64,000 bases of DNA. Origin: Tropicimonas sediminicola (lineage in GTDB: Bacteria; Pseudomonadota; Alphaproteobacteria; Rhodobacterales; Rhodobacteraceae). The number at the start of each line of letters is the position of its first letter. The first letter of the stretch is position 1. The translations under genes and the position numbers were made by a program. The notes under the pieces are model-generated. The model ran no database searches, was not told the origin of the DNA, and saw nothing but the letters and a program-made list of their open reading frames with translations. Shown piece after piece: positions 1 through 64,000 of the stretch. The stretch covers positions 124,001 through 188,000 of the forward strand of contig NZ_FZOY01000002.1 in the NCBI RefSeq assembly GCF_900188335.1. The letters are read 5' to 3'.

Positions 1-1000
1 GGTGATCGTGGCCGTGCACGTCCGGGTTGTCCTCGTGCCAGAGCTGGTGGGCGATCTGCTTGGCCTCGGCGTCCACCAGGGTCGGCGGCAGCTCGAAGGA
101 AACCAGGTCGTCCAGCTTGTCCAGCAGGCTGCGCTTCATCACGGCGCGGGCGGCACCGGCGTATTCGGCTTCGAGCCGCTCGCGGATCTGGTCCTTCAGC
201 GCGTCCAGGCTCTCGGAGCCGAACTGCTTGGCGAAGTCATCGTCCAGCACGGGCGCGGCGGGTGCCTTGATCGCCTTGATGGTGCAAGTGAACTCGGCGG
301 CCTTGCCGGCCAGGTGCGACGCGCCGTATTCCTCGGGGAAGGACACCTCGACGACCTTCTCGTCGCCGACCTTCACGCCAACCAGCTGCTCTTCGAAGCC
401 GGGGATGAACTGGCCGGAGCCGAGCTCCAGCGGGAAGTCCTCGGCGGAGCCGCCTTCGAACGCCTCGCCATCGACGCGGCCGACGAAATCCATCGTCACC
501 TGGTCGCCGGACTCGGCGGCCTCGCCATCGGCGCGGTCCTCGAAGTTCTTCGCCTGCTCGGCCAGGCCGGACAGAGCCTCCTCGACGGCCTCGTCGTCAG
601 CCTTCACCACCATCTTCTCGAGGGTCAGGGTCGACAGGTCGGGCTGCTCGATCTCGGGCAGCTTCTCGTAGGCCATGGAGACGACGACGTCGTCGCCCTC
701 TTTCCAGTTCTCGCCTTCCATCTTGATCTCGGGCTGCATGGCCGGACGGTCGCCGCTCTGCTCGAGCTGCTCGCTCACCGCGCCGTCGACGGCCTCCTGC
801 ATGGCCTCGCCCAGCAGCTGGGTGCCGAACTTCTTCTTGAGCAGCGCCATCGGCACCTTGCCCTTCCGAAAACCTTTCATTTCGATCTCGGGCTGGGCCT
901 CGGTCAGCTTCTCGTTGACCTTGGATTCCAGTTCGTCGGCGGTGATCGTGATCTGATACCCGCGCTTGAGGCCTTCGTTCAGGGTCTCGGTGACCTGCAT
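1..1000 (-). CDS. tig: Trigger factor, ribosome-associated chaperone (C-terminus cut by window edge)
   Basis: Read on the minus strand from the ATG at 1000, the protein begins [19 protein letters not shown]. The trigger-factor ribosome-docking signature GFRKGKVP lies near residue 45, and a central FKBP-type prolyl isomerase domain follows (for example [14 protein letters not shown]). The part seen is about 333 residues; the family usually has about 440, so roughly the last quarter of the C-terminal chaperone domain lies outside the window. The protein binds the ribosome near the exit tunnel and shields nascent chains in the cytoplasm. It is preceded by tRNA-Leu on the same strand. The long open frames on the opposite strand here are arginine- and serine-rich shadows. 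Confidence 0.95.
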
Positions 1001-1137
1001 GGCTCTTCTCTTTCCTTCTCACATTGGTGTCACCCGCAGCGCCACCGGGACCTCCGTTCGGCGGGGGCGATCTCTGCGATCCCCTGCCGTCCGGTCTCGC
1101 GACCCCAGCGATACGGGCGTTTCGTCCAGAACGCCTT

Positions 1138-1222
1138 TGGTGCGGATGAAGGGACTCGAACCCCCACGCCTTGCGGCGCCAGAACCTAAATCTGGTGCGT
1201 CTACCAGTTCCGCCACATCCGC
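1138..1222 (-). tRNA. tRNA-Leu (anticodon UAG)
   Basis: On the minus strand the acceptor stem GCGGATG pairs with CATCCGC, followed by discriminator A and an encoded CCA. The anticodon arm is CCAGA-TTTAGGT-TCTGG, giving anticodon TAG. A long variable arm (GCGCCGCAAGGCGT) is present as expected for class II tRNA-Leu, and the T arm reads GGGGGTTCGAGTCCC. The length is 85 nt including CCA. It lies upstream of tig on the same strand. Confidence 0.95.
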
Positions 1223-1435
1223 CTTGAAACCGGAACGACTGCGGGCCCTTGTCAGCGCCGCAGCCGCCCGTTCCAAATTCGCGCCCTTCTAGCAAGGGTG
1301 TCGGCCAGATGCGAGGATAAAAAACATCCTTGCAACGGTTGCGCGAAATCCTTCGCCTGACCTAGCGGCAAAGCCTCCACGGCACTAGAATCGCTCGAAA
1401 AACACGTGTCAGGCAAAGACAGATCGGGCGGAAAC

Positions 1436-1909
1436 ATGAACTTCTCATTCCTTGGCGGGTCGGCCGCGCGCAACTTGCCGCCCCCGCCGCAGGCGGCTGC
1501 GGGACTCGAAACCGGCATTACCGGATCGATCCCGCTCTACACGTTCGACGGCGCGGTGCTGGCCGAATACCTCGAGCCTGGCGACCGCATCATCGCCCGT
1601 GGACGCGGCTCCGCGCTGCTTCGTGCCCTGCACGTGGTCGAGCACCACAGCCCCATGGTCCGGATCGCCCCGACCACGCTCGGCCGCGCCCGCCCGGAAA
1701 ACTTCGTGCTCCTGCCACCCGACCAGCGGGTTGTGCTCCGCCGGGCCGTCGGCGCCCCCTGCGACGGGATATTCGCGGCGCGCGCGCTGGTCGATGGCGA
1801 GAACGTCAAGTGGCACGAGCCGAAGCGGCCGGTCCGGCTGGTTCACCTGGTGTTCGACACGCCCCAGATCGTCCACGCCGGCGGGCTCGAACTGGAGGTC
1901 GGCATCTAA
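1436..1909 (+). CDS. Small Hint-like (hedgehog/intein-type) domain protein
   Basis: This 157-residue protein has a segment around residues 28-110 that resembles the Hint domain proteins abundant in Roseobacters: an LEPGDRIIAR turn, an ALHVVEHHSPMVRI strand pair and a LLPPDQRVVL segment. The usual Hint start, a nucleophilic Cys in a CFTPGT-like motif, is not present; the equivalent position reads GSIPLYTFDG, so autocatalytic cleavage is unlikely. The start at ATG 1436 is chosen because GGGCGGA lies just upstream; a GTG at 1406 would add ten residues. The cellular role is unknown. It stands alone between tRNA-Leu and the CorC-like gene. Confidence 0.65.
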   Translation: MNFSFLGGSAARNLPPPPQAAAGLETGITGSIPLYTFDGAVLAEYLEPGDRIIARGRGSALLRALHVVEHHSPMVRIAPTTLGRARPENFVLLPPDQRVVLRRAVGAPCDGIFAARALVDGENVKWHEPKRPVRLVHLVFDTPQIVHAGGLELEVGI

Positions 1910-1984
1910 GCCGCAGCCGCATCCCTTGCGACCGGGGCCGGATGCGCTCATATGATGGCGCTGCCCCCTCCCTGAGAGTTACAG

Positions 1985-3286
1985 ATGGATACCGCCACCA
2001 CACTCGACGTCACCTTCTGGATCACCGCAGGTGCGATCTTCGTCCTGCTGATCCTGTCCGGCTTCTTCTCCGGCTCCGAGACCGCGCTGACCGCCGCCTC
2101 CCGCGGCCGGCTGCATTCCATGGCCGACAAGGGAAGCAAGGGCGCCAAGGCGGCGCTGACCCTGAAAGAAGACAGCGAGCGGCTGATCGGCGGCATCCTG
2201 CTAGGCAACAACCTCGTCAACATCCTGGCGACCTCGCTGGCCACGGCCACCTTCACCCGCGCCTTCGGCGACGGCGGCATCGCGCTCGCGACGCTGGTCA
2301 TGACCCTCCTCGTGCTGATCTTCTCCGAGGTGCTGCCAAAGACCTACTCGATCAACGACCCGGAACGCGCGGCCGAACGCAGCGCCCCGCTGATCTCGCC
2401 GATCATCACGCTGCTTTCGCCTGCCGTGAGCGCGGTGCGCGTCATCGTGCGCGGCGTGCTGCGGCTTTTCGGGATGCGCGTCGATCCGGATTCGATGCTG
2501 AGCGTCCGCGAGGAGATCGTGGGCGCGCTGGCGATCGGCCATTCCGAAGGCGTGGTCCACAAGGAGGATCGCGACCGCCTGCTCGGCGCGCTCGACCTCG
2601 GCGACCGCATGGTCGAGGAGATCATGCTGCATCGCTCCCAGATCGAGATGATCGACGCGGAGGCCGAACCCGAGACGATCGTGAGCCAGGTGCTGGCCTC
2701 GGCCTACACCCGCCTGCCCGTCTATCGCGGCGAGCAGGAGAACATCGTCGGCGTGATCCACGCCAAGGACCTGCTCCGGGCGCTCGAAAAGCTGATCCGC
2801 GACTCCGGCTCCTTCGACAACGCGCTGGCCAAGTTCGACGTGATGACCATCGCCAAGGCGCCCTACTTCGTGCCCGAGACCACCACGCTCGACGACCAGA
2901 TGCGCCAGTTCCTGCGCCGTCACACCCACTTCGCGCTCGTCGTCGACGAATACGGCGCGCTGGAGGGGCTGATCACGCTGGAGGATATCCTCGAGGAGAT
3001 CGTGGGCGAGATCACCGACGAGTTCGACGTCGATGCCGAACACCCGATCCGCCGCACGGAAAGCGGCGACTTCCTCGTCGACGGCGCCATGACGATCCGC
3101 GACCTCAACCGCGCCAAGGACTGGAACCTGCCCGACGAGGAAGCCAACACCGTGGCCGGCCTCGTGATCCACGAGGCCCAGACCATCCCAACCCAGGGGC
3201 AGGTCTTCTCGTTCCACGGCTTCCGCTTCGAAGTGGTGGCGCGCGAGCAGAACCGGCTGACCCGGCTCAAGATCCGCAAGCTCTGA
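1985..3286 (+). CDS. HlyC/CorC (TlyC) family membrane protein with CNNM and CBS domains
   Basis: The 433-residue protein has an N-terminal DUF21/CNNM membrane domain (residues about 10-190, at least three hydrophobic segments, with the SGFFSGSETALTAA and SEVLPKTY signatures). A CBS pair follows (about 210-335, with VYRGEQENIVGVIHAKDLL and VVDEYGALEGLITLEDILEEIVGEI), then a C-terminal CorC_HlyC transporter-associated domain. Family members act in Mg2+/Co2+ efflux or homeostasis at the inner membrane; old annotations call them hemolysins. GAGAG lies upstream of the ATG. A hairpin follows the stop codon. It appears to be transcribed alone. Confidence 0.9.
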   Translation: MDTATTLDVTFWITAGAIFVLLILSGFFSGSETALTAASRGRLHSMADKGSKGAKAALTLKEDSERLIGGILLGNNLVNILATSLATATFTRAFGDGGIALATLVMTLLVLIFSEVLPKTYSINDPERAAERSAPLISPIITLLSPAVSAVRVIVRGVLRLFGMRVDPDSMLSVREEIVGALAIGHSEGVVHKEDRDRLLGALDLGDRMVEEIMLHRSQIEMIDAEAEPETIVSQVLASAYTRLPVYRGEQENIVGVIHAKDLLRALEKLIRDSGSFDNALAKFDVMTIAKAPYFVPETTTLDDQMRQFLRRHTHFALVVDEYGALEGLITLEDILEEIVGEITDEFDVDAEHPIRRTESGDFLVDGAMTIRDLNRAKDWNLPDEEANTVAGLVIHEAQTIPTQGQVFSFHGFRFEVVAREQNRLTRLKIRKL

Positions 3287-3299
3287 GAGCGACCTAGCC

Positions 3300-3327
3300 A
3301 TGGGGCGCGGCTCCGCCCTGCCCCATT
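3300..3327 (+). terminator. Probable terminator hairpin after the CorC-like gene
   Basis: ATGGGGC pairs with GCCCCAT around an inner GCGG-CTCC-CCGC fold. The tail is only ATTCTCT, so the U-tract is weak. It sits 13 bp after the stop codon. Confidence 0.4.
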
Positions 3328-3329
3328 CT

Positions 3330-3683
3330 CTACGTTCCGCCAAAGCAGGTGCCGAAGTGCCCGGCCCCGGCCATCCGGATCCGGGCATCCTCCTTGCAGG
3401 CAGCCCTGCGTTCCTCCGGTACCAGGGTTGGCCCGCCCGCCTTGACGGCCTCGGCATAGTCGGGTGTCTCGTAGCCGATGATGTTACCGTCCGGGCGGAA
3501 AAAAACCGTCGTCTCCAGCACCGGCGACGGGTCCTTGCCGGCGCGGGCAAAGGCATGGCTCGCGATCTCGAAGGAGCGCTGATCGACATAGGTTGATCGG
3601 AATCCCACGGCGTCGACGCTCTCGATGGTCAGGTTGATGCCGACCTCTTGGAGATCCACCTGCCGGATCTCCGCAACCGTCGC
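3330..3683 (-). pseudogene. C-terminal remnant of a peptide ABC-transporter substrate-binding protein
   Basis: The minus-strand frame from a stop at 3684-3686 down to a stop at 3330 encodes about 117 residues. They match the C-terminal lobe of family 5 (DppA/OppA) binding proteins: VDLQEVGINLTIESVDAVGF, then a Y-x-x-RSFEIASHAF segment, RPDGNIIGYETPDY and a final cysteine-bearing tail. Whole proteins are 500-600 residues. No signal peptide, no N-terminal lobe and no transporter permeases lie nearby, and the frame is closed just upstream. I call it a decayed gene. The GTG at 3659 could start a short product, but nothing suggests it is functional. Confidence 0.6.
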
Positions 3684-4196
3684 CTATTCCGTGGGGACCT
3701 CCGCTGGCCGAACGGGACACGGTCAGGCTCCGGGATCTGCTCGACTTCCCACAGAGGATGCCGGATCAAGTCCGAACCGACAGGATCGTGGGGTGAAACC
3801 GGACCAGCAATTGCCCTAGCGGCATTCGGGCATCGTCAAGCGCCGGGTCAGCTGGGAAAGCCCCCGTCGCACGCGACCTGCTCCAGATGCTGGGGGAAAG
3901 CTCCGCGAAAACCCGCGCCTGTGACGCCGGTCGGGGCCTGACGGGCGGTTCACGGGCAACAGGCAACCCGCCGCCTCGCCCGGTTCGGGCCGGATACAGG
4001 TTGAACCTGCGGCATCGCCGCCGGCTCTTGCCCGAATGACGTGATCTGATAGCCTCCCCGGGAGATCTCAAGGAAATCAGCATTTTCCGGCAGGACGGGC
4101 GCCTACCGCCGTTGCGATATCCGCGTCCGGATGCCAGCAGGAGGGCCGGACAGTGACGGAGACAGACGCACTCCCTGCCCTGACACGGGCAAGCAC
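3684..4196. other. Intergenic region, no gene supported
   Basis: This spacer of about 510 bp has short open frames on both strands. Their residue composition looks like shadow reading (Arg, Pro and Ser rich) and none has a ribosome binding site. It may hold further decayed sequence from the adjacent binding-protein remnant and the promoter of the flippase gene. I see no RNA gene, repeat or clear terminator. Confidence 0.4.
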
Positions 4197-5600
4197 ATGA
4201 GCCAACGCCCCATGACGAAGCGCCTCATCGGCTACGGTGCCGCCAGGGGCGCCGTCGATGCGCTCACATCGGTCCGCGGCATCGCGCTGGCATCGATCCT
4301 CGGCGCGGAGAGCTTCGGCGTGTGGCTCCTGTTCAGGATCTTCCTGCGCTACCTGTCCTTTGCCGGCCTCGGAATGCAGCGCGGCCTCGAGTTCAGCGTT
4401 GCCAGCGAGCGGGATCCCGAGGGCTGGGGCAAGGCGGGTGTCGCGCTGGTGCTGGCGATCTTCGTCCCCCTCGGGCTTCTCGCCTTGCTGGCCGGGATGC
4501 TCTGGAACGACGGCCCGGTGGCCACAGCCCTGCTGGCGGTCGGCGCCATGATCCTCGTCAACCGTCTGTGGATCCTCGGAAGCACCTACCTGCGCGGTGC
4601 CGGCGCCTTGCGAGACCTCGCGCGGCTTGAGGTCATCGTCGGGCTTCTGCAAGCGGTGCTGGTCGTGCTGCTGGCATTCTGGTTCGGCCTTCCCGGCACC
4701 TTCGCGGGAATGTTCGCCGGCTTCCTCGCCGGTGCGCTCCTTTTCTTTGCCGGGCGTCCTCTCCCCCCCGTCTGGGACGGGCAACGTGCCGCTGCAATGA
4801 TCCGGATCGGATTTCCCGTGACGCTGTCGGGATTGCTGCTGGCGAGTTTCAGCTTCTCGGACAGGCTGGTCGTCGGGGCCTTTCTCGGCGTAAAGGCGCT
4901 CGGCCTCTACGGCTTTGCTATCGCCGCAGCAGAGATTGGGCAGAACCTCGCCAACGTGACGCGGACGGTCGTGTTGCCCGACATCTATCGCCGCACGGAT
5001 ACGGCAGGCGGTGGCGCTGCCGACGCCGGACAGATGCACCGCGTTCTGACCGGGTTCTCGATCTACGTTCCGATCATCTGCGGGTATTTCGCGGTGATGA
5101 TCGGCCCGGCCGTCAGCGCGGTGGCGCCCGAGTTCAACGACGCCATCCCGGTTACCCGAACCTACCTGTTCGTCGCCGCCCTGCATGGCCTGTCGATTCT
5201 TGCGACCCTTGGCGTCGTCGCACGGGGGCAGCAGGCGCTGCTCCCAATCCTGAGCCTCGCCGGGATCGCCCTGAATGTCGCGCTGTCCTATGCGCTGCTG
5301 CAGCGGGGCGGCGGGCTCAGCGAGGTCGCGGTGGCCGCGCTGATCTCCCACAGCCTGCATGCCTGCGCGATCATGGTTCTGGTCTCGGACAACCATCGCC
5401 GCTCATTGGCGGCGCTTCAGGCGGTAAAGATCCTGTTTCCGGTGTTCTGGTGCCTGGCCGCCGTCCACCTGGTGCTGTGGCTGGTGCCCACCACGTCGTT
5501 CGGCACATTCGCGGCGGCGATGGTGTGCTTCACCCTGGCCATCGCACCGCTCGCCCTGTCGCTCCGCAGTGGAGGGCCCGCTCGGGGGCCGAGACGCTAG
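4197..5600 (+). CDS. Polysaccharide flippase / oligosaccharide transporter of the MOP (Wzx-like) superfamily
   Basis: The 467-residue integral membrane protein has about 12 hydrophobic segments. It begins RLIGYGAARGAVDALTSVRG and contains FSDRLVVGAFLGVKALGLYG, which is typical of the polysaccharide-biosynthesis (RfbX/Wzx) family. Members translocate lipid-linked oligosaccharides across the inner membrane. ATG 4197 (MSQRPM) is preferred; an upstream ATG at 4131 adds 22 polar residues without a membrane segment, and ATG 4212 is also possible. The last codon overlaps, tail to tail, the stop of the tctB gene on the other strand. The ATP-grasp and DegT genes beyond the tct operon suggest a surface-glycan context. 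Confidence 0.8.
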   Translation: MSQRPMTKRLIGYGAARGAVDALTSVRGIALASILGAESFGVWLLFRIFLRYLSFAGLGMQRGLEFSVASERDPEGWGKAGVALVLAIFVPLGLLALLAGMLWNDGPVATALLAVGAMILVNRLWILGSTYLRGAGALRDLARLEVIVGLLQAVLVVLLAFWFGLPGTFAGMFAGFLAGALLFFAGRPLPPVWDGQRAAAMIRIGFPVTLSGLLLASFSFSDRLVVGAFLGVKALGLYGFAIAAAEIGQNLANVTRTVVLPDIYRRTDTAGGGAADAGQMHRVLTGFSIYVPIICGYFAVMIGPAVSAVAPEFNDAIPVTRTYLFVAALHGLSILATLGVVARGQQALLPILSLAGIALNVALSYALLQRGGGLSEVAVAALISHSLHACAIMVLVSDNHRRSLAALQAVKILFPVFWCLAAVHLVLWLVPTTSFGTFAAAMVCFTLAIAPLALSLRSGGPARGPRR

Positions 5601-5998
5601 AACAACGGCGGGTGGGCGAGCCCCCCCGGAATGGCAACCCGCAGCAGGGCAAAGACCCCGACGGCGACAACGAGGCTCATCGCCCACCCCGCCCGCGCCC
5701 AGTAGCGGAACGCCAGAAGCAGGAAGACAGGGATCGCGACAACGCCGTCGATGAACTGGCAGAGAGCGACGAACCCCAGGAACCAGGCAAGGGCGCCGGG
5801 GTTGGTCCAACCCATCCGAATGGACTCCTTGGCCCGGATTTCGCGCAGAAGCTCCCAGGCCAGCAATCCGAAGGTCGGAATCACAACGATCATCGGCGCC
5901 CGCCGGGTTTCCGCCGGCAGGTCGACCGCCAGCAGGAAGAAACCCAACGCCGCAGCCATCATCAGCATGATGAAGGCCAGATGACCGCTCAGCCTCAT
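5597..5998 (-). CDS. tctB: TTT transporter small membrane subunit TctB (first copy)
   Basis: The 133-residue protein has four hydrophobic segments (near residues 5-25, 35-50, 68-95 and 105-122), the size and topology of TctB. It is the small membrane subunit of a tripartite tricarboxylate transporter, which uses an ion gradient to import carboxylates delivered by periplasmic TctC. Its ATG overlaps the tctA stop by 4 nt (ATGA), so the two are translationally coupled. It is the last gene of the tctC-tctA-tctB operon; most TTT operons, including the second one here, run tctC-tctB-tctA. Confidence 0.85.
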   Translation of the reverse strand: MRLSGHLAFIMLMMAAALGFFLLAVDLPAETRRAPMIVVIPTFGLLAWELLREIRAKESIRMGWTNPGALAWFLGFVALCQFIDGVVAIPVFLLLAFRYWARAGWAMSLVVAVGVFALLRVAIPGGLAHPPLF

Positions 5999-7506
5999 TT
6001 CACCCTCGCGATCGACAGCAGTCGGCGCCTCCCGACAAGCGGCGCGGCGAAGGTCGCGACCAGAAGAAGCAACAGGCACAGCGCCACCGGGCGATCGAGC
6101 AGATCGATGCGCCCGAGCGAAAAGAGCCGCAGCGTCAGGTGCAGGTTGGTCTCGAACATGCCCCCCAGCACGAGGGCGATCACCAGCGGCACGCGGGGCC
6201 AGCGGTAGACCTTGAGCGCATAGCCGAACAGGCCGAAAAATGCCGCAAGGATCAGGTCCTCGGCACGCGCCCGGTTGACCATGGCCGCCACCGCAACAAG
6301 GGCGAGGATCAGCGGCACGAGAAACCGGGTCTGGATGAGAGTGATCCGCGCCAGTTGACCTGAGATCGCCACCCCGAGGATCGATGTCAGCCAGTTCGAG
6401 AAGAACAGCGACCAGACCAGTGCAAAGACCAGCGGAAGCTGGTCGTCGAGCAGCGCCCGGCCCGGGACGATCCCGTGGACCATGAGGGCCGTGAGCAGGA
6501 GCACGGTCCCTTCGCTGCCCGGTATCCCGAAGGCCAGCACGGGGAAGAGCGAGCCGCCATCCTTGGCGTCGCTGGCAGCTTCGGGAGCGATGACACCGCG
6601 AATATCCCCCTTGCCGAACCTCTCCTTGTCCTGCGCGCTCTGGACCGCGTGCCCATAGGCCACGTAGCTCGCGACCGTACCCCCGATCCCCGGCACGATC
6701 CCGACGATCGTCCCGATCGCGGAGCAGCGCAGGGTGAGCCAGCCATGCCTCAGCGGCGCCAAGCACCCTTCGCACACGCTGCCGGAAAGGTCCTCGGACC
6801 TCAGGCGGCCGGAAATCGTGCTTCGATCCGATTGCGACAGGTGGATCGCCTCCGAGATCGCGAAGAGCCCCAGCAGCACCGGGATGATCGGCAGGCCGTC
6901 CACGAGGTAATCCGTCCCCAGCGTGAACCGGTCGGACGCGGACAACGGGCTCGCGCCGATGAACGCGAGCAGCAGCCCCAGCCCCGTCATGGCGATCCCC
7001 TTGGCCGACAGGCCGCCGCTCAGCATGGAGACCATCGACAGGCCCCAGATCGCCAACAACAGGAATTCCGGCGGGCCGAAGGACAGGATCAGCGGCCGCA
7101 TGAACGGCAGGAGCGCCAGAAGCACGAGGACGCCGAAGGTCGAGCCGAGCGCCGAGGACGCGGCGGCGCAGGCGATGGCGGTCCGGGCATTGCCGGCTTC
7201 GGCCATCGGGTGACCGTCGATCAGGGTCGCGGCATTCGGCGCGGATCCCGGCACGTTGAACAGGATCGAGGTGATCGACCCCATGAAGGTCGCCCCTCCC
7301 ACGAAGGCGCCGAAGATCAGGACAATCTGCACCGGATCCCAGGACAGGGTCATGGTGATGGCGATGGCCATCAGGGTGACGCCGTTCAGTCCCGGCAGGA
7401 AGGCAAAGACCATGGACAACAGCGTGCCCGCGATCGGATAGATCAGGTTCGGCCACGCGAAGACGAGCCGCAATCCCTCCAGCGCGGAGTCGAGGATGCC
7501 GTTCAA
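5995..7506 (-). CDS. tctA: TTT transporter large membrane subunit TctA (first copy)
   Basis: The 503-residue, strongly hydrophobic protein has about 11-12 membrane segments and family signatures: LPGLNGVTLMAIAITMTLSW near residue 35, GSAPNAATLIDGHPMAEAG near 95, and GIVPGIGGTVASYVAYGHAV near 250. Length is normal for TctA (about 500). It forms the inner-membrane channel with TctB. It starts 4 nt after the tctC stop and overlaps tctB. The substrate cannot be read from sequence; family substrates include citrate, tartrate, terephthalate and other carboxylates. Confidence 0.92.
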   Translation of the reverse strand: MNGILDSALEGLRLVFAWPNLIYPIAGTLLSMVFAFLPGLNGVTLMAIAITMTLSWDPVQIVLIFGAFVGGATFMGSITSILFNVPGSAPNAATLIDGHPMAEAGNARTAIACAAASSALGSTFGVLVLLALLPFMRPLILSFGPPEFLLLAIWGLSMVSMLSGGLSAKGIAMTGLGLLLAFIGASPLSASDRFTLGTDYLVDGLPIIPVLLGLFAISEAIHLSQSDRSTISGRLRSEDLSGSVCEGCLAPLRHGWLTLRCSAIGTIVGIVPGIGGTVASYVAYGHAVQSAQDKERFGKGDIRGVIAPEAASDAKDGGSLFPVLAFGIPGSEGTVLLLTALMVHGIVPGRALLDDQLPLVFALVWSLFFSNWLTSILGVAISGQLARITLIQTRFLVPLILALVAVAAMVNRARAEDLILAAFFGLFGYALKVYRWPRVPLVIALVLGGMFETNLHLTLRLFSLGRIDLLDRPVALCLLLLLVATFAAPLVGRRRLLSIARVK

Positions 7507-7510
7507 GGGA

Positions 7511-8677
7511 TCACTCGGCCCCTTCGATCAACGCACGGAGATCTGGCAGGAGCGCCTCGGCGGCGGCCAGCCGTTCAGCAGCATCCTGCCCGCGGCCGAC
7601 GTCCAGCGGCCGTCGCGCCTTCTCCGCGGCGGCAAGGAACTCGGGGTCGTTGAGGGCCAGGTCGAGGCGGTCTTCCAGACAGGCCCGCAGCACTTCCGGC
7701 AGGCCCGCCGGCGCCACCACGGTGCGGCCGGCCTCCAGGATCTCCACCAGTGCATCCATCAGCCCGCCCGTGCTCTCGGGATCGTCGCCGGTCGCCACGG
7801 CGCGACGCCGCGCCGCGCCGTCAGGGCCGCCAATGACAGGCACCCCCTCAAGGGCGGGATGGCCGGAGATCGGGGCGGAGGTCACCTGGAGCACGGGCTT
7901 CAACTCGCCGTTCTCGATCGGCGCAATCGCCGATCCCCAGGAGACGTCCATGATATCGAACTCGCCACGCACGAGCCCGAGCACGGCTTCCTTGCTTCCG
8001 TCGTAGCCGGCGAGGAACTCCGCGTTCAGCTTCAGCAGCGTCTTGGCGATGGTGATCGTGAACCAGTCGCCGGACCCCACGCCCGTCACCCCGAACAGCA
8101 GCGGCTCGCTGCCGCCGAGAAACGCCCCGGTCTTATCCACCCGGATGTCGCTTTCGGAGTTGACCACCCAGACGTTCTGGTCCCGCGTCACGCGAGCAAG
8201 CACGGAGAAATCTTCCGTCACGCTCGGCACACCGTCCTGATCGCTCAGTTGCGCCACCAGCAACCCGCTGGCGTTGATGAAGCCGAGCGTCTTGCCGTCC
8301 GGCTCCTCTGCCCGGATCGACTTGACCCCCACCATGCCGCCAGCGCCCGGCATGTTCACGATCGCGATCTCCGCGCCGAGGTGCCGCTCCAGGACCGGCT
8401 CGATCAGCCGTGAGTAGGTGTCGTAACCGCCGCCTGCGGAATAGGGAACGACCCAGCGGATCGTCTCTCCGGCAAGGGCGCTGCAGTCCTCTGCCGCCGC
8501 AGCGCCTGCCGGAACCAAAGCGGCTCCCGTGCACAGCAGACCGGCGGCGGACATCCGGATGGCCTGTAGGACGGTCGGGTGCTGCGGTCGGCCAATCGTG
8601 TCGTCGGGTCCTGCGACCGGTGCTGTGCCGCCTGCGATTGCAGCGTTTCCGACGTTGAATTTCTGCCAAACCATCAT
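7511..8677 (-). CDS. tctC: TTT transporter periplasmic binding protein TctC (first copy)
   Basis: The protein belongs to the Bug/TctC extracytoplasmic receptor family: WVVPYSAGGGYDTYSR early in the mature part, then NMPGAGGMVGVKSI. The start is uncertain. ATG 8677/8674 has an AGGG-containing ribosome site and gives 388 residues, but the hydrophobic signal core (MSAAGLLCTGAALVPAGAAA) begins only at residue 42, so the N-region would be unusually long. ATG 8554 would give a start with no basic residue. Family length is about 320-330, so even the short form is slightly long. It is first gene of its operon and divergent from the ATP-grasp gene. Confidence 0.88.
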   Translation of the reverse strand: MMVWQKFNVGNAAIAGGTAPVAGPDDTIGRPQHPTVLQAIRMSAAGLLCTGAALVPAGAAAAEDCSALAGETIRWVVPYSAGGGYDTYSRLIEPVLERHLGAEIAIVNMPGAGGMVGVKSIRAEEPDGKTLGFINASGLLVAQLSDQDGVPSVTEDFSVLARVTRDQNVWVVNSESDIRVDKTGAFLGGSEPLLFGVTGVGSGDWFTITIAKTLLKLNAEFLAGYDGSKEAVLGLVRGEFDIMDVSWGSAIAPIENGELKPVLQVTSAPISGHPALEGVPVIGGPDGAARRRAVATGDDPESTGGLMDALVEILEAGRTVVAPAGLPEVLRACLEDRLDLALNDPEFLAAAEKARRPLDVGRGQDAAERLAAAEALLPDLRALIEGAE

Positions 8678-8817
8678 GTCACCCTACTCCAAGCACCTTC
8701 CCCCACTTCTACACAAATCGCCGCCGCCTGTCTTGCCTGACGGGCTTTCGATCTGGCACGCTGTCACAGGAGAAAGACATGTAGCGAGTAACGGGGATTG
8801 TCCCGAAAGAGGTTACA

Positions 8818-10149
8818 ATGCGTCTCATGGTAACGAATTGTCGGGTTGCGCAAGCCTACGCGACGCTGCGCGCGCTCCGGCCTCATGCAGAATACGTCGT
8901 TGCAACCACCTCCGGGAAGCGCCCGCTCGGGGTCTGGCCAACCTGCCACGCCGCCTACTCCCGTCTCGTCGACCGGCGCTACGATGTGCCGGACCCCGAA
9001 GACGACTGGTTCCATGGCCGGATCGGACCGGAGAACACGCCGCGCGAGGAGGCATTCATCCAGCGGATCGAGGAGATCTGCAAGAAAGAGCGGATCGACA
9101 CGGTTTTCCCCACAAACGACGCCTGGGTCTACGTTTTTTCGAAGAACCGGGAGCGCCTGGCAGAGATCGGCGTCACCGTTCCAGTCCCCGATTACGAGGT
9201 CGTGAAACGCCCGCTCGACAAGTACGACACGGTGCAGGCCGCGGCGGAGAGCGGCTTTCCCCACCCGCGGACCTATCTCGCCACCGACGATGCGGCCGTG
9301 CAGGCGGCGATCGCGGATCTTCCGCCCCCCTGGGTCGTGAAGCTGCGGTTCACCAATGGCGGTCGTGGCATGTCCTTCCACTGGGACTCCGGTGAACTCC
9401 TGAAACGGGTGCAGGAGCTTCGGGAGGTCCACGGGGCGCCGATCGTCCAGGAATTCATTCCGGGTTCGGAAACACTGAGTTTCTACACGGTTGTCGACAA
9501 GCAGGGGCACGTGCTGTCCTGCCTGACGCCCGTCAACGCGCGCGAACGCCTCAGCCGCCCGTCCCATGCCGGGCGCAGCGCCTTTCGGACCGCGCCGCGC
9601 CATCCCTATGCCGACCAGGCGGCCGCCCTCGCCAAGCACATCGGTTGGTGGGGGAGCCTCACCATCCAGGCAAAGGTCGACGAGCGCGACGGCGTGCCAA
9701 AGATCCTGGAGATCAACCCGCGGCTCGGCGTCCACCTGTGGCTGCGCACCGAGATCGGGATCAACGAGCCGTTGATCGCGCTGCGGATTGCACGGGGCGA
9801 GCCGGTCGAGCCGGTGCCGCAGGTGCCGGCCGGAATCCGGTTGCTGAAACCGATCGAGGACACCATTGCCTTCGGCTGCGACAGTTTCGATTACGGCGTC
9901 TACAAGATCCGCCGTCTCGGCCGGAGCACGGCCGAAAACCCGCTTCCGCAAGACTCCTACCGTCAGATTTGGGATGACTACAGGGGCCCTTACCGCGAGA
10001 CGGGAGAACGCCGTTACAGCCCCTATTACCAGTACTTCGGAAAGGACCCGCTTCCCTCGCTCATCTGGACCTCGAAGATCCTGTCCGCCCACGGATCGCT
10101 GTCATTCAAGCGGCTGGTTCGGCCCGGCAGCGTCAAGCGGCCCGTATAG
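8818..10149 (+). CDS. ATP-grasp domain protein (CarB-like carboxylate ligase)
   Basis: This 443-residue cytoplasmic protein has a pre-ATP-grasp region at about 1-120 and a central ATP-grasp fold at about 120-330. WVVKLRFTNGGRGMSF is the phosphate-binding glycine loop, IVQEFIPGSE the hinge with nucleotide contacts, and ILEINPRLG the metal-binding E-x-N motif. Such enzymes join a carboxylate to an amine, thiol or similar nucleophile through an acyl-phosphate. The acceptor here is unknown. GAGG precedes the ATG. The DegT aminotransferase starts 11 bp after the stop, so the two are probably one operon. Some members modify surface sugars, others make small metabolites. Confidence 0.82.
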   Translation: MRLMVTNCRVAQAYATLRALRPHAEYVVATTSGKRPLGVWPTCHAAYSRLVDRRYDVPDPEDDWFHGRIGPENTPREEAFIQRIEEICKKERIDTVFPTNDAWVYVFSKNRERLAEIGVTVPVPDYEVVKRPLDKYDTVQAAAESGFPHPRTYLATDDAAVQAAIADLPPPWVVKLRFTNGGRGMSFHWDSGELLKRVQELREVHGAPIVQEFIPGSETLSFYTVVDKQGHVLSCLTPVNARERLSRPSHAGRSAFRTAPRHPYADQAAALAKHIGWWGSLTIQAKVDERDGVPKILEINPRLGVHLWLRTEIGINEPLIALRIARGEPVEPVPQVPAGIRLLKPIEDTIAFGCDSFDYGVYKIRRLGRSTAENPLPQDSYRQIWDDYRGPYRETGERRYSPYYQYFGKDPLPSLIWTSKILSAHGSLSFKRLVRPGSVKRPV

Positions 10150-10160
10150 GGGAGGAACGG

Positions 10161-11441
10161 ATGCACCTCTCTCCCTATCCCCGCTCCAGAACCTACGGCG
10201 CACCGGCGATCTACGGACGCATCGCCGCCGACGCGCTGAGCCTTGGCGCGCATCGGGGCGAGGAGGACCTGCAGCGACTGGAAGCCGCCTTCGCCCGGAT
10301 GCAGGGCACCCGGCACGCGCTGTGCCTGCCGCAGGGACGCGTCGGCATCTATCTCGCGCTGTCGGAAATGATCGCCTCCGGCCAGGAAGTCGTGCTGTCG
10401 CCCTACACGATCTACGACGTGGTCAACATGGTGCTGGCGGCCGGTGGCGTGCCCGTGTTCGCAGATGTGGACCCGACAACCGGCAACCTGAGCCCGGAGG
10501 CCGTGCGCGCCGCGCTGAGCCCCCGGACAGGCGCGGTTCTGGCCACCCATATCCACGGCCTCTCCTGTGACATCGAAGCGATCCTCGATATCTGCGCGGA
10601 ACGCGGGGTCCCGGTCATCGAGGATTGCGCGCAATCGCTGGGCGCGCGGATCGGCGGTCGCGCCGTGGGAAGCTTCGGTGCGGCGGCGATCTTCAGCTTC
10701 AGCCGGGCAAAGAACGTCAACACCATCTTCGGCGGCATGCTGGTCACGTCGAACGACGCGCTGTTCGAACAGGCGCGCGACCGGCTTAGCGCCTTCGACT
10801 TCGAACCGCTTGGCCGGCTTGTCAGACGCACTGCGACCACCGTGCTGCTCGACTTCATGACCGCCCCGCTGATCTTTCAGGGCGTGACCTTCCCCCTCGT
10901 CCGGCTGGATGCGCGAAAGGAAACCGGGATGGTCGACCGCGCGATTGCCGCGGAATCCTCGATCGAGCGGCGCGACGAAATTCCGGAGCACTACCGGCGC
11001 CGGATGTCGCCGATGCAGGCGCGTCTTGCCCTGATGCAAATCCCGTCGATCGAGCCGAACCGCCAGCGCCGCGTGGAGCATGCGAAGCTCTACCAAGACG
11101 GGCTGTCCGACCTCGAATGGCTGCGGCTTCCGCCGATGAACGACGACGGGCGCAACACCTATCTCAGCTATCCCGTGCAGCTCGACGGACGCGACGCCTT
11201 CATGCGCCACATGCTGGCGAGCGGCCGTGACGTGCGAGCGCAATACTACCACAACCTCGCGGCCACGCGGGCCTTTGCCGAGTTCCACGGGGACTGCCCG
11301 AACACCCAGAAGATTGCCGCGCGCACCGTGCTGCTTCCGATCTATCCCGGCTATCCGAAGAGCGAGATCGAAAAAACGATCGACGCGATCCGCGCCTTTG
11401 CGACGGCGCACCGGCACACCGAAATCGCCGCGCCGGCCTAG
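10161..11441 (+). CDS. DegT/DnrJ/EryC1/StrS family PLP-dependent aminotransferase
   Basis: The protein has 426 residues and the fold-type I aminotransferase pattern of the sugar aminotransferase family. ATHIHGLSCDI is followed by IEDCAQSLGA, with Asp155 expected to hold the pyridine nitrogen. SFSRAKNVNTIFGG follows, and Lys184 is the expected PLP lysine. Family members transfer an amino group from glutamate or glutamine to a nucleotide-linked keto-sugar, or act on other keto substrates. A GGGGAGGAA ribosome site precedes the ATG. It follows the ATP-grasp gene closely, suggesting that the amine made here could be the partner ligated by that enzyme; this is inference. No nucleotide-sugar dehydratase is in the window. 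Confidence 0.85.
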   Translation: MHLSPYPRSRTYGAPAIYGRIAADALSLGAHRGEEDLQRLEAAFARMQGTRHALCLPQGRVGIYLALSEMIASGQEVVLSPYTIYDVVNMVLAAGGVPVFADVDPTTGNLSPEAVRAALSPRTGAVLATHIHGLSCDIEAILDICAERGVPVIEDCAQSLGARIGGRAVGSFGAAAIFSFSRAKNVNTIFGGMLVTSNDALFEQARDRLSAFDFEPLGRLVRRTATTVLLDFMTAPLIFQGVTFPLVRLDARKETGMVDRAIAAESSIERRDEIPEHYRRRMSPMQARLALMQIPSIEPNRQRRVEHAKLYQDGLSDLEWLRLPPMNDDGRNTYLSYPVQLDGRDAFMRHMLASGRDVRAQYYHNLAATRAFAEFHGDCPNTQKIAARTVLLPIYPGYPKSEIEKTIDAIRAFATAHRHTEIAAPA

Positions 11442-11627
11442 CTTCGCTTGCCCCCCGGATCGGGCCAGGCGCGTCCCGAGCCCCGCCCACTGCACGCGCG
11501 CGCCCCGCGCGGCAGCTGCCGGACACTGACGAAAACGGCCCGATGTGATACCCTGCCCCGGTGAATTTGTTTCCTTCACCACTGGTCGCGGTGTCCGCAT
11601 TTCAACTCCCCAACCCGAGGAGAGGCC

Positions 11628-13268
11628 ATGACGCATTTCGATCTGGGCACCTATGCCCGCCCGGTTACCACCACGTCCCCCGAGGCGCAGGACGCCTTCA
11701 ACCAGGGGATTGTCTGGCTCTACGGCTACAACCACGAGGAAGCCGCCGCCTGTTTCGAGCGCGCCATCGCGGCGGATCCGGCCTGTGGCATGGCGCATTG
11801 GGGCGTCGCCTATGCAATCGGCCCCAATTACAACAAGCCCTGGGAGTTCTTCGACGCCGAGGAGCGGGCCGCGACGCTGAAACGGGCGCACAGCGCGATC
11901 GCGGACGCCATGGCGCTGCGCGACGGGTTGTCGGCGGTCGAGAACGCGCTGATCGCCGCTCTGGCGGATCGCTTCCCCGACGACCCTGCGATCGAGGATT
12001 ACGGACCGTGGAACGACTACTTCTCCGAGGCGATGGAAAAGGTCTATGCCGCCCATCCGACCGACCTCGACGTCGTCTCGATCTATGCGGAAGCCCACAT
12101 GAACCGCACGCCCTGGCTGCTGTGGGATCTCAAGACCGGCAAACCGGCGGAGGGCGCCACGACGGAGCGCGCAAGGGCCGCGTTGGAGCGGGCCTTCAGC
12201 GACCAGTCCGACGCGTGGAACCACCCCGGCCTGCTGCACATGTACATCCACCTGATGGAAATGTCCCCGACGCCGGAGGTCGCGCTGCGTCACGGCGACC
12301 GCCTCGTGGACCTTGTGCCCGACAGCGGCCACCTCGTCCATATGGCGACCCATATCGACCTGCTCTGCGGCGATTACCAGAACGTCATCTACCGGAACCG
12401 CCGCGCCGCCGCCGTCGACCGCAAGTACGAAGCCCACGCCGGCTCGCAGAACTTCTACACCGTCTACCGCATTCACAACGTCCATTTCGAAGCCTATGGG
12501 GCGATGTTTCTCGGCCAGCCCGAGGTGGCGCTCGCGGCCTCAGAGGAGTTGATGCGGATGCTGCCGGACGAGGTCGTGCGCTTCATGCCGGAGCTCTTCG
12601 AGAGCTTCTACGGCAAGAAAATCCACGTCATGATCCGCTTTGGCCAGTGGCAGGGCGTTCTCGACGAGCCGTTCCCCGAGGATCGGGAGCTTTATTGCTA
12701 CACGACCGCCGCCATGCACCAGGCCCGGACCATCGCGCTCGCCAATCTCGGGCGGCACGAGGAGGCGGCAGCCGAGCGCGAGCTTGCCGTGTCGGCCCGG
12801 AAAGCGGTGCCCGAGGAGTGGCTGGTTTTCAACAACACCTGCGAGGACGTGCTGCTGATCGGCGAGGCGATGATGGATGGGGAGGTCGCCTACAAGGCCG
12901 GACGGGTGGAAGAAGGTCTCGCTCACTTGCGGCGCTCGGTGGACCTCGACGACTCGCTCATCTACGACGAGCCGTGGGGCTGGATGCAGCCAACCCGCCA
13001 CGCCCTCGGGGCCCTGCTGATGGACGCCGGGCAATACACGGAAGCGGAAGCCGTTTACCGGGCCGATCTCGGCCTCGACCAGACGCTGCCGCGCGCCTGC
13101 CAGCACCCGAGGAATGTCTGGAGCCTGCACGGTCTCCATGAATGCCTCGTGCGACGTGGCGAGCGGGTCGAAGCCGCCCATATCCGGCAGCAACTGGACC
13201 AGGCCGCCGCGCGGGCCACAGTCCCGATCCGTGCCTCCTGTTATTGCCGAAAGGCCGCGGCGGCCTGA
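11628..13268 (+). CDS. Tetratricopeptide-repeat protein of unknown function
   Basis: The 546-residue soluble protein starts after a GGAGAGGCC ribosome site. A TPR-like helical repeat lies near residues 15-60 (NQGIVWLYGYNHEEAAACFE followed by AIAADPACGMAHWGVAYA), and more helical hairpins extend through the C-terminus (VEEGLAHLRRSVDLDD, LLMDAGQYTEAEAVYRADL). Several His, Trp and Cys residues are spread along the middle (for example HPGLLHMYIHLME and MATHIDLLCGDY). There is no signal peptide. Similar full-length TPR proteins are widespread in proteobacteria, with no assigned role. It follows the DegT gene by 186 bp on the same strand and may or may not share its transcript. Confidence 0.75.
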   Translation: MTHFDLGTYARPVTTTSPEAQDAFNQGIVWLYGYNHEEAAACFERAIAADPACGMAHWGVAYAIGPNYNKPWEFFDAEERAATLKRAHSAIADAMALRDGLSAVENALIAALADRFPDDPAIEDYGPWNDYFSEAMEKVYAAHPTDLDVVSIYAEAHMNRTPWLLWDLKTGKPAEGATTERARAALERAFSDQSDAWNHPGLLHMYIHLMEMSPTPEVALRHGDRLVDLVPDSGHLVHMATHIDLLCGDYQNVIYRNRRAAAVDRKYEAHAGSQNFYTVYRIHNVHFEAYGAMFLGQPEVALAASEELMRMLPDEVVRFMPELFESFYGKKIHVMIRFGQWQGVLDEPFPEDRELYCYTTAAMHQARTIALANLGRHEEAAAERELAVSARKAVPEEWLVFNNTCEDVLLIGEAMMDGEVAYKAGRVEEGLAHLRRSVDLDDSLIYDEPWGWMQPTRHALGALLMDAGQYTEAEAVYRADLGLDQTLPRACQHPRNVWSLHGLHECLVRRGERVEAAHIRQQLDQAAARATVPIRASCYCRKAAAA

Positions 13269-13781
13269 TCGCCGAAGGGGTGGCAAGCACCCGCGACGGA
13301 GAAGCCCACGGCCCGGGCCGGCGGAAATCCGGTTCGAAAGCGCGTGTTCGGGCCCGTTGCACGCGTCGGGAGTGTCACCGCAAAGGCAGCGAAGACGCGC
13401 TGGCCTGCGCCCCGGGCCAGCAGCCGGTTCACCTGGTGGTCGGACATATCGCGACGGTTGGCGAGGGAATACAGCGCCCGGCCCTGCGGACCGATGGGCA
13501 TCGCAGATCGCTGGAGTGCCATCGCCAACGTTTTGACTGCCGAGTTTTTCTCGACCGCCTCGCGGTTGAGGCGCCTGCAGGTGACCGCGCGGGGATCCAG
13601 CTTCCGGCACTCCGTTGGCCGGCTTCGACGTCGGACATGCCCAAAGGCTGCAGGAGGGATGCCGGATAACCCTGATCAGGACGGCACAGCGACGCCAAGC
13701 GCCCAGCTGGCTCCGGGAAGGCCTGAGCCGCACCAAGGGCCGCGAGAGCGGCATGCTTTGCTCCGACGCCTGGCCGCGTGT
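13269..13781. other. Intergenic region; one doubtful small minus-strand frame
   Basis: This 513-bp spacer lies between convergent genes. A minus-strand frame running from about 13640 to 13241 (including QVNRLLARGAGQRVFAAFAV) has residue composition closer to a real protein than the other frames. It lacks a clear start and ribosome site, and I do not recognise it, so I leave it uncalled. No terminator with a U-tract is evident. Confidence 0.35.
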
Positions 13782-15329
13782 TTACCGCCCTTTGAACAAG
13801 CCGCCCAGGATGCCGCGGACCACGGCCTGCCCCGACTTCGTCCCCAGCTGACGGGCGAAGCTCTTGGCGAAGGCCTCGGCCACGCTGTCGCTGCGGGAGG
13901 ACCGGCGTGTGGGCGTGGAGGTGGAGCGGCCGACCCGGGTTCCGGAGTAGCGGCGGGCGGAGTTGTATTCCCGCATTGCCGCCGAAAGATCGTCTTCGGC
14001 CTTTTCCGCGGCCTCCGCCTCGGCCGCCGCGGCCTCGGTGCGCGCCTTGAGCATCTCGAAGGCGCTTTCCCGGTCCAGCGTGGTGTCGTAGCGGCCCGCC
14101 ACCGGCGACGCCGCCATCACCTGCTTGCGGAGGTCAGGCGCGATCGGGCCGAGCTGCGAGGACGGTGGGCGGATCAGGGTCCGCTCCGCCATGCCCGGCA
14201 TCCCCTTCTTCACCAGGAACGAGGTCACGGCCTCGCCGGTGCCGACTTCGCGGATCGCCTGTTCGATATCGAAGGCGGGGTTGTCGCGATAGGTCTCGGC
14301 GGCCTGTTTCAGCGCCTTGCGGTCGCGCGCCGTGAAGGCACGCAGCGCGTGCTGCACCCGGTTGCCGAGCTGGCCAAGCACGTCTTCGGGCACGTCGTCC
14401 GGGTTCTGGGTCACGAAATAAACGCCCACGCCCTTTGAGCGGATCAGGCGCGCCACCTGCTCGACCTTGTCGACCAGCGCCTTGGGCGCATCGTCGAAGA
14501 GCAGGTGCGCCTCGTCGAAAAAGAACACGAGCTTCGGCCTATCCGGATCGCCCACCTCGGGCAGGCTTTCGAACAGCTCGCTCAGCAGCCAGAGCAGAAA
14601 GGTCGCGTAGAGCCGCGGCGAGGCGATCAGCTTGTCGGCCGCGAGGATGTTGACCCGCCCGCGCCCGGCCTCGTCGGTCAGGAACAGGTCGTCCAGCGCC
14701 AGCGCCGGCTCGCCGAAGAACTGCGCGCCGCCTTCCGTTTCCAGCACCAGAAGCCGGCGCTGGATCGCGCCCACCGAGGCGGTGGAGATATTGCCGTAGC
14801 GCAGCGACAGGTCCTTGCGGTTCTCCCCCACCCAGACCAGCAGCGATTGCAGGTCCTTCAGGTCCAGCAGCGGCCAGCCTTGTTCGTCGGCCACCCGGAA
14901 GGCGATGTTGAGAATGCCCTCCTGAACCTCGGTCAGCTCCATCAGCCGCGACAGCAGGAGCGGTCCCATCTCCTCGACCGTGGTACGCACCGGGTGCCCG
15001 CTCTCGCCGAAGAGATCCCAGAAGGTGACCGGAAATGCCTGGTAGGCATAATCCGCGAAACCGATGGTCGAAGCCCGCTCGGTAAAGGGCGCGTGGGTGC
15101 CCGCCTCGGCCGATCCGGCCGCCGCAAGCCCGCTCAGGTCGCCCTTCACGTCTGACAGGAACACCGGCACCCCGGCGGCGGAGAACCCCTCCGTCAGGAT
15201 CTGCAGGGTGACGGTCTTGCCGGTGCCGGTGGCCCCCGCGATCAGTCCGTGCCGGTTGCCGTAACGCAGCAGCAGCTCCTGTGCGGTGCCGTAGCCCTCG
15301 CCGCCTCCGCCCACGAATATCCGATCCAT
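13782..15329 (-). CDS. HerA-like / DUF853 (YjgR family) ATPase
   Basis: The 515-residue P-loop NTPase of the FtsK-HerA superclass has Walker A GATGTGKT at residues 32-39 and Walker [13 protein letters not shown] near 263-275. [20 protein letters not shown] near 300 and [16 protein letters not shown] near 320 are typical of the DUF853 (YjgR) family. The C-terminal 70 residues are Ala/Glu/Arg rich, then basic. The role of YjgR proteins is not established; no NurA nuclease partner or phage-defence gene is adjacent, so a HerA-NurA system is not supported. GGAGGGCAGGCG precedes the ATG. It is divergent from the IalB gene across a 519-bp spacer. Confidence 0.88.
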
Positions 15330-15569
15330 CGCCTGCCCTCCTGCCTGTCAGCCTTCGCCGAAAAATACACTGTTAACCGGCATTTGCCATAGCCCAGGTA
15401 TTCCACGGCATACAGAAACACCCGGCATTGCCCCACTCTGTCACGGGCCGATCGTGCTCCCGGAACCGCCATTTCTTTCATCAAGTATCAGAATGGGTGC
15501 CATGATCGATCAAAATACCGTCCGAGCAGAATTTGTCTGTTGACCGCCATTTTTAATGATCATAGCGTC

Positions 15570-15666
15570 ACCCCCGTCAAGTCGGCCCGTCCGACAGGGA
15601 GTAAAGAAAAGCGCAAAAATGCGTTTGGGGTTCGCCCCGGAAAAGGGTCCTCACGGGCCCTTTTTT
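15570..15666 (+). ncRNA. Candidate small RNA with four successive hairpins
   Basis: Between the divergent HerA-like and IalB genes four short hairpins follow one another on the plus strand. They are GTCGG-CCCGT-CCGAC (15581-15595), CGCA-AAAA-TGCG (15612-15623), GGGG-TTCG-CCCC (15627-15638, a stable UUCG tetraloop), and a terminator hairpin ending in six T (15641-15666). TTGACC at 15540 and TAGCGT at 15563, 17 bp apart, could be a promoter. No coding gene on this strand lies upstream of the terminator, so it would end a short transcript of about 90-100 nt. The 5' end is a guess. It could instead be the 5' leader of the IalB gene or a chance fold. Confidence 0.4.
15641..15666 (+). terminator. 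Intrinsic terminator in the HerA-like/IalB spacer
   Basis: AAAAGGGTCC, loop TCAC, GGGCCCTTTTTT: ten stem pairs (one U-G) run straight into a six-T tract. There is no plus-strand gene before it other than the candidate small RNA. On the minus strand the tail has only four T. Confidence 0.65.
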
Positions 15667-15848
15667 ACCGTCGCCAGTTTCCCGCGCCATGCGGCGGCAC
15701 AGGGCGCCCCGGTCGGCAAGGTTCCGCAAGCGACGCGCCCCCACAGCATGGCCCTTCCAACTTTCCCACCTGACACTCGACACGCCGCATGTTACATCCG
15801 GCGCCCAAGAAGCAGGACAAAACTCGAGCCGTAAAGCGAAGTTCACAC

Positions 15849-16553
15849 ATGACCAATATCCTTCAGACCCGTCTATCCGCCCTGGCGCTGGCTGCTCTGC
15901 TTGCCGCCACCCCGGCCCTCGCTCAGGACGCCGCCACCGACGCTCCGGCCGATCCGGCCCCCGCCGAAACGGCGGAGCAGACCGAAGGCAACGACCTCGG
16001 CCTCAGCATGGGCGAGCCGGCAGAGGCCGAGAGCGAGCTTGGGCAGACCTATATCCATGACGTCTCGGGCGACTGGGAGATCCGCTGCATCCGCACCCCG
16101 CTGGAGGCCGACCCCTGCGCGCTGCACCAGGTCCTGCGCGACGACGCCGGCAACGCCGTTTCCACGATCGAGCTGGTCAATCTCGACCGGGGCGGCCAGG
16201 TGGCTGCCGGTGCGACCATCGTGACACCGCTGGAGACGCTGCTCACCGGCCAGCTTACGCTCGCTGTCGACGGCGGCGCCGGGCGCAAGTACCCGTTCAA
16301 CTTCTGCACGGAGCGCGGCTGCGTGGCCCGCGTCGGGTTCTCCCAGGAGGACGTCGAGCGCTTCAAGCGCGGAAACGCGGCCAGCCTTTCCATCGTCCCT
16401 CTGGTGGCGCCGGATCAGACGGTGAGCCTCAAGCTGTCGCTCACCGGCTTCACGGCCGGCTTCACCACGATCAGCGAACTCAATGCGCTGAACGCTGCGG
16501 CCGTGGACAAGGCCACCGCCGAACAGCAGAACGGGAACGCCAGCGCGAATTGA
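15849..16553 (+). CDS. Invasion-associated locus B (IalB) family exported protein
   Basis: The 234-residue protein starts with a clear signal peptide (residues 1-25, core ALALAALLAATPALAQ). An acidic Ala/Pro/Glu linker follows, then an IalB-type beta domain at about 68-215, with GDWEIRCI near the start and YPFNFCTERGCVARVGF in the middle. The pairs of cysteines suit a periplasmic disulfide-bonded protein. IalB was named from Bartonella erythrocyte invasion; in free-living alphaproteobacteria the family is common and its role is unknown. ATG 15849 is chosen because the signal peptide begins there. A strong terminator follows. Confidence 0.85.
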   Translation: MTNILQTRLSALALAALLAATPALAQDAATDAPADPAPAETAEQTEGNDLGLSMGEPAEAESELGQTYIHDVSGDWEIRCIRTPLEADPCALHQVLRDDAGNAVSTIELVNLDRGGQVAAGATIVTPLETLLTGQLTLAVDGGAGRKYPFNFCTERGCVARVGFSQEDVERFKRGNAASLSIVPLVAPDQTVSLKLSLTGFTAGFTTISELNALNAAAVDKATAEQQNGNASAN

Positions 16554-16583
16554 GCCGTCCCTTCGGAGCAGCCGCAGACACGA

Positions 16584-16610
16584 AACGCCGCCCCACCCGG
16601 GCGGCGTTTT
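16584..16610 (+). terminator. Intrinsic terminator after the IalB gene
   Basis: AACGCCGCCC and GGGCGGCGTT form a perfect 10-bp stem around CACCC, followed by TTTT. It lies 30 bp after the IalB stop codon, between convergent genes. Confidence 0.85.
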
Positions 16611-16651
16611 CATTGGAACGGGCGGACAGCGGAGAGACGCCCGGCGCCGCC

Positions 16652-17860
16652 TCAGACCTTGCGCAGCGCCAGCACCGCGTTGAGGCCGCCAAAGGCGAAG
16701 GCGTTGGACAGGACCACGTCGACCTCGGCGTCGCGGGCCACGTTGGGCACCACGTCGAGCGCGCATTCCGGGTCCGGCTCCTCGTAGCCGATGGTCGGCG
16801 CGATCACGCCCTCGCGCAGCGCCATGGTGCAGGCGAGCAGTTCCACCGCGCCGGTGCCGCCGATCAGGTGGCCGTGCATCGACTTGGTGGAGGAGATCAT
16901 CAGGTCGTTCGCATGATGTCCGAGCGCATCGGCCACCGCGGCGCATTCCGTCTTGTCGTTGGCGGCCGTCCCGGTGCCGTGGGCGTTGATGTAGCCCACC
17001 TCGTCGGGATTGACCTTCGCGTCGCGCATGGCCCCGACGATGGTCCGGGCAGCACCCTGCTTGGAGGGCATCACGATGTCCGCGGCATCCGAGGTCATGG
17101 CGAAGCCGATCACCTCGGCGATGATGTCCGCGCCGCGCTTCTTCGCGTGCTCGTATTCCTCGAAGACGAAAACCGCCGCGCCCTCGCCCTGCACCATGCC
17201 GTTGCGATTGGCAGAGAACGGGCGGCAGGCGTCCTTGGACATCACCCGCAGCCCTTCCCAGGCTTTTACCCCGCCGAAACAGAGCATGGATTCCGAGCCG
17301 CCGGTGATCATCACCTCGGCCATCCCGCAGCGGATAAGCTGGAACGCCTGCCCCATCGCGTGGTTCGAGGAGGCGCAGGCGGTGGAGACCGTGAAGGTCG
17401 GACCCTTGAGGTTGAACTCCATCGAGACGTGGCTCGCCGCGGCGTTGTTCATCAGCTTCGGCACCACGAAGGGATGCACGCGGTTCTTGCCGTCCTCGTA
17501 GACCGAGCGGTAATTCTCGTCGAGCGTGTTCATGCCGCCGCCGGAATTGCCGAGCACGACCCCGGTGCGCGCCGCGAGATCGCCGACGAAGGTCAGCCCC
17601 GCCTGCGCGATCGCCTCGCGGGCGGAGAGCAGCGTGAACTGGGTGAACCGGTCGTAGAGAACGATCTGCTGGCGGTTGAACACGGCATCGGGATCATAGC
17701 CGCGCACCTGGCCGCCGATCTGGATCGCCAGCCGTTCGACATCGCGCAACTCCAGCGGACCGATCCCGCACCGTCCCTCGCGCATTGCCTCCCAGGTCTC
17801 GGCAACGTTCGATCCCAGGGCATTGATCGTGCCCTGGCCGGTAATGACGACGCGCTTCAC
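16652..17860 (-). CDS. fabF: Beta-ketoacyl-ACP synthase (KAS II / FabF-like)
   Basis: The 402-residue thiolase-fold condensing enzyme has Cys162 in TACASSNHAMG, His294 in NAHGTGT and His331 in STKSMHGHLIGGTGA, which complete the Cys-His-His triad of FabF/FabB enzymes. It condenses malonyl-ACP with an acyl-ACP. Its ATG overlaps the stop of the adjacent acyl carrier protein gene (ATGA), and LpxD lies upstream on the same strand. The grouping suggests a dedicated acyl chain, perhaps for lipid A, as in the rhizobial acpXL cluster, rather than the housekeeping fabF. That is inference; it may be a second fabF of the genome. Confidence 0.9.
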   Translation of the reverse strand: MKRVVITGQGTINALGSNVAETWEAMREGRCGIGPLELRDVERLAIQIGGQVRGYDPDAVFNRQQIVLYDRFTQFTLLSAREAIAQAGLTFVGDLAARTGVVLGNSGGGMNTLDENYRSVYEDGKNRVHPFVVPKLMNNAAASHVSMEFNLKGPTFTVSTACASSNHAMGQAFQLIRCGMAEVMITGGSESMLCFGGVKAWEGLRVMSKDACRPFSANRNGMVQGEGAAVFVFEEYEHAKKRGADIIAEVIGFAMTSDAADIVMPSKQGAARTIVGAMRDAKVNPDEVGYINAHGTGTAANDKTECAAVADALGHHANDLMISSTKSMHGHLIGGTGAVELLACTMALREGVIAPTIGYEEPDPECALDVVPNVARDAEVDVVLSNAFAFGGLNAVLALRKV

Positions 17861-18126
17861 GAGGCGGTCTGCTCCGCGATCAACCCTTCGACCGCCGCGA
17901 CGATGGCAGCGACGGAGGAGATGTCGAAATCGCTTTTCTCGGGCTCGTTGGCATTGAAGGGCACGGAGATGTCGAAGGCCTCCTCGATGGCGAAGATGCT
18001 CTCCACCAGGCCGAGGCTGTCGATGCCGAGATCCTCCAGAGTCGCGTCCATCTTGACGTCGGACGGCTCCAGCACCGCCTGCTCGGCGATGATCGCGATC
18101 ACCCGGTCCTTGATGCTGTCAGCCAT
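17857..18126 (-). CDS. Acyl carrier protein (specialised)
   Basis: The 89-residue acidic protein has the phosphopantetheine attachment motif LGIDSLGLVE with Ser37, and an FAIEEAFDISVPF helix. It carries acyl intermediates as thioesters in the cytoplasm. The sequence departs from the usual housekeeping ACP (DSLDTVE), and the gene is coupled to a KAS gene and follows an lpxD-like gene, so it may be an AcpXL-type or secondary ACP used for a special fatty acid. Whether it is AcpXL proper cannot be told without comparison. Confidence 0.9.
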   Translation of the reverse strand: MADSIKDRVIAIIAEQAVLEPSDVKMDATLEDLGIDSLGLVESIFAIEEAFDISVPFNANEPEKSDFDISSVAAIVAAVEGLIAEQTAS

Positions 18127-18160
18127 CTTGCCAGCTCCCTGCTCTCTTTGACCGGCACAT

Positions 18161-19252
18161 TTAGTTCGTGCGGTCTACCTTGGAAAGCACCTTTCGCACC
18201 TCCGCGACCTCACGGAACAGGCGCGGCAGGCGGCGCAGCGCCTTGTAGCTTTCGACCTGCAGCGACATCTTCGTCGCCGGGTAGCCCATCATCACCCGCC
18301 CCGACGGCACGTTGGAGAGCACCTTGGTGCCGGCCGAGATCACCACGTCCGACCCGACGGTGATATTGTCCGCAAGCCCGGACTGGCCTGCCATCACCAC
18401 CCGGTCGCCAACGATCGTGGACCCGGCGACGCCGGAATGGCCGCAGAACAGGCAATCCTCGCCGGCGATCACGTTGTGGCCGATCATCACGAGGTTGTCG
18501 ATCTTGGTGCCCCGGCCGATGCGCGTCGCCCGGATCGTGCCCGCGTCGATGGTCGCGTTGGAGCCTACCTCCACGTCGTCGCCGATCTCGACGCCACCGA
18601 GGGAGTGGATCTTGACCCAGCTATGGCCCGTGTTCTGAACCTCGTCGCTCATCGCGCCGCGCGCCTGCTCCATGCCGGAGGCCTGCGGCGAGACAAAGGA
18701 GAATCCGTCGCCGCCGATCACCGCGCCGGGCTGTGCCGTGAAACGCGCGCCGATCCGCACGTTTCGTCCGATGCGAACCCCGGCATGGATCACCGCCTCT
18801 GGGCCGATCACCGACCCCTCGCCGATGCTCACATGGGCGGCAATCCTGGCTCCTGCGCCGATCCTTGCGCCGCGACCGATCACCACGAGCGGGCCGATGG
18901 CGGCCTCCGCGCCGATCTCTGCCGTGGGGTCGATCACGGCGGCTGGGTGAATGCCGACCTCGACGCCCGGGCCGGCGTCGAGCAGCCGGGTGAGGCCCGA
19001 GAGCGCATAGCGCGGGCGCTCGATCAGCACCGCGGCATCGAGCCCCAACGCCCGCCAGTCGGCGTCGGCCCAGAGCATCGCCGCCCGCGCCCGACCGTCC
19101 TTCAGCCGTTCGGCATAGGCGGGCGCCATCGCGATGGCGAGGTCGCCCGGCCCGGCATCTGCCGGCTCTGCGGCGTGATCGATCGCCAGCGTCACGTCGC
19201 CTTCGGCCCGCGCGGCCAGCGCCTGCGCGATCTGCTCGATGGTATAGGCCAT
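18161..19252 (-). CDS. lpxD: LpxD-like UDP-3-O-acylglucosamine N-acyltransferase
   Basis: The 363-residue protein has an N-terminal uridine-binding-type domain (about 1-95) and then a left-handed beta-helix of hexapeptide repeats (about 100-320) with repeated I-G-x-x-A/V units. TKIDNLVMIGHNVIAGEDC contains the expected catalytic His, and FCGHSGVAGS follows. LpxD transfers a 3-hydroxyacyl chain from ACP to the lipid A precursor. ATG 19252 (MAYTIEQ) fits the family start; an upstream ATG at 19285 adds 11 residues. The canonical lpxD normally sits with bamA and fabZ; here the neighbours are an ACP and a KAS, so this may be a second LpxD-type enzyme. Confidence 0.85.
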   Translation of the reverse strand: MAYTIEQIAQALAARAEGDVTLAIDHAAEPADAGPGDLAIAMAPAYAERLKDGRARAAMLWADADWRALGLDAAVLIERPRYALSGLTRLLDAGPGVEVGIHPAAVIDPTAEIGAEAAIGPLVVIGRGARIGAGARIAAHVSIGEGSVIGPEAVIHAGVRIGRNVRIGARFTAQPGAVIGGDGFSFVSPQASGMEQARGAMSDEVQNTGHSWVKIHSLGGVEIGDDVEVGSNATIDAGTIRATRIGRGTKIDNLVMIGHNVIAGEDCLFCGHSGVAGSTIVGDRVVMAGQSGLADNITVGSDVVISAGTKVLSNVPSGRVMMGYPATKMSLQVESYKALRRLPRLFREVAEVRKVLSKVDRTN

Positions 19253-19371
19253 GGGATCCCCCTGCTCGGCTTCAGGGCCGAGCAATAGTGCATCGCGGGG
19301 AAAGCCCGCAACCGCCGATTGCCCGGGCCTGTGCGCATGAGCGGGCGGAGGGGCGCGGCGGCCCCGCCCCG

Positions 19372-20976
19372 TCAGCTCCCGGCTTCGCCGAGTTTCACGC
19401 CAGCCGCCTGCATCGCCGCCCAGATCCGGGCATCCCGGCCATAGATGTCGGGGCGATAGCTGATCCGGCCCTTCGCCGTGGCAAAGGCGGTGCGGTACTG
19501 CAGGTGCACCGGCACAGGCTCCTCGAGGTTGACCCGGGTTTCGGAGCCGGAGTTGAGCCGCGCATGGAACAGCCCTTCGGGATCCGAGGTCTGGCGCGCC
19601 AGCAGCGCATAGGCGAATTCGAAAGGCTCCGCGAGCCGCACGCAGCCATGGGAGAAGGCACGCTGGTCACGGGCGAAGAGGTTCTTCGACGGCGTGTCGT
19701 GCAGATAGATATTGTACGGGTTCGGGAACATGAACTTCACCAGCCCGAGCGCGTTGCTCTGCGACGGCGGCTGCTTGAGGCTGAACGGGAAGGACGACGC
19801 CGTGTATTGCGCGAAGTTCACGCTGCCCCGGCTTACCGTCCGGCCACGGGAGTCGACCACCCGGAGATGGCTCACCGCATTGGGGTTCTTCTTCAGCAGC
19901 GGCAGGTATTCCTTGGTCGCGATGGAGCGCGGGACGTTCCAGGTCGGATTGATGACCATGTATTCCATCACATCCGAGAACTCCGGCGTGCGCCGGCCCG
20001 ACTGGTCGCTGCCGACCACGACGCGGGTCGAGAAGGTCTCCTTGCCGTTGTCGATGATGCGGGCGGTATACTCGGTGATGTTCACGAGGATATGGCGCTC
20101 GCCAAGGGGCACGTTGCTCCAGCGTTCGCGCTCCATTGCCACGATCACCTGGCTCAGGCGCTGCTGCGGCTCGATGTTGATCTCGGCCAGCGTTGCCGGC
20201 CCCGCAATGCCGTCGGGCTCGAGGCCATGCTCTATCTGGAACTGCTGGACCGCCTTCTGCAGCGTCCCGTCGAAGGAACCGCTGGCGGAGCGCTTCATGA
20301 AGCCCATCGCGATCAGCCGGTTCCGCAGGGCGACGACCTGTTCGCCGGATTGCCCGGGCTCGAGCTTGCCCGCCGAAACCTTCGGGCCCCAGCCGCCATG
20401 GCCCAGCGTCGCCTCCAGCCGCAGCTTCTCGGCAAGGAGCGCGTTGTATTGCTGCGTGCCGGGCGGCAGCGCTTTCATGAACCCCTGGGGAGAGGACTTC
20501 GCAAAGGCTTGCAACTGCAGCACCGGATCGCGGCGCGGCACCTGTCGCACGATCTCGCTGTCGATCTTGCCGGGAGTCATGGCGCCGGTCTGGATATCCG
20601 TGCTGAACTGCAGGAACATCTTGGCCGCCAGCACTTCCGCCCGCCCCCGGTCCCGCGCCGTCTCGGCGGCGGCGAAGGCGGCCTTGAGCGTCTCCGGATC
20701 GTAGCGTTCCGCCGGCAAGCCGTGGATATCGGCGGTTTCCAGCGCCGCCAGCAGGGCCGCGCGGCGCGTGCCATCCTGCTCGCCGGTGAAGATCGGCGCA
20801 TAGCCGCGGGTCCGGTAGAAGGTGGCCACCGCCTCGTTGCCATAGGACGCTTCCGCAACCGCCTGCTTGAAGGCGGTTACCTGCGCCTGAACAGGCTCCG
20901 CCAGCCCGATCAGCGCGATCGCGGAGAGGGTCATGAGGCACGTGGAGAACGAACGGCGGGTGACCGCGAACGGCAT
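19372..20976 (-). CDS. L,D-transpeptidase (YcbB/LdtD-like) with peptidoglycan-binding domain
   Basis: The 534-residue exported protein has a signal peptide at residues 1-32 (core CLMTLSAIALIGLAEPVQA). An N-terminal scaffold domain follows, then a PG_binding_1 domain near 230-280 (ALRNRLIAMGF and VQQFQIEHGLEPDG). A YkuD catalytic domain occupies about 300-475, with FSHGCVRLAEP containing His443 and Cys445. It makes 3-3 (mDAP-mDAP) cross-links in periplasmic peptidoglycan. ATG 20976 has an AAAGGGA ribosome site; the longer frame lacks a signal at its start. It is divergent from a DUF882 hydrolase, as ldtD (ycbB) is a neighbour of mepK (ycbK) in E. coli. Confidence 0.92.
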   Translation of the reverse strand: MPFAVTRRSFSTCLMTLSAIALIGLAEPVQAQVTAFKQAVAEASYGNEAVATFYRTRGYAPIFTGEQDGTRRAALLAALETADIHGLPAERYDPETLKAAFAAAETARDRGRAEVLAAKMFLQFSTDIQTGAMTPGKIDSEIVRQVPRRDPVLQLQAFAKSSPQGFMKALPPGTQQYNALLAEKLRLEATLGHGGWGPKVSAGKLEPGQSGEQVVALRNRLIAMGFMKRSASGSFDGTLQKAVQQFQIEHGLEPDGIAGPATLAEINIEPQQRLSQVIVAMERERWSNVPLGERHILVNITEYTARIIDNGKETFSTRVVVGSDQSGRRTPEFSDVMEYMVINPTWNVPRSIATKEYLPLLKKNPNAVSHLRVVDSRGRTVSRGSVNFAQYTASSFPFSLKQPPSQSNALGLVKFMFPNPYNIYLHDTPSKNLFARDQRAFSHGCVRLAEPFEFAYALLARQTSDPEGLFHARLNSGSETRVNLEEPVPVHLQYRTAFATAKGRISYRPDIYGRDARIWAAMQAAGVKLGEAGS

Positions 20977-21335
20977 GGCAAATCCCTTTAATGGTAACAA
21001 AAGTTTCGCGTCGTTTCGTGACACCCATTCTCGCACGGCGCCCGGCGGTGTCCATGTGGAATTGCCGGCTGTCCGACGGCCGCCCCCGGGTGTGGCCCGA
21101 GCGCGACGCTGCAACGCAACAAGAGCCGCCATTGCGCGAAGTTCGGAAAATGTTCCCGCGTTAGGCGTTTCTAAGCAGGTTTCTGCCTACTTTCGGCCAA
21201 ATTCAGCCGCTGCGCCAATTGTGCACTTGGATGGAGAATCGCTTTGTGGCATCACACTTGCACACCTGGGGATGAGGTGTGGAGAAAAACCGCAAAAATG
21301 CGGACAGACGACAGGCAAACGGGACAGGCAAACCT
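20977..21335. promoter_or_regulatory. Divergent promoter region of the cell-wall pair
   Basis: This 359-bp spacer lies between the divergent L,D-transpeptidase and DUF882 genes and is richer in A/T than the flanking genes near 21130-21330. It must carry both promoters. I could not assign -35/-10 boxes with confidence, and saw no clear palindrome longer than 5 bp. Confidence 0.4.
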
Positions 21336-21911
21336 ATGACCGATGGCTACAGTGCCCCCAGGGGTCTCTCAAGACGTGGCATTCTCAAAGCATTCGCAGC
21401 AACGGCAATAACGGCGGCCCCGACCTATGCGGGCGCAGTCGGTTTTCTTCGTGGAGGCGGTGATGTGCGACGCCTGAAGATGTACAACGGCCGTACCGGC
21501 GAAAGCATGGACACGATCTACTGGATCGAGGGCGACTACATTAAGGACGCGCTCAACGAGATCAACGCCTTCATGCGCGACTGGCGCCGCAACGAGGTTC
21601 GTACGATCGACACCCGCACGATCGACATCATGGCCGCCTCGCACAACCTGATGGACACCTCCGAGCCCTACATGCTCCTGTCCGGCTACCGGTCGCCCAA
21701 GACCAACGCGATGCTTCGGTCCCGCTCTGGCGGCGTCGCCAAGAACTCCCTTCACATGAAGGGCCAGGCCGCCGACCTGCGGATCGGCAATCGCTCGATC
21801 TACCAGATGGCGAAAGCCGCGCAGGCCTGCCGGGCCGGTGGTGTCGGAGTCTATCGCGGCTCCAACTTCGTTCACATGGACTGCGGCGCCGTCCGCCAGT
21901 GGAACGGCTGA
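21336..21911 (+). CDS. DUF882 / peptidase M15-like murein hydrolase (YcbK/MepK-like), Tat-exported
   Basis: The 191-residue protein begins with a twin-arginine-type signal (LSRRGILKAFAATAITAA). The catalytic domain has the DUF882/peptidase M15 zinc ligand motifs: a LSGYRSPKTNAML segment, SLHMKGQAADLRI (His and Asp ligands) and FVHMDCG (His ligand). MepK of E. coli cleaves 3-3 cross-links in peptidoglycan; this is the expected role in the periplasm. ATG 21336 (MTDGYS) is preferred; a frame from 21279 adds a polar stretch. Facing away from an L,D-transpeptidase, it probably removes the same bonds that its neighbour makes. Confidence 0.9.
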   Translation: MTDGYSAPRGLSRRGILKAFAATAITAAPTYAGAVGFLRGGGDVRRLKMYNGRTGESMDTIYWIEGDYIKDALNEINAFMRDWRRNEVRTIDTRTIDIMAASHNLMDTSEPYMLLSGYRSPKTNAMLRSRSGGVAKNSLHMKGQAADLRIGNRSIYQMAKAAQACRAGGVGVYRGSNFVHMDCGAVRQWNG

Positions 21912-22286
21912 ACACCGAATTGACGCCCTGAGGGGCGCCGTCCCGCCTTTGAAAAGGCTTCGACCGCTTCCGGCGGTTGGGGCCTTTGTGCTTTTCGGCA
22001 GGCGTTGCGCGGAGTCGCGCGGCTCCTGCCCCAGATCCTCCACCAAATCCGGCGTCGTGCCCCCCGTTCGTACGGGATGTCCTGCCGCAGACCTTGAAGC
22101 GCATCTCCTTTTGCCGTTTGGCCGAGGTCGCAGCGCCTCAGCCCGTGCAACAGCTCCGGCCCGCCGGTGGACTTCCGACCCTGACCACTTGACCCGGCCC
22201 ATGGCACCGTCAAGAAAGTGCCCTGACGCCTGCCACGCACCAGCGGACAGGCATCAGGAATATCCGAAAGCCGGAAGGTCCCCACA
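21912..22286. other. Intergenic region, no gene supported
   Basis: In this 375-bp spacer a short hairpin, CGCCC-TGAG-GGGCG, lies just after the DUF882 stop near 21925-21938, without a T tract. The rest shows only shadow-like frames. GGAAGG before 22287 is the ribosome site of the next gene. Confidence 0.4.
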
Positions 22287-23714
22287 ATGTTGCAGCCCAC
22301 CGGGCCATTCATCGCCATTGCACCGTCCGATTCCCACCGCGACGAGCTGAACGACCTTCCGCTGCCGGTCGCCGTTCTGTCGGTGGACGAGGCCGGGGCG
22401 CCGATCGCGCGGCTGGCCGACACCTCGCTGTCCCAGGCAAACGCCTATGCGCAGATGGTCGGGATGCTGGTCCTGAGCCCCGAAGCTGCCACCGAAGCCG
22501 CGGCGATTGCAGACGCCTGGAGCGCCCGTTTCGGGACGGACCTCCCGCCGACACTCGACCTGTCGCAGCCACAGGATGCGCCGCGGACCGCGATCCTGAG
22601 CTGGCTCGTCGCGACCCTCGCAGACGGCCGCGCCACGCAGGCCGCGCGCAATGTCCAGCTCCAGCGCGATCTCGGCGCGCTGCGCAGCGTCCACGAGGCC
22701 ACCCAGACCGCTTTCAGCCGACTTGAGACCTATGTCTACAAGCTCGGCGGCCCGGCCCGCACGCTCGCCTTTCAACTCGAGCCGATCAGGTCACGTCCAC
22801 CGGTCACATTGCAGAACAAGGACCGTGCCGAGCAGCGGTTGCCGATGTCCTCCGCCGGGCTCTCGGACGTCGCGGTCTCGATCGCCGAACGTCCGGGCGA
22901 TGCTGACGGACAACTGGATCTGTCGCTGGAACTCCAGGAAAGCGGCGAGATCGTTGCCGAGTGGACCGTGCCCGCGGCCGAACTCCAGGAGGGCTGGCTC
23001 CGGCTATCCCGGGCGGTGAGCCTCGCCACGGATCGCCAGACGGTGATCCTTCGGGTCCAGTGGCAGGGCAGCAGCCAATTGAAGCTCTCCCAGACCATCG
23101 CGCATCCCGATCCCCGCTTTCGGGTCAGCCGCAACAGCGTCCCGCAGGAGGCGGTGCTGGCCGCCGCGGGGTGGTCCTGCGTGGCCGGCACCAGCCTGCC
23201 CCATCCCGCTGGCGCCTGGGCCGACCGGATCATCCACCCGCGCCGCTGGATCGTACCGACGCAGGCCCTGCGCGAGGCCCACAGCGCCTCGCCGGACGGA
23301 ACCGTCGCCTATTCCGATGCCCTCGGCGGGCTCACCGTCACCCCGACGAGCGCAGGACCCGCCATCGCTCGGATTTCCGGCGCCGGGGTGCCCGGCATGC
23401 AGCAGATCATCTGTGGCGTCGAAACCAAGGCAGACGCCGGTCCGACGGTTGAATATGCGCTGGCGATCCTGCCCGCCGAACCGGACCGCTCCGGCCCGAT
23501 CGGCGTGGCGGCGCTTGCCGCCGGGACCATGACCGATTGGGTGCCACTGCCGGTGGCCCGGTGGGCGGAGATCCAGCTTTTCCTCGAAGCGCCGCTCGAT
23601 GCGCCGAGCGACATCTGCGTTCTGACCCGCCTGCAGGAGGCCGATATCGAGAGCGAAACCGCCGTCCCCGATGACCTGCGCTGCTGTGTCTTCAACATCC
23701 GCGCCAATGCCTGA
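22287..23714 (+). CDS. Unknown protein encoded with glycosyltransferase (possibly DUF6212-type)
   Basis: The 475-residue protein has no signal peptide and no membrane segment. The first 140 residues are acidic and mostly helical (LARLADTS, ATQTAFSRLETYVYKLGGPA); the rest reads like beta-sandwich modules (DGQLDLSLELQESGEIVAEW, TVILRVQWQGSSQLKLSQ). I know of a family of uncharacterised Rhodobacterales proteins, DUF6212, that this may belong to, but I cannot confirm it. Its stop lies 16 bp before the glycosyltransferase start, so the two are surely co-transcribed. A role in assembling or modifying a surface glycan is inferred from context only. Confidence 0.7.
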   Translation: MLQPTGPFIAIAPSDSHRDELNDLPLPVAVLSVDEAGAPIARLADTSLSQANAYAQMVGMLVLSPEAATEAAAIADAWSARFGTDLPPTLDLSQPQDAPRTAILSWLVATLADGRATQAARNVQLQRDLGALRSVHEATQTAFSRLETYVYKLGGPARTLAFQLEPIRSRPPVTLQNKDRAEQRLPMSSAGLSDVAVSIAERPGDADGQLDLSLELQESGEIVAEWTVPAAELQEGWLRLSRAVSLATDRQTVILRVQWQGSSQLKLSQTIAHPDPRFRVSRNSVPQEAVLAAAGWSCVAGTSLPHPAGAWADRIIHPRRWIVPTQALREAHSASPDGTVAYSDALGGLTVTPTSAGPAIARISGAGVPGMQQIICGVETKADAGPTVEYALAILPAEPDRSGPIGVAALAAGTMTDWVPLPVARWAEIQLFLEAPLDAPSDICVLTRLQEADIESETAVPDDLRCCVFNIRANA

Positions 23715-23730
23715 GCTGTCGGAGACGGAG

Positions 23731-26424
23731 ATGACGGAGCCCTCCCCCCAACTCGCCCCGCGCATCGCGGTGATCGTGCCCATCTTTCGCCATTCGGTGC
23801 TGCTGGCCGAAGCCGTTCAGTCGGTGCTCGACCAGAGGGCGGATTTCGGCATCCACATATTCCTGGTCAACGATGGTTGCCCGCATGCGGAGACCGAGGC
23901 CGTCTGTCGAGACTACGCCTTGGCCTGTCCGGACCGCGTCACGTATCTCCGCAAGCCCAATGGTGGGCTGAGCGATGCCCGCAATCACGGCATCCGTCAC
24001 GCCATGGCGGCCTTTCCCGGCATCGAGGCGCTCTACATGCTCGACGCGGACAACAAGCTTCGCCCGGATGCACTGGCCCGCACCATGGCCGCGCTCGACG
24101 CCCATCCCGAGGCCGACTGGATCTACCCCAACATCGACATGATCGGGCTGGAATTCGCCGGCGATTACGGCGGCGACTATTCGCTGCTGGTCCACACCGG
24201 CATGAACATTTCCGAGGCAGGCAGCCTGATCCGCCGCCGGGTGTTCGACGCCGGGGTTTACTTCGACACCGATTTCAAGCTCGGGTTCGAGGACTGGGAT
24301 TTCTTCCTGAGCGCGGGACGTGCCGGGTTTCGAGGTCGGAACCTCGAGGATTTCGGATTTCAATACCGCAAACGCCCCGAGAGCATGCTCGCCGATTCCG
24401 CGCGCGACGCCGAGATGATCCGCGGAACGATGCGTCACAAGCACCGGGACCTTTTCGCCCCAGAGAGCCTGCTTGCCCTTGAGCAGGCGGAATGCCCCCG
24501 CTTCGCGATTTTCACCGCTGATACCGGAGAGGTGCGCCTCACCGTCGATCCAATGGCCGAGGCTGCCCGCCGCGTCACGCTCGACTGCTTCGAGCAGATG
24601 ATCTGGCGGCACCGCATCGCCCCCACCCGGTTCCACTTCCCGCCCTTCGTCGTGCTCGCGCGCGGCGCCGTGATGGCGGCACTGGAGAAGGCCGGCGCGC
24701 TGCGATGGGCCTTGTGGAAACTGGAATGGATGGCTGAACGCCGGGGCGTCGCCTCGCTCTCGCTGTCGACCAGTCAGAACGGCCGGTTCGGGTTCACCGA
24801 TCGCAGCACGCCGCAAAGTCTGCCTGAGACAGCCGATGTGCTTGTGGTCCGTTCGAAATGGCTGCTCGAGTTCCTCTCGGAAAAGGGCCCGGACGGTCCG
24901 GCCCCGTCCGATCCGACGCGACGGATGTACGGCGCGACCCTCGATCTGCGGCTGCCTCCCGAGACTGCCGACGCCGCATCGTCCGGACAGAGGGGCCTCG
25001 CAACGGAAGACATGCGCACGCTGTTCGGTCGCCTGCACGGCTCGCCATTCCGGGCGGCTTCGTTCAGCGGCTGGGAATGGCGCGTCGGCGATATCCACCA
25101 GCGGCCACGTGCGCACCACCTCGTGCGGGAGCCGTTCGGCGGTGCGCCGGTCTACCCCAAGATGCCGGATGGCAGGCGCCATGTCGGGCTGATCCTGCCG
25201 CTTGTAGAATTCGGCGGGGTCGAGAAGGTTGCGCTGAACATGGCCAAGGGGTTGCGCAGCCACGGCTGGGTGCCGCATCTGTTCGTCGTGGAAGCGACGG
25301 AGGGCGCAATTACCCAAGAGTGGCGGAGCACGTTCGAGAGCGTGAATTTCCTCTCCGCAGCGGATTTTGCCCTCTGGGAAGCCGACGGCGAGACCTATTT
25401 CGGCACGGACGTTCCGAACTGGGCCACGGGTGGCAACCACAGCCCTGCCCTCGGCCTCATGGGCTGGCTCGACGTGGTCATCAATTGCCATGGCGGGGCC
25501 ATCAGCGGGATCATGGGGCAGCTCAGGCGGCTCGGCGTGGTGACCGCGAATTCGCTGCACCTCAACGAGCTGTCGCCGTTCGGCCGTCCGTTGGGCAACA
25601 CCTATCTCGGGCTCGCCTACGAACACGCCTACAACCTCTTCCTGCCCTGTTCGCACCAGCTCGGGGATTGGTGCCATGCGATGGGGATTCCGTCGGAAAA
25701 GATCCTGCCCGTTCCCAACGCGCCGAGCTTTCCGGCCGATCCGGACCGGCTCGCCGTCGACCAGGCAGCCCGCAACGCGCGCGGCGAGACGGACCCGCTT
25801 CGGGTGATCTTCCTCGGGCGGCTCGACCGGCAGAAAGGCATCGACAAGCTGTCGGAATGCGTGATCGACACACGGCAGCGCGGCGTGGCGATCGATTGGC
25901 GCGTGGTGGGCAAATCGGTGATCGGCTCCGACGCACCGCCCCTGCCCGGCTACATGGAAGACCTGCTGGAACCGCCCCTCACGGAGGCCGGGGACTTGCT
26001 CGACGCCTTCGCCTGGGCCGACGTGATGGTCCTGCTCTCCTCCTACGAGGGCCTGCCGCTCACCATCCTCGAAGCAATGCGCTCTGGCGTGGTGACCGTG
26101 GCGACCGATGTCGGCGCGGTCTCGGAGGTGGTGACGGATGGTGAAAACGGTGTGCTGCTGAACGTCGAAACCGCGTCGCGGGACTGCGTGCAGGCGCTCG
26201 GCCGGCTGTCGGCGGATCGGGCGCTCCTGCGCCGCCTGTCCGACCGGGCGCGGAGCGACATGCAGGACCGGGACTGGCAGTCCGCGACCGCGCCGCTCCA
26301 CGCACGCCTCGAGCGCATGGTTGCGCCACCGGCCAAAGACGATGTCCTGACCGCGAGCAAGGGCGAGCAAGGCGAGCCGATGATTGCCGCAGGCCCGTCT
26401 TGCGGCGCCCGCCGCCCCGGTTGA
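23731..26424 (+). CDS. Bifunctional glycosyltransferase: GT2 (GT-A) fused to GT4 (GT-B)
   Basis: This protein of about 897 residues carries two glycosyltransferases. Residues about 9-230 form a GT-A family 2 domain: RIAVIVPIFRHS, KPNGGLSDARNHGIRHAM, YMLDADNKL as the DxD motif, and a FEDWDFFLSAGRAGF acceptor-site segment. Residues about 480-850 form a GT-B family 4 domain: LPLVEFGGVEKVALNMAKGL, VIFLGRLDRQKGID, and an EGLPLTILEAM E-x7-E motif. It is cytoplasmic or membrane-associated and should add two sugars to a carrier or protein. ATG 23731 has GGAG at good spacing; ATG 23707 would overlap the previous stop. Confidence 0.88.
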   Translation: MTEPSPQLAPRIAVIVPIFRHSVLLAEAVQSVLDQRADFGIHIFLVNDGCPHAETEAVCRDYALACPDRVTYLRKPNGGLSDARNHGIRHAMAAFPGIEALYMLDADNKLRPDALARTMAALDAHPEADWIYPNIDMIGLEFAGDYGGDYSLLVHTGMNISEAGSLIRRRVFDAGVYFDTDFKLGFEDWDFFLSAGRAGFRGRNLEDFGFQYRKRPESMLADSARDAEMIRGTMRHKHRDLFAPESLLALEQAECPRFAIFTADTGEVRLTVDPMAEAARRVTLDCFEQMIWRHRIAPTRFHFPPFVVLARGAVMAALEKAGALRWALWKLEWMAERRGVASLSLSTSQNGRFGFTDRSTPQSLPETADVLVVRSKWLLEFLSEKGPDGPAPSDPTRRMYGATLDLRLPPETADAASSGQRGLATEDMRTLFGRLHGSPFRAASFSGWEWRVGDIHQRPRAHHLVREPFGGAPVYPKMPDGRRHVGLILPLVEFGGVEKVALNMAKGLRSHGWVPHLFVVEATEGAITQEWRSTFESVNFLSAADFALWEADGETYFGTDVPNWATGGNHSPALGLMGWLDVVINCHGGAISGIMGQLRRLGVVTANSLHLNELSPFGRPLGNTYLGLAYEHAYNLFLPCSHQLGDWCHAMGIPSEKILPVPNAPSFPADPDRLAVDQAARNARGETDPLRVIFLGRLDRQKGIDKLSECVIDTRQRGVAIDWRVVGKSVIGSDAPPLPGYMEDLLEPPLTEAGDLLDAFAWADVMVLLSSYEGLPLTILEAMRSGVVTVATDVGAVSEVVTDGENGVLLNVETASRDCVQALGRLSADRALLRRLSDRARSDMQDRDWQSATAPLHARLERMVAPPAKDDVLTASKGEQGEPMIAAGPSCGARRPG

Positions 26425-26501
26425 ATTCGCCGGACCCAGGGCTTAGCGATGAGACAACCGGCGAGGTCCGACGCCCCCCGGAGAGCACAAGGATAGGAAA
26501 A

Positions 26502-27323
26502 GTGCCCAATATTCAGAACATCAAGGCCCCGGTCTCGCTGATCGCCCACGGCCGGTCCGGCACCTCGCTCCTGTTCAAGGCGTTCGCGGCGCGGGGGGAC
26601 ATGGACTGCGTCGGCGAGGCAGGCAACATGGTGTTCACCACCTGGCGCGCGCTCGAGCAGGTCTCGGGGCTGACGCGCTACGGCAAGGTCGAGAACCCGA
26701 ATGTCTACGGGCGCGACGCCGGCGCACTGGTTCGCAAGGCGTTCCTGACGATCTATCCGTCCGAGCGCGAACACTGGATGATGAAGCCGATCGGTACGCC
26801 CCGCATCATGTGGGACTTCCCAGGCAACGACTGGGACGCCTTCGCCACGTGGTACTGGAAGGTCTTCAACACCTCGTTCCCGCAGGCGCGCAAGTTCACG
26901 ATCATCCGCAATCCCAACGACGTCTTCCTCAGTTCCAAGAAATTCTGGGGCGGCAAGGACCTGGCGCTCTGGCGGGCGCAGTACATCATGTACAAGATCA
27001 TCGCCCACGAGGACGCCGGTCTGCGGCACATCATGCTCTACGATCAGCTGGTGGCCGACCCCGAGCCTCAGATGCGACGGATGATGGAGCGCATCGGCGT
27101 ACCGTTCTCCGACAAGATGATGAAGGCCTTCGGACAGCTTCATGTGCCGTCGGAGGGCGTGCATGTTCAGAGTGATCCCGGCGGCGCGCTTCAGGAGAAG
27201 GCCGCCAAGGGGTTCTCGCGCGAGGATGAATGGGGCTCGATCGAGGATGCCGAGTTCCGCGAGGAGGCGATGGCGGAATACGCCAAGCTGCGGTCGCGCG
27301 CGCTGGAGAACTCTGGCACCTGA
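26502..27323 (+). CDS. Sulfotransferase-family protein
   Basis: This 273-residue protein starts at GTG 26502 after an AGGATAGG ribosome site. The 5' phosphosulfate-binding loop is HGRSGTSLLFK (residues about 16-26), and the 3' phosphate-binding region is FTIIRNPNDVFLSSKKFWGG (about 130-150). These mark PAPS-dependent sulfotransferases, which move sulfate to a hydroxyl of a sugar or other acceptor. Lying 77 bp after the GT2-GT4 gene, it probably sulfates the glycan made by that enzyme. No PAPS synthesis genes are in the window. P-loop kinases can look similar, but the position of both motifs suits a sulfotransferase. Confidence 0.8.
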   Translation: MPNIQNIKAPVSLIAHGRSGTSLLFKAFAARGDMDCVGEAGNMVFTTWRALEQVSGLTRYGKVENPNVYGRDAGALVRKAFLTIYPSEREHWMMKPIGTPRIMWDFPGNDWDAFATWYWKVFNTSFPQARKFTIIRNPNDVFLSSKKFWGGKDLALWRAQYIMYKIIAHEDAGLRHIMLYDQLVADPEPQMRRMMERIGVPFSDKMMKAFGQLHVPSEGVHVQSDPGGALQEKAAKGFSREDEWGSIEDAEFREEAMAEYAKLRSRALENSGT

Positions 27324-27437
27324 TCGCCGCAGAGACGTTCAGGGCGCGGGCGCACGCCGGTTGGGCGGCGCCCGGCCCCTCCCTGTTGACCGAAGACCGA
27401 CCTCCGCACAGGCCGACCTCCGGGGAGGGAGCCGTGT

Positions 27438-27469
27438 GCGCGGGGCGCGCCTGTGGTCACGCCCCGCGC
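27438..27469 (-). repeat. Strong hairpin after dhaL
   Basis: GCGCGGGGCG (27438-27447) and CGCCCCGCGC (27460-27469) form a perfect 10-bp inverted repeat 14 bp beyond the dhaL stop. There is no T tract, so it may protect the 3' end of the mRNA or be a factor-dependent terminator. Confidence 0.5.
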
Positions 27470-27483
27470 AATCCGATTGGGGC

Positions 27484-28089
27484 TCAGGCCAGCGCGTGCA
27501 CCATCTCCAGCGCCGCGATCTGGCCGGGGTCTGCGATCCCGGCGGATTTCTCGCCGAACATCCGCGCCCGACCGAGCTTGTTCTGCTGCGGCTTGAATGC
27601 TTCGACGGTCTCGGCCGCCGCTGCCTCCGCCGCCGCCTGAAGCGCCGCGGGCTCGTCGAGCCCGGCGGTCGCGCGGGCCATCGCGTCCATGCTGTCGAGC
27701 ACGCATTTGTCGCCCAGGTTGCCCTTGCCGCGGGCCATCATCGCCTCGCAGGCGCCGGCGAGCAGGCCGGAGACCTCGGAGAATGGCACGGCCTCACGCC
27801 CCTTGCAGGCCTTGGCCGCCGACATGAAGCCCGTGGCGACGAGCGTGCCATAGGAGGAAGACGAGGCCCGTTGGAAGCATTTGGCGCATTCCATGAAAGC
27901 CTTGCCCAGATCGTCCGGCAGGCCCTCGGCATTGTCGGCAATCTCGCGCCAGCCCTTGGAAACGGTGATGCCCAGATCGCCATCGCCAAGGCGGCCATCT
28001 GCCTCGTTCAGCTTCGCCGCCACGCCCTCCGCGTGATCTGCGATCCGCGCCGCGGCGGCGCGCAGGCTGGCCGTGGTGAACTCTGCCAT
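27484..28089 (-). CDS. dhaL: Dihydroxyacetone kinase subunit L (ATP-binding, DhaL-like)
   Basis: The 201-residue all-helical protein has the Mg-ADP/ATP-binding aspartates in GRLGDGDLGITV near residue 33, then QRASSSSYGTLVATGFMSAA and GNLGDKCVLDSMDA as in DhaL. With DhaK it phosphorylates a triose such as dihydroxyacetone, or a related keto-sugar such as erythrulose or apulose. No PTS-type DhaM gene is nearby, so ATP is the likely phosphate donor, although PTS-linked DhaL proteins look similar. The start ATG overlaps the dhaK stop (TGATG); a GTG one codon earlier is possible. It is last gene of the LacI-controlled operon. Confidence 0.88.
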   Translation of the reverse strand: MAEFTTASLRAAAARIADHAEGVAAKLNEADGRLGDGDLGITVSKGWREIADNAEGLPDDLGKAFMECAKCFQRASSSSYGTLVATGFMSAAKACKGREAVPFSEVSGLLAGACEAMMARGKGNLGDKCVLDSMDAMARATAGLDEPAALQAAAEAAAAETVEAFKPQQNKLGRARMFGEKSAGIADPGQIAALEMVHALA

Positions 28090-29084
28090 CACACCCTCCA
28101 GAACGCGCAGTCGCAGGGCGCCTTCAGCAGCGCTTCCAGCTCGTCGTCCAGCTTGCAGAGCGTGATCGTCGCGCCGGCCATCTCCATCGAGGTCGCGTAA
28201 CGGCCGACCAGCGGCATCACGATCTCCACGCCCTTGCCGTCGAGCACGGCCTTGGCATGGCGGTAAATGATGTAGAGCTCCTCCGGCGGCGTCGCGCCGA
28301 GGCTGTTGACGAGGATCGAGCAGCGATCCCCCTGCCCCAGCGGCATGTCGGCCAGCAGCCGCTCCATCATCTCGTCGACGATCTCGTCGGCGGGCTTCAG
28401 TTCATCGCGCCAGATGCCGGGCTCGCCGTGGATGCCCATACCCATTTCCATCTCGGTCTCGCCGATCTCGAAGGTGGGCTTGCCGGCCTGCGGCACCGTG
28501 CAGGGCGAAAGCGCCATGCCGATGGAACGGCAGGCGTCGGCGGCCTTCTGCGCCACCGCCGTCACCTCGTCGAGGCTGGCCATATGCTCGGCCTTGGCGC
28601 CGGCGATCTTGAACGCATAGACCATCCCCGCCACGCCGCGGCGTTTCGCGGCCTCTTCCGGCCCGGCGGAGGCCACGTCGTCGGCCAGCAGGACGGTGGT
28701 GGAGGCGATGTCGTCCTCCATCTCCACCATCTCCCCGGCCATGTCGAAGTTCATGACGTCGCCGCCGTAATTCCCGTAGAGCCGCAGCACGCCGGCGCCG
28801 GCATCGGCATGCCGCATGGTCGCCGCCATCTGCTCGGCCGAGGGCGAGGCAAAGACGTTGCCGATGGCGCAGCCGTCGAGCAGGCCCTTGCCGACATAGC
28901 CGGTGAAGACCGGCAGGTGGCCGGAGCCGCCTCCGGTCACGATGCCCACCTTGCCGGGTGTCTTGCCGCCCGCGCGCACGATCACGCGGGGCTCCGGCTG
29001 AGCGTAGAACTCGGGATGCGCGGCGCAGAGGCCGTCGAGCATCTCGTCCACGTAGCTGTCGGGTGAATTGAGGATCTTCTTCAT
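28089..29084 (-). CDS. dhaK: Dihydroxyacetone kinase subunit K (substrate-binding, DhaK-like)
   Basis: The 331-residue protein matches DhaK: GIVTGGGSGHLPVFTGYVGK near residue 47, GNVFASPS near 75, YGNYGGDVMNFDMA near 103, and MGMGIHGEPG, in which His219 should form the hemiaminal bond with the substrate carbonyl. It binds the ketose while DhaL supplies the phosphate. The real substrate may be dihydroxyacetone, glyceraldehyde, erythrulose or a branched ketose; family members differ. It lies 27 bp after the aldolase gene, whose cleavage product it may phosphorylate. Confidence 0.9.
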   Translation of the reverse strand: MKKILNSPDSYVDEMLDGLCAAHPEFYAQPEPRVIVRAGGKTPGKVGIVTGGGSGHLPVFTGYVGKGLLDGCAIGNVFASPSAEQMAATMRHADAGAGVLRLYGNYGGDVMNFDMAGEMVEMEDDIASTTVLLADDVASAGPEEAAKRRGVAGMVYAFKIAGAKAEHMASLDEVTAVAQKAADACRSIGMALSPCTVPQAGKPTFEIGETEMEMGMGIHGEPGIWRDELKPADEIVDEMMERLLADMPLGQGDRCSILVNSLGATPPEELYIIYRHAKAVLDGKGVEIVMPLVGRYATSMEMAGATITLCKLDDELEALLKAPCDCAFWRV

Positions 29085-29111
29085 GTCACCATTTCCTTGT
29101 TCGGCAACCAG

Positions 29112-29903
29112 TCACGCAGCGTCGCCCGCGACAACGAGTTGCTTGTCCATCTCCTGGCCCGCCTCGCGAACGGCGGCCGCATAGAGCCCGATGTCGCTCG
29201 GCCCCACGATCAGCGAATGGCCGCGGCTCTGGAGCTCGCCATAGGTCCGGAGCGGCCGGCCGACGGTGCCCATCGGCTTGCCCGTCGCGCGGATCGCGGC
29301 TTCCGTCTCGCCGACATAGGCCTCGACGTCCTCCTCGGTCAGCCGCTCGAGCTTGTCGATGGAACCGGCGAGGTCGTGCGGGCCGAGGAACAGCATGTCG
29401 ATCCCTTCGACGGCCGCGATTTCGGGGATGTTGGGAACGGCGTCGCGATGCTCGATCTGCGCCAGCAGGAACAGCTCGTCGGGTGCCTCGCTGACGTAAT
29501 CCGGCCGCGCGCCGTAATGCGAGGCCCGCACGATCGGCGCGGCATAGCCCCGCGCCCCCTTGCCCGGATAGCGGCAGGCAGCGACGGCTGCCTCGGCGGC
29601 GGCGCGGTCGTTGACCATCGGCACCATGATCGTGTGGATACCGAGGTCGAGGATCCGCTTGAGATAGACATGGTCGTTCCAGGGCACGCGCACGATGTAA
29701 TGGCCGCCCGCGGCCTCGACCGCGCGCACCATCTGGACCGTCGACGCAAGGTCGCCCTGACCGTGCTCGTTGTCGATCAGAACGCAGTCCCAGCCCGCCC
29801 AGATGGCGGCCTCGGCCAGCGCGGGCGAGGCAAGTTCCTGCCAGATCGCCCGGACGGTGCGCCCTTCGGAGAGCTGCTGACGCAGCCAGTTTCTCGACGT
29901 CAT
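29112..29903 (-). CDS. HpcH/HpaI family class II aldolase
   Basis: This 263-residue TIM-barrel enzyme has DNEHGQGDL near residue 44 (catalytic His region), a GARGYAAP segment near 115 (substrate arginine), LAQIEHRDAVPNI near 148 (metal-binding Glu) and DMLFLGPHDLAGS near 169 (metal-binding Asp). Such metal-dependent aldolases cleave 2-keto-4-hydroxy acids to pyruvate and an aldehyde. The physiological substrate is unknown; 2-keto-3-deoxy sugar acids are typical. Its ATG overlaps the tctA stop by 4 nt and dhaK follows, so import, cleavage and phosphorylation are tied into one operon. Confidence 0.9.
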   Translation of the reverse strand: MTSRNWLRQQLSEGRTVRAIWQELASPALAEAAIWAGWDCVLIDNEHGQGDLASTVQMVRAVEAAGGHYIVRVPWNDHVYLKRILDLGIHTIMVPMVNDRAAAEAAVAACRYPGKGARGYAAPIVRASHYGARPDYVSEAPDELFLLAQIEHRDAVPNIPEIAAVEGIDMLFLGPHDLAGSIDKLERLTEEDVEAYVGETEAAIRATGKPMGTVGRPLRTYGELQSRGHSLIVGPSDIGLYAAAVREAGQEMDKQLVVAGDAA

Positions 29904-31414
29904 CTGGAAACCCCTTTCCGTTTTCTTCCCGCCCGCAGCATCTCGCGGATGGTCCGCAGGATCAGAAGACCCCAGAGACCGAGCGTGAGGATGCCGAGAA
30001 CGAGCGAGTATTGCCTGTCGAAGAAGCCCATGAAGTCGCCCTGGGCCTTGATCATCGAGATCATGAAGTTGTCCTCGATGATCTTGCCGAGCACGATCCC
30101 GAGGATCGCGGGCGCGAGCGGGATGCCGTTCTGCTCCATCAGGTAGCCGACCAGCCCGAGCGCGAGCACGATCCAGACCGCGGTGACGGTGCCGGCAATG
30201 GCGAAGGCGCCGACCAGCGAGAACAGCAGGATCACCGGCGCCATGACCGCGCGCGGGACCTTCAGGATGTAGGTGGAGGCGAGGATCGCAAGGATCCCGA
30301 CCGGCACCATGATGATGTTGGCCACGAGGAACGAGCCGAACAGCGCCGAGGTCAGCTCCGGCTGGTCAACGAAGATCCGCGGCCCCGGGGTCATGCCCTT
30401 GAGCAGAAGCACCCCGATCGCGATGGCGGTGACACTGTCTCCGGGGATGCCGAAGACCAGCGCTGGCGTCCAGGCCCCACCGATGGCGGCGTTGTTGGAC
30501 GAGCCGCCCGCGGCGACGCCCTCGTAGCTGCCCTTGCCGAACTTCTCGGGGTTCTTGGAGAACCGTCGCGCCAGAGCATAGGAGATCCAGGCCGCGATAT
30601 CGGCCCCTGCCCCCGGCAGGGCGCCGACCAGTGTGCCCAGCACCGAGGAACGCGCCAGCGTGCCCGGAAAGCGGACGACGATCCGGAAGGCGCCGGCGAG
30701 CGCGCGCCCGACCTTTTCGGTGATCTCGGTCACGGCTTCCTTGCGTTTCTCGAGGTTCTGCACCGTGCGCAGCACCTCGGAGAAGGCGAAGATCCCGATC
30801 ATCGCCGGGATGAAGCTGATCCCGTCGAGCAGGTCCGGCACGCCGAAGGTGTAGCGCGGATGGCCCACGGCCACGTCGATCCCCACCGAGGCGACGGCGA
30901 GGCCGATGCAGAGACTGGCGAAGCTCTTTGGCACCGTGCCGCCGCCGACGAAGATCGCGCAGGTCAGGCCGAGGCAGGCCAGCCAGAAGGTCTCGAAGCT
31001 GGAGAAGCTGATCGCGATACGTGCGAGCTGCGGCGCGATCATCATCAGGATCAGCACGCCGACCACGCCGCCCACCGCCGCGGTGAAGAGCGACACGAAC
31101 AGCGAGGTTCGTGCGTGGCCCTCCTGCGACAGCCGGTGCGCGTCGTCGACATAGGCCGCCGAGGCAGGCGTTCCCGGGATTCGCAGCAGCGTGCCCGAGA
31201 TGTCGCCGGCGAAGATCGCGGTGGTCGTCGTGGCGACGATCGCGCTGATCGCGGGGATCGGGTCGAGGAAGAAGGTGAAGGGCACGAGAAGCGCCACCGC
31301 CATGGTGGCGGTCAGCCCGGGCACCGCGCCCACGAAACAGCCATAGAAGGTGGCGATGGCGATGATCGCGAGGTTTTCGGGCGCCAGGACGGTCAGAAAG
31401 ACATCAGGGGTCAT
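29900..31414 (-). CDS. tctA: TTT transporter large membrane subunit TctA (second copy)
   Basis: The 504-residue protein has about 11 membrane segments. AVPGLTATMAVALLVPFTFF near residue 30, GTPASAAYVDDAHRLSQEGH near 82 and GALPGAGADIAAWISYALAR near 265 are TctA signatures. The C-terminal tail is basic (RAGRKRKGVSR). It forms the channel with TctB of the same operon. It shares the fold but little close identity with the first copy at about 6-7.5 kb, so the two systems likely take different carboxylates. Confidence 0.93.
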   Translation of the reverse strand: MTPDVFLTVLAPENLAIIAIATFYGCFVGAVPGLTATMAVALLVPFTFFLDPIPAISAIVATTTTAIFAGDISGTLLRIPGTPASAAYVDDAHRLSQEGHARTSLFVSLFTAAVGGVVGVLILMMIAPQLARIAISFSSFETFWLACLGLTCAIFVGGGTVPKSFASLCIGLAVASVGIDVAVGHPRYTFGVPDLLDGISFIPAMIGIFAFSEVLRTVQNLEKRKEAVTEITEKVGRALAGAFRIVVRFPGTLARSSVLGTLVGALPGAGADIAAWISYALARRFSKNPEKFGKGSYEGVAAGGSSNNAAIGGAWTPALVFGIPGDSVTAIAIGVLLLKGMTPGPRIFVDQPELTSALFGSFLVANIIMVPVGILAILASTYILKVPRAVMAPVILLFSLVGAFAIAGTVTAVWIVLALGLVGYLMEQNGIPLAPAILGIVLGKIIEDNFMISMIKAQGDFMGFFDRQYSLVLGILTLGLWGLLILRTIREMLRAGRKRKGVSR

Positions 31415-31421
31415 GTCGGGC

Positions 31422-31895
31422 CTACCACGCGATCGGTTCGAGCAGGCCCCACGGCAGCGGGACGTGCAGGAAGGAGTAGAAGATCAGGTGCACCAGCACG
31501 GTGACACCCACGGCCAGCAGGATCGATTTCAGCCAGTTGATCCCGAACAGGATCAGCAGCACCAGCAGCATCGGGAAGGCGACGAGGTGAAATCCGAGCT
31601 TGTTGAGAAACAGCGCGAAGAACACCACGCTGGCCAGCACCGCGCCGGTGTTGATCCAGGCCTGCCGGGACATCGGCGGGCTCGGCTCGGCCACGGGGAC
31701 CGCCGCGGCGCGCTTGACGAGCCCCGTGGCGAGGATCAGCAGACCGCAGATTATCAGGCCGCTGCCGGCGATGCTTGGAAAGAGCCCGGGGCCGTGCGTC
31801 ATGCCCGCGAGCGTGGGAAAGGTGCGTGCCTCAAGGACAAGCCAAGCCCCGAAGGCGGCCAGAACGGCGCCCGTGGCGACATCTTTGTTCATCAT
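31422..31895 (-). CDS. tctB: TTT transporter small membrane subunit TctB (second copy)
   Basis: The 157-residue protein has four hydrophobic segments (near residues 8-20, 40-60, 80-115 and 118-145) and the size of TctB. It starts MMNKDVATGAVLAAFGAWLV. It lies between tctC and tctA, the usual TTT order. A 12-bp stem-loop separates it from tctC and may lower its expression relative to the binding protein. Confidence 0.85.
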   Translation of the reverse strand: MMNKDVATGAVLAAFGAWLVLEARTFPTLAGMTHGPGLFPSIAGSGLIICGLLILATGLVKRAAAVPVAEPSPPMSRQAWINTGAVLASVVFFALFLNKLGFHLVAFPMLLVLLILFGINWLKSILLAVGVTVLVHLIFYSFLHVPLPWGLLEPIAW

Positions 31896-31928
31896 GGGTC
31901 AACTCTCGACGTGCGGTTCGAGAAAGTG

Positions 31929-31966
31929 TCCGGGGCAGCTGTTTGGGGGGGAGGCGCTGCCCCGGA
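31929..31966 (-). repeat. Inverted repeat between tctC and tctB
   Basis: On the plus strand GTCCGGGGCAGC-type arms (TCCGGGGCAGC at 31929-31939 and GCTGCCCCGGA at 31956-31966) pair perfectly over 11 bp around a 16-nt loop. It lies after the tctC stop and before the tctB start. There is no T tract. Hairpins at this place in binding-protein-dependent transporter operons often raise the binding-protein mRNA over that of the membrane subunits. Confidence 0.6.
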
Positions 31967-32001
31967 CTTTGCGGAATGGCATCAGACGGCGGGAACGGCC
32001 G

Positions 32002-32988
32002 TCACTTCGCCATGCCGATAGCCTTGATCGTGTCGCCGAGCGCCTGGTCGTTCTTGACCATCAGCGCCGCCAGATCCTCGCTGCCCATCAGCACCACATC
32101 GGCGCCGCGGCTGGCCTTGAAGTCGGCCCATTCCTGGGTGTCCATCACCTTGAGCGCCGCCTTCTCGTAGGAACAGGCGATCTCCGGATCCATGCCGCCC
32201 GGCCCGGACAGGGTGATGTTGGCAGCCAGCGTCCAGCCGGAAGGAAGTTCCTCGGCGGTGGTCGGGATGTCCGGCAGCGCGGCCATGCGCTCGGTGTGCA
32301 TGTAGCCCAGGCCCTTCAGCTCGCCCTGCTCGATGAGCGTCTTGGCTTCGGACTGCGCCACGGTCACCACGTCGACGCCACCGGCCATCAGCTCCTGCAT
32401 CGCCGGCCCTGCGCCCTGCGACGGGATCCAGCGGATCGCTTCGGGATCCATGCCTTCGGCATTCAGCAGGCCGGCCAGCGCCAGGTGCCAGATGCCGCCC
32501 TGCGAGGTCCCGGATGCGGTCAGCTCGCCCGGGTTCGCCTTGGCGTATTCCAGGACTTCCGTCACGGAGCCGAATTCGCTGTCGGCCTTCACGGTGAAGC
32601 CGGCCGGCACCACGTCCACCAAGGCGATGGGGGTGATGTCCTCGTGGGTCAGATCGGTCAGCCCGACCCAGTGCATGGTGTTGATCTCGACCGTCACGGC
32701 GCCGACGGTATAGCCGTCGGGCTCGGCCCGGGCGATCGCCGAATGGCCGGTCACGCCGTTGCCGCCGGTGCGGTTGACCACGTTGAACGGCACGCCGAAT
32801 TCCTGGCTCAGCAGGCTGGCGAGCATCCGCGAGTTGGCGTCGGTGCCGCCGCCGGCGCCCCAGGGCACGATGTAGGTGACGGCACGTTCCGGTTTCCAGT
32901 CGCACTCGGCCGCAGCCTGGGTCGCGAGCACGGCACCGAATCCGAGGGCCGTGGCGCCCAGCAATCTGGTCAGGTGGGTCGTCGTCAT
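32002..32988 (-). CDS. tctC: TTT transporter periplasmic binding protein TctC (second copy)
   Basis: The 328-residue protein has a signal peptide at residues 1-27 (LGATALGFGAVLATQAAA). The mature part begins with YIVPWGAGGGTDANSRMLA and VNRTGGNGVTGHSAIARAEP, the two substrate-contacting loops of the Bug/TctC family. Length is normal for the family. It captures a carboxylate in the periplasm for TctAB. A GGGAGGA ribosome site precedes ATG 32988. It is first gene of the operon, divergent from the LacI-family gene with a palindromic operator between them. Confidence 0.93.
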   Translation of the reverse strand: MTTTHLTRLLGATALGFGAVLATQAAAECDWKPERAVTYIVPWGAGGGTDANSRMLASLLSQEFGVPFNVVNRTGGNGVTGHSAIARAEPDGYTVGAVTVEINTMHWVGLTDLTHEDITPIALVDVVPAGFTVKADSEFGSVTEVLEYAKANPGELTASGTSQGGIWHLALAGLLNAEGMDPEAIRWIPSQGAGPAMQELMAGGVDVVTVAQSEAKTLIEQGELKGLGYMHTERMAALPDIPTTAEELPSGWTLAANITLSGPGGMDPEIACSYEKAALKVMDTQEWADFKASRGADVVLMGSEDLAALMVKNDQALGDTIKAIGMAK

Positions 32989-33084
32989 GGAATCCTCCCA
33001 AGATTCACACTGTTATGTGGCGTGTCCGGCGCGCGGTTCCCGTCCTCTACGGGGCCTCTTTCCACGTCCGAATAAAAGAACGGT

Positions 33085-33112
33085 AGCATTGCTCAATCGA
33101 TTGAGCAATGCT
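33085..33112. promoter_or_regulatory. Perfect 28-bp palindrome, likely operator of the LacI-family regulator
   Basis: The half-site AGCATTGCTCAATC is followed directly by its exact reverse complement, with CG at the centre as in many LacI/PurR-family operators. It lies 97 bp from the tctC start and 79 bp from the regulator start. TTGAGC within each arm could act as a -35 box on either strand, so binding would block both promoters. Confidence 0.8.
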
Positions 33113-33190
33113 GGAGTCACGGCTCTGACCGAGACGAACCGTCGCCCCCGGACAGCGCCGTCGGGAGCAGGAAAGAGGGAGGAATGCACG

Positions 33191-34207
33191 ATGACGCCCC
33201 GCGTGACACTCAAGACCGTAGCCGCCGCCGCGGGCGTTTCCGTGTCCGCGGTCTCGCTGGCGCTGCGCGACAACCCGCGAATCTCCGAAGAGAAGCGCGC
33301 CGAGATCAAGCGGATCGCCGGAGAGCTCGGATACATCTACAACCGCCACGCTGCCAACCTGCGCACCGGCACGAACGACACTGTCTCGGTCTGCGTCAAC
33401 GACCTGCGCAACCCGGTCTTCGCGGAATTCGTCACCAGCATCGAGGAGGCGCTGCGGGAGAGCGACCGGCTGGTACTGCTGTGCAATGCGCATGAGGAAG
33501 AGGAGGTCCAGGCCAGCTTCATCCGCCGGATGCTGGAACAGGGCTCCAACGGGCTTGTGCTGTCCCCGGTGGCGGGCACGCGCGCCGAGGCGCTGCGCGA
33601 GGTGGTCGGGCCACAGTTCCCGACGGTGCTGATGTCGCGCGGGCTCGATGACGACAGTTTCGACCAGGTCGTCAACGACGACCCGCTCGGCCTGCGCCTG
33701 GCGGTGCAGGCGCTGGTGGAACTGGGTCACCGCAAGATCGCATGGATCGGCGGCGGGCAGGACACCAGCACGGCACGCCGGCGCTTCGCGGGGTTCGAAG
33801 CGGGCCTGCGGGAGGCCGGTCTGCCGATCGATCCCACCCTCGTCCTGCCGACGGCGCATACGACGCTGGAGGCCGGCCGCCGCGCGATGATCCAGATCCT
33901 CGATGCGGCGCCCGAGGTGACCGGCGTGCTCTGCTTCGGCGACCTGCTCGCGCTCGGCGCGGTCTCCGCCTGCCGGGAGCGCGGCCTCGAGGTCGGGCGG
34001 GACATCTCGATCATCGGGCACGACGACATCGAGGAGACGGCCTATTTCGATCCCGCGCTCTCGACCGTGCATGTGCGCAAGCGGATGATCGGCCGAACGG
34101 CGGCGGAACTCCTATTGCAACGGATCGACGCCCCCTTCGCGCCGCCGGTCTCGCGGGTGATCGCACCGCGGCTAGTGTTTCGCGGCACAACCGGCCCCGC
34201 GCCCTGA
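33191..34207 (+). CDS. LacI/GalR-family transcriptional regulator of the TTT-aldolase-kinase operon
   Basis: The 338-residue protein has an N-terminal helix-turn-helix at residues about 6-25 (TLKTVAAAAGVSVSAVSLAL) and the hinge helix near 45-60 (NRHAANLRTGT). A periplasmic-binding-protein-like effector domain follows to the end (DLRNPVFAEFVTSIEEALRE, HRKIAWIGGG, ISIIGHDDIEETAYFDPALS). The family represses sugar catabolic operons until an inducer binds. ATG 33191 is preceded by GGGAGGA. Its divergence from tctC with a palindrome between them makes it the probable repressor of that operon and of itself. Confidence 0.92.
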   Translation: MTPRVTLKTVAAAAGVSVSAVSLALRDNPRISEEKRAEIKRIAGELGYIYNRHAANLRTGTNDTVSVCVNDLRNPVFAEFVTSIEEALRESDRLVLLCNAHEEEEVQASFIRRMLEQGSNGLVLSPVAGTRAEALREVVGPQFPTVLMSRGLDDDSFDQVVNDDPLGLRLAVQALVELGHRKIAWIGGGQDTSTARRRFAGFEAGLREAGLPIDPTLVLPTAHTTLEAGRRAMIQILDAAPEVTGVLCFGDLLALGAVSACRERGLEVGRDISIIGHDDIEETAYFDPALSTVHVRKRMIGRTAAELLLQRIDAPFAPPVSRVIAPRLVFRGTTGPAP

Positions 34208-34217
34208 CACCCGCCAG

Positions 34218-36917
34218 TCAACCGAAGACGAAATCGCTGGCGTCGAGATCGGCACCAAGGCCGGTAATGGTGATCTCTGTTCCAGCGAAGCCGATGGTGG
34301 CGCGGTCGTCGCCCAGATAGCCGATCTCGAGATCCTTGTAGCCGATCCCGTCGGCAGTGATGCGGATCACGTCCATTTCCTCGAAGCCCACGATAATGTC
34401 GGCGCCGTCGTCGGCGGCGAAGACGAAGGTATCGGCCCCCGCCCCTCCGGTCAGCCGGTCGTCGCCCCGGCCGCCGTTCAGGATATCCCTGCCGCGGGCG
34501 CCGATCAGGCGGTCGTTGCCGGCCCCCCCCGAAAGATCGTCGTTGCCGGCCCACCCGTCGAGGTAGTCGTCGCCAGCCCTTCCGAGCAGGGTGTCGTTGC
34601 CGCGATCCCCTTTCAGGTCATCTCCCCCCGCTCCACCGTCGAGCCGGTCCGCCCCGTCGCCGCCACGCAGCCTGTCGGCCCCGCCGCCGCCGAGCAGCAC
34701 ATCCTCGCCGGCTCCGCCCCAGGCAAGGTCGTCGCCGGTGCCGCCGTCCAGGGTGTCGTTGCCGACGCCACCCGAAAGCCGGTCGTCGCCGCTGCCGCCG
34801 GAAAGCCAGTCGTCTCCGCCCTGCCCGGTCAGCGTGTCATTGCCCGCCTCGCCCCAGACCCGGTCGGATCCGGCCGCGCCGGTTTCGCCGGTATCGCGAA
34901 ACAGGTCGTCCCCGTCGCCGAGCCGGACCGTGTCGGCGCCGTTGCCGCCCTCGACCACGTCATGACCGTCGCCGGCGTCGATCTGGTCGTCGCCGCGGCC
35001 GCCGAAGATCTGGTCGTTGCCCTGCCCGCCGGACAGCACATCGTTGCCCGCCTCGCCTTGCAGCAGGTCGCTTCCCGCGCCGCCATCAAGGCTATCCGCT
35101 CCGCCGCCGCCGTAGAGCACGTCGTTGCCCCGGTTGCCCTGCAGCTTGTCCGCGCCGTTGCCGCCAAAAACGGTATCGGCATCCGCCCCGCCGATCAGCG
35201 TGTCGTCCCCGGCGCGGCCGACCAGCAGGTCGTTGCCCGCGCCGCCCATCACCGTATCCGCCCCGAAGGTGCCGTTCTGGAAGTTGTCCCGGAACACGTC
35301 GTTTCCGGCGCCGAGGAACACCAGGTCGCGGCCGTTCCCGCCGAGGACGAGATCATCGCCCGTGCCGGCGTCGATCCGGTCGTTCTGGTTGCCGCCATCG
35401 ATCGTGTCGTCGCCCGCGCCGCCCTCGATCCAGTCGGCGCCGGCGCCGCCGTCGATCCGGTCGGCACCGCCAAGGCCCAGCAGCCTGTCGGCACTCCCCG
35501 AGCCCTTCAGGATGTCCGCCCTCTCGCTGCCGCTGTAGGCGTCGGGCCGGTCGGCATCCGTTCCGGTGCGGGTGCCGTCAAGGAAAGTGACACGAAGGAC
35601 GCCATAGGACCCGACGGTAAACCCCTGCTGCGCGGCGGCGTTCTCCTCCCCGGCGCTGATCGTCAGCACCGGCGTCGCGCCCACCTCGTCCGCCGGCCCG
35701 TCCGCCCCGAGTTCGGTCATCCAGTAGAACTGGCCGTCGAGACCGAGCGACTCGAGGTCGAGCACGAATCTCTCCGCCGCCTCGGCGCGGGAAGCGATGA
35801 ACACCACCGTCTCCGCGCCCTTGCTGTAGACATGGACATCGCCCGCGGTGCCGCCTTCGCGGGCGACCAGGTCCATCCCCTTCACGCTGTCCGACAGCAG
35901 CCGGAACGCCTCGCCCGCGAGCGAGAGCCCCAGATCCCCCTCGTTCCCGGCCATGTTGGTGCTGTTATACTGCTGAACCGGCCAGACATAGGCCGCGTCC
36001 ACCCCCTGCTCCACCATCTCGGAGAACATCCACAGCAACGCCGAGGCCTGCTTCAGGCCCGTCTCCTCCGTCCGTCCGTTGGCGGTGTTCCACTCCGTGA
36101 TGTGGTATTCGATCCCGGCAAAGCGCGCGTCCTCCAGCCAGCTCTGCTGCCGCCCGAAGTAATAACCGAAATTCGCCAGCTCCTCGTAGCTGCCCCAGGT
36201 GTAGTAATGCGCCACGACCGCATCGATGGCGGCGACGGCCTCGTCGCTCAGCTCTTCCATGATGACGTCGTTCTGCAGATGGCCGGGATCGGTGGAATAG
36301 CGGCCGTACTGTCCGATCTGCACGGCGATCTCTGGCTCCTGCCAGCCGCGGGGCGCATCTCCGGATGCGGCGAAGTCGTCGATGGCCTCCTGCGCGGCCT
36401 CCGCGATCACGCTGGCGATCCGGGCGTATTCGGCGTCGGTCATCTCGCCAGAGAGCCAGTATTCGTTGCCGATCTCGATCCCCACGATCTCGGCGTCGCC
36501 GTACTTGCCCGCCAGCACGTCGGCGACATAGGCCTTCACGTCGGCAAAGGCGGCGTCTGACGGATGCCGGCTGCCGAGCTTGCCCTCTTCCAGCAGCGTC
36601 CCGGTCGGGATCACCAGGTTGACCCCGACGCCCGCCGCTCCGGCCTGCGCAAGGAAGGTCGAGAGCGGCAGCAGCTCGCGCATCTCGCCCCGCATCGGGT
36701 CCCATATGCTGGTCCGGTCGGGGTCGTTGATATCGAAATACCATTCGGTGATCGAACCGCCGGGATAACGGATGTTGGTCAGCCCGAGGTCTCTGATCGC
36801 CTCGTCATAGGTGCCGGCGTCCATGCGGTCGCGGTCGATCAGGAAATTGCCGCCGAACATGTCGTCGTCGACATGGCCAAGGGGGGCATCGGATTGGAAC
36901 TCAATACGGGTTGTCAT
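34218..36917 (-). CDS. Secreted RTX calcium-binding protein with N-terminal glycoside hydrolase domain
   Basis: This protein of about 899 residues has a (beta/alpha)8 glycosidase-like N-terminus (about 1-340): NIRYPGGSITEWYFD; VGIEIGNEYW with Glu152 as likely acid/base; and EYHITEWNT with Glu275 as likely nucleophile. This pattern is that of clan GH-A enzymes such as GH39/GH51. A beta-sandwich (about 345-455) follows, then some 40 RTX nonapeptides (GGxGxDxLx, about 460-825) and a C-terminal tail ending DASDFVFG. There is no N-terminal signal peptide, as expected for type I secretion. ATG 36917 (MTTRIEF) is chosen. It converges with the LacI-family gene. The glycan target is unknown. Confidence 0.88.
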   Translation of the reverse strand: MTTRIEFQSDAPLGHVDDDMFGGNFLIDRDRMDAGTYDEAIRDLGLTNIRYPGGSITEWYFDINDPDRTSIWDPMRGEMRELLPLSTFLAQAGAAGVGVNLVIPTGTLLEEGKLGSRHPSDAAFADVKAYVADVLAGKYGDAEIVGIEIGNEYWLSGEMTDAEYARIASVIAEAAQEAIDDFAASGDAPRGWQEPEIAVQIGQYGRYSTDPGHLQNDVIMEELSDEAVAAIDAVVAHYYTWGSYEELANFGYYFGRQQSWLEDARFAGIEYHITEWNTANGRTEETGLKQASALLWMFSEMVEQGVDAAYVWPVQQYNSTNMAGNEGDLGLSLAGEAFRLLSDSVKGMDLVAREGGTAGDVHVYSKGAETVVFIASRAEAAERFVLDLESLGLDGQFYWMTELGADGPADEVGATPVLTISAGEENAAAQQGFTVGSYGVLRVTFLDGTRTGTDADRPDAYSGSERADILKGSGSADRLLGLGGADRIDGGAGADWIEGGAGDDTIDGGNQNDRIDAGTGDDLVLGGNGRDLVFLGAGNDVFRDNFQNGTFGADTVMGGAGNDLLVGRAGDDTLIGGADADTVFGGNGADKLQGNRGNDVLYGGGGADSLDGGAGSDLLQGEAGNDVLSGGQGNDQIFGGRGDDQIDAGDGHDVVEGGNGADTVRLGDGDDLFRDTGETGAAGSDRVWGEAGNDTLTGQGGDDWLSGGSGDDRLSGGVGNDTLDGGTGDDLAWGGAGEDVLLGGGGADRLRGGDGADRLDGGAGGDDLKGDRGNDTLLGRAGDDYLDGWAGNDDLSGGAGNDRLIGARGRDILNGGRGDDRLTGGAGADTFVFAADDGADIIVGFEEMDVIRITADGIGYKDLEIGYLGDDRATIGFAGTEITITGLGADLDASDFVFG
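34430..35540 (-). repeat. RTX nonapeptide coding repeats
   Basis: Degenerate 27-bp units encode GGxGxDxLx repeats in long runs, interrupted twice by longer loops (near 34850-34930 and 35250-35330). They bind calcium in beta-rolls after secretion. The DNA repeats are imperfect and in frame, so they belong to the gene and are not a CRISPR or mobile array. Confidence 0.9.
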
Positions 36918-37324
36918 CGGGCGGCCTCGTGTCCTGTACCGGAGGCGCCGACGGCGGTTCGCCGGCATCCTGAACTCCCCCCGATCAGGACGCCCGCGGG
37001 CTTGGTCCCCGCTTAACGAAGCGTGGCCGCAATGTGGAACTTCGTTTAGATTTGCATCAATCTCTCGGAGAAGATCTGTCGCGATCGGATTTTGATGGAT
37101 GTTTTTCCGTTATTTTTCAGACACATGAGGACTCGCCATCACGGAACTCTCGCATCGCAAAGGTTACCATCCTGGTAACCTTGATCAGCAAGTCCGCACC
37201 GGGCCTCGCGCTGCCGGTCATCGTCTGCAACGGCGACCAGCCCACCGAGGCGTCAACGCGCGGCGTTAACCATTTGCCAAGGAAATCGATGCTAACGAAA
37301 CGTTAACGGCGTAGTCTCGGCCCC
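36918..37324. promoter_or_regulatory. A/T-richer divergent promoter region of the RTX gene and lipoprotein gene
   Basis: This 407-bp spacer is lower in GC than its flanks (for example near 37040-37130). It carries a perfect inverted repeat at 37160-37182 and, near 37266, GTTAACCAT, which resembles one half of the alphaproteobacterial CtrA site TTAA-N7-TTAA; the second half is only CCAA. I see no convincing gene here; a 90-codon frame across it has no ribosome site. Confidence 0.45.
37160..37182. promoter_or_regulatory. Operator-like inverted repeat
   Basis: AAGGTTACC (37160-37168) and GGTAACCTT (37174-37182) are a perfect 9-bp inverted repeat spaced by ATCCT. It sits about 240 bp upstream of the RTX gene start and 140 bp upstream of the lipoprotein start. 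The factor that binds it is unknown. Confidence 0.5.
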
Positions 37325-37675
37325 ATGAAACCGCGCCATTCCCTCCTTCTGACACTGCCTGCCCTGGCCGCCTGCGGGCCGGCGCCGGATGTGCCGGTCG
37401 CGGTGACGTCTCGCGCGCCCAACGCCACCTTCGCCTGCATCGCACCTCGGCTGGAGCGGCTGCCCCTGCGCTACGACACCCGGCCGACGCCCGACGGATG
37501 GCGGATGGACCTGCTGGTCTTTGCCGGTCCGCCCGCCGGCTGGTATCGCAACGGCACCATCGAGCACAGCGACGGCACCGTGCTCTATGCGCCGGACGGC
37601 GCCACGCTCGGCATCTTCCCAGAGCGCCTGTCCGAAGAAATTGCGCCGATCCTGCGCCGCTGCACCGGGCGCTGA
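37325..37675 (+). CDS. Small putative lipoprotein of unknown function
   Basis: The 116-residue protein has a lipoprotein signal: a basic KPRH start, a hydrophobic core LLLTLPAL and lipobox LAAC with Cys17 as the expected lipidation site. The mature part contains FACIAPRLERLPLRYD and ends with ILRRCTGR, so two further cysteines could pair. I recognise no domain. It converges with the Lrp-type regulator gene, whose stop lies 16 bp away. Confidence 0.7.
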   Translation: MKPRHSLLLTLPALAACGPAPDVPVAVTSRAPNATFACIAPRLERLPLRYDTRPTPDGWRMDLLVFAGPPAGWYRNGTIEHSDGTVLYAPDGATLGIFPERLSEEIAPILRRCTGR

Positions 37676-37691
37676 TCGGCCCGCCTGCAGC

Positions 37692-38156
37692 TCAGAACTG
37701 CCCTTCCTTCACCGCCTCCATGGCGACATAGGTCGAGGTGCTGGCGACGTGCGGCAGGGCCGAGAGCTTCTCGGCCAGAACCTGACGGTAGCTCACGATA
37801 TCGGAGGTGCGCACCTTGAGCAGGTAATCGAAATTGCCGGCGATCAGGTGGCATTGCTCCACCTCCGGGATCGTTCGGACCACGCGCTTGAACTCGGCCA
37901 GCGCCTTTTCGCGGGTGTCTGTCAGGCGCACCTCGACAAAGGCCACATGGGCCCGGCCAAGGCGGATCGGGTCCAGCATCGCCTGGTAGCCGGTAATCAC
38001 GCCTTCCGCCTCAAGCCGCTTGAGCCGCGCCTGCGTCGGCGACTTCGAGAGCCCGATCCGACGCGCAAGATCGGTCACCGGAATGCGCCCCTCGGCGGAC
38101 ACGACATCGAGGATGGCGTGATCGAAGGAATCGAGGGGCTGGTTGCTCCGGGTCAT
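37692..38156 (-). CDS. putR: Lrp/AsnC-family regulator, probable proline-responsive activator of putA
   Basis: The 154-residue protein has an N-terminal winged helix (DHAILDVVSAEGRIPVTDLA, IGLSKSPTQARLKRLEAEG) and a C-terminal RAM effector domain (AHVAFVEVRL, VEQCHLIAGNFDYLLKVRT). It is divergent from putA across about 125 bp. In Rhodobacter and Agrobacterium an Lrp-type PutR in this position activates putA when proline is present; I infer the same here. Confidence 0.88.
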   Translation of the reverse strand: MTRSNQPLDSFDHAILDVVSAEGRIPVTDLARRIGLSKSPTQARLKRLEAEGVITGYQAMLDPIRLGRAHVAFVEVRLTDTREKALAEFKRVVRTIPEVEQCHLIAGNFDYLLKVRTSDIVSYRQVLAEKLSALPHVASTSTYVAMEAVKEGQF

Positions 38157-38280
38157 GACAGGCGATTCTCCCGATTATGGTCTCGTAATCGATCCTATTG
38201 CCCGCATAATGGAGAACATAGGGAAATCAGACCGCTCAGGAGCGCATATCATTTCCCGAGCTCCACTTACAGGCATGACC

Positions 38281-41200
38281 ATGACCCAGACGCCCGACAC
38301 CGCCCGTGCGCGCCTTCGCGCCCTCCACCTGCCCGACGAGGCCGCCTGTCTCCGGGACCTGGCCGCCATCGCGGATCTCTCCCCCGAGGCGCGCGGCGCC
38401 ATCGGAACAGACGCCGCTGGCATCGTGGAGGCGATCCGCAAGTCGGACGATCCCGGCCTGATGGAGATGTTCCTGGCCCAGTACGGCCTGTCCACCGACG
38501 AGGGCATCGCGCTGATGTGCCTGGCCGAGGCGCTGCTGCGTGTGCCGGACGCCGCCACGATCGACGCGCTGATCGAGGACAAGATCGCGCCGTCGGACTG
38601 GAACCGGCACATGCGCAAATCCGCCTCCATGCTGGTCAACGCCTCGACCTGGGGGCTGCTGCTCACCGGCAAGGTGCTCGACAGCGACCACCCGGGGCTG
38701 GCCGGCACCCTGCGCGGCGCCGTGCGCCGGCTGGGCGAGCCGGTGATCCGCACCGCCGTCGGCCAGGCAATGCGCCAGATGGGCAACCAGTTCGTGTTGG
38801 GAGAGACCATCGATTCCGCGCTGAAACGGGCTGCGAAGATGGAAGCCAAGGGCTATGGCTACTCCTACGACATGCTTGGCGAGGCCGCGCGCACCGAGGC
38901 CGACGCGCTGCGCTACCACGCCGCCTACCTGACGGCGGTCAAGAACATCGCTCCAGCAGCAAAGTCGGAGGACATCCGCTCCAATCCGGGCATCTCGGTC
39001 AAGCTTTCCGCCCTGCACCCCCGCTTCGAGGTGAGCCAACGCGACCGGGTGATGAAGGAGCTGGTCCCGCGCATCCGCGACATCGCGGTGGCCTGCAAAC
39101 ATGCCGACATGGGCCTGACCATCGACGCAGAGGAAGCCGACCGGCTGGAGCTGACCCTCGACGTCTTCGAAGCAGTCGCCCGCGACCCGGCGCTGGCCGA
39201 CTGGGACGGTTTCGGGACGGTGATCCAGGCCTATGGACCGCGCGCCACCGCCGCCATCGACTGGATCGTGGCGCTGGCCGAAGAGCTCGACCGCCGTTTT
39301 ACCGTGCGGCTGGTCAAGGGCGCCTACTGGGACGCCGAGATCAAGCGCGCGCAGGTTTTGGGGCTCAAGGGCTTCCCCGTCTTCACCCGCAAGCCGCTGA
39401 CCGACGTGAGCTACATCGCCTGCGCCCGCAAGCTGCTGGCCGCCACCGGCCGCATCTACCCGCAGTTCGCCACCCACAACGCGCATTCCGCCGCGGCGAT
39501 CCTGCACATGGCGCAGGACCGCGACAGCTTCGAGTTCCAGCGCCTGCACGGCATGGGCGAGCGGCTGCACCAGATCGTCAAGGACCGCGAGGGCACCCGC
39601 TGCCGGATCTACGCCCCCGTCGGCGCGCACCGCGACCTGCTGGCCTATCTGGTTCGCCGCCTGCTGGAGAACGGCGCCAACTCCTCCTTCGTCAACCAGA
39701 TCGTCGACGAGGCCGTGCCCGCCACCACCGTCGCGGCCGATCCCTTCGACGCCGCAGCGGCGGCACTGGCGAAGCCGACCCCGGTGATCGTTCCAGCCGA
39801 GATCTTCGGCGCCGACCGCCGGAACGCCCGCGGCTGGGACCTGACCGCGCCGGAGGATCTGGCCGAGATCGACGCCGCCCGCGCCCCGCACCGCGAGGCC
39901 CGCTTCCGCGCCGGGCCCATCGTCGCCGGACAGGGCTATGACGGCGACGGGCTGGAAATCCTGAACCCGGCCGACCCTTCCGACATCGTCGGTCACGTGG
40001 TCGAGGCGCCGGCCGAGCTGATCGAGGCCGCGCTGGAGGCCGCCCGGCCGTGGGATGCCTCGCCGGCCGAACGCGCCGCCGTCCTCCGCCGGGCCGCCGC
40101 GCTCTACGAGGAAAATTTCGGCCTGTTCTTCGCGCTGGCCGCCCGCGAGGCCGGCAAGACCCTGCTCGACGCGGTGGGCGAACTGCGCGAGGCGGTGGAC
40201 TTCCTGCGCTACTACGCCAGCGGGATCGCCGGGCTCGAGCGGCCCGCCCGCGGCACTTTTGCCTGCATCAGCCCGTGGAACTTCCCGCTCGCGATCTTCA
40301 CCGGCCAGCTCTCGGCGGCGCTCGCCGCCGGCAACGCGGTGATCGCCAAGCCCGCGGAACAGACCCCGCTGATCGCCGCCGCCGCCGTGCGCCTGCTGCA
40401 CGAGGCCGGGGTGCCGGGAACCGCCCTGCAGCTTCTGCCCGGACGCGGCGAGACCGTGGGCGCGGCGCTGACCTCCGATCCGCGGATCGACGGCGTCTGC
40501 TTCACCGGCGGCACCGACACCGCGCAGATCATCAACCGCTCCATGGCCGCCAACCTCGCGCCATCGGCGCCGCTGATCGCCGAGACCGGCGGGCTGAACG
40601 CGATGATCGTCGACAGCACGGCCCTGCCGGAGCAGGCGGTACGCGACGTCCTGGCATCGGCCTTCCAGTCCGCCGGCCAGCGCTGCTCCGCCCTGCGCTG
40701 CCTCTACGTGCAGGAAGACATCGCCGAGGACCTGCTGGAGATGCTCGAAGGCGCGATGGAATGTCTGCGCCCCGGCAATCCCTGGGATCTCTCCACCGAC
40801 CTCGGCCCGGTGATCGACGCCGAGGCGCGCGCCACGATCGAGGCCCATGTGGCAAAGGCAAAGGACGAAGGCCGGCTGATCCACCGGCTCAAGGTTCCTG
40901 CGACTGGCCTGTTCACCGGCCCTGCGGTGCTCCGGGTCTCCGGGATCGAGGCACTGGAGCGCGAGGTCTTCGGCCCGGTCCTGCATGTCGCCACCTTCCG
41001 CGCCGAGGAACTGGACGCGGTGATCGACCGGATCAACGCCACCGGCTACGGGCTCACCTTCGGCCTGCACACGCGGATCGACGACCGGGTGCAGTCGGTG
41101 GTGGACCGGGTCGAGGCCGGCAACATCTATGTCAACCGCAACCAGATCGGCGCCGTGGTCGGCTCCCAGCCATTCGGCGGTGAAGGTCTCTCCGGGACCG

Positions 41201-41736
41201 GCCCCAAGGCGGGCGGGCCGGAGTACCTACCGCATTTCACCGCCCCGCGCCCGCCGGAAACCGCCGCGGGTGACCAGCAGGGAACGGCGGAGCCCTCCGC
41301 ACTCCGCAACGCGCTCGCCGCCGCCGCAAAGGCGAAGGCCCCAATCGCGCGCCACGAGCTGCCCGGCCCGACCGGCGAATCCAACCGTCTCTCCACCCTG
41401 CCCCGCGCGCCCGTCCTCTGCCTCGGACCGGGAGCGGAGGCGGTTGCCGCCCAGGCCGCGGAGGTCCGCGCCGCCGGTGCCACGCCGGTCGAGGTGACGG
41501 GGACCCTCGCTCCCGCGGCGCTCACGGAACTCGACGGCTTCTCCGCCGCTCTCTGGTGGGGCGACGCGGAGACCGCGAGGGACTTGCGCAAGGCGTTGGC
41601 GGCCCGCACGGGCCCGATCCTGCCGCTGGTCACGGGCTCCGGCGAAACCGCCCCGTTCCAGCTCGAACGGCATGTCTGCGTCGACACAACGGCATCGGGC
41701 GGAAACGCGGCACTCCTGGCGGCCGCCTCGCAGTAG
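38281..41736 (+). CDS. putA: Bifunctional proline dehydrogenase / P5C dehydrogenase PutA
   Basis: The protein has about 1151 residues. A proline dehydrogenase FAD barrel spans about 90-470 (RFTVRLVKGAYWDAEIK, FEFQRLHGMGERLH, RIYAPVGAHRDLLAYLVRRL). An aldehyde dehydrogenase domain spans about 540-1010 (ISPWNFPLAIFTGQL, AETGGLNAM, and AFQSAGQRCSALR with the catalytic Cys). A further C-terminal domain of about 140 residues follows. It oxidises proline to glutamate, passing electrons to the quinone pool. It is not fused to a DNA-binding domain, so regulation falls to the divergent Lrp gene. ATG 38275 and 38281 are both possible starts; AGGC lies at better spacing for 38281. Confidence 0.95.
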   Translation: MTQTPDTARARLRALHLPDEAACLRDLAAIADLSPEARGAIGTDAAGIVEAIRKSDDPGLMEMFLAQYGLSTDEGIALMCLAEALLRVPDAATIDALIEDKIAPSDWNRHMRKSASMLVNASTWGLLLTGKVLDSDHPGLAGTLRGAVRRLGEPVIRTAVGQAMRQMGNQFVLGETIDSALKRAAKMEAKGYGYSYDMLGEAARTEADALRYHAAYLTAVKNIAPAAKSEDIRSNPGISVKLSALHPRFEVSQRDRVMKELVPRIRDIAVACKHADMGLTIDAEEADRLELTLDVFEAVARDPALADWDGFGTVIQAYGPRATAAIDWIVALAEELDRRFTVRLVKGAYWDAEIKRAQVLGLKGFPVFTRKPLTDVSYIACARKLLAATGRIYPQFATHNAHSAAAILHMAQDRDSFEFQRLHGMGERLHQIVKDREGTRCRIYAPVGAHRDLLAYLVRRLLENGANSSFVNQIVDEAVPATTVAADPFDAAAAALAKPTPVIVPAEIFGADRRNARGWDLTAPEDLAEIDAARAPHREARFRAGPIVAGQGYDGDGLEILNPADPSDIVGHVVEAPAELIEAALEAARPWDASPAERAAVLRRAAALYEENFGLFFALAAREAGKTLLDAVGELREAVDFLRYYASGIAGLERPARGTFACISPWNFPLAIFTGQLSAALAAGNAVIAKPAEQTPLIAAAAVRLLHEAGVPGTALQLLPGRGETVGAALTSDPRIDGVCFTGGTDTAQIINRSMAANLAPSAPLIAETGGLNAMIVDSTALPEQAVRDVLASAFQSAGQRCSALRCLYVQEDIAEDLLEMLEGAMECLRPGNPWDLSTDLGPVIDAEARATIEAHVAKAKDEGRLIHRLKVPATGLFTGPAVLRVSGIEALEREVFGPVLHVATFRAEELDAVIDRINATGYGLTFGLHTRIDDRVQSVVDRVEAGNIYVNRNQIGAVVGSQPFGGEGLSGTGPKAGGPEYLPHFTAPRPPETAAGDQQGTAEPSALRNALAAAAKAKAPIARHELPGPTGESNRLSTLPRAPVLCLGPGAEAVAAQAAEVRAAGATPVEVTGTLAPAALTELDGFSAALWWGDAETARDLRKALAARTGPILPLVTGSGETAPFQLERHVCVDTTASGGNAALLAAASQ

Positions 41737-41774
41737 CCCTCAACCGCGCCGGTTTCCAAGTCTCCTCGTGTGGA

Positions 41775-41798
41775 GTCCCGGGCCCTCTGGCCCGGGAC
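41775..41798. repeat. Perfect hairpin between putA and the AbrB-family gene
   Basis: GTCCCGGGCC and GGCCCGGGAC form a 10-bp perfect stem around CTCT, 38 bp after the putA stop. There is no T tract. It may stabilise the putA 3' end or assist termination. Confidence 0.6.
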
Positions 41799-41868
41799 GG
41801 AGGGGGCAGACAGACCCCTTCTTGCCTGTGCCGCCGCGCCGTGCCATGGGGGCGGAGAAGACGCGCAC

Positions 41869-42948
41869 ATGACATTACCCTCCTCTCTCTGGCCACGGAT
41901 CGCGCTGGCTGCCATCATCGGCATTCTCTCGGGCGGCCTTGCCGCGCGGGTGGGCCTGCCGCTGCCCTGGATGCTGGGCCCGATGCTCGGCTGCGGGCTG
42001 GCCGCGCTGGCGGGCGCGCCCCTGCACGGCCCTGTGCCGGCACGCGGCGTCGTGGTGCCGATCATCGGCGTGATGCTCGGCTCGGGCTTTCACCCGGAAA
42101 TGCTCGGCCACATGGCCAATTGGACCGGCACCCTGATCCTGCTGCCCGCCTTTCTCGCCGCGGCGACCGGCGCCAGCTTTGTCTTCTACCGCAGTGTCGG
42201 CGGATATCGTCCGGTCGACGCCTTCTTCTGCGCCGCGCCCGGCGGGCTGAACGAGATGGTGATCCTCGGCGGCGCGGCCGGCGGGGACGAGCGGCGCATC
42301 GCACTCGCACACGCCTTGCGGGTCTTCCTCGTGATCTCGATCATCGCACTGGTCTATGCGCTGGTGCTCGACATCCGGGCCGCCCGAGGAGCACAGACCT
42401 GGGTCGGCCTCGGCGACCTGTCACTCAGGGACTGGGCCGTGCTGGGCGGCTGCGCCATCCTCGGCGCCGTGCTGGCAAAGCCGCTGCGCCTGCCCGCACC
42501 GCAGCTCTTCGGCCCCGGCCTGCTCAGCGCCGCCGCCCACCTGACGGAGATCGTCACGCTGCCGCCGCCCTCGATCCTGGTGATCGCCAGCCAGATCACC
42601 ATCGGCACCATCCTCGGCTGCCGGTTCATCGGCGTGAAGCCGCGCGAAATGGGGCGCGACATGGCGCTCGGGCTCGGCGCGACGCTGATCCTGCTCTGCG
42701 TCACAACGGTTTTCGCGGCGCTTCTGGGGCCCCTCACCGGCACGTCGCTGGCCGAGGGCGTGCTCGCCTATTCGCCTGGCGGCCTGACCGAGATGTCACT
42801 GCTGGCGCTCGCCATGGGGCAGGACGTGGCCTTCGTCTCGACCATGCATATCGCGCGCATCGTGATGGTCGTGTTCGGGATGCCCCTGGCTTTCCGGAGC
42901 TTCGGCGCACGCCTCGGTGGCTCCCCGCCGGAGGACGGCGACGGCTGA
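41869..42948 (+). CDS. AbrB-family membrane protein (AbrB duplication, putative permease)
   Basis: The 359-residue, very hydrophobic protein has about 9-10 membrane segments in two similar halves. GLPLPWMLGPMLGCGLAA near residue 30 and the paired AAPGGLNEMVILG (about 120) and YSPGGLTEMSLLAL (about 305) motifs are the internal duplication typical of the AbrB/ammonia-monooxygenase-like family. The function is not established (the E. coli member was named from a regulatory effect). ATG 41869 is chosen because the first membrane helix begins near residue 8. Confidence 0.85.
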   Translation: MTLPSSLWPRIALAAIIGILSGGLAARVGLPLPWMLGPMLGCGLAALAGAPLHGPVPARGVVVPIIGVMLGSGFHPEMLGHMANWTGTLILLPAFLAAATGASFVFYRSVGGYRPVDAFFCAAPGGLNEMVILGGAAGGDERRIALAHALRVFLVISIIALVYALVLDIRAARGAQTWVGLGDLSLRDWAVLGGCAILGAVLAKPLRLPAPQLFGPGLLSAAAHLTEIVTLPPPSILVIASQITIGTILGCRFIGVKPREMGRDMALGLGATLILLCVTTVFAALLGPLTGTSLAEGVLAYSPGGLTEMSLLALAMGQDVAFVSTMHIARIVMVVFGMPLAFRSFGARLGGSPPEDGDG

Positions 42949-43098
42949 CCTCCCGCGTTGCAGATCTGCCAACTTTCATTGGCGGATCGAGGCGCGGAAG
43001 CGATTTCGCTACCCCAGCGTCAGGTTTCGGTGTTGAGATTTTCGGACAACAAACGCGGCACCGGTCGTCCGGGAGACCGCAACAAAGCGAGCAGAGCA

Positions 43099-43251
43099 AT
43101 GAACGACCACCAGATCCCCGCCTCCAAGACGGCGCCGGAACGGCCGCCCGAGACGCGCAAGCGCCGTGCACCGCGCACCGAACAGGCCTCTCCCGCCCCC
43201 GAACCGGGGCGCCATCCGCTCTACGTCTTCACCGACTTCGCCAGCATCTGA
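43099..43251 (+). CDS. Possible small protein of 50 residues
   Basis: The frame MNDHQIPASKTAPERPPETR continues into a Pro/Arg-rich stretch and ends with a hydrophobic HPLYVFTDFASI tail. The ribosome site is weak (GCAGAG). The distinct C-terminal end and the intergenic position favour a real small gene, but I do not recognise the family. Confidence 0.35.
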   Translation: MNDHQIPASKTAPERPPETRKRRAPRTEQASPAPEPGRHPLYVFTDFASI

Positions 43252-43316
43252 TCCCGGAGCGCCGGCAGACATCAGCTTCCTCTTGCCCGGCCCCGCCGGG
43301 CAAGTAGGGTGACGCC

Positions 43317-43646
43317 ATGTCAGAGCCCGTGTCCAGCATACGCAACCTCGGTCCGGCGATGGAGGCCGCCTGTGCCCGCGCCGGGATCCACTCGGCCGAG
43401 GAGTTGCGAGCGCTCGGCGCGGATGAAACCTACCGCCGGCTGCTGATGACCGGCACCCGCCCCCACTTCATCGGCTATTACGTGATCGAGATGGGGCTGC
43501 ACGGCCGCCCTTGGAACGATTGCAAGGGCGCCGAGAAGGAGGCGCTCCGCGTCCGTTTCGACGCCATCGTCGCCAGCGTCACGACCAGCCCCAACCACGG
43601 GATCGAACGCATCCTCGACGAGATCGGCGTCGGCCGACGCCGCTGA
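43317..43646 (+). CDS. TfoX/Sxy C-terminal domain protein
   Basis: The 109-residue protein begins MSEPVSSIRNLGPAMEAACA and continues with AGIHSAEELRALGADETYRRLL, the helix-hairpin-helix-like pattern of the TfoX C-terminal domain. The N-terminal TfoX domain of gamma-proteobacterial competence regulators is absent, as is common in alphaproteobacteria. Function is unknown; competence control is not implied. It converges with ndk. Confidence 0.85.
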   Translation: MSEPVSSIRNLGPAMEAACARAGIHSAEELRALGADETYRRLLMTGTRPHFIGYYVIEMGLHGRPWNDCKGAEKEALRVRFDAIVASVTTSPNHGIERILDEIGVGRRR

Positions 43647-43664
43647 CCCCACACATCGACGACG

Positions 43665-43694
43665 AAAAAGGCCGCCCCCGGGAAGGGAGCGGCC
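43665..43694 (-). terminator. Intrinsic terminator of ndk
   Basis: On the minus strand GGCCGC pairs with GCGGCC and is followed by TTTTT (43669-43665). It lies 31 bp after the ndk stop. Confidence 0.8.
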
Positions 43695-43724
43695 TGATCA
43701 CGCGGGGCGTGAGGATCGAAAGGG

Positions 43725-44147
<423 letters not shown>

Positions 44148-44229
44148 GGGATGTCTCCTGTTGGCGACGTTGAAATTTGGCCGCGCCGTAGCATGGGGAG
44201 GCCGTGTTGAAAAGCCCCGGCGGGCGGGA

Positions 44230-44260
44230 CCGGGGCGCTGCCCCGGACCCCGGGGTACTT
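44230..44260. repeat. Dispersed GC-rich hairpin repeat
   Basis: CCGGGGC-GCT-GCCCCGG is a perfect 7-bp stem, followed by ACCCCGGGGTACTT. Short elements of this kind (GGGGCGCTGCCCC then GACCCC) recur between genes in many Rhodobacterales. It lies between the divergent ndk and ABC-F genes. A related core, GCTGCCCCGGAC, appears in the tctC-tctB hairpin at 31956-31967. Confidence 0.55.
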
Positions 44261-44332
44261 GACCAGGGAGAATGGCGAGGGTGAGCGCCGGCCGCGTTGA
44301 CAGTGCCGCCGCGCTCGGGCAGAGGCGTGACC

Positions 44333-46186
44333 ATGCTGAAGCTCACCGACATCTCCTATTCCGTCGAAGGACGGCCGCTCATCGAGCATGCAACCGCCGT
44401 GATCCCGACCGGCCACAAGGTGGGCGTGGTCGGGCGCAACGGCACCGGCAAGACCACGCTCTTCCGGCTGATCCGGGGCGAGCTGACGCTGGAGACCGGG
44501 AGCATCGAGGTGCCGCGCGGCGCGCGGATCGGCGGCGTGTCGCAGGAGGTGCCGGGCAACGAGGTTTCGCTGCTCGACACGGTGCTGGCGGCCGACACCG
44601 AGCGCGCGGCGCTGATGGCCGAGGCGGAGACGGCGACGGACCCGGCGCGCATCGCCGAGGTGCAGACCCGGCTGACCGATATCGACGCGTGGTCGGCGGA
44701 GGCGCGCGCCAGCTCGATCCTGCGCGGCCTCGGTTTCGAGCCGGAAGAACAGGCAATGCCCTGCTCCGCCTTTTCAGGCGGCTGGCGGATGCGCGTTGCG
44801 CTGGCGGCGGTGCTGTTTTCCCAGCCCGACCTGCTGCTGCTCGACGAGCCGACCAACTATCTCGACCTCGAAGGCGCGCTGTGGCTGGAGACCTATCTCA
44901 CGCGCTATCCCCACACGGTGCTGATCGTCAGCCACGATCGGGCGCTGCTGAACCGCTCGGTGGGCGCGATCCTGCACCTCGAAGACCGCAAACTCACGCT
45001 CTACCAGGGCCCCTACGACACCTTTGCCGAGACCCGCGCGGCGCGGCTGGCGGCGGCGGAGAGCGAAGCGCGCAAGCAGGAGGCCCGGCGGGCGCATCTG
45101 CAGAGCTATGTCGACCGGTTCCGCTACAAGGCCGACAAGGCGCGGCAGGCGCAGTCGCGGCTGAAGATGATCGCGCGGATGAAACCGATCTCGACGCCGC
45201 AGGAAGCCGCACTGCGCCGTTTCACCTTTCCCGAGCCGGAGGAGCTGTCGCCCCCGATCATCGCCACCGAGGGCGCGGCGATCGGCTATGGCGAGACCAC
45301 GGTGCTGTCGCGCCTGTCCCTGCGGATCGACCAGGACGACCGGATCGCGCTGCTGGGACGCAACGGCGAGGGCAAGTCGACGCTGTCGAAGTTCCTGGCC
45401 GGTCGGCTCGAAGCGCAGAAGGGCCGGATCACCCGGTCTGGCAAGCTGCGGGTCGGCTATTTCGCACAGCACCAGGTTGATGAACTTTACGTCGACGAGA
45501 CGCCGCTGGAGCATCTGCGCCGGCTCCGCCCAGACGAGGCACCAGCGAAGCTGCGGGCGCGGCTCGGCGGCTTCGGCATCGGTGCGGAGCAGGCCGACAC
45601 CACGGTCGGACGCCTCTCGGGCGGCCAGAAGGCGCGGCTCAGCCTGATGCTGGCCACGCTGGACGCGCCGCACCTGCTGATCCTCGACGAACCGACCAAC
45701 CACCTAGACATCGAGAGCCGCGAGGCGCTGGTGGAGGCCCTCACCGCCTATTCCGGGGCCGTGATCCTTGTCAGCCACGACCTGCACCTGCTGAGCCACG
45801 TGGCCGACCGGCTCTGGCTGATGTCGGGCGGTCGTGTGGCGCCTTTCGACGACGACCTGGACGCCTACCGGGCGATGCTGCTGGAGCGCGACCGGCCGGA
45901 AAAGCCAAGGGACGAGACCAAGCCGAAGCGGCCCAGCCAGGCGGCGATCCTGGAGCTGAGGTCGGATCTCAGGAAATGCGAGCAGCGCGTTGAAAAACTG
46001 TCTGAAATGCGCGAGACGCTGGCCGAGCGACTGGCCGATCCGTCGGTCTATGACGAGGCCAACCGCGACCGGCTCGACCTCTGGCAGAAGAAATTCGCCG
46101 AGGTCGAGGAAGCGATGGAACGGGCCGAAGCGCTCTGGATGGACGCGGCCGAGCGGCTCGAAGCGGCGCAATCGGCGGGCGCCTGA
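44333..46186 (+). CDS. ABC-F family ATPase (Uup/YheS-like)
   Basis: This 617-residue soluble protein has two ABC domains in tandem. The first has Walker [10 protein letters not shown] near residue 36, signature FSGGW and Walker [15 protein letters not shown]; the second has Walker [10 protein letters not shown] near 340, signature LSGGQK and Walker [15 protein letters not shown]. An Arg/Lys-rich linker ([19 protein letters not shown]) joins them, and a C-terminal coiled coil follows (about 540-615). There is no membrane part. ABC-F proteins act on ribosomes. ATG 44333 has AGAGG at good spacing; the longer frame from 44297 is less likely. Confidence 0.92.
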
Positions 46187-46236
46187 CTCGTGGCAAGGGG
46201 CGTGACCTGCGCGGCGGTTCGGCCTAAGGAAACGGA

Positions 46237-46857
46237 ATGGACCTGACCTTCTTCATCAGCGCCTTCGTGACGCTCTTCGTGATCATCGATCCGATCGGGC
46301 TGGCGCCCGTGTTCCTGGCGCTGACCCAGGGCATGAGCAAGGAAACCCGAAACGCCATCGCGCGGCGGGCGATCGTGATCTCGCTGGGCCTGCTGACGCT
46401 GTTCGGCCTGGCGGGCGAGACGGTGCTGGATTTCGTGGGGATCTCCTTCCCGGCCTTCCGGATCGCCGGGGGGATCCTGCTGTTCCTGACCGCGCTCGAC
46501 ATGCTGTTCGAACGCCGCACTGCGCGGCGCGACCACACCGCCGAAGAGGACGACCGCCCCGATCCCTCGGTCTTTCCGCTGGCGATTCCGCTGGTCTCCG
46601 GCCCCGGGGCGATCACCACGATGATCCTGCTTGTGGGACAGGCCGACAGCACGGTGCAGGCCGCGGGCGTGTTCGTGGTGATGGTCGCGGTGCTGGCCGT
46701 CGTGATGGTGATGTTCCGCGCGGCCGGCCTTCTGGAGCGGCTTCTCGGGCGGACCGGCACGGTCGTAGCCACCCGGCTGCTGGGGATGCTGCTCGCGGCG
46801 CTCTCGGTGCAGTTCGTGCTCGACGGTCTGCGCGGGGCCTCCCTGCTGCCCGCCTGA
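46237..46857 (+). CDS. MarC-family integral membrane protein
   Basis: The 206-residue protein has six hydrophobic segments with MarC signatures: FFISAFVTLFVIIDPIGLAP at the start, FPAFRIAGGILLFLTALDM in the middle and FPLAIPLVSGPGAITTMILL near residue 110. The family is widespread and of unknown transport role; the link to multiple antibiotic resistance was not upheld for E. coli MarC. It lies 50 bp after the ABC-F gene on the same strand. Confidence 0.9.
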   Translation: MDLTFFISAFVTLFVIIDPIGLAPVFLALTQGMSKETRNAIARRAIVISLGLLTLFGLAGETVLDFVGISFPAFRIAGGILLFLTALDMLFERRTARRDHTAEEDDRPDPSVFPLAIPLVSGPGAITTMILLVGQADSTVQAAGVFVVMVAVLAVVMVMFRAAGLLERLLGRTGTVVATRLLGMLLAALSVQFVLDGLRGASLLPA

Positions 46858-46935
46858 CCGACGCCCCTCGGGGCTGGCGGCGGGGCCTCCTGCCCCCTAC
46901 ATGTTCCTTCGGAGCCGCCAGTCGAGGGAGAGGCC

Positions 46936-47517
46936 ATGAGCGCCGACCAGACCGCATCGCTGATCTATCTCATGCTGCTCGGCAGCGTGATCGCCGGATA
47001 TTTCTTCCTGTCGAACCGGCAGTCGATCGGACGCAGCCTGCGCCAGGCCGGTCTCTGGGCGCTGATCTTCATCGGCGTCATTGTCGCCTACGGGCTCTGG
47101 GGCGACCTCCGCAACACGCTCCTGCCGCAGCAGGCGGTCTTTTCGGAGCAGGGTCGGGTCGAGGTTCCGATGGGCAATGACGGGCATTTCCACATGGTGC
47201 TGCAGGTCAATGGCACGCCGGTGCAGTTCGTCGTGGACACCGGCGCCACCGACATCGTGCTGAGCCAGAAGGATGCCGAGCGCGTGGGCATCGAGACCGA
47301 CAGCCTGCCCTATCTGGGCACCGCCAACACCGCCAACGGGCGGGTTCAGACGGCGCGGGTGCGTCTGGAGGAGGTCGCGCTCGGCGACATCCGGGACACC
47401 AACGTCGCGGCGGTGGTGAACGGCGGCGAGATGCAGGGATCGCTGCTCGGCATGGCCTATCTGAACCGTTTCGCCGAGGTCACCTTTGGCGGAGGCAAGA
47501 TGATTCTCACCCGCTAA
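46936..47517 (+). CDS. Membrane-anchored retropepsin-like aspartic protease (TIGR02281 type)
   Basis: The 193-residue protein has two membrane segments (residues about 8-26 and 39-57). A periplasmic clan AA aspartic protease domain follows, with the single catalytic motif VVDTGATDIVLS and Asp101, and the LLGMAYLNRF segment near the C-terminus. One motif per chain means it should act as a dimer. The TIGR02281 family is conserved in alphaproteobacteria; substrates are unknown. Confidence 0.87.
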   Translation: MSADQTASLIYLMLLGSVIAGYFFLSNRQSIGRSLRQAGLWALIFIGVIVAYGLWGDLRNTLLPQQAVFSEQGRVEVPMGNDGHFHMVLQVNGTPVQFVVDTGATDIVLSQKDAERVGIETDSLPYLGTANTANGRVQTARVRLEEVALGDIRDTNVAAVVNGGEMQGSLLGMAYLNRFAEVTFGGGKMILTR

Positions 47518-47658
47518 GACCCCGAATCTTCTAACTTCCCTCTCCACATTGACAGGCATCATGGCGCGCGCTTTCGCGCATGACCTATGATGAGACAGGG
47601 AGTCCCGACGCGGCACTCCTGGCGCGTTCGGTGGCGCTCCCGCAACAAGGAGGGAGCG

Positions 47659-48138
47659 ATGTCACAGTTCAAGACCATGAAGACCATGCTAGCGGCAGCG
47701 GCCTTAGTCGCCCTTGCCGCGGGGGCCGCCTGGGGCCAAGAGGACCAGAGCGGCCGCGCCGAGTACCTTGGTGCATGTGCCAGCTGCCACGGCGTCGATG
47801 CCCATGGCGGCGGCGAGGTCTCGAAATACCTCAATGTCGAGGTGCCGGACCTGACCACGCTGGCCGAGCGCAATGGCGGCGTCTTCCCGATGCTGGAGGT
47901 GATCCACATCATCGACGGGCGCAGCGGCGTGCGCGGCCACGGGGACGAAACCCCTGTCTGGGGCACCGGCTTCCGGCTGACCGACCGTGAGGCGCTCGCG
48001 GCGTCGGGTGAAATGCCCGCCTGGGGCGACCTGTTCCGCTCGGCCATCGGCGAGGATGCAGGCCCGTTCGGCGCGGAAACGATCGTGCGCGGGCGGATGC
48101 TGTCGCTGGCGCTCTATCTGGAGTCGATCCAGAAGTAG
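47659..48138 (+). CDS. Periplasmic c-type cytochrome
   Basis: The 159-residue protein has a signal peptide (MLAAAALVALAAGAAWGQ, cleaved near residue 26) and one heme site CASCH (Cys40, Cys43, His44). The second axial ligand may be the Met in SGEMPAWGDLF. It is a class I monohaem cytochrome c that moves electrons in the periplasm; the partner cannot be told. ATG 47659 is chosen because of the GGAGGGAG ribosome site and the signal peptide; the longer frame from 47587 lacks both. It is followed by a strong terminator. Confidence 0.9.
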   Translation: MSQFKTMKTMLAAAALVALAAGAAWGQEDQSGRAEYLGACASCHGVDAHGGGEVSKYLNVEVPDLTTLAERNGGVFPMLEVIHIIDGRSGVRGHGDETPVWGTGFRLTDREALAASGEMPAWGDLFRSAIGEDAGPFGAETIVRGRMLSLALYLESIQK

Positions 48139-48209
48139 GCGCACTGGCACAGGCCGGAAGCGGCAAGAGTTAAGCGGTGGGGGGGAGCTTCGGCTCCTTG
48201 GGTGAGTGG

Positions 48210-48238
48210 CCCCGCCGGGGGGCACCCCGGCGGGGTTT
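48210..48238 (+). terminator. Intrinsic terminator after the cytochrome c gene
   Basis: CCCCGCCGGGG and CCCCGGCGGGG form a perfect 11-bp stem around GGCA, followed by TTT. A smaller hairpin GGAGC-TTCG-GCTCC (48184-48197) lies just before it. Confidence 0.75.
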
Positions 48239-48264
48239 CCTGATGACCGGCCCCCGGGCGCCGC

Positions 48265-48723
48265 TCAGCGTTCGGCCTTCTTCTCCCAGCGACCGCCCTC
48301 TTCGGACCAGTACTGGGCCGAGGCGCCGGCCTCGGTCAGCGCCTTCCACTGGCCGCGGGCGTGCTGCACCGCCGCCTCGTTGCGCCCGTCAAAGAGGATG
48401 CAGGCCCGCTCCAGTTCGGCGACCTCGTCGGCGCCCACCGGGGCGCCGTCGATCGCCATGAGGCAAGTGGCCCCGTTGGCGATCGCGGTGTCGCTGGTCA
48501 GGAGCACCGGCTGGTCGGCATCGTGCGGACCGCCCGCCAGCCCGTGTGGCAGGAACCCCTCCTCCGGCCCCAGCCAGAGCTTCTCGTCCAGCCAGCGCAG
48601 ACGGTCCGTATCGGTCCCGCGCACGACGACCCGCCAGCCGCGCTCCCGCGACTTCTCCAGCAGCATCGTCAGCGTGACCTCCAGCGGGTTCCGCGTCAGG
48701 TGGTAGAAGAGCGCCTGCCCCAT
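48265..48723 (-). CDS. holC: DNA polymerase III chi subunit
   Basis: The 152-residue protein starts GQALFYHLTRNPLEVTLTML and includes SRERGWRVVVRGTDTDRLRW and the LDEKLWLG-x-x-x-x-FLPHG pattern of the HolC family. Chi links the clamp loader to single-strand-binding protein at the replication fork. It begins 4 bp after the pepA stop, the conserved alphaproteobacterial order pepA-holC. Confidence 0.92.
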   Translation of the reverse strand: MGQALFYHLTRNPLEVTLTMLLEKSRERGWRVVVRGTDTDRLRWLDEKLWLGPEEGFLPHGLAGGPHDADQPVLLTSDTAIANGATCLMAIDGAPVGADEVAELERACILFDGRNEAAVQHARGQWKALTEAGASAQYWSEEGGRWEKKAER

Positions 48724-48727
48724 CGGA

Positions 48728-50203
48728 TCATCCGGCCTCGTAGCCGTTGCGGATCAGCCGGTCGAGCGCCAGCACGCCCCAGCCCGAGGCCCCCTTGGGC
48801 GCCAGCGGCGGCGCGGCGGCGGGCTGGGCCACGCCGGCGATGTCCAGGTGGATCCAGGGCGTGTCGTCCTTGACGAACCGGTGCAGGAATTCCGCCGCGG
48901 TGATCGCGCCGCCCCAGCGGGTGCCTACGTTCTTCACGTCCGCCTTCTGGGACTTCAGCAGGCTCGCGTAGCTTTCGCCGAGGGGCATCCGCCAGGCGCC
49001 CTCGCCCTCGACCGATGCGGCCTTGAGGAAGGCATTGCAGAAATCGTCATTGTTGGAGAAGACGCCGGCGTTGTCATGGCCAAGCGAGACAATGATCGCG
49101 CCGGTGAGCGTGGCAAGGTCGATCATGCCCACCGGATTGAACCGCTCCTGCGCGTACCACATGACGTCGCCCAGCACGAGCCGGCCCTCGGCGTCGGTGT
49201 TGATCACCTCCACCGTATCGCCCTTCATCGAGGTCACGATATCACCCGGCCGCTGCGCCTTGCCGTCGGGCATGTTCTCGACCAGCCCGACGAGGCCCAC
49301 GACATTGGCCTTGGCCTTGCGGCCGGCGATGGCGCGCATCACACCGGCGACGACGCCCGCGCCGCCCATGTCCATCGTCATGTCTTCCATGCCGGCCCCG
49401 GGCTTGAGCGAAATCCCCCCGGTGTCGAAGACCACGCCCTTGCCGATGAGCGCCAGCGGCGCCTCGTCGCCGCCGCCCTTCCACTGCATCACCACGACCT
49501 TGGAGGGGCTTTCCGAGCCCTGCCCGACGCCCAGCAGCATGGTCATGCCGAGATCGGCCAGCGCCGCCTCGTCGAGCACCTCGACCTCGACGCCCAGCTC
49601 GCGCAGCGCTTCCAGCCGATCGGCGAATTCGGTCGTGGTCAGCAGGTTTGCCGGCAGGTTGACAAGGTCGCGGGTCATGAAGACCCCCTCTGCCAGGGCG
49701 CGCACCGCCTCCATCTCGGGGACGACCGGCTCCGGATCGTTGACCATCATCTTCATGGCGCCCTTGGCCGGGTTCGCGGCCTCGCCGGACTTGCAGGCGT
49801 CGAAGGCATAGGCCCTCAGCATCATGCCGAGCGCGATCTCCTGCGTGCGTTTGCGGGCGCTGGCCAGCACCAGCACATCCTGCTTGCCGCGCGCCGCGCC
49901 GGCCGCCGCCCCCGCCTTGCGCAGCTCCTCGGTGCTCGCCGTCCGCTCCAGCCTGACGACCTGGACCGCCTCGGCCGCCATGCCGGAGGGATAGGCGATG
50001 TCGCGGGCCTCGCCCGGCTTCAGCGCCGCGAAGGCCTCGCTCGTCGCGAACCGCACGATGGCGCCCCGGCACAGCCGGTTCACCCGGCGGGCGGCGGCGT
50101 CCAGCCGGCCGTCGGAGGGCACGAAGACGGTGATGCGGCCGGAAAACTCCTTCAGGGCGTCGAGGTCGGTGGCGATAATCTCGACATCGGGGACAAGGGT
50201 CAT
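48728..50203 (-). CDS. pepA: Leucyl aminopeptidase (M17)
   Basis: The 491-residue protein has an N-terminal macro-like domain (about 1-165) and an M17 catalytic domain (about 170-490). LIGKGVVFDTGGISLKPG supplies metal ligands and the active lysine, and NTDAEGRLVLGD is the family signature with the catalytic Arg. It is a cytoplasmic dimetal exopeptidase that removes N-terminal residues from peptides. ATG 50203 has a GGAGAGAG ribosome site. A longer minus-strand frame upstream of it is not coding. Confidence 0.96.
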   Translation of the reverse strand: MTLVPDVEIIATDLDALKEFSGRITVFVPSDGRLDAAARRVNRLCRGAIVRFATSEAFAALKPGEARDIAYPSGMAAEAVQVVRLERTASTEELRKAGAAAGAARGKQDVLVLASARKRTQEIALGMMLRAYAFDACKSGEAANPAKGAMKMMVNDPEPVVPEMEAVRALAEGVFMTRDLVNLPANLLTTTEFADRLEALRELGVEVEVLDEAALADLGMTMLLGVGQGSESPSKVVVMQWKGGGDEAPLALIGKGVVFDTGGISLKPGAGMEDMTMDMGGAGVVAGVMRAIAGRKAKANVVGLVGLVENMPDGKAQRPGDIVTSMKGDTVEVINTDAEGRLVLGDVMWYAQERFNPVGMIDLATLTGAIIVSLGHDNAGVFSNNDDFCNAFLKAASVEGEGAWRMPLGESYASLLKSQKADVKNVGTRWGGAITAAEFLHRFVKDDTPWIHLDIAGVAQPAAAPPLAPKGASGWGVLALDRLIRNGYEAG

Positions 50204-50422
50204 CAATCTCTCTCCGGATCTGTTTGCACCATTCCTATCTGCGCTCCCCGGAATGCGCCAGTCGGGCGAGGCCACGAGCCGCCCCTCCCCGCGACACCGC
50301 CGGATATTTTCACGCGAACGGTTCCGCGGCGGCATCCCGCGCTCTAGGCTGGGTGACAGGGAGTTTCGGTGGATCGGCCGTTCGCGGCCCACCGGGCGGG
50401 CGGATATGCCTTGGGAGGGGCC

Positions 50423-51097
50423 ATGCCGGAGACGACGACGCAGAAACGCGAGTTCACCCAGGCCGAAATCGGGGCGCTTGCGCATCTCTACCGGGGCGAG
50501 GTCTACCGAAGCACGATCTGGCGCACCCGGCTCGACACCACGACGAACTGGTCGGTGGTGTCGTTGGGCGCCGCGATCTCGCTCTCGTTCTCCAGCGCCG
50601 AGGCCTCCTCCCTGCCGCTGCTGCTCGTGGGCGTTCTGATCTGGACGCTGATGGTGCTGGAATCCCGCCGCTACCGCTACTTCAACGTCTGGCGTGCCCG
50701 GGCGCGCTACATAGAGGTCCATTTCTACGCGCCGATGCTGCTCGACGGCGACCTGCACACCGAGGAGAACTGGCAAAAGGTGCTGGCGGAGGATTACTGG
50801 CGGCCCGACTACCACGTCAGCCTCTTCACCGCCATGGGCCGGCGAATCCGGCGCAACTACCTGTGGATCCTGTCGGTTCAGATGATTGCCTATGTCGGCA
50901 AGCTGATCATCCACCCGGAGCCCGCGGCCTCGCTGCAGGAGGTCGTGGACCGCGCCGACACCGGGCCGCTGCCGGGCGAGCTGATCCTTGGGATCGGCAT
51001 CGTCTACCTCGGCGCCTTTCTCGTCATCGCTCAGATCACCGGACGGCGGGACGCCCAGCGGAGCGCGCAACGCGGGCGCGGCAGGGCCCTCGGCTGA
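50423..51097 (+). CDS. DUF2270 membrane protein
   Basis: The 224-residue protein carries AEIGALAHLYRGEVYRSTIW, TRLDTTTNWSVVSLGAAIS and ESRRYRYFNVWRARARYIE, all typical of DUF2270. Hydrophobic segments lie near residues 45-57, 66-78, 148-165 and 188-205. Function is unknown. GGGAGGGG precedes ATG 50423. It is divergent from pepA. Confidence 0.85.
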   Translation: MPETTTQKREFTQAEIGALAHLYRGEVYRSTIWRTRLDTTTNWSVVSLGAAISLSFSSAEASSLPLLLVGVLIWTLMVLESRRYRYFNVWRARARYIEVHFYAPMLLDGDLHTEENWQKVLAEDYWRPDYHVSLFTAMGRRIRRNYLWILSVQMIAYVGKLIIHPEPAASLQEVVDRADTGPLPGELILGIGIVYLGAFLVIAQITGRRDAQRSAQRGRGRALG

Positions 51098-51409
51098 GCC
51101 TCACCGGTCCACCGCCCGACACAGCACCGGCGCGGATCTGTCGCGCGCCGCTTTCCGCCCGACGCCGCGCGCGCAGCGCGCCACGCCCAACGGGGCGAGA
51201 TGCGTCAGCATCGAGGCCCGGCGGGAGCCCCCCGCCCCCGGCTTCCCGCAACGCCGGTTCGCGCGGACCGCTTCAGCGACTGCCGGCGCCTCCCCGCCGA
51301 CGGCCCCCTCGGGAGCCATCAAACTTCGACCAGAACCCCGCGATGGGTTTTACCGGTCCGGCAATATCGTCTAAGCCGGTGCGAAACACTGATCCGGAGC
51401 ACCGGCCGC
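51098..51409. other. Intergenic region upstream of the lpt operon
   Basis: This spacer of about 310 bp contains only shadow-like frames. It should carry the promoter of lptF-lptG-lptD; I could not assign boxes. Confidence 0.4.
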
Positions 51410-52540
51410 GTGGCGCGATTCGACCGATATTTCCTTTTCCAGCTCATGGTGCTCTTCGGCTTCTTTTCGCTGGTGCTGGTGTCGGTCTACTGGATCAACC
51501 GCGCCGTCATCCTCTTCGACCAGCTGCTCGCCGATGGCCAGTCGGCCGGCGTGTTCCTGACGCTCACGCTCTACACCCTGCCCAACGTGATCCGCATGGT
51601 GCTTCCGATCTCGGCCTTCGTGGCCGCGGTCTATGTCACCAACCGGCTGACCACCGAGAGCGAGCTGGTCGTCGCGCAGGCGACCGGCATGTCCCCCTGG
51701 CGCATGGCCCGGCCGGTGGCGCTGTTCGGGCTGGTCGTCGCGTTGCTGATGGCGGTGCTGGTGCACGTCCTCGTCCCGGCGAGCCGCACGCATCTTGCCG
51801 AGCGCACCGACGAGATCGAGGCCAATGTCGCCTCCCGCATGCTGACCGAGGGGCAGTTCCTCAACCCGGCCCGCGGCATCACCTTCTACATCCGCGAGAT
51901 CACCCGCGAGGGCGAGTTGCTCGATGTCTTCCTGTCGGATTCGCGCTCCGAGACCACGCGCACCGACTACCTCGCCGCCCGCGCCTATCTCGTGCAGGAC
52001 GAGCGCGGCCCCAAGCTGGTGATGGTCGACGGATCCGCCCAGACCTACGACCTGACGGACCGCCGCCTGCTCGTGACCACTTTCGACAGCTTCACCTACG
52101 ACGTCGGCACGCTGATGCAATCGGCCGGGCGCAACCGGCGCGACGTTCGGGAATATGACACGCTGACCCTGTTCAACCCCGACGAGGCCGCGCTCGAGGC
52201 CACCGGCAAGGAACGCTCCAACTTCCTCTACGAGGGGCACCTGCGCATCGCCCAGCCGTTCAACCCGCTGATCGCGGCGCTGATCGGCTTCTCGGCGCTG
52301 ATGCTGGGGAGCTTCAGCCGCTTCGGGGTCTGGCGGCAGATCGGGCTGGCCGTGGTGCTGATCATCCTGCTCCAGGCGACGGAGAACGTCACCGCCGACA
52401 TGGCGCGGCGCGAGGCCGCGCTCTGGCCGCTGGTCTACCTGCCAACCGCGCTCGGCAGCGCCATGATCCTCGTGCTTCTCTGGGCGGCCAAGCGGCCGGC
52501 GCTGTTCAAGCGCGTTGCCCGGCCGGAGGTGCCGGCATGA
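51410..52540 (+). CDS. lptF: LPS export permease LptF
   Basis: The 376-residue inner-membrane protein has three N-terminal and three C-terminal membrane segments around a periplasmic beta-jellyroll, as in the YjgP/YjgQ family. VARFDRYFLFQLMVLFGFFS opens it and ITFYIREITREGELLDVFL is in the jellyroll. With LptG and LptB it extracts lipopolysaccharide from the inner membrane. No ATG is available at the right place, so GTG 51410 is taken as start, with GGAG 12 bp upstream. Its stop overlaps the lptG start (ATGA). Confidence 0.93.
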   Translation: MARFDRYFLFQLMVLFGFFSLVLVSVYWINRAVILFDQLLADGQSAGVFLTLTLYTLPNVIRMVLPISAFVAAVYVTNRLTTESELVVAQATGMSPWRMARPVALFGLVVALLMAVLVHVLVPASRTHLAERTDEIEANVASRMLTEGQFLNPARGITFYIREITREGELLDVFLSDSRSETTRTDYLAARAYLVQDERGPKLVMVDGSAQTYDLTDRRLLVTTFDSFTYDVGTLMQSAGRNRRDVREYDTLTLFNPDEAALEATGKERSNFLYEGHLRIAQPFNPLIAALIGFSALMLGSFSRFGVWRQIGLAVVLIILLQATENVTADMARREAALWPLVYLPTALGSAMILVLLWAAKRPALFKRVARPEVPA

Positions 52541-53643
52541 AGCTGCAGCTCTACTTCGCGCGCAAGTTCCTGACGATCCTCGGCGGCATCTTCCTTGTCT
52601 TCGGGATGTTCATCGTGCTGCTCGACATGGTGGAACAGATGCGCCGGTTCGACAGCGCGGAGCTGTCCTTCGGCGGCGCGCTGGAGCTGTCGATGCTCTC
52701 TGCGCCCGAGACGCTCTATTCGATGCTGCCGCTGGTGGTGATGCTGGCGACGCTGGCGCTGTTTCTCGGCCTCGCGCGCACTTCCGAGCTCGTGGTGACG
52801 CGCGCTGCCGGGCGCTCCGCGATCCGGGCGATGATCGCGCCGGCCATCGCGGCGGCGCTGGTCGGAGTGCTGGGCGTGACGGTTCTGAACCCGATCGTGG
52901 CCGCCACGAAGCACGCCTATGAACGCAAGGCCGCGGAGTTTTCCGGCGACGGGCGCAGCGTCCTGTCGGTCAGCCGCGACGGGCTCTGGCTGCGCCAGGG
53001 CGGCGCGGAGGGGCAGACCGTGATCCGCGCCCAGCGGGCCAATCTCGACGGCACCGTCCTTTACGGCGTGACCTTCACCGGCTTCGCCCCCGAAGGCGAC
53101 TCGCAGACCGGCGCGGTGCGCCGCGCCGAGGCCGAGAGCGCGACCCTGATCGACGGCGCGTGGGAGCTGACCAACGCCAAGCTCTGGCCGCTCGGCGTCG
53201 ACAACCCCGAACTGCGCGCCAGCTACCATGACACGCTGCTCCTGCCCTCCACCCTGACCCTCGACCAGATCCGAGACAGCTTCGGCTCTCCGGCCTCGGT
53301 GCCGATCTGGGAGCTGCCCGGGTTCATCCGCAATCTCGACGAGGCCGGCTTCTCCGCCCGCCTGCACCGGGTCTGGTTCCAGATGGAGCTGGCGCTGCCG
53401 CTGTTTCTTGCCGCGATGGTGATGATCGGCTCAGGCTTCACGATGCGCCACACCCGCTTCGGCCGGACCGGGCTGATGGTGCTCTTCGCGCTGCTGATGG
53501 GCTTCTCGGCCTTTTTCATCCGCAGCTTCGCCCAGATCCTCGGCCAGAACGGCGACCTGCCGATCGCGCTGGCTGCCTGGGCGCCGCCGGCGATCGCGAT
53601 CCTGATGTCCCTCGGCCTTCTGCTGCACCTGGAGGACGGATGA
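52537..53643 (+). CDS. lptG: LPS export permease LptG
   Basis: The 368-residue protein has the YjgP/YjgQ topology (membrane segments near residues 12-32, 55-78, 95-120 and three after 275) and a periplasmic domain between. It starts MKLQLYFARKFLTILGGIFL. It partners LptF in the LptB2FG transporter. It is coupled by 4-nt overlaps to lptF before it and lptD after it. Confidence 0.95.
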   Translation: MKLQLYFARKFLTILGGIFLVFGMFIVLLDMVEQMRRFDSAELSFGGALELSMLSAPETLYSMLPLVVMLATLALFLGLARTSELVVTRAAGRSAIRAMIAPAIAAALVGVLGVTVLNPIVAATKHAYERKAAEFSGDGRSVLSVSRDGLWLRQGGAEGQTVIRAQRANLDGTVLYGVTFTGFAPEGDSQTGAVRRAEAESATLIDGAWELTNAKLWPLGVDNPELRASYHDTLLLPSTLTLDQIRDSFGSPASVPIWELPGFIRNLDEAGFSARLHRVWFQMELALPLFLAAMVMIGSGFTMRHTRFGRTGLMVLFALLMGFSAFFIRSFAQILGQNGDLPIALAAWAPPAIAILMSLGLLLHLEDG

Positions 53644-55766
53644 GACTTCGCACCGCCCTGCTCGCCCTGATGCTGTCCACCGCCCTTCCCGCCGTGGCGC
53701 AGGAGGACAGCCCTGTCTCGACCCTGATCGCCGACCGGGTGGAGATCACCGCCGACGGCAAGCTGGTCGCCAGCGGCAATGTCGAGGCTTTCTACGAGGG
53801 CGCCCGGCTGCGGGCCGGCCGGATCACCTATGACGAGGACGCCGACCTGCTGGAGATCGAGGGGCCGATCGTCCTGACCCAGGGCGAGAACACCATCGTG
53901 CTCGCCGACAGCGCCGCGCTCTCGCCCGACCTCAGGAACGGCCTGCTGCGCTCGGCCCGCGTGGTGATGGACCAGCAGCTTCAGCTCGCCGCCGCCGAGA
54001 TCGACCGCGTCGACGGCCGCTACACGCAACTCTACCGGACCGTCGCCTCTTCCTGCGAGGTCTGCGCCGCGAACCCGGTGCCGCTCTGGCAGATCCGCGC
54101 CCGGCGGGTGGTGCATGACGACCTCGAGAAGCAGCTCTATTTCGACGACGCGGTCTTCGAGGTCGTCGGCGTCCCGGTGATGTACCTGCCGCAGCTCCGC
54201 CTGCCCGACCCGAGCGTCGAACGGGCGAGCGGTTTTCTCACCCCGAGCCTGCGCACCACGGACGAGCTCGGCCTGGGGGTGAAGATCCCCTATTTCTTCC
54301 GGATCGGCGACGACAAGGACCTGACGGTCACGCCCTATGTCTCGGCCAACCGGACCCGCACGCTGGAACTGCGCTACCGACAGGCCTTCCGCAGCGGCGA
54401 CATCGAGATGAACGGCGCGGTCAGCCGCGACGACATCCGCCCCGAGGGGCCGCGGGCCTACCTGTTCGCCGAGGGCGGGTTCTCGCTGCCGAATGACTAC
54501 AAGCTCGAGTTCGACATCGAGACGGTGTCGGACGACACCTACCTGCTCGACTACGATTATTCCGACAAGGACCGGCTCGACAGCGCGCTGAACCTGTCGC
54601 GCGTCGGCCGCGACCGGCTGTTCGAGACCGAGGCGGTCGTCTACCGCTCGCTGCGCTCCTCGGAGGACAACGAGACCCAGCCATTCCTCGTGGGCGACGC
54701 CACCTGGACGCGGCGCTACGACGTCCCGGTTATCGGCGGCACCGGCAGCTTCCAGCTCGAGGCGCATGGCCACCAGCGCCGTTCCTCCGAGGACGTGGAG
54801 GGGCGCGACGTCGGCCGGGTGGCCGGCCTGCTCGACTGGACCCGCGCCTGGTCCGGCCCCGTGGGCATGCTGTTCACCGCCGACGCGCGGCTGACCTTTG
54901 ACCACACCATCGTCGATGACGACAGCAACTACCCCGACACGATCAACCAGACGACGCCCTATGGCGCGGTCGAGATGCGCTGGCCCTGGGTTCGGCAGGA
55001 TGCCGGTTCCAGCCAGGTGATCGAACCGGTGGTGCAGCTCGTCTGGAGCCCGGACGACGGTGAAAACACCCCGCAGGACGAGAGCACGCAGCTCGAGTTC
55101 GACGAAGGCAACCTCTTTTCCTTCTCCCGCTTCCCCGCCGACGACGTGCAGGAGCGCGGCCTGCGGGCCAACGTCGGCATAAGCTGGACCCGCTACGACG
55201 AGGCCGGCTGGACGCTCGGCGCAACGGTCGGCCGGATCTACCGCCAGGACGATCTGGGCCAGTTCAGCGGCTACGAGACCTTCGACGGCATCGAGTCCGA
55301 CCTGCTGACCGCAGTGCGGCTGGAACTGCCGAACCGGATGACCCTGGTCAACCGGGCCTTGCTGGGTGACGATTACGACGTCACCAAGAACGAGCTGCGC
55401 CTGTCCTGGGACAGCGACATGCTGGAATTCGCCAGCACCTACGTCTGGATGCAGCCCAGCGAGGTCGAGGACCGCGACGACATCACCCACGAATGGCGCA
55501 TCGACGGCGACTGGCAGATCAACGATCGCTGGAGCAGTTCCGCCGACGTCCGCTACGACCTGGAACTGGACCGTTCGGCCTCCGCCCGCGTCGGGGTCGT
55601 CTACAGCACCGAATGCGCCACTTTCGACCTCTCGGTCCGCCGCCGCTTCACCTCGACCGACCAGCTCAACCCCTCGACCGACTACACCTTCGAGGTCCAG
55701 CTGGCCGGTTTCGGCAACACCGGCGAGGGCCGCTCGAGCGCGTCGCGCTCGGCCTGCCGGGGCTAG
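53640..55766 (+). CDS. lptD: LPS-assembly outer-membrane protein LptD
   Basis: The 708-residue protein has a signal peptide (residues 1-20), an OstA jellyroll (about 25-125: DRVEITADGKLVASGNVEAF, RLRAGRITYDEDADLLEIEG) and a C-terminal beta-barrel (about 200-700). Cysteines in the SSCEVCA segment near residue 140 and in TECATFDLSVRRRF near 660 can form the disulfides that LptD needs. It inserts lipopolysaccharide into the outer leaflet. It is slightly shorter than E. coli LptD (784). It is the third gene of a coupled operon. Confidence 0.95.
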   Translation: MRLRTALLALMLSTALPAVAQEDSPVSTLIADRVEITADGKLVASGNVEAFYEGARLRAGRITYDEDADLLEIEGPIVLTQGENTIVLADSAALSPDLRNGLLRSARVVMDQQLQLAAAEIDRVDGRYTQLYRTVASSCEVCAANPVPLWQIRARRVVHDDLEKQLYFDDAVFEVVGVPVMYLPQLRLPDPSVERASGFLTPSLRTTDELGLGVKIPYFFRIGDDKDLTVTPYVSANRTRTLELRYRQAFRSGDIEMNGAVSRDDIRPEGPRAYLFAEGGFSLPNDYKLEFDIETVSDDTYLLDYDYSDKDRLDSALNLSRVGRDRLFETEAVVYRSLRSSEDNETQPFLVGDATWTRRYDVPVIGGTGSFQLEAHGHQRRSSEDVEGRDVGRVAGLLDWTRAWSGPVGMLFTADARLTFDHTIVDDDSNYPDTINQTTPYGAVEMRWPWVRQDAGSSQVIEPVVQLVWSPDDGENTPQDESTQLEFDEGNLFSFSRFPADDVQERGLRANVGISWTRYDEAGWTLGATVGRIYRQDDLGQFSGYETFDGIESDLLTAVRLELPNRMTLVNRALLGDDYDVTKNELRLSWDSDMLEFASTYVWMQPSEVEDRDDITHEWRIDGDWQINDRWSSSADVRYDLELDRSASARVGVVYSTECATFDLSVRRRFTSTDQLNPSTDYTFEVQLAGFGNTGEGRSSASRSACRG

Positions 55767-55861
55767 ATCGGCTTGTCGCAGCGGTGCCGCTGGCATAGAA
55801 CGCGAAGGACACCCGGGCATTCGAGAGCGACCCGGGCGGGCAGCAACGGGAGCGCAGGACG

Positions 55862-57082
55862 ATGATCCGGATTCTTCGGTCGATCTTGGTGACGGGCTTG
55901 GCACTTGTCCCGTTGCAGTCTGAGGCGCAGTCCGGCAACCCGTTCTCGCCGGTCATCATCGTCAACGAGCGCCCGATCACATATTTCGAGCTGGAGCAGC
56001 GCCGGCGAATCCTGTCGCTGTTCCGCGCCACCGGCGACATCGACGAACGCGCCCGCAACGACCTGATCGACGACCGGCTGCGGGTCGATGCCGCGAACCG
56101 TCTCGGCATCACCATCGCGCCGGAGCAGACCGAAGAGGGCATGGCCGAGTTCGCGCAGCGAACCAATATGGACACCGAGACCTTCCTGTCCTCGCTGGCC
56201 GCCAACGGCGTCGACATGCAGACTTTCCGCGATTTCGTGAACGCCGGGGTGGTCTGGCGGGAGGTGGTGCGCACGCGCTTCGGACCGCGCGCCCAGATCA
56301 CCGACGCCGAGATCGACCGGGCGCTGGCCCTGACCTCGCAGAGCGGCGGCGCCGAGGCGACGCTGGCCGAGATCATCCTGCCCGCACGCACGCCCGAGGA
56401 GCTGGCGACTTCGGAGCAGATTGCCAACGATATCTACCAGAACACCACGTCGGTCAGTGGCTTCGCCGCTGCCGCGCGCCAGTACTCGGCCTCCCGGACC
56501 CGCGAGACCGGCGGCCGGCTGCCCCGCGCCATGCCGCTCTCCGAGATGCCCCCGGCAATCCGTGGCGAGATCCTGACCCTTGCGCCGGGCGGGGTGACGA
56601 CGCCGATCAACGTGCCCAACGCCATCGCGCTGTTCCAGCTTCTGGAGCTTCGCGAGACCGGCGTTGCCGAGGCGCAGGACGTGACCCTGGAATACGCGAC
56701 CTACCTGATCCCCGGCGGCCTCACCGAGACGGCACTTGCCGAAGCCGCGCGGGTCGCCGCCAGCACCGACACCTGCGACGATCTCTATGGCATCAACCTC
56801 GGCCAGTCGCCCGAGCGGCTGACCTTCGACACGCTGCCCGCCAGCGAGGTTCCCCGCGACATCGCGCTGGAGCTGGCCAAGCTAGATCCGGGCGAGACCT
56901 CCGCCGCGCTGGTCCGCGGCGGCAACCTCGCGATGCTCATGCTCTGCGCCCGCACCCCGGTCTTCGAGGAGCAGCCGGATCGCGAACGGGTGCGCAACCA
57001 GCTGATCAACCAGCGCCTCGCCGCCTATGGCGACGGATATCTGGCCGAACTGCGGGCCGACGCGATCATTCTCTACCCGTGA
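55862..57082 (+). CDS. surA: SurA-like periplasmic chaperone / peptidyl-prolyl isomerase
   Basis: The 406-residue protein has a signal peptide (MIRILRSILVTGLALVPLQ) and a SurA N-terminal helical domain (VIIVNERPITYFELEQRRRI, NDLIDDRLRVDAANRLG). One parvulin-like domain lies near 165-275 (ATLAEIILPARTPEE, GFAAAARQYSAS, GGRLPRAMPLSEMP). It helps outer-membrane proteins such as LptD to fold. The order lptD-surA-pdxA-rsmA is the same as in E. coli. Its stop overlaps the pdxA start. Confidence 0.9.
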   Translation: MIRILRSILVTGLALVPLQSEAQSGNPFSPVIIVNERPITYFELEQRRRILSLFRATGDIDERARNDLIDDRLRVDAANRLGITIAPEQTEEGMAEFAQRTNMDTETFLSSLAANGVDMQTFRDFVNAGVVWREVVRTRFGPRAQITDAEIDRALALTSQSGGAEATLAEIILPARTPEELATSEQIANDIYQNTTSVSGFAAAARQYSASRTRETGGRLPRAMPLSEMPPAIRGEILTLAPGGVTTPINVPNAIALFQLLELRETGVAEAQDVTLEYATYLIPGGLTETALAEAARVAASTDTCDDLYGINLGQSPERLTFDTLPASEVPRDIALELAKLDPGETSAALVRGGNLAMLMLCARTPVFEEQPDRERVRNQLINQRLAAYGDGYLAELRADAIILYP

Positions 57083-58077
57083 TGGCGGTCCCGGCCGCCT
57101 CCGCCGGCCTGCCGCCGGTGATGACCTGCGGCGAGCCCGCCGGCGTCGGACCCGAGATCGCGGCCCGCGCCTGGGACAGCCTGCGCGCCGAGCTTCCCTT
57201 TGCCTGGATCGGCGATCCCGCCCACCTGCCCGCCGGCACACCGGTGCGCGAGATCGAGACGCCCGCCGAGGCCGCCGACGTGGCCGCGGAGGCCCTGCCG
57301 GTCCTGCTTCACCCCTTCCCCGGCGCCGCGGTGCCGGGATGCCCGGACCCGGCCAATGCCGCCGAGGTGATCGCGGTGATCGCCCGCGCGGTGGAGCTGG
57401 CCCAGTCCGGCGCCGCCGGCGGCATCGTGACCGCGCCTATCAACAAGAAGGCGCTCAGGGACGGCGCCGGCTTTGCCTATCCGGGCCACACCGAGTTTCT
57501 GGCCGCCCTCGCCGGGGTCGAGCGCGTGGTGATGATGCTGGCCTGCGAGGCGCTGCGGGTGGTTCCGACCACGATCCACATTCCCCTTTCCGTCGTGGCG
57601 CGAGAGCTGACGCCGGAACTGCTGGCCGAAACCATCCTGATCACCGACGCGGCGCTGCGCCGGGATTTCGGGATCGCGTCGCCGCGGCTGGCGGTGGCCG
57701 GGCTCAACCCCCATGCCGGCGAAGGCGGCGCGATGGGCCGCGAGGAGACCGACTGGATCGCCCCGATGCTGGAAGACATGCGATCCGACGGGCTCTCGCT
57801 CGCCGGCCCGCTGCCCGCCGACACCATGTTCCACCCCGAGGCCCGGGCGCGGTACGACGCGGCCATCTGCATGTATCACGACCAGGCGCTGATCCCGATC
57901 AAGACCCTGGATTTCGCACGCGGGGTGAACGTGACCCTCGGCCTGCCCTTCATCCGCACCTCCCCCGACCACGGCACCGCCTTCGACATCGCCGGCAAGG
58001 GCGTGGCCGATATCCGCTCCACTGTCGAGGCGCTGCGGCTTGCCGGGCGCATGGCGCGCACACGGGCAGAGGCATGA
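57082..58077 (+). CDS. pdxA: 4-hydroxythreonine-4-phosphate dehydrogenase
   Basis: The 331-residue protein matches Pdx[18 protein letters not shown] near the N-terminus, [26 protein letters not shown] with a metal-binding His, [16 protein letters not shown], and [15 protein letters not shown] with another metal His. It acts in pyridoxal phosphate synthesis. ATG 57082 shares a base with the surA stop (TGATG); a GTG one codon upstream is also possible. Confidence 0.96.
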
Positions 58078-58165
58078 CCGTTCCTGCCACGTCCAACCGA
58101 GCCGGCGGAAGGGAAACGCCTGCGTTCCGCGCGCTTGTTTCCAAACATATGAGGGGGCCGCAGCC

Positions 58166-59017
58166 ATGAGTGCGATCGACGGCTTGCCGCCGCTGCGCGA
58201 GGTGATCCGGACCCACGGACTCGCGGCCAAGAAGTCGCTGGGCCAGAACTTCCTGCTCGACCTGAACCTGACCGCGCGCATCGCGCGCATTCCGGGCGAC
58301 CTGTCCGGGGCGTCGGTCCTGGAAGTCGGCCCCGGCCCTGGTGGACTGACGCGCGGCCTGCTGGCCGAGGGCGCGGGGCGGGTTCTGGCGATCGAGAAGG
58401 ACGCGCGCTGCCTGCCGGCCCTGGCCGAGGTGGCGGCGGCCTATCCCGGTCGGCTCGAGGTGATCGAGGGCGATGCGCTGGAGGTGGACGCGCTGGCGCA
58501 TCTCGCCCCGCCGATCCACGTGGTGGCCAACCTGCCCTACAACGTCGGCACCGAGTTGCTCACGCGCTGGCTGTCGCCGCCGGAATGGCCGCCCTACTGG
58601 GCCTCGCTCACGCTGATGTTCCAGCAGGAAGTGGCGGAGCGGATCGTGGCGCAGCCCGGCGGCAAGGCGTATGGCCGGCTGGCAGTGCTGGCACAATGGC
58701 GCTGCGATGCGCGCATCGCACTCCGTCTGCCGCCAGAGGCGTTCACCCCGCCCCCCAAGGTGAGTTCCGCCGTCGTCCACCTTCGCCCGCTGCCTGAGCC
58801 ACGCTGGCCGGCCGAGCCGGAGGTCCTGTCGCGCGTTGTGGGCATGGCCTTCAACCAGCGGCGCAAGATGCTGCGCGCCTCGCTCAAGGGCTTGGGCGGC
58901 GATGTTGAAAGCCTGCTGGAGGCGGCGGGCATCGCGCCCACCGATCGGGCCGAGCAGGTCTCCATCGAGCAGTTCGCCGCGCTGGCGCGTGGCGTCGCCG
59001 CACGCAGCCGCAACTGA
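58166..59017 (+). CDS. rsmA: 16S rRNA (adenine(1518)-N6/adenine(1519)-N6) dimethyltransferase
   Basis: The 283-residue protein has [19 protein letters not shown], the SAM-binding motif [16 protein letters not shown] and the catalytic [11 protein letters not shown] motif of KsgA/RsmA, plus a C-terminal helical domain ([15 protein letters not shown]). It dimethylates two adenines near the 3' end of 16S rRNA. ATG 58166 (MSAIDG) fits the family; the longer upstream frame is not needed. Confidence 0.96.
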
Positions 59018-59076
59018 CGGCAAGCCGGAATCCCGGCCAGCGACCGACGCCCCGAGGGGCGCCGCAGCGCGCGCTG

Positions 59077-59787
59077 TTACTTCGCGGTCTCGGTTGAGCT
59101 TTCCTGCCCACCGGGCGCCTCGGCCGGAGCATCCTGCGCCGGGGCGGCGGAGGCTTCGGGCGTATCCGTCTTGCGCTTGCGGGTCCGCGGGGCGCGCGGT
59201 TTCGCCTTGGGCTTGGCCTTGGCTTCGGGCGTCTCGACGAGCGTGTTGCCCTCTCCGCCTTCGGCCGGCGCATCCACCACAGTCGCTTCGGATTTCTTGG
59301 CCGGCGGCACATCCATCACGAGGTCGGGCTGCGGGGTACCCTGGCTCGCGTCCTCGATCACGTCCGGTCCGCTGGTGTCCGGCTGGTCGATCGACTGGAA
59401 CGCGTCCGAGCGGAAATCCTCGCGGCGCTGGTTGCCGGCGTTGTTCCCGCCGTCCCCACCGGAGTTTCCGTTGTTCCCGTCGTTGCGCTCGCGCTGACGG
59501 TCCCGGTTGGACTGCTCCTGCTGCTCGCGGCGGGCATCCTGCTCGCGTTGCGCCTCGCCCAGCATGCGGGTGTAGTGCTCCGCGTGCTGCTGGAAGTTTT
59601 CCGCGGCAACCCGGTCGTTGCCCAGCGTCGCGTCGCGGGCGAGCTGGGTGTACTTGTCGATGATCTGCTGCGGGGTGCCACGCACCTTGCCCTCCGGACC
59701 CGACGAATCGAAGACCCGGTTGACGATATTTCCCATCGAGCGCGAGCGGTTCGACTTCGAACGCGAACGTGACTTGGATGATCTCAT
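59077..59787 (-). CDS. DUF4167 protein
   Basis: The 236-residue hydrophilic protein has a very basic N-terminus (RSSKSRSRSKSNRSRSMGN), then the DUF4167 core (NRVFDSSGPEGKVRGTPQQI, KYTQLARDATLGNDRVAAEN, HAEHYTRMLGEAQRE). A long Asn/Gly, acidic and Ala/Pro/Lys-rich disordered tail follows. The domain is specific to alphaproteobacteria and probably binds nucleic acid or the ribosome; that is inferred from charge. It follows prfA and prmC, its conserved neighbours. Confidence 0.9.
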   Translation of the reverse strand: MRSSKSRSRSKSNRSRSMGNIVNRVFDSSGPEGKVRGTPQQIIDKYTQLARDATLGNDRVAAENFQQHAEHYTRMLGEAQREQDARREQQEQSNRDRQRERNDGNNGNSGGDGGNNAGNQRREDFRSDAFQSIDQPDTSGPDVIEDASQGTPQPDLVMDVPPAKKSEATVVDAPAEGGEGNTLVETPEAKAKPKAKPRAPRTRKRKTDTPEASAAPAQDAPAEAPGGQESSTETAK

Positions 59788-60014
59788 GTGTATCTAGTTC
59801 CGCCTTGTTGCGGGGGCGGACCTTGTGTTGCTTGCTGCAGGCTCAGCGCCCGCGCGTCGGTCCGAGTTGTTATGGCTTTCGTGCGCGGGGGGCCGTCGGC
59901 CGCCGTTCCGTGCCTGTTCTGCTAATCATGCGACGGCTGCCGTGACAAGTCAAAAACCGTTCAAACAGCCGGAAAGCGCCGATCACAGGTCCGAACGTGC
60001 CGTTTGGGGCACGT

Positions 60015-60845
60015 TCATGGGCGTTCTGCGTTTCCGATGACCACCCTTCTGCGTCCATCGAGATCGGTACGAAAGCCGATGTCTTCAAGCCCAGCCGCCC
60101 CGAAAATCTCCGCCACGGCCGCAGCCTGGGTGGCGCCGACCTCGACCATGAGCCGCCCGCCGGGGGCGAGGTGTGCCGAGGCGCCTGCGGCGATGGCGCG
60201 GTAGGCCGAAAGCCCGTCGGCCTCGTCGGTCAGGGCCATCCGCGGCTCCCAGAGCCGGGTTTCGGGCGCAAGGCCGACCATCTCCGCCGCGGCGATATAG
60301 GGCGGGTTGGAGACGATCAGGTCGAATTGCCCGGTGACCGCGCCGAACCAGTCCGACTGGCGGAACTCCGCGTCGATCCCGAGCGCCGCGGCATTGCTGC
60401 GTGCGACGTCGAGCGCGGCCGGAGAGGCATCTACGCCGAGGCCCGTCGATCCGGGGCATTCTGCAAGCAATGTCAGCAGGATACAGCCAGTTCCTGAACC
60501 AAGGTCCAGTACGCGTTCAAAGGGTTTTTCCAGTGCCGCGGCAACCAGCGTCTCGGTTTCCGGGCGCGGGTCGAGCACATCGGCGGTCACGCGGAACGGA
60601 CGCCCGTAGAACAGCCGCTCGCCGATAATGTGGGACACCGGCCTGCGCTCTTCTCGAGCCGCGAGCGCATTTTCCAGCGCCTCCCCGCCCTCGAAGGCAT
60701 CACGCAGGTGCAGGCTCAGCCTGTCGGCGCCAATCCCCGCGGCAAAGGCCACCAGCCTGCGGGCATCGCGTTCGGGCGTCTCGACCCCGGCCGCCCGCAG
60801 GCGCGCCGTCGCCGTCGCGATCACGTCCGCGAAGGTGGCGCTCAC
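60015..60845 (-). CDS. prmC: Release factor glutamine methyltransferase
   Basis: The 276-residue protein has an N-terminal helical domain, then a SAM motif [16 protein letters not shown] near residue 115 and the catalytic [11 protein letters not shown] motif near 180. It methylates the glutamine of the GGQ motif in release factors RF1 and RF2. The GTG start at 60845 overlaps the prfA stop by 4 nt, so enzyme and substrate are coupled. Confidence 0.96.
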
Positions 60846-61897
60846 GCGCCCATCTCGGCCAGCTTGCGGGCCTGATCGTCGGCAGTCAGCGCGTCGATCA
60901 CCTCTCCCAGGTCGCCCTGCATCACCTGGTCGAGCTTGTAGAGCGTCAGGTTGATACGGTGGTCGGTCATCCGCCCCTGCGGGAAGTTGTAGGTGCGAAT
61001 CCGTTCCGAGCGGTCACCCGTGCCAACCTGGCTGCGCCGGTCGGCCGCGCGCTCGTCGGCGGCCTTCTGGCGCTCCATGTCGTAGAGTCGTGCCCGCAGC
61101 ACCTGCATGGCGATCTCGCGGTTGCGGTGCTGGGATTTCTCCGAACTCGTCACCACGATGCCGGTCGGCAGGTGGGTGATCCGCACCGCGGAATCGGTGG
61201 TGTTCACGTGCTGGCCGCCGGCGCCGCTGGCGCGCATCGTGTCGATCCTGAGATCGCTCGCCGGGATGGCGATATCGACCTCCTCGGCCTCGGGCAGCAC
61301 CGCGACGGTGGCGGCCGACGTGTGGATGCGCCCGCCGCTCTCGGTCTCCGGCACGCGCTGCACCCGATGGACGCCGGATTCGTACTTGAGCCGGGCGAAG
61401 ACGCCGTCGCCCTGCACATGGGCCACGGCCTCCTTGATGCCGCCAAGTTCGCTCTCCTGCGCCTCGATCAGCTCAAACTTCCAGCCCTCGGCCTCGGCAA
61501 AGCGCTGGTACATGCGCAGCAGATCCCCGGCAAAGAGCGCCGCCTCCTCGCCGCCGGTTCCGGGGCGGATCTCGATCATCGCCGGGCGGGCATCGGCGGC
61601 GTCCTTGGGCAGCAGCGCCAGCTGCAGCGCCTTCTCGTGTTCCGGCAGGCGGGCGCGCAGGTCCGGAAGCTCCTCCTCCGCCAGATCCTTCATCTCGGGG
61701 TCCTCGAGCATCGCCTCGGCCTCTGCGATATCGGACCGGCACCGGCGCCAGGCGGCGATCTCGGCCACCACGGGCTTGAGGTCGGAATATTCCTTCGCGA
61801 GGCGCGCGATCTCGCCCGCCCCGGCACCCCCGGCCATCTTCGCCTCCAGGAACTCGAAGCGCGCCGTAATCTCTTGAAGTCTTTCCTCGGGAACCAT
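60842..61897 (-). CDS. prfA: Peptide chain release factor 1
   Basis: The 351-residue protein has the codon-recognition region around [20 protein letters not shown] and the peptidyl-tRNA hydrolysis motif [20 protein letters not shown]. It ends translation at UAA and UAG. ATG 61897 (MVPEERL) fits the family; a frame from 61933 is 12 residues longer. The substitution PET at the usual PxT tripeptide is common outside enterobacteria. Confidence 0.97.
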
Positions 61898-61960
61898 GCC
61901 GGGCTGCGTGCAGGATTGCGCGGCTTTGGTCAAGAGGTCGCGATATGCTATGATCTCCGG

Positions 61961-62239
61961 ATGCGCAGCCTGCCGTTCCTGCCTCTTCTGCTTGCCGCCG
62001 GCCCCGCCCTCGCGGAGGGCCCGGGAGAGGCCGGCACGGGCATCGACTGCTACTGCACGGACCGGCAGGGCGCCCGCGTGGAGCTGGGCGAGACCATCTG
62101 CCTGACGGTCGACGGCCGCGCCTTTCTCGCCCGTTGCGAGATGTCTCTCAACACCCCGATGTGGCGCGAGACCGGCGACGGCTGCGTCAGCTCACAGCGC
62201 GGCCCGGCCCGCGCGCTGCTCTCCATAAGTCCGGTATGA
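61961..62239 (+). CDS. Small exported protein of unknown function
   Basis: The 92-residue protein has a signal peptide ([18 protein letters not shown]) and a small mature part with four cysteines ([24 protein letters not shown] and DGCVSSQRG give five in all). Cysteine content and size suit a disulfide-bonded periplasmic protein. It lies between divergent prfA and convergent M20 genes. The family is not recognised. Confidence 0.65.
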
Positions 62240-62248
62240 GGCCCCCGG

Positions 62249-63412
62249 TCACTCGAGCGGCAGCGCCCGCTCTACCAGCCGCGCAAAGAAGCTTGCCCCG
62301 ACCGGCGCGATCTCGTCGTTGAAATCGAAGGCCGGGTGGTGGCACATCGGCCCCTCGCCCTGCCCGATGAACAGGAACGCGCCGGGCCGCTCTAGCAGCA
62401 TGAAGGAGAAGTCCTCCGCCCCCATCTCGGGGTTGCGGGTCATCTCCACCCTGCCCTCGCCGGCGATCTCGCGCGCCACCTCCACGGCGAATTCCGTCTG
62501 TGCCGCGTGGTTGACCGTCGCCGGGTATTCCGGGCGATAGTCGAGCACGATCTCCACCCCCATCGCGGCGCCGATCCCGGCGCAGATCTCCTCCATCCGC
62601 CGGCGCACCATCTGCTGTGCCTCCGGGCGGAAGCTGCGCACCGTGCCGCCGATCACCGCCTGTGCGGGGATCACGTTGTTGGCCGATCCCGCGTTGATCC
62701 GGGTCACCGACAGCACCACCGTATCCAGCGGTGCAACGTTGCGGGAGAGGATCGTGTCGAAGGCCGAGACGAGTTGCACCGAGGCCGCCACCGGGTCCAC
62801 CGACTGCTGCGGCCAGGCGGCGTGCCCGCCGACGCCCCGCAGCGTGATCTCGAAATCGTCCACCGCCGCCATCAGCGGCCCCGGGCGCGTCGCGAAGCGG
62901 CCGGCCTCCATGTCGGGCGCGGTGTGCAGCGCATAGACCTCGCCGATCCCGAAGCGCTCCATGATCCCTTCGCGGCACATCTCCCGGCCGCCGCCGCCAT
63001 CCTCTTCGGCCGGCTGGAAGATCAGCGCCACCGTGCCCGCGAAACGCCGGGTCTCGGCGAGGTACTTCGCCGCGCCGAGCAGCATCGTCGTATGCCCGTC
63101 ATGCCCGCAGGCATGCATCCGCCCCGGGCTTTCGCTGGCATGCTCCGCCCCGGTTTCCTCCGCGATCGGCAGCGCGTCCATGTCGGCCCGGAGCCCGACG
63201 ACCGGCCCGTCGCCCTGCCCCTTGATCAGCGCCACCATGCCGGTGCCGGCAATGCCCTCATGCAGCTCATCCACCCCGATCTCGCGCAGCCGCTCGGCGA
63301 CGAACCGAGAGGTCCTGGGCAGGTCGAATCCGAGTTCCGGATTGCGGTGCAGCCAGCGCCGCCAGGATTGCATCTCCTCGGCATAGCCCGCGATGCGATT
63401 GAGAACCGGCAT
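62249..63412 (-). CDS. M20-family amidohydrolase (hippurate hydrolase / N-acyl amino acid deacylase type)
   Basis: The 387-residue protein has the M20D metal motifs GLRADMDALPIAEETG, MHACGHDGHTTMLLGAAKYL and FQPAEEDGGGGREMC, a dimerisation insert (RGVGGHAAWPQQSVDPV) and NPEMGAEDFSFML near the C-terminus. Such enzymes remove acyl groups from amino acids or cleave peptides; the substrate cannot be read. ATG 63412 has GGGAG eight bases upstream; ATG 63418 is too close to it. Confidence 0.92.
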   Translation of the reverse strand: MPVLNRIAGYAEEMQSWRRWLHRNPELGFDLPRTSRFVAERLREIGVDELHEGIAGTGMVALIKGQGDGPVVGLRADMDALPIAEETGAEHASESPGRMHACGHDGHTTMLLGAAKYLAETRRFAGTVALIFQPAEEDGGGGREMCREGIMERFGIGEVYALHTAPDMEAGRFATRPGPLMAAVDDFEITLRGVGGHAAWPQQSVDPVAASVQLVSAFDTILSRNVAPLDTVVLSVTRINAGSANNVIPAQAVIGGTVRSFRPEAQQMVRRRMEEICAGIGAAMGVEIVLDYRPEYPATVNHAAQTEFAVEVAREIAGEGRVEMTRNPEMGAEDFSFMLLERPGAFLFIGQGEGPMCHHPAFDFNDEIAPVGASFFARLVERALPLE

Positions 63413-63475
63413 GGACATGTCTCCCGAAACCGCCCTAATTCGCGGCGACCCTAGTCCAGGACAGGAGCCGCGACC

Positions 63476-64000
63476 ATGCACGATTCCCTGATCAACGACC
63501 CCATGGGCGGAATGCCACGCCTGCTGGAGATCATGGCGCGCCTGCGCGATCCCGAAAACGGCTGCCCCTGGGATATCGAACAGACCTGGCAGACCATCGC
63601 CCCCTACACGATCGAGGAAGCCTACGAGGTCGCCGACGCGATCGAGCGCGAGGCCTGGGGGGAGCTCAAGGGCGAACTGGGGGATCTGCTGCTGCAGGTG
63701 GTCTATTTCGCCCAGATCGGCGCCGAGGAAGGCCGCTTCACCTTCGGCGAGATCGCCGACGGCATCTCCGACAAGATGGTCGACCGCCACCCGCATGTCT
63801 TCGGCGACGAGAGCCGGGACAAGTCAGCCGAGCAGCAGACCCGCGACTGGGAAGTGCAGAAGGCCCGCGAGCGGCAGGAGAAGGGCGAGGCGCGCGTGCT
63901 GGACGGGGTGGCGCTCGGGCTGCCGGCGCTCCTGCGCGCCTACAAACTTCAGAAACGCGCTGCAAGGGTTGGATTCGATTGGGACAATGCGGATCTGGTG
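63476..64000 (+). CDS. mazG: Nucleoside triphosphate pyrophosphohydrolase MazG (cut by window edge)
   Basis: The 175 residues in the window include ARLRDPENGCPWDIEQTWQT, IEEAYEVADAIE with metal-binding Glu residues, and ELGDLLLQVVYFAQIG, the first MazG domain, then RHPHVFGDE and the linker to the second (VGFDWDN). The family has about 260-280 residues, so the C-terminal third is outside. It hydrolyses nucleoside triphosphates, limiting wrong or alarmone nucleotides. AGGAG precedes the ATG. Confidence 0.94.
   Translation, partial: MHDSLINDPMGGMPRLLEIMARLRDPENGCPWDIEQTWQTIAPYTIEEAYEVADAIEREAWGELKGELGDLLLQVVYFAQIGAEEGRFTFGEIADGISDKMVDRHPHVFGDESRDKSAEQQTRDWEVQKARERQEKGEARVLDGVALGLPALLRAYKLQKRAARVGFDWDNADLV

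What the first reader, a model, noticed from the sequence alone, without database searches (positions are those of the whole stretch)
27484..34207. LacI-controlled operon: TTT carboxylate import, HpcH/HpaI aldolase and DhaKL kinase
Six genes run in tight order tctC-tctB-tctA-aldolase-dhaK-dhaL (overlaps or short gaps) and diverge from a LacI-family gene. Known families: TTT imports carboxylates, HpcH/HpaI aldolases split 2-keto-4-hydroxy acids to pyruvate plus an aldehyde, DhaKL phosphorylates C3-C4 ketoses or aldoses. Inference: a sugar-acid-like compound is imported, cleaved, and the triose or tetrose product phosphorylated. No dehydratase or dehydrogenase is present, so the imported molecule may already be a 2-keto-3-deoxy acid, or the first step is elsewhere. 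I know of no described pathway with exactly this gene set.
Basis: partly seen in the sequence, partly recalled or inferred. Interest (0 to 1): 0.75.

Follow-up and report, generated by a model that had tools for sequence, protein, structure and literature searches.

The report
Acid uptake, aldolase and triose-kinase operon
A marine bacterium carries one operon that seems to take up an unknown sugar-like acid, split it into pyruvate and a small sugar, and phosphorylate that sugar; similar sets have been put together more than once in other bacteria, but the acid itself is not known.

Summary
The operon is as described: lacI diverges from tctC-tctB-tctA-ald-dhaK-dhaL across a 28-bp perfect palindrome. 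The same six genes plus lacI occur in two other Tropicimonas genomes and on a Nitratireductor plasmid. Two Cohaesibacter genomes have the six genes with dhaKL at the other end, from another DhaK clade (one origin rejected, p-AU 8e-58). DhaKL of the window's clade also pairs with DHDPS-family lyases, often beside a TTT transporter. So the aldolase-kinase coupling is well supported. Correction: the conserved core is tctCBA-ald, usually with lacI; only 6 of the 27 core operons found carry dhaKL. The imported acid is therefore probably cleaved directly, and the kinase is an add-on that captures the carbonyl product. Best scheme: import of a 2-oxo-4-hydroxy acid (2-keto-3-deoxyhexonate-like is my first guess), retro-aldol to pyruvate plus a C3 (perhaps C4) carbonyl compound, then ATP-dependent phosphorylation. 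No substrate is determined. Ten searches of an open-access library listed no paper on this gene set. Interesting and testable, not revolutionary.

The parts
33191..34207 (+). lacI-family repressor, divergent from the operon; homologues 38-72% identical sit divergently beside 23 of the 26 other core operons found (not at the three Cohaesibacter loci)
   Evidence: (no NCBIfam equivalog reached)
33085..33112 (.). 28-bp perfect palindrome AGCATTGCTCAATCGATTGAGCAATGCT, probable LacI operator
   Evidence: its 18-bp core has no other match with 0-2 mismatches in the own genome and one with 3; similar CG-centred sites in 4 of 5 relatives of the Tropicimonas/Aliiruegeria group
32002..32988 (-). tctC, periplasmic substrate-binding protein of the TTT importer
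31422..31895 (-). tctB, small membrane subunit
29900..31414 (-). tctA, large membrane subunit
29112..29903 (-). class II HpcH/HpaI-family pyruvate aldolase; D44, E46, H47, R72, E151, D177 align with HpaI D42, E44, H45, R70, E149, D175
28089..29084 (-). dhaK, substrate-binding kinase subunit with GSGH56-L57-P and GIHGEPG motifs
27484..28092 (-). dhaL, nucleotide-binding kinase subunit (GTG start)

Best explanation
A LacI-repressed, substrate-inducible catabolic operon. TctCBA imports a 2-oxo-4-hydroxy carboxylic acid. The class II aldolase splits it by retro-aldol reaction into pyruvate and a small hydroxy-carbonyl compound. DhaKL, with ATP as the likely donor because no DhaM was found, phosphorylates that compound, most likely D-glyceraldehyde or dihydroxyacetone to a triose phosphate, which enters glycolysis. 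My first guess for the acid is a 2-keto-3-deoxyhexonate (KDG-like). Shown: gene order, families, active-site residues, recurrence of the modules, separate origins of the aldolase-kinase pairing. Inferred: induction, direction of flux, ATP, and every substrate.
For: Same six genes plus divergent lacI in uncultured Tropicimonas G007 and T. marinistellae, and in Nitratireductor sp. OM-1, another order. Same six genes in another arrangement in two Cohaesibacter species. DhaKs of the six aldolase+TTT operons are not one clade. Among 43 surveyed DhaK loci, 6 have the HpcH aldolase and 11 a DHDPS-family lyase close by; all 14 with a TTT nearby are among these 17. Core lacI|tctCBA-ald with no other enzyme in 14 of 14 operons of one gammaproteobacterial family. 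Catalytic residues invariant in 38 of 38 aldolase rows. DhaK substrate-site motifs kept. DhaM not found in three genomes and one plasmid record. TctC keeps G48-T49-D50 and P128, matching ligand-site residues G24, T25, D26, P104 of the alginate-oligosaccharide TTT protein 25HK. A sister aldolase in Paracoccus follows a GlcD-like FAD oxidase and a TRAP transporter, as expected if there the reduced 2-hydroxy acid is imported (the same layout in Shinella).
Against: No ligand or activity data. 21 of the 27 core operons found lack dhaKL. The aldolase and the four DHDPS-family partners tested score below every NCBIfam equivalog cut-off, so their specificities, and that the latter are pyruvate lyases at all, rest on family only. 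All seven genomes searched carry KDPG-aldolase family genes, so KDG itself might already be handled by a kinase plus Eda. At 25HK positions 164, 165 and 183 TctC differs. The 43 loci were gathered by similarity to our own proteins, so the counts are not prevalences.
Confidence: 0.6

Rival explanations
1. The aldolase uses hydroxypyruvate, not pyruvate, as its keto-acid half: a 2-ketoaldonate (such as 2-keto-gluconate) is imported and split to hydroxypyruvate plus glyceraldehyde, which DhaKL phosphorylates.
For: The fold search lists SwHKA, a hydroxyketoacid aldolase with a solved hydroxypyruvate complex, at ranks 19-24 and 26-28; the core operon has no enzyme before the aldolase.
Against: HpaI and YfaU rank higher by fold and HpaI by sequence; no hydroxypyruvate reductase or isomerase lies in the operon.
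Confidence: 0.15
2. The acid is branched: aldol cleavage gives pyruvate plus dihydroxyacetone, the classical DhaKL substrate.
For: DhaK keeps the residues for a hemiaminal with a ketose (motifs, role recalled); its solved relatives are dihydroxyacetone kinases.
Against: No abundant natural acid of that structure is known to me (recalled); this DhaK clade differs from the classical one at the residue after His56 (L instead of E).
Confidence: 0.15
3. dhaKL is an unrelated kinase for a separately imported sugar, co-located by chance.
For: At 12 of the 43 loci the DhaK sits in an operon with a sugar ABC transporter and no aldolase in it (my grouping; the script flags 9); 21 of 27 core operons lack dhaKL.
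Against: Separate joining of non-sister DhaKs to TTT-aldolase operons and parallel pairing with DHDPS-family lyases beside TTT genes.
Confidence: 0.1

Closest known systems
HpaI / YfaU / GarL class II pyruvate aldolases (PF03328)
   Same: Best PDB sequence and fold matches, about 30% identity; catalytic residues aligned and invariant
   Different: Below every NCBIfam equivalog cut-off; coupled to a dedicated DhaKL kinase and TTT importer
DhaKL(M) dihydroxyacetone kinase
   Same: Dak1 and Dak2 domains, His and Asp motifs
   Different: No DhaM found in three genomes and one plasmid record; GSGHLP instead of GSGHEP; operon partner is an aldolase
TTT transporter for alginate oligosaccharides (Vibrio sp. 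C42, PDB 25HK; PMC13390454: abstract, sections 8, 9, 27 and passages read)
   Same: TTT family; G-T-D and P ligand-site residues shared
   Different: That locus uses KdgF, DehR, KdgK and Eda after uptake; here one aldolase then a kinase; F19, S164, E165 and G183 are W, G, P and S here
KDG route by KdgK then Eda
   Same: Would end in pyruvate plus triose phosphate
   Different: Phosphorylation before cleavage there, after cleavage here (inferred)

Membership tests
TTT transporter | TctC, TctB and TctA families together | tested here: met
HpcH/HpaI class II aldolase | PF03328 domain with metal, base and pyruvate-binding residues (roles recalled) | tested here: met
HpcH/HpaI class II aldolase | retro-aldol activity giving pyruvate | not testable with these tools
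   needs an assay
A named NCBIfam aldolase (HpaI, GarL or RhmA equivalog) | score over the equivalog cut-off | tested here: not met
   best 184.9 bits against 368.8 (HpaI)
DhaKL kinase | Dak1 plus Dak2 subunits with GSGH and GIHGEPG motifs (roles recalled) | tested here: met
DhaK and DhaL equivalogs of NCBIfam | score over the equivalog cut-off | tested here: not met
   DhaK 376.1 against 406.25, DhaL 84.3 against 138.3 bits
PTS-dependent DhaKLM | DhaM subunit in the genome | tested here: not met
   0 of 4 (three genomes, one plasmid record); 3 of 14 control genomes ring
KDG catabolism by KdgK and Eda | KDG kinase and KDPG aldolase in the operon | tested here: not met
   the six genes match other families; KDPG-aldolase family genes exist elsewhere in the genome
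Four-carbon acid-sugar kinase pathways | DUF1537-type kinase in the operon | tested here: not met
   no such family among the Pfam hits of the six genes, (family name recalled)

The most novel reading that the evidence does not exclude
An undescribed catabolic strategy, 'cleave first, phosphorylate the triose afterwards', assembled repeatedly in Pseudomonadota by joining DhaKL to either of two aldolase families (HpcH/HpaI or DHDPS) behind TTT and sometimes TRAP importers, serving a 2-oxo acid with no known bacterial pathway, for instance a 2-ketoaldonate split through hydroxypyruvate or a branched dihydroxyacetone adduct.
Probability: 0.25. Interest if true: 0.7.

Novelty: new variant of a known kind. 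Interest (0 to 1): 0.5.

Why it matters
It would give a substrate class to a clade of DhaKL kinases and to a subfamily of TTT importers, a large family with few known ligands (recalled), and add a carbon source used by marine and soil bacteria. The three-protein set (binding protein, aldolase, kinase) lets the ligand be found by direct screening.

Tried and rejected
A plain dihydroxyacetone-utilisation operon was rejected: it does not explain the TTT importer and aldolase, and the core exists without dhaKL. A regulon with missing enzymes elsewhere was not supported: the operator core has one exact site in the genome and a single 3-mismatch site (the tool's reversed-pattern control found none; by hand I estimate one or two such 3-mismatch sites by chance).

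Distant HpcH homologues (about 38-45% identity) were set aside. Of the 24 other genomes with a class-level match, 15 neighbourhoods were fetched. The printed list was cut, so L115 and parts of L114 and L116 were not read. Among those read, three (L117, L120, L122) lie beside a probable NAD(P)HX epimerase/dehydratase gene (named by eye), and only L108 has a TTT. Fourteen of the 15 were long enough for the scan and show no DhaK hit over 40% identity; the short one (L118) shows none. Of 20 TctC neighbourhoods fetched, six were read: G625 is the core operon, the other five have a TTT without this aldolase. None of the 20 has a DhaK hit over 40%.

The solved relatives of the ABC binding proteins that accompany this DhaK clade did not reveal a ligand. 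The RTX neighbour's N-terminal model was too poor to use (pLDDT 46). The palindrome also scored as a terminator-like stem; an operator is preferred because relatives keep the CG-centred sequence.

Five lists were cut: 20 of 34 listed, 25 of 636, 15 of 130, 25 of 39, 8 of 10. No listed title or abstract start describes this gene set. Only listings were seen, apart from parts of PMC13390454.
Full report
Observation. The six genes and the divergent lacI are present at the stated coordinates and match Pfam TctC, TctB, TctA, HpcH_HpaI, Dak1, Dak2 and LacI above the curated cut-offs. Gaps and overlaps are 106, 7, -4, 27 and -4 bp. The window's genome is 5.17 Mb and holds a single DhaK, this one. Named relatives place it in the Tropicimonas/Aliiruegeria group.

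The aldolase. The best solved relatives are HpaI, HpcH, GarL and YfaU. A five-sequence model (pLDDT 74) finds YfaU and HpaI first in Foldseek. HpaI D42, E44, H45, R70, E149 and D175 align with D44, E46, H47, R72, E151 and D177 here. All six are invariant in 38 of 38 rows, the window's own included and the distant group too. Their roles as base, pyruvate and metal ligands are recalled. No NCBIfam equivalog threshold is reached, so the substrate cannot be read off the family.

The kinase. DhaK aligns with dihydroxyacetone kinase subunits over its length and keeps the histidine and aspartate motifs. It also stays below the NCBIfam DhaK and DhaL cut-offs. The window's DhaK and nearly all its clade read GSGH-L-P (L042 reads I), where the five other DhaKs with long flanks read GSGH-E-P. 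DhaM was not found in three genomes and one plasmid record; 3 of 14 control genomes rang. ATP is therefore the likely donor (inference).

Recurrence. Within the genus, 5 of 9 genomes carry this aldolase at 55% identity or more, the window's own included. Three have dhaKL behind it (the window's genome; G007; G201 = T. marinistellae) and two end at the aldolase (G204, G200). Four have dhaKL: T. marinistellae, an uncultured Tropicimonas (the same contig as G007 by length), Cohaesibacter marisflavi and C. haloalkalitolerans. Four do not: C. celericrescens, two Aliiruegeria and another Tropicimonas. In the two Cohaesibacter operons dhaKL stands in front of tctC and the nearby LacI is only 26-27% identical. 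A Nitratireductor plasmid has the exact order with lacI. On an Alloyangia plasmid an ABC-transporter operon with DhaKL lies directly beside lacI|tctCBA-ald.

Independent assembly. In a 53-row DhaK tree the Cohaesibacter copies nest in a clade of ABC-linked kinases (100/100), whereas the three Tropicimonas copies group apart (99/98); the Nitratireductor copy is unresolved. Holding the six aldolase+TTT DhaKs as one clade costs 261 log-likelihood units, p-AU 8e-58, in a 50-row tree from which 7 of 57 rows had been dropped. The group was set by gene context before the first tree was built, although sequence identities were already known; the test was run after that tree. In the aldolase tree the presence of dhaKL needs at least three changes, and the Nitratireductor aldolase lies in another clade than ours. 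I conclude at least two origins, perhaps three.

A parallel solution. Among 43 distinct DhaK loci with long flanks, 17 have an aldolase-type gene close by on the same strand: 6 HpcH and 11 DHDPS-family. All 14 with a TTT nearby, on either strand, are among these 17. None of the five GSGHEP-type loci has either. Examples are Proteus mirabilis tctCBA-dhaKL-DHDPS, Devosia, Azospirillum and Shinella with an added GlcD-like FAD oxidase. The ten DHDPS-linked DhaKs in the tree all fall in the 30-row clade that holds the window's (97/89). The DHDPS partners tested stay below every NCBIfam cut-off (4 of 4), so their lyase role is assumed from the family. Others have an acetolactate-synthase-like gene (3 of 43) or a sugar ABC permease (9 of 43 by the script; 12 by my reading); the remaining 11 have none of these. 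The loci were gathered by similarity and for their context, so the numbers describe the set and not nature.

The core. Of 151 genomes of the family of G625 (Halomonadaceae by inference, from the named Halomonas record whose aldolase groups with G625's), 14 have a strong aldolase match. All 14 show lacI|tctCBA-ald, and none has dhaKL inside the operon. One (G957) has a second TTT with a 42% DhaK close by on the other strand. Counting all distinct tctCBA-ald operons met, 6 of 27 carry dhaKL and 24 of 27 the divergent lacI. It is a rare module: in 385 genomes drawn from the class, only G219 besides the window's genome has a homologue of 50% or so. The core codes for a transporter and one enzyme. 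The simplest reading is that the imported acid is itself the aldolase substrate. In sister aldolases of Paracoccus and Shinella a TRAP transporter and an FAD oxidase precede the aldolase (the Paracoccus oxidase is GlcD-like), fitting import of a 2-hydroxy acid that is first oxidised.

Regulation. The palindrome at 33085-33112 is perfect over 28 bp. A related site scoring 16-17 of 18 lies in four relatives (T. marinistellae, G007, A. lutimaris, A. sabulilitoris; 0 of 500 shuffles as good). A weaker one (13-14 of 18; 3 to 22 of 500 shuffles as good) lies in Nitratireductor, Alloyangia, Halomonas and G625. No such site was seen in G204 or the three Cohaesibacter loci; G219 scores no better than chance with this pattern but has another CG-centred palindrome. 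The degenerate pattern was drawn up after seeing some of these sites. In the own genome the site is unique up to two mismatches, so the regulator looks local.

Transporter ligand. Against 25HK, the alginate-oligosaccharide TTT protein, TctC is 36% identical over the aligned part and keeps residues matching G20, G24, T25, D26 and P104. It has W for F19 and differs at 164, 165 and 183; 225 and 227 lay outside the alignment. BugD and MatC have Pro at position 24, according to that paper. This suits a hydroxylated acid but does not identify one.

Substrate. A C6 2-keto-3-deoxy acid giving glyceraldehyde is my first guess. Hydroxypyruvate-type cleavage of a 2-ketoaldonate is a real rival, because a hydroxyketoacid aldolase is among the close structural matches. 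All seven genomes searched have KDPG-aldolase family genes, a mild argument against KDG itself.

Literature. No listed title or abstract start showed this gene set (five of the lists were cut). The library is open-access only and I saw listings, not papers, apart from parts of PMC13390454.

Noticed in passing
34218-36968 (-): 916-aa protein with 18 RTX calcium-binding stretches; its N-terminal 450 residues match no Pfam family but hold IGNEYW and YHITEWN, like a clan GH-A glycosidase (motifs recalled). A 68% identical copy lies beside the operon in T. marinistellae (L071 130-2901) but was not seen beside it in G007 (L032); it could release the imported acid outside the cell.
   Followed up: partly
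23671-26424 and 26436-27323 (+): Protein with Glycos_transf_2 and Glycos_transf_1 domains, followed by a Sulfotransfer_3 protein.
   Followed up: no
37692-38156 (-) and 38143-41736 (+): Lrp/AsnC regulator overlapping the start of the divergent 1197-aa ORF, which reads like PutA (by eye).
   Followed up: no
L033-L039: The closest DhaKs outside the operon type (75-78% identity) sit with a sugar ABC transporter; its binding protein in L034 is nearest to 5bra, then 9i1m and 3d02, with LsrB proteins further down. In L033 methylthioribose kinase and isomerase genes are near (by eye).
   Followed up: partly
L231 9476-15727: In one genome of the G625 family a second TTT cluster with a 42% DhaK and a DhaL lies next to the core operon.
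   Followed up: no
L193, L194, L205: DhaKL of the same clade directly behind an acetolactate-synthase-like gene; in L193 and L194 CoA-transferase genes precede it. Possibly another undescribed pathway.
   Followed up: no
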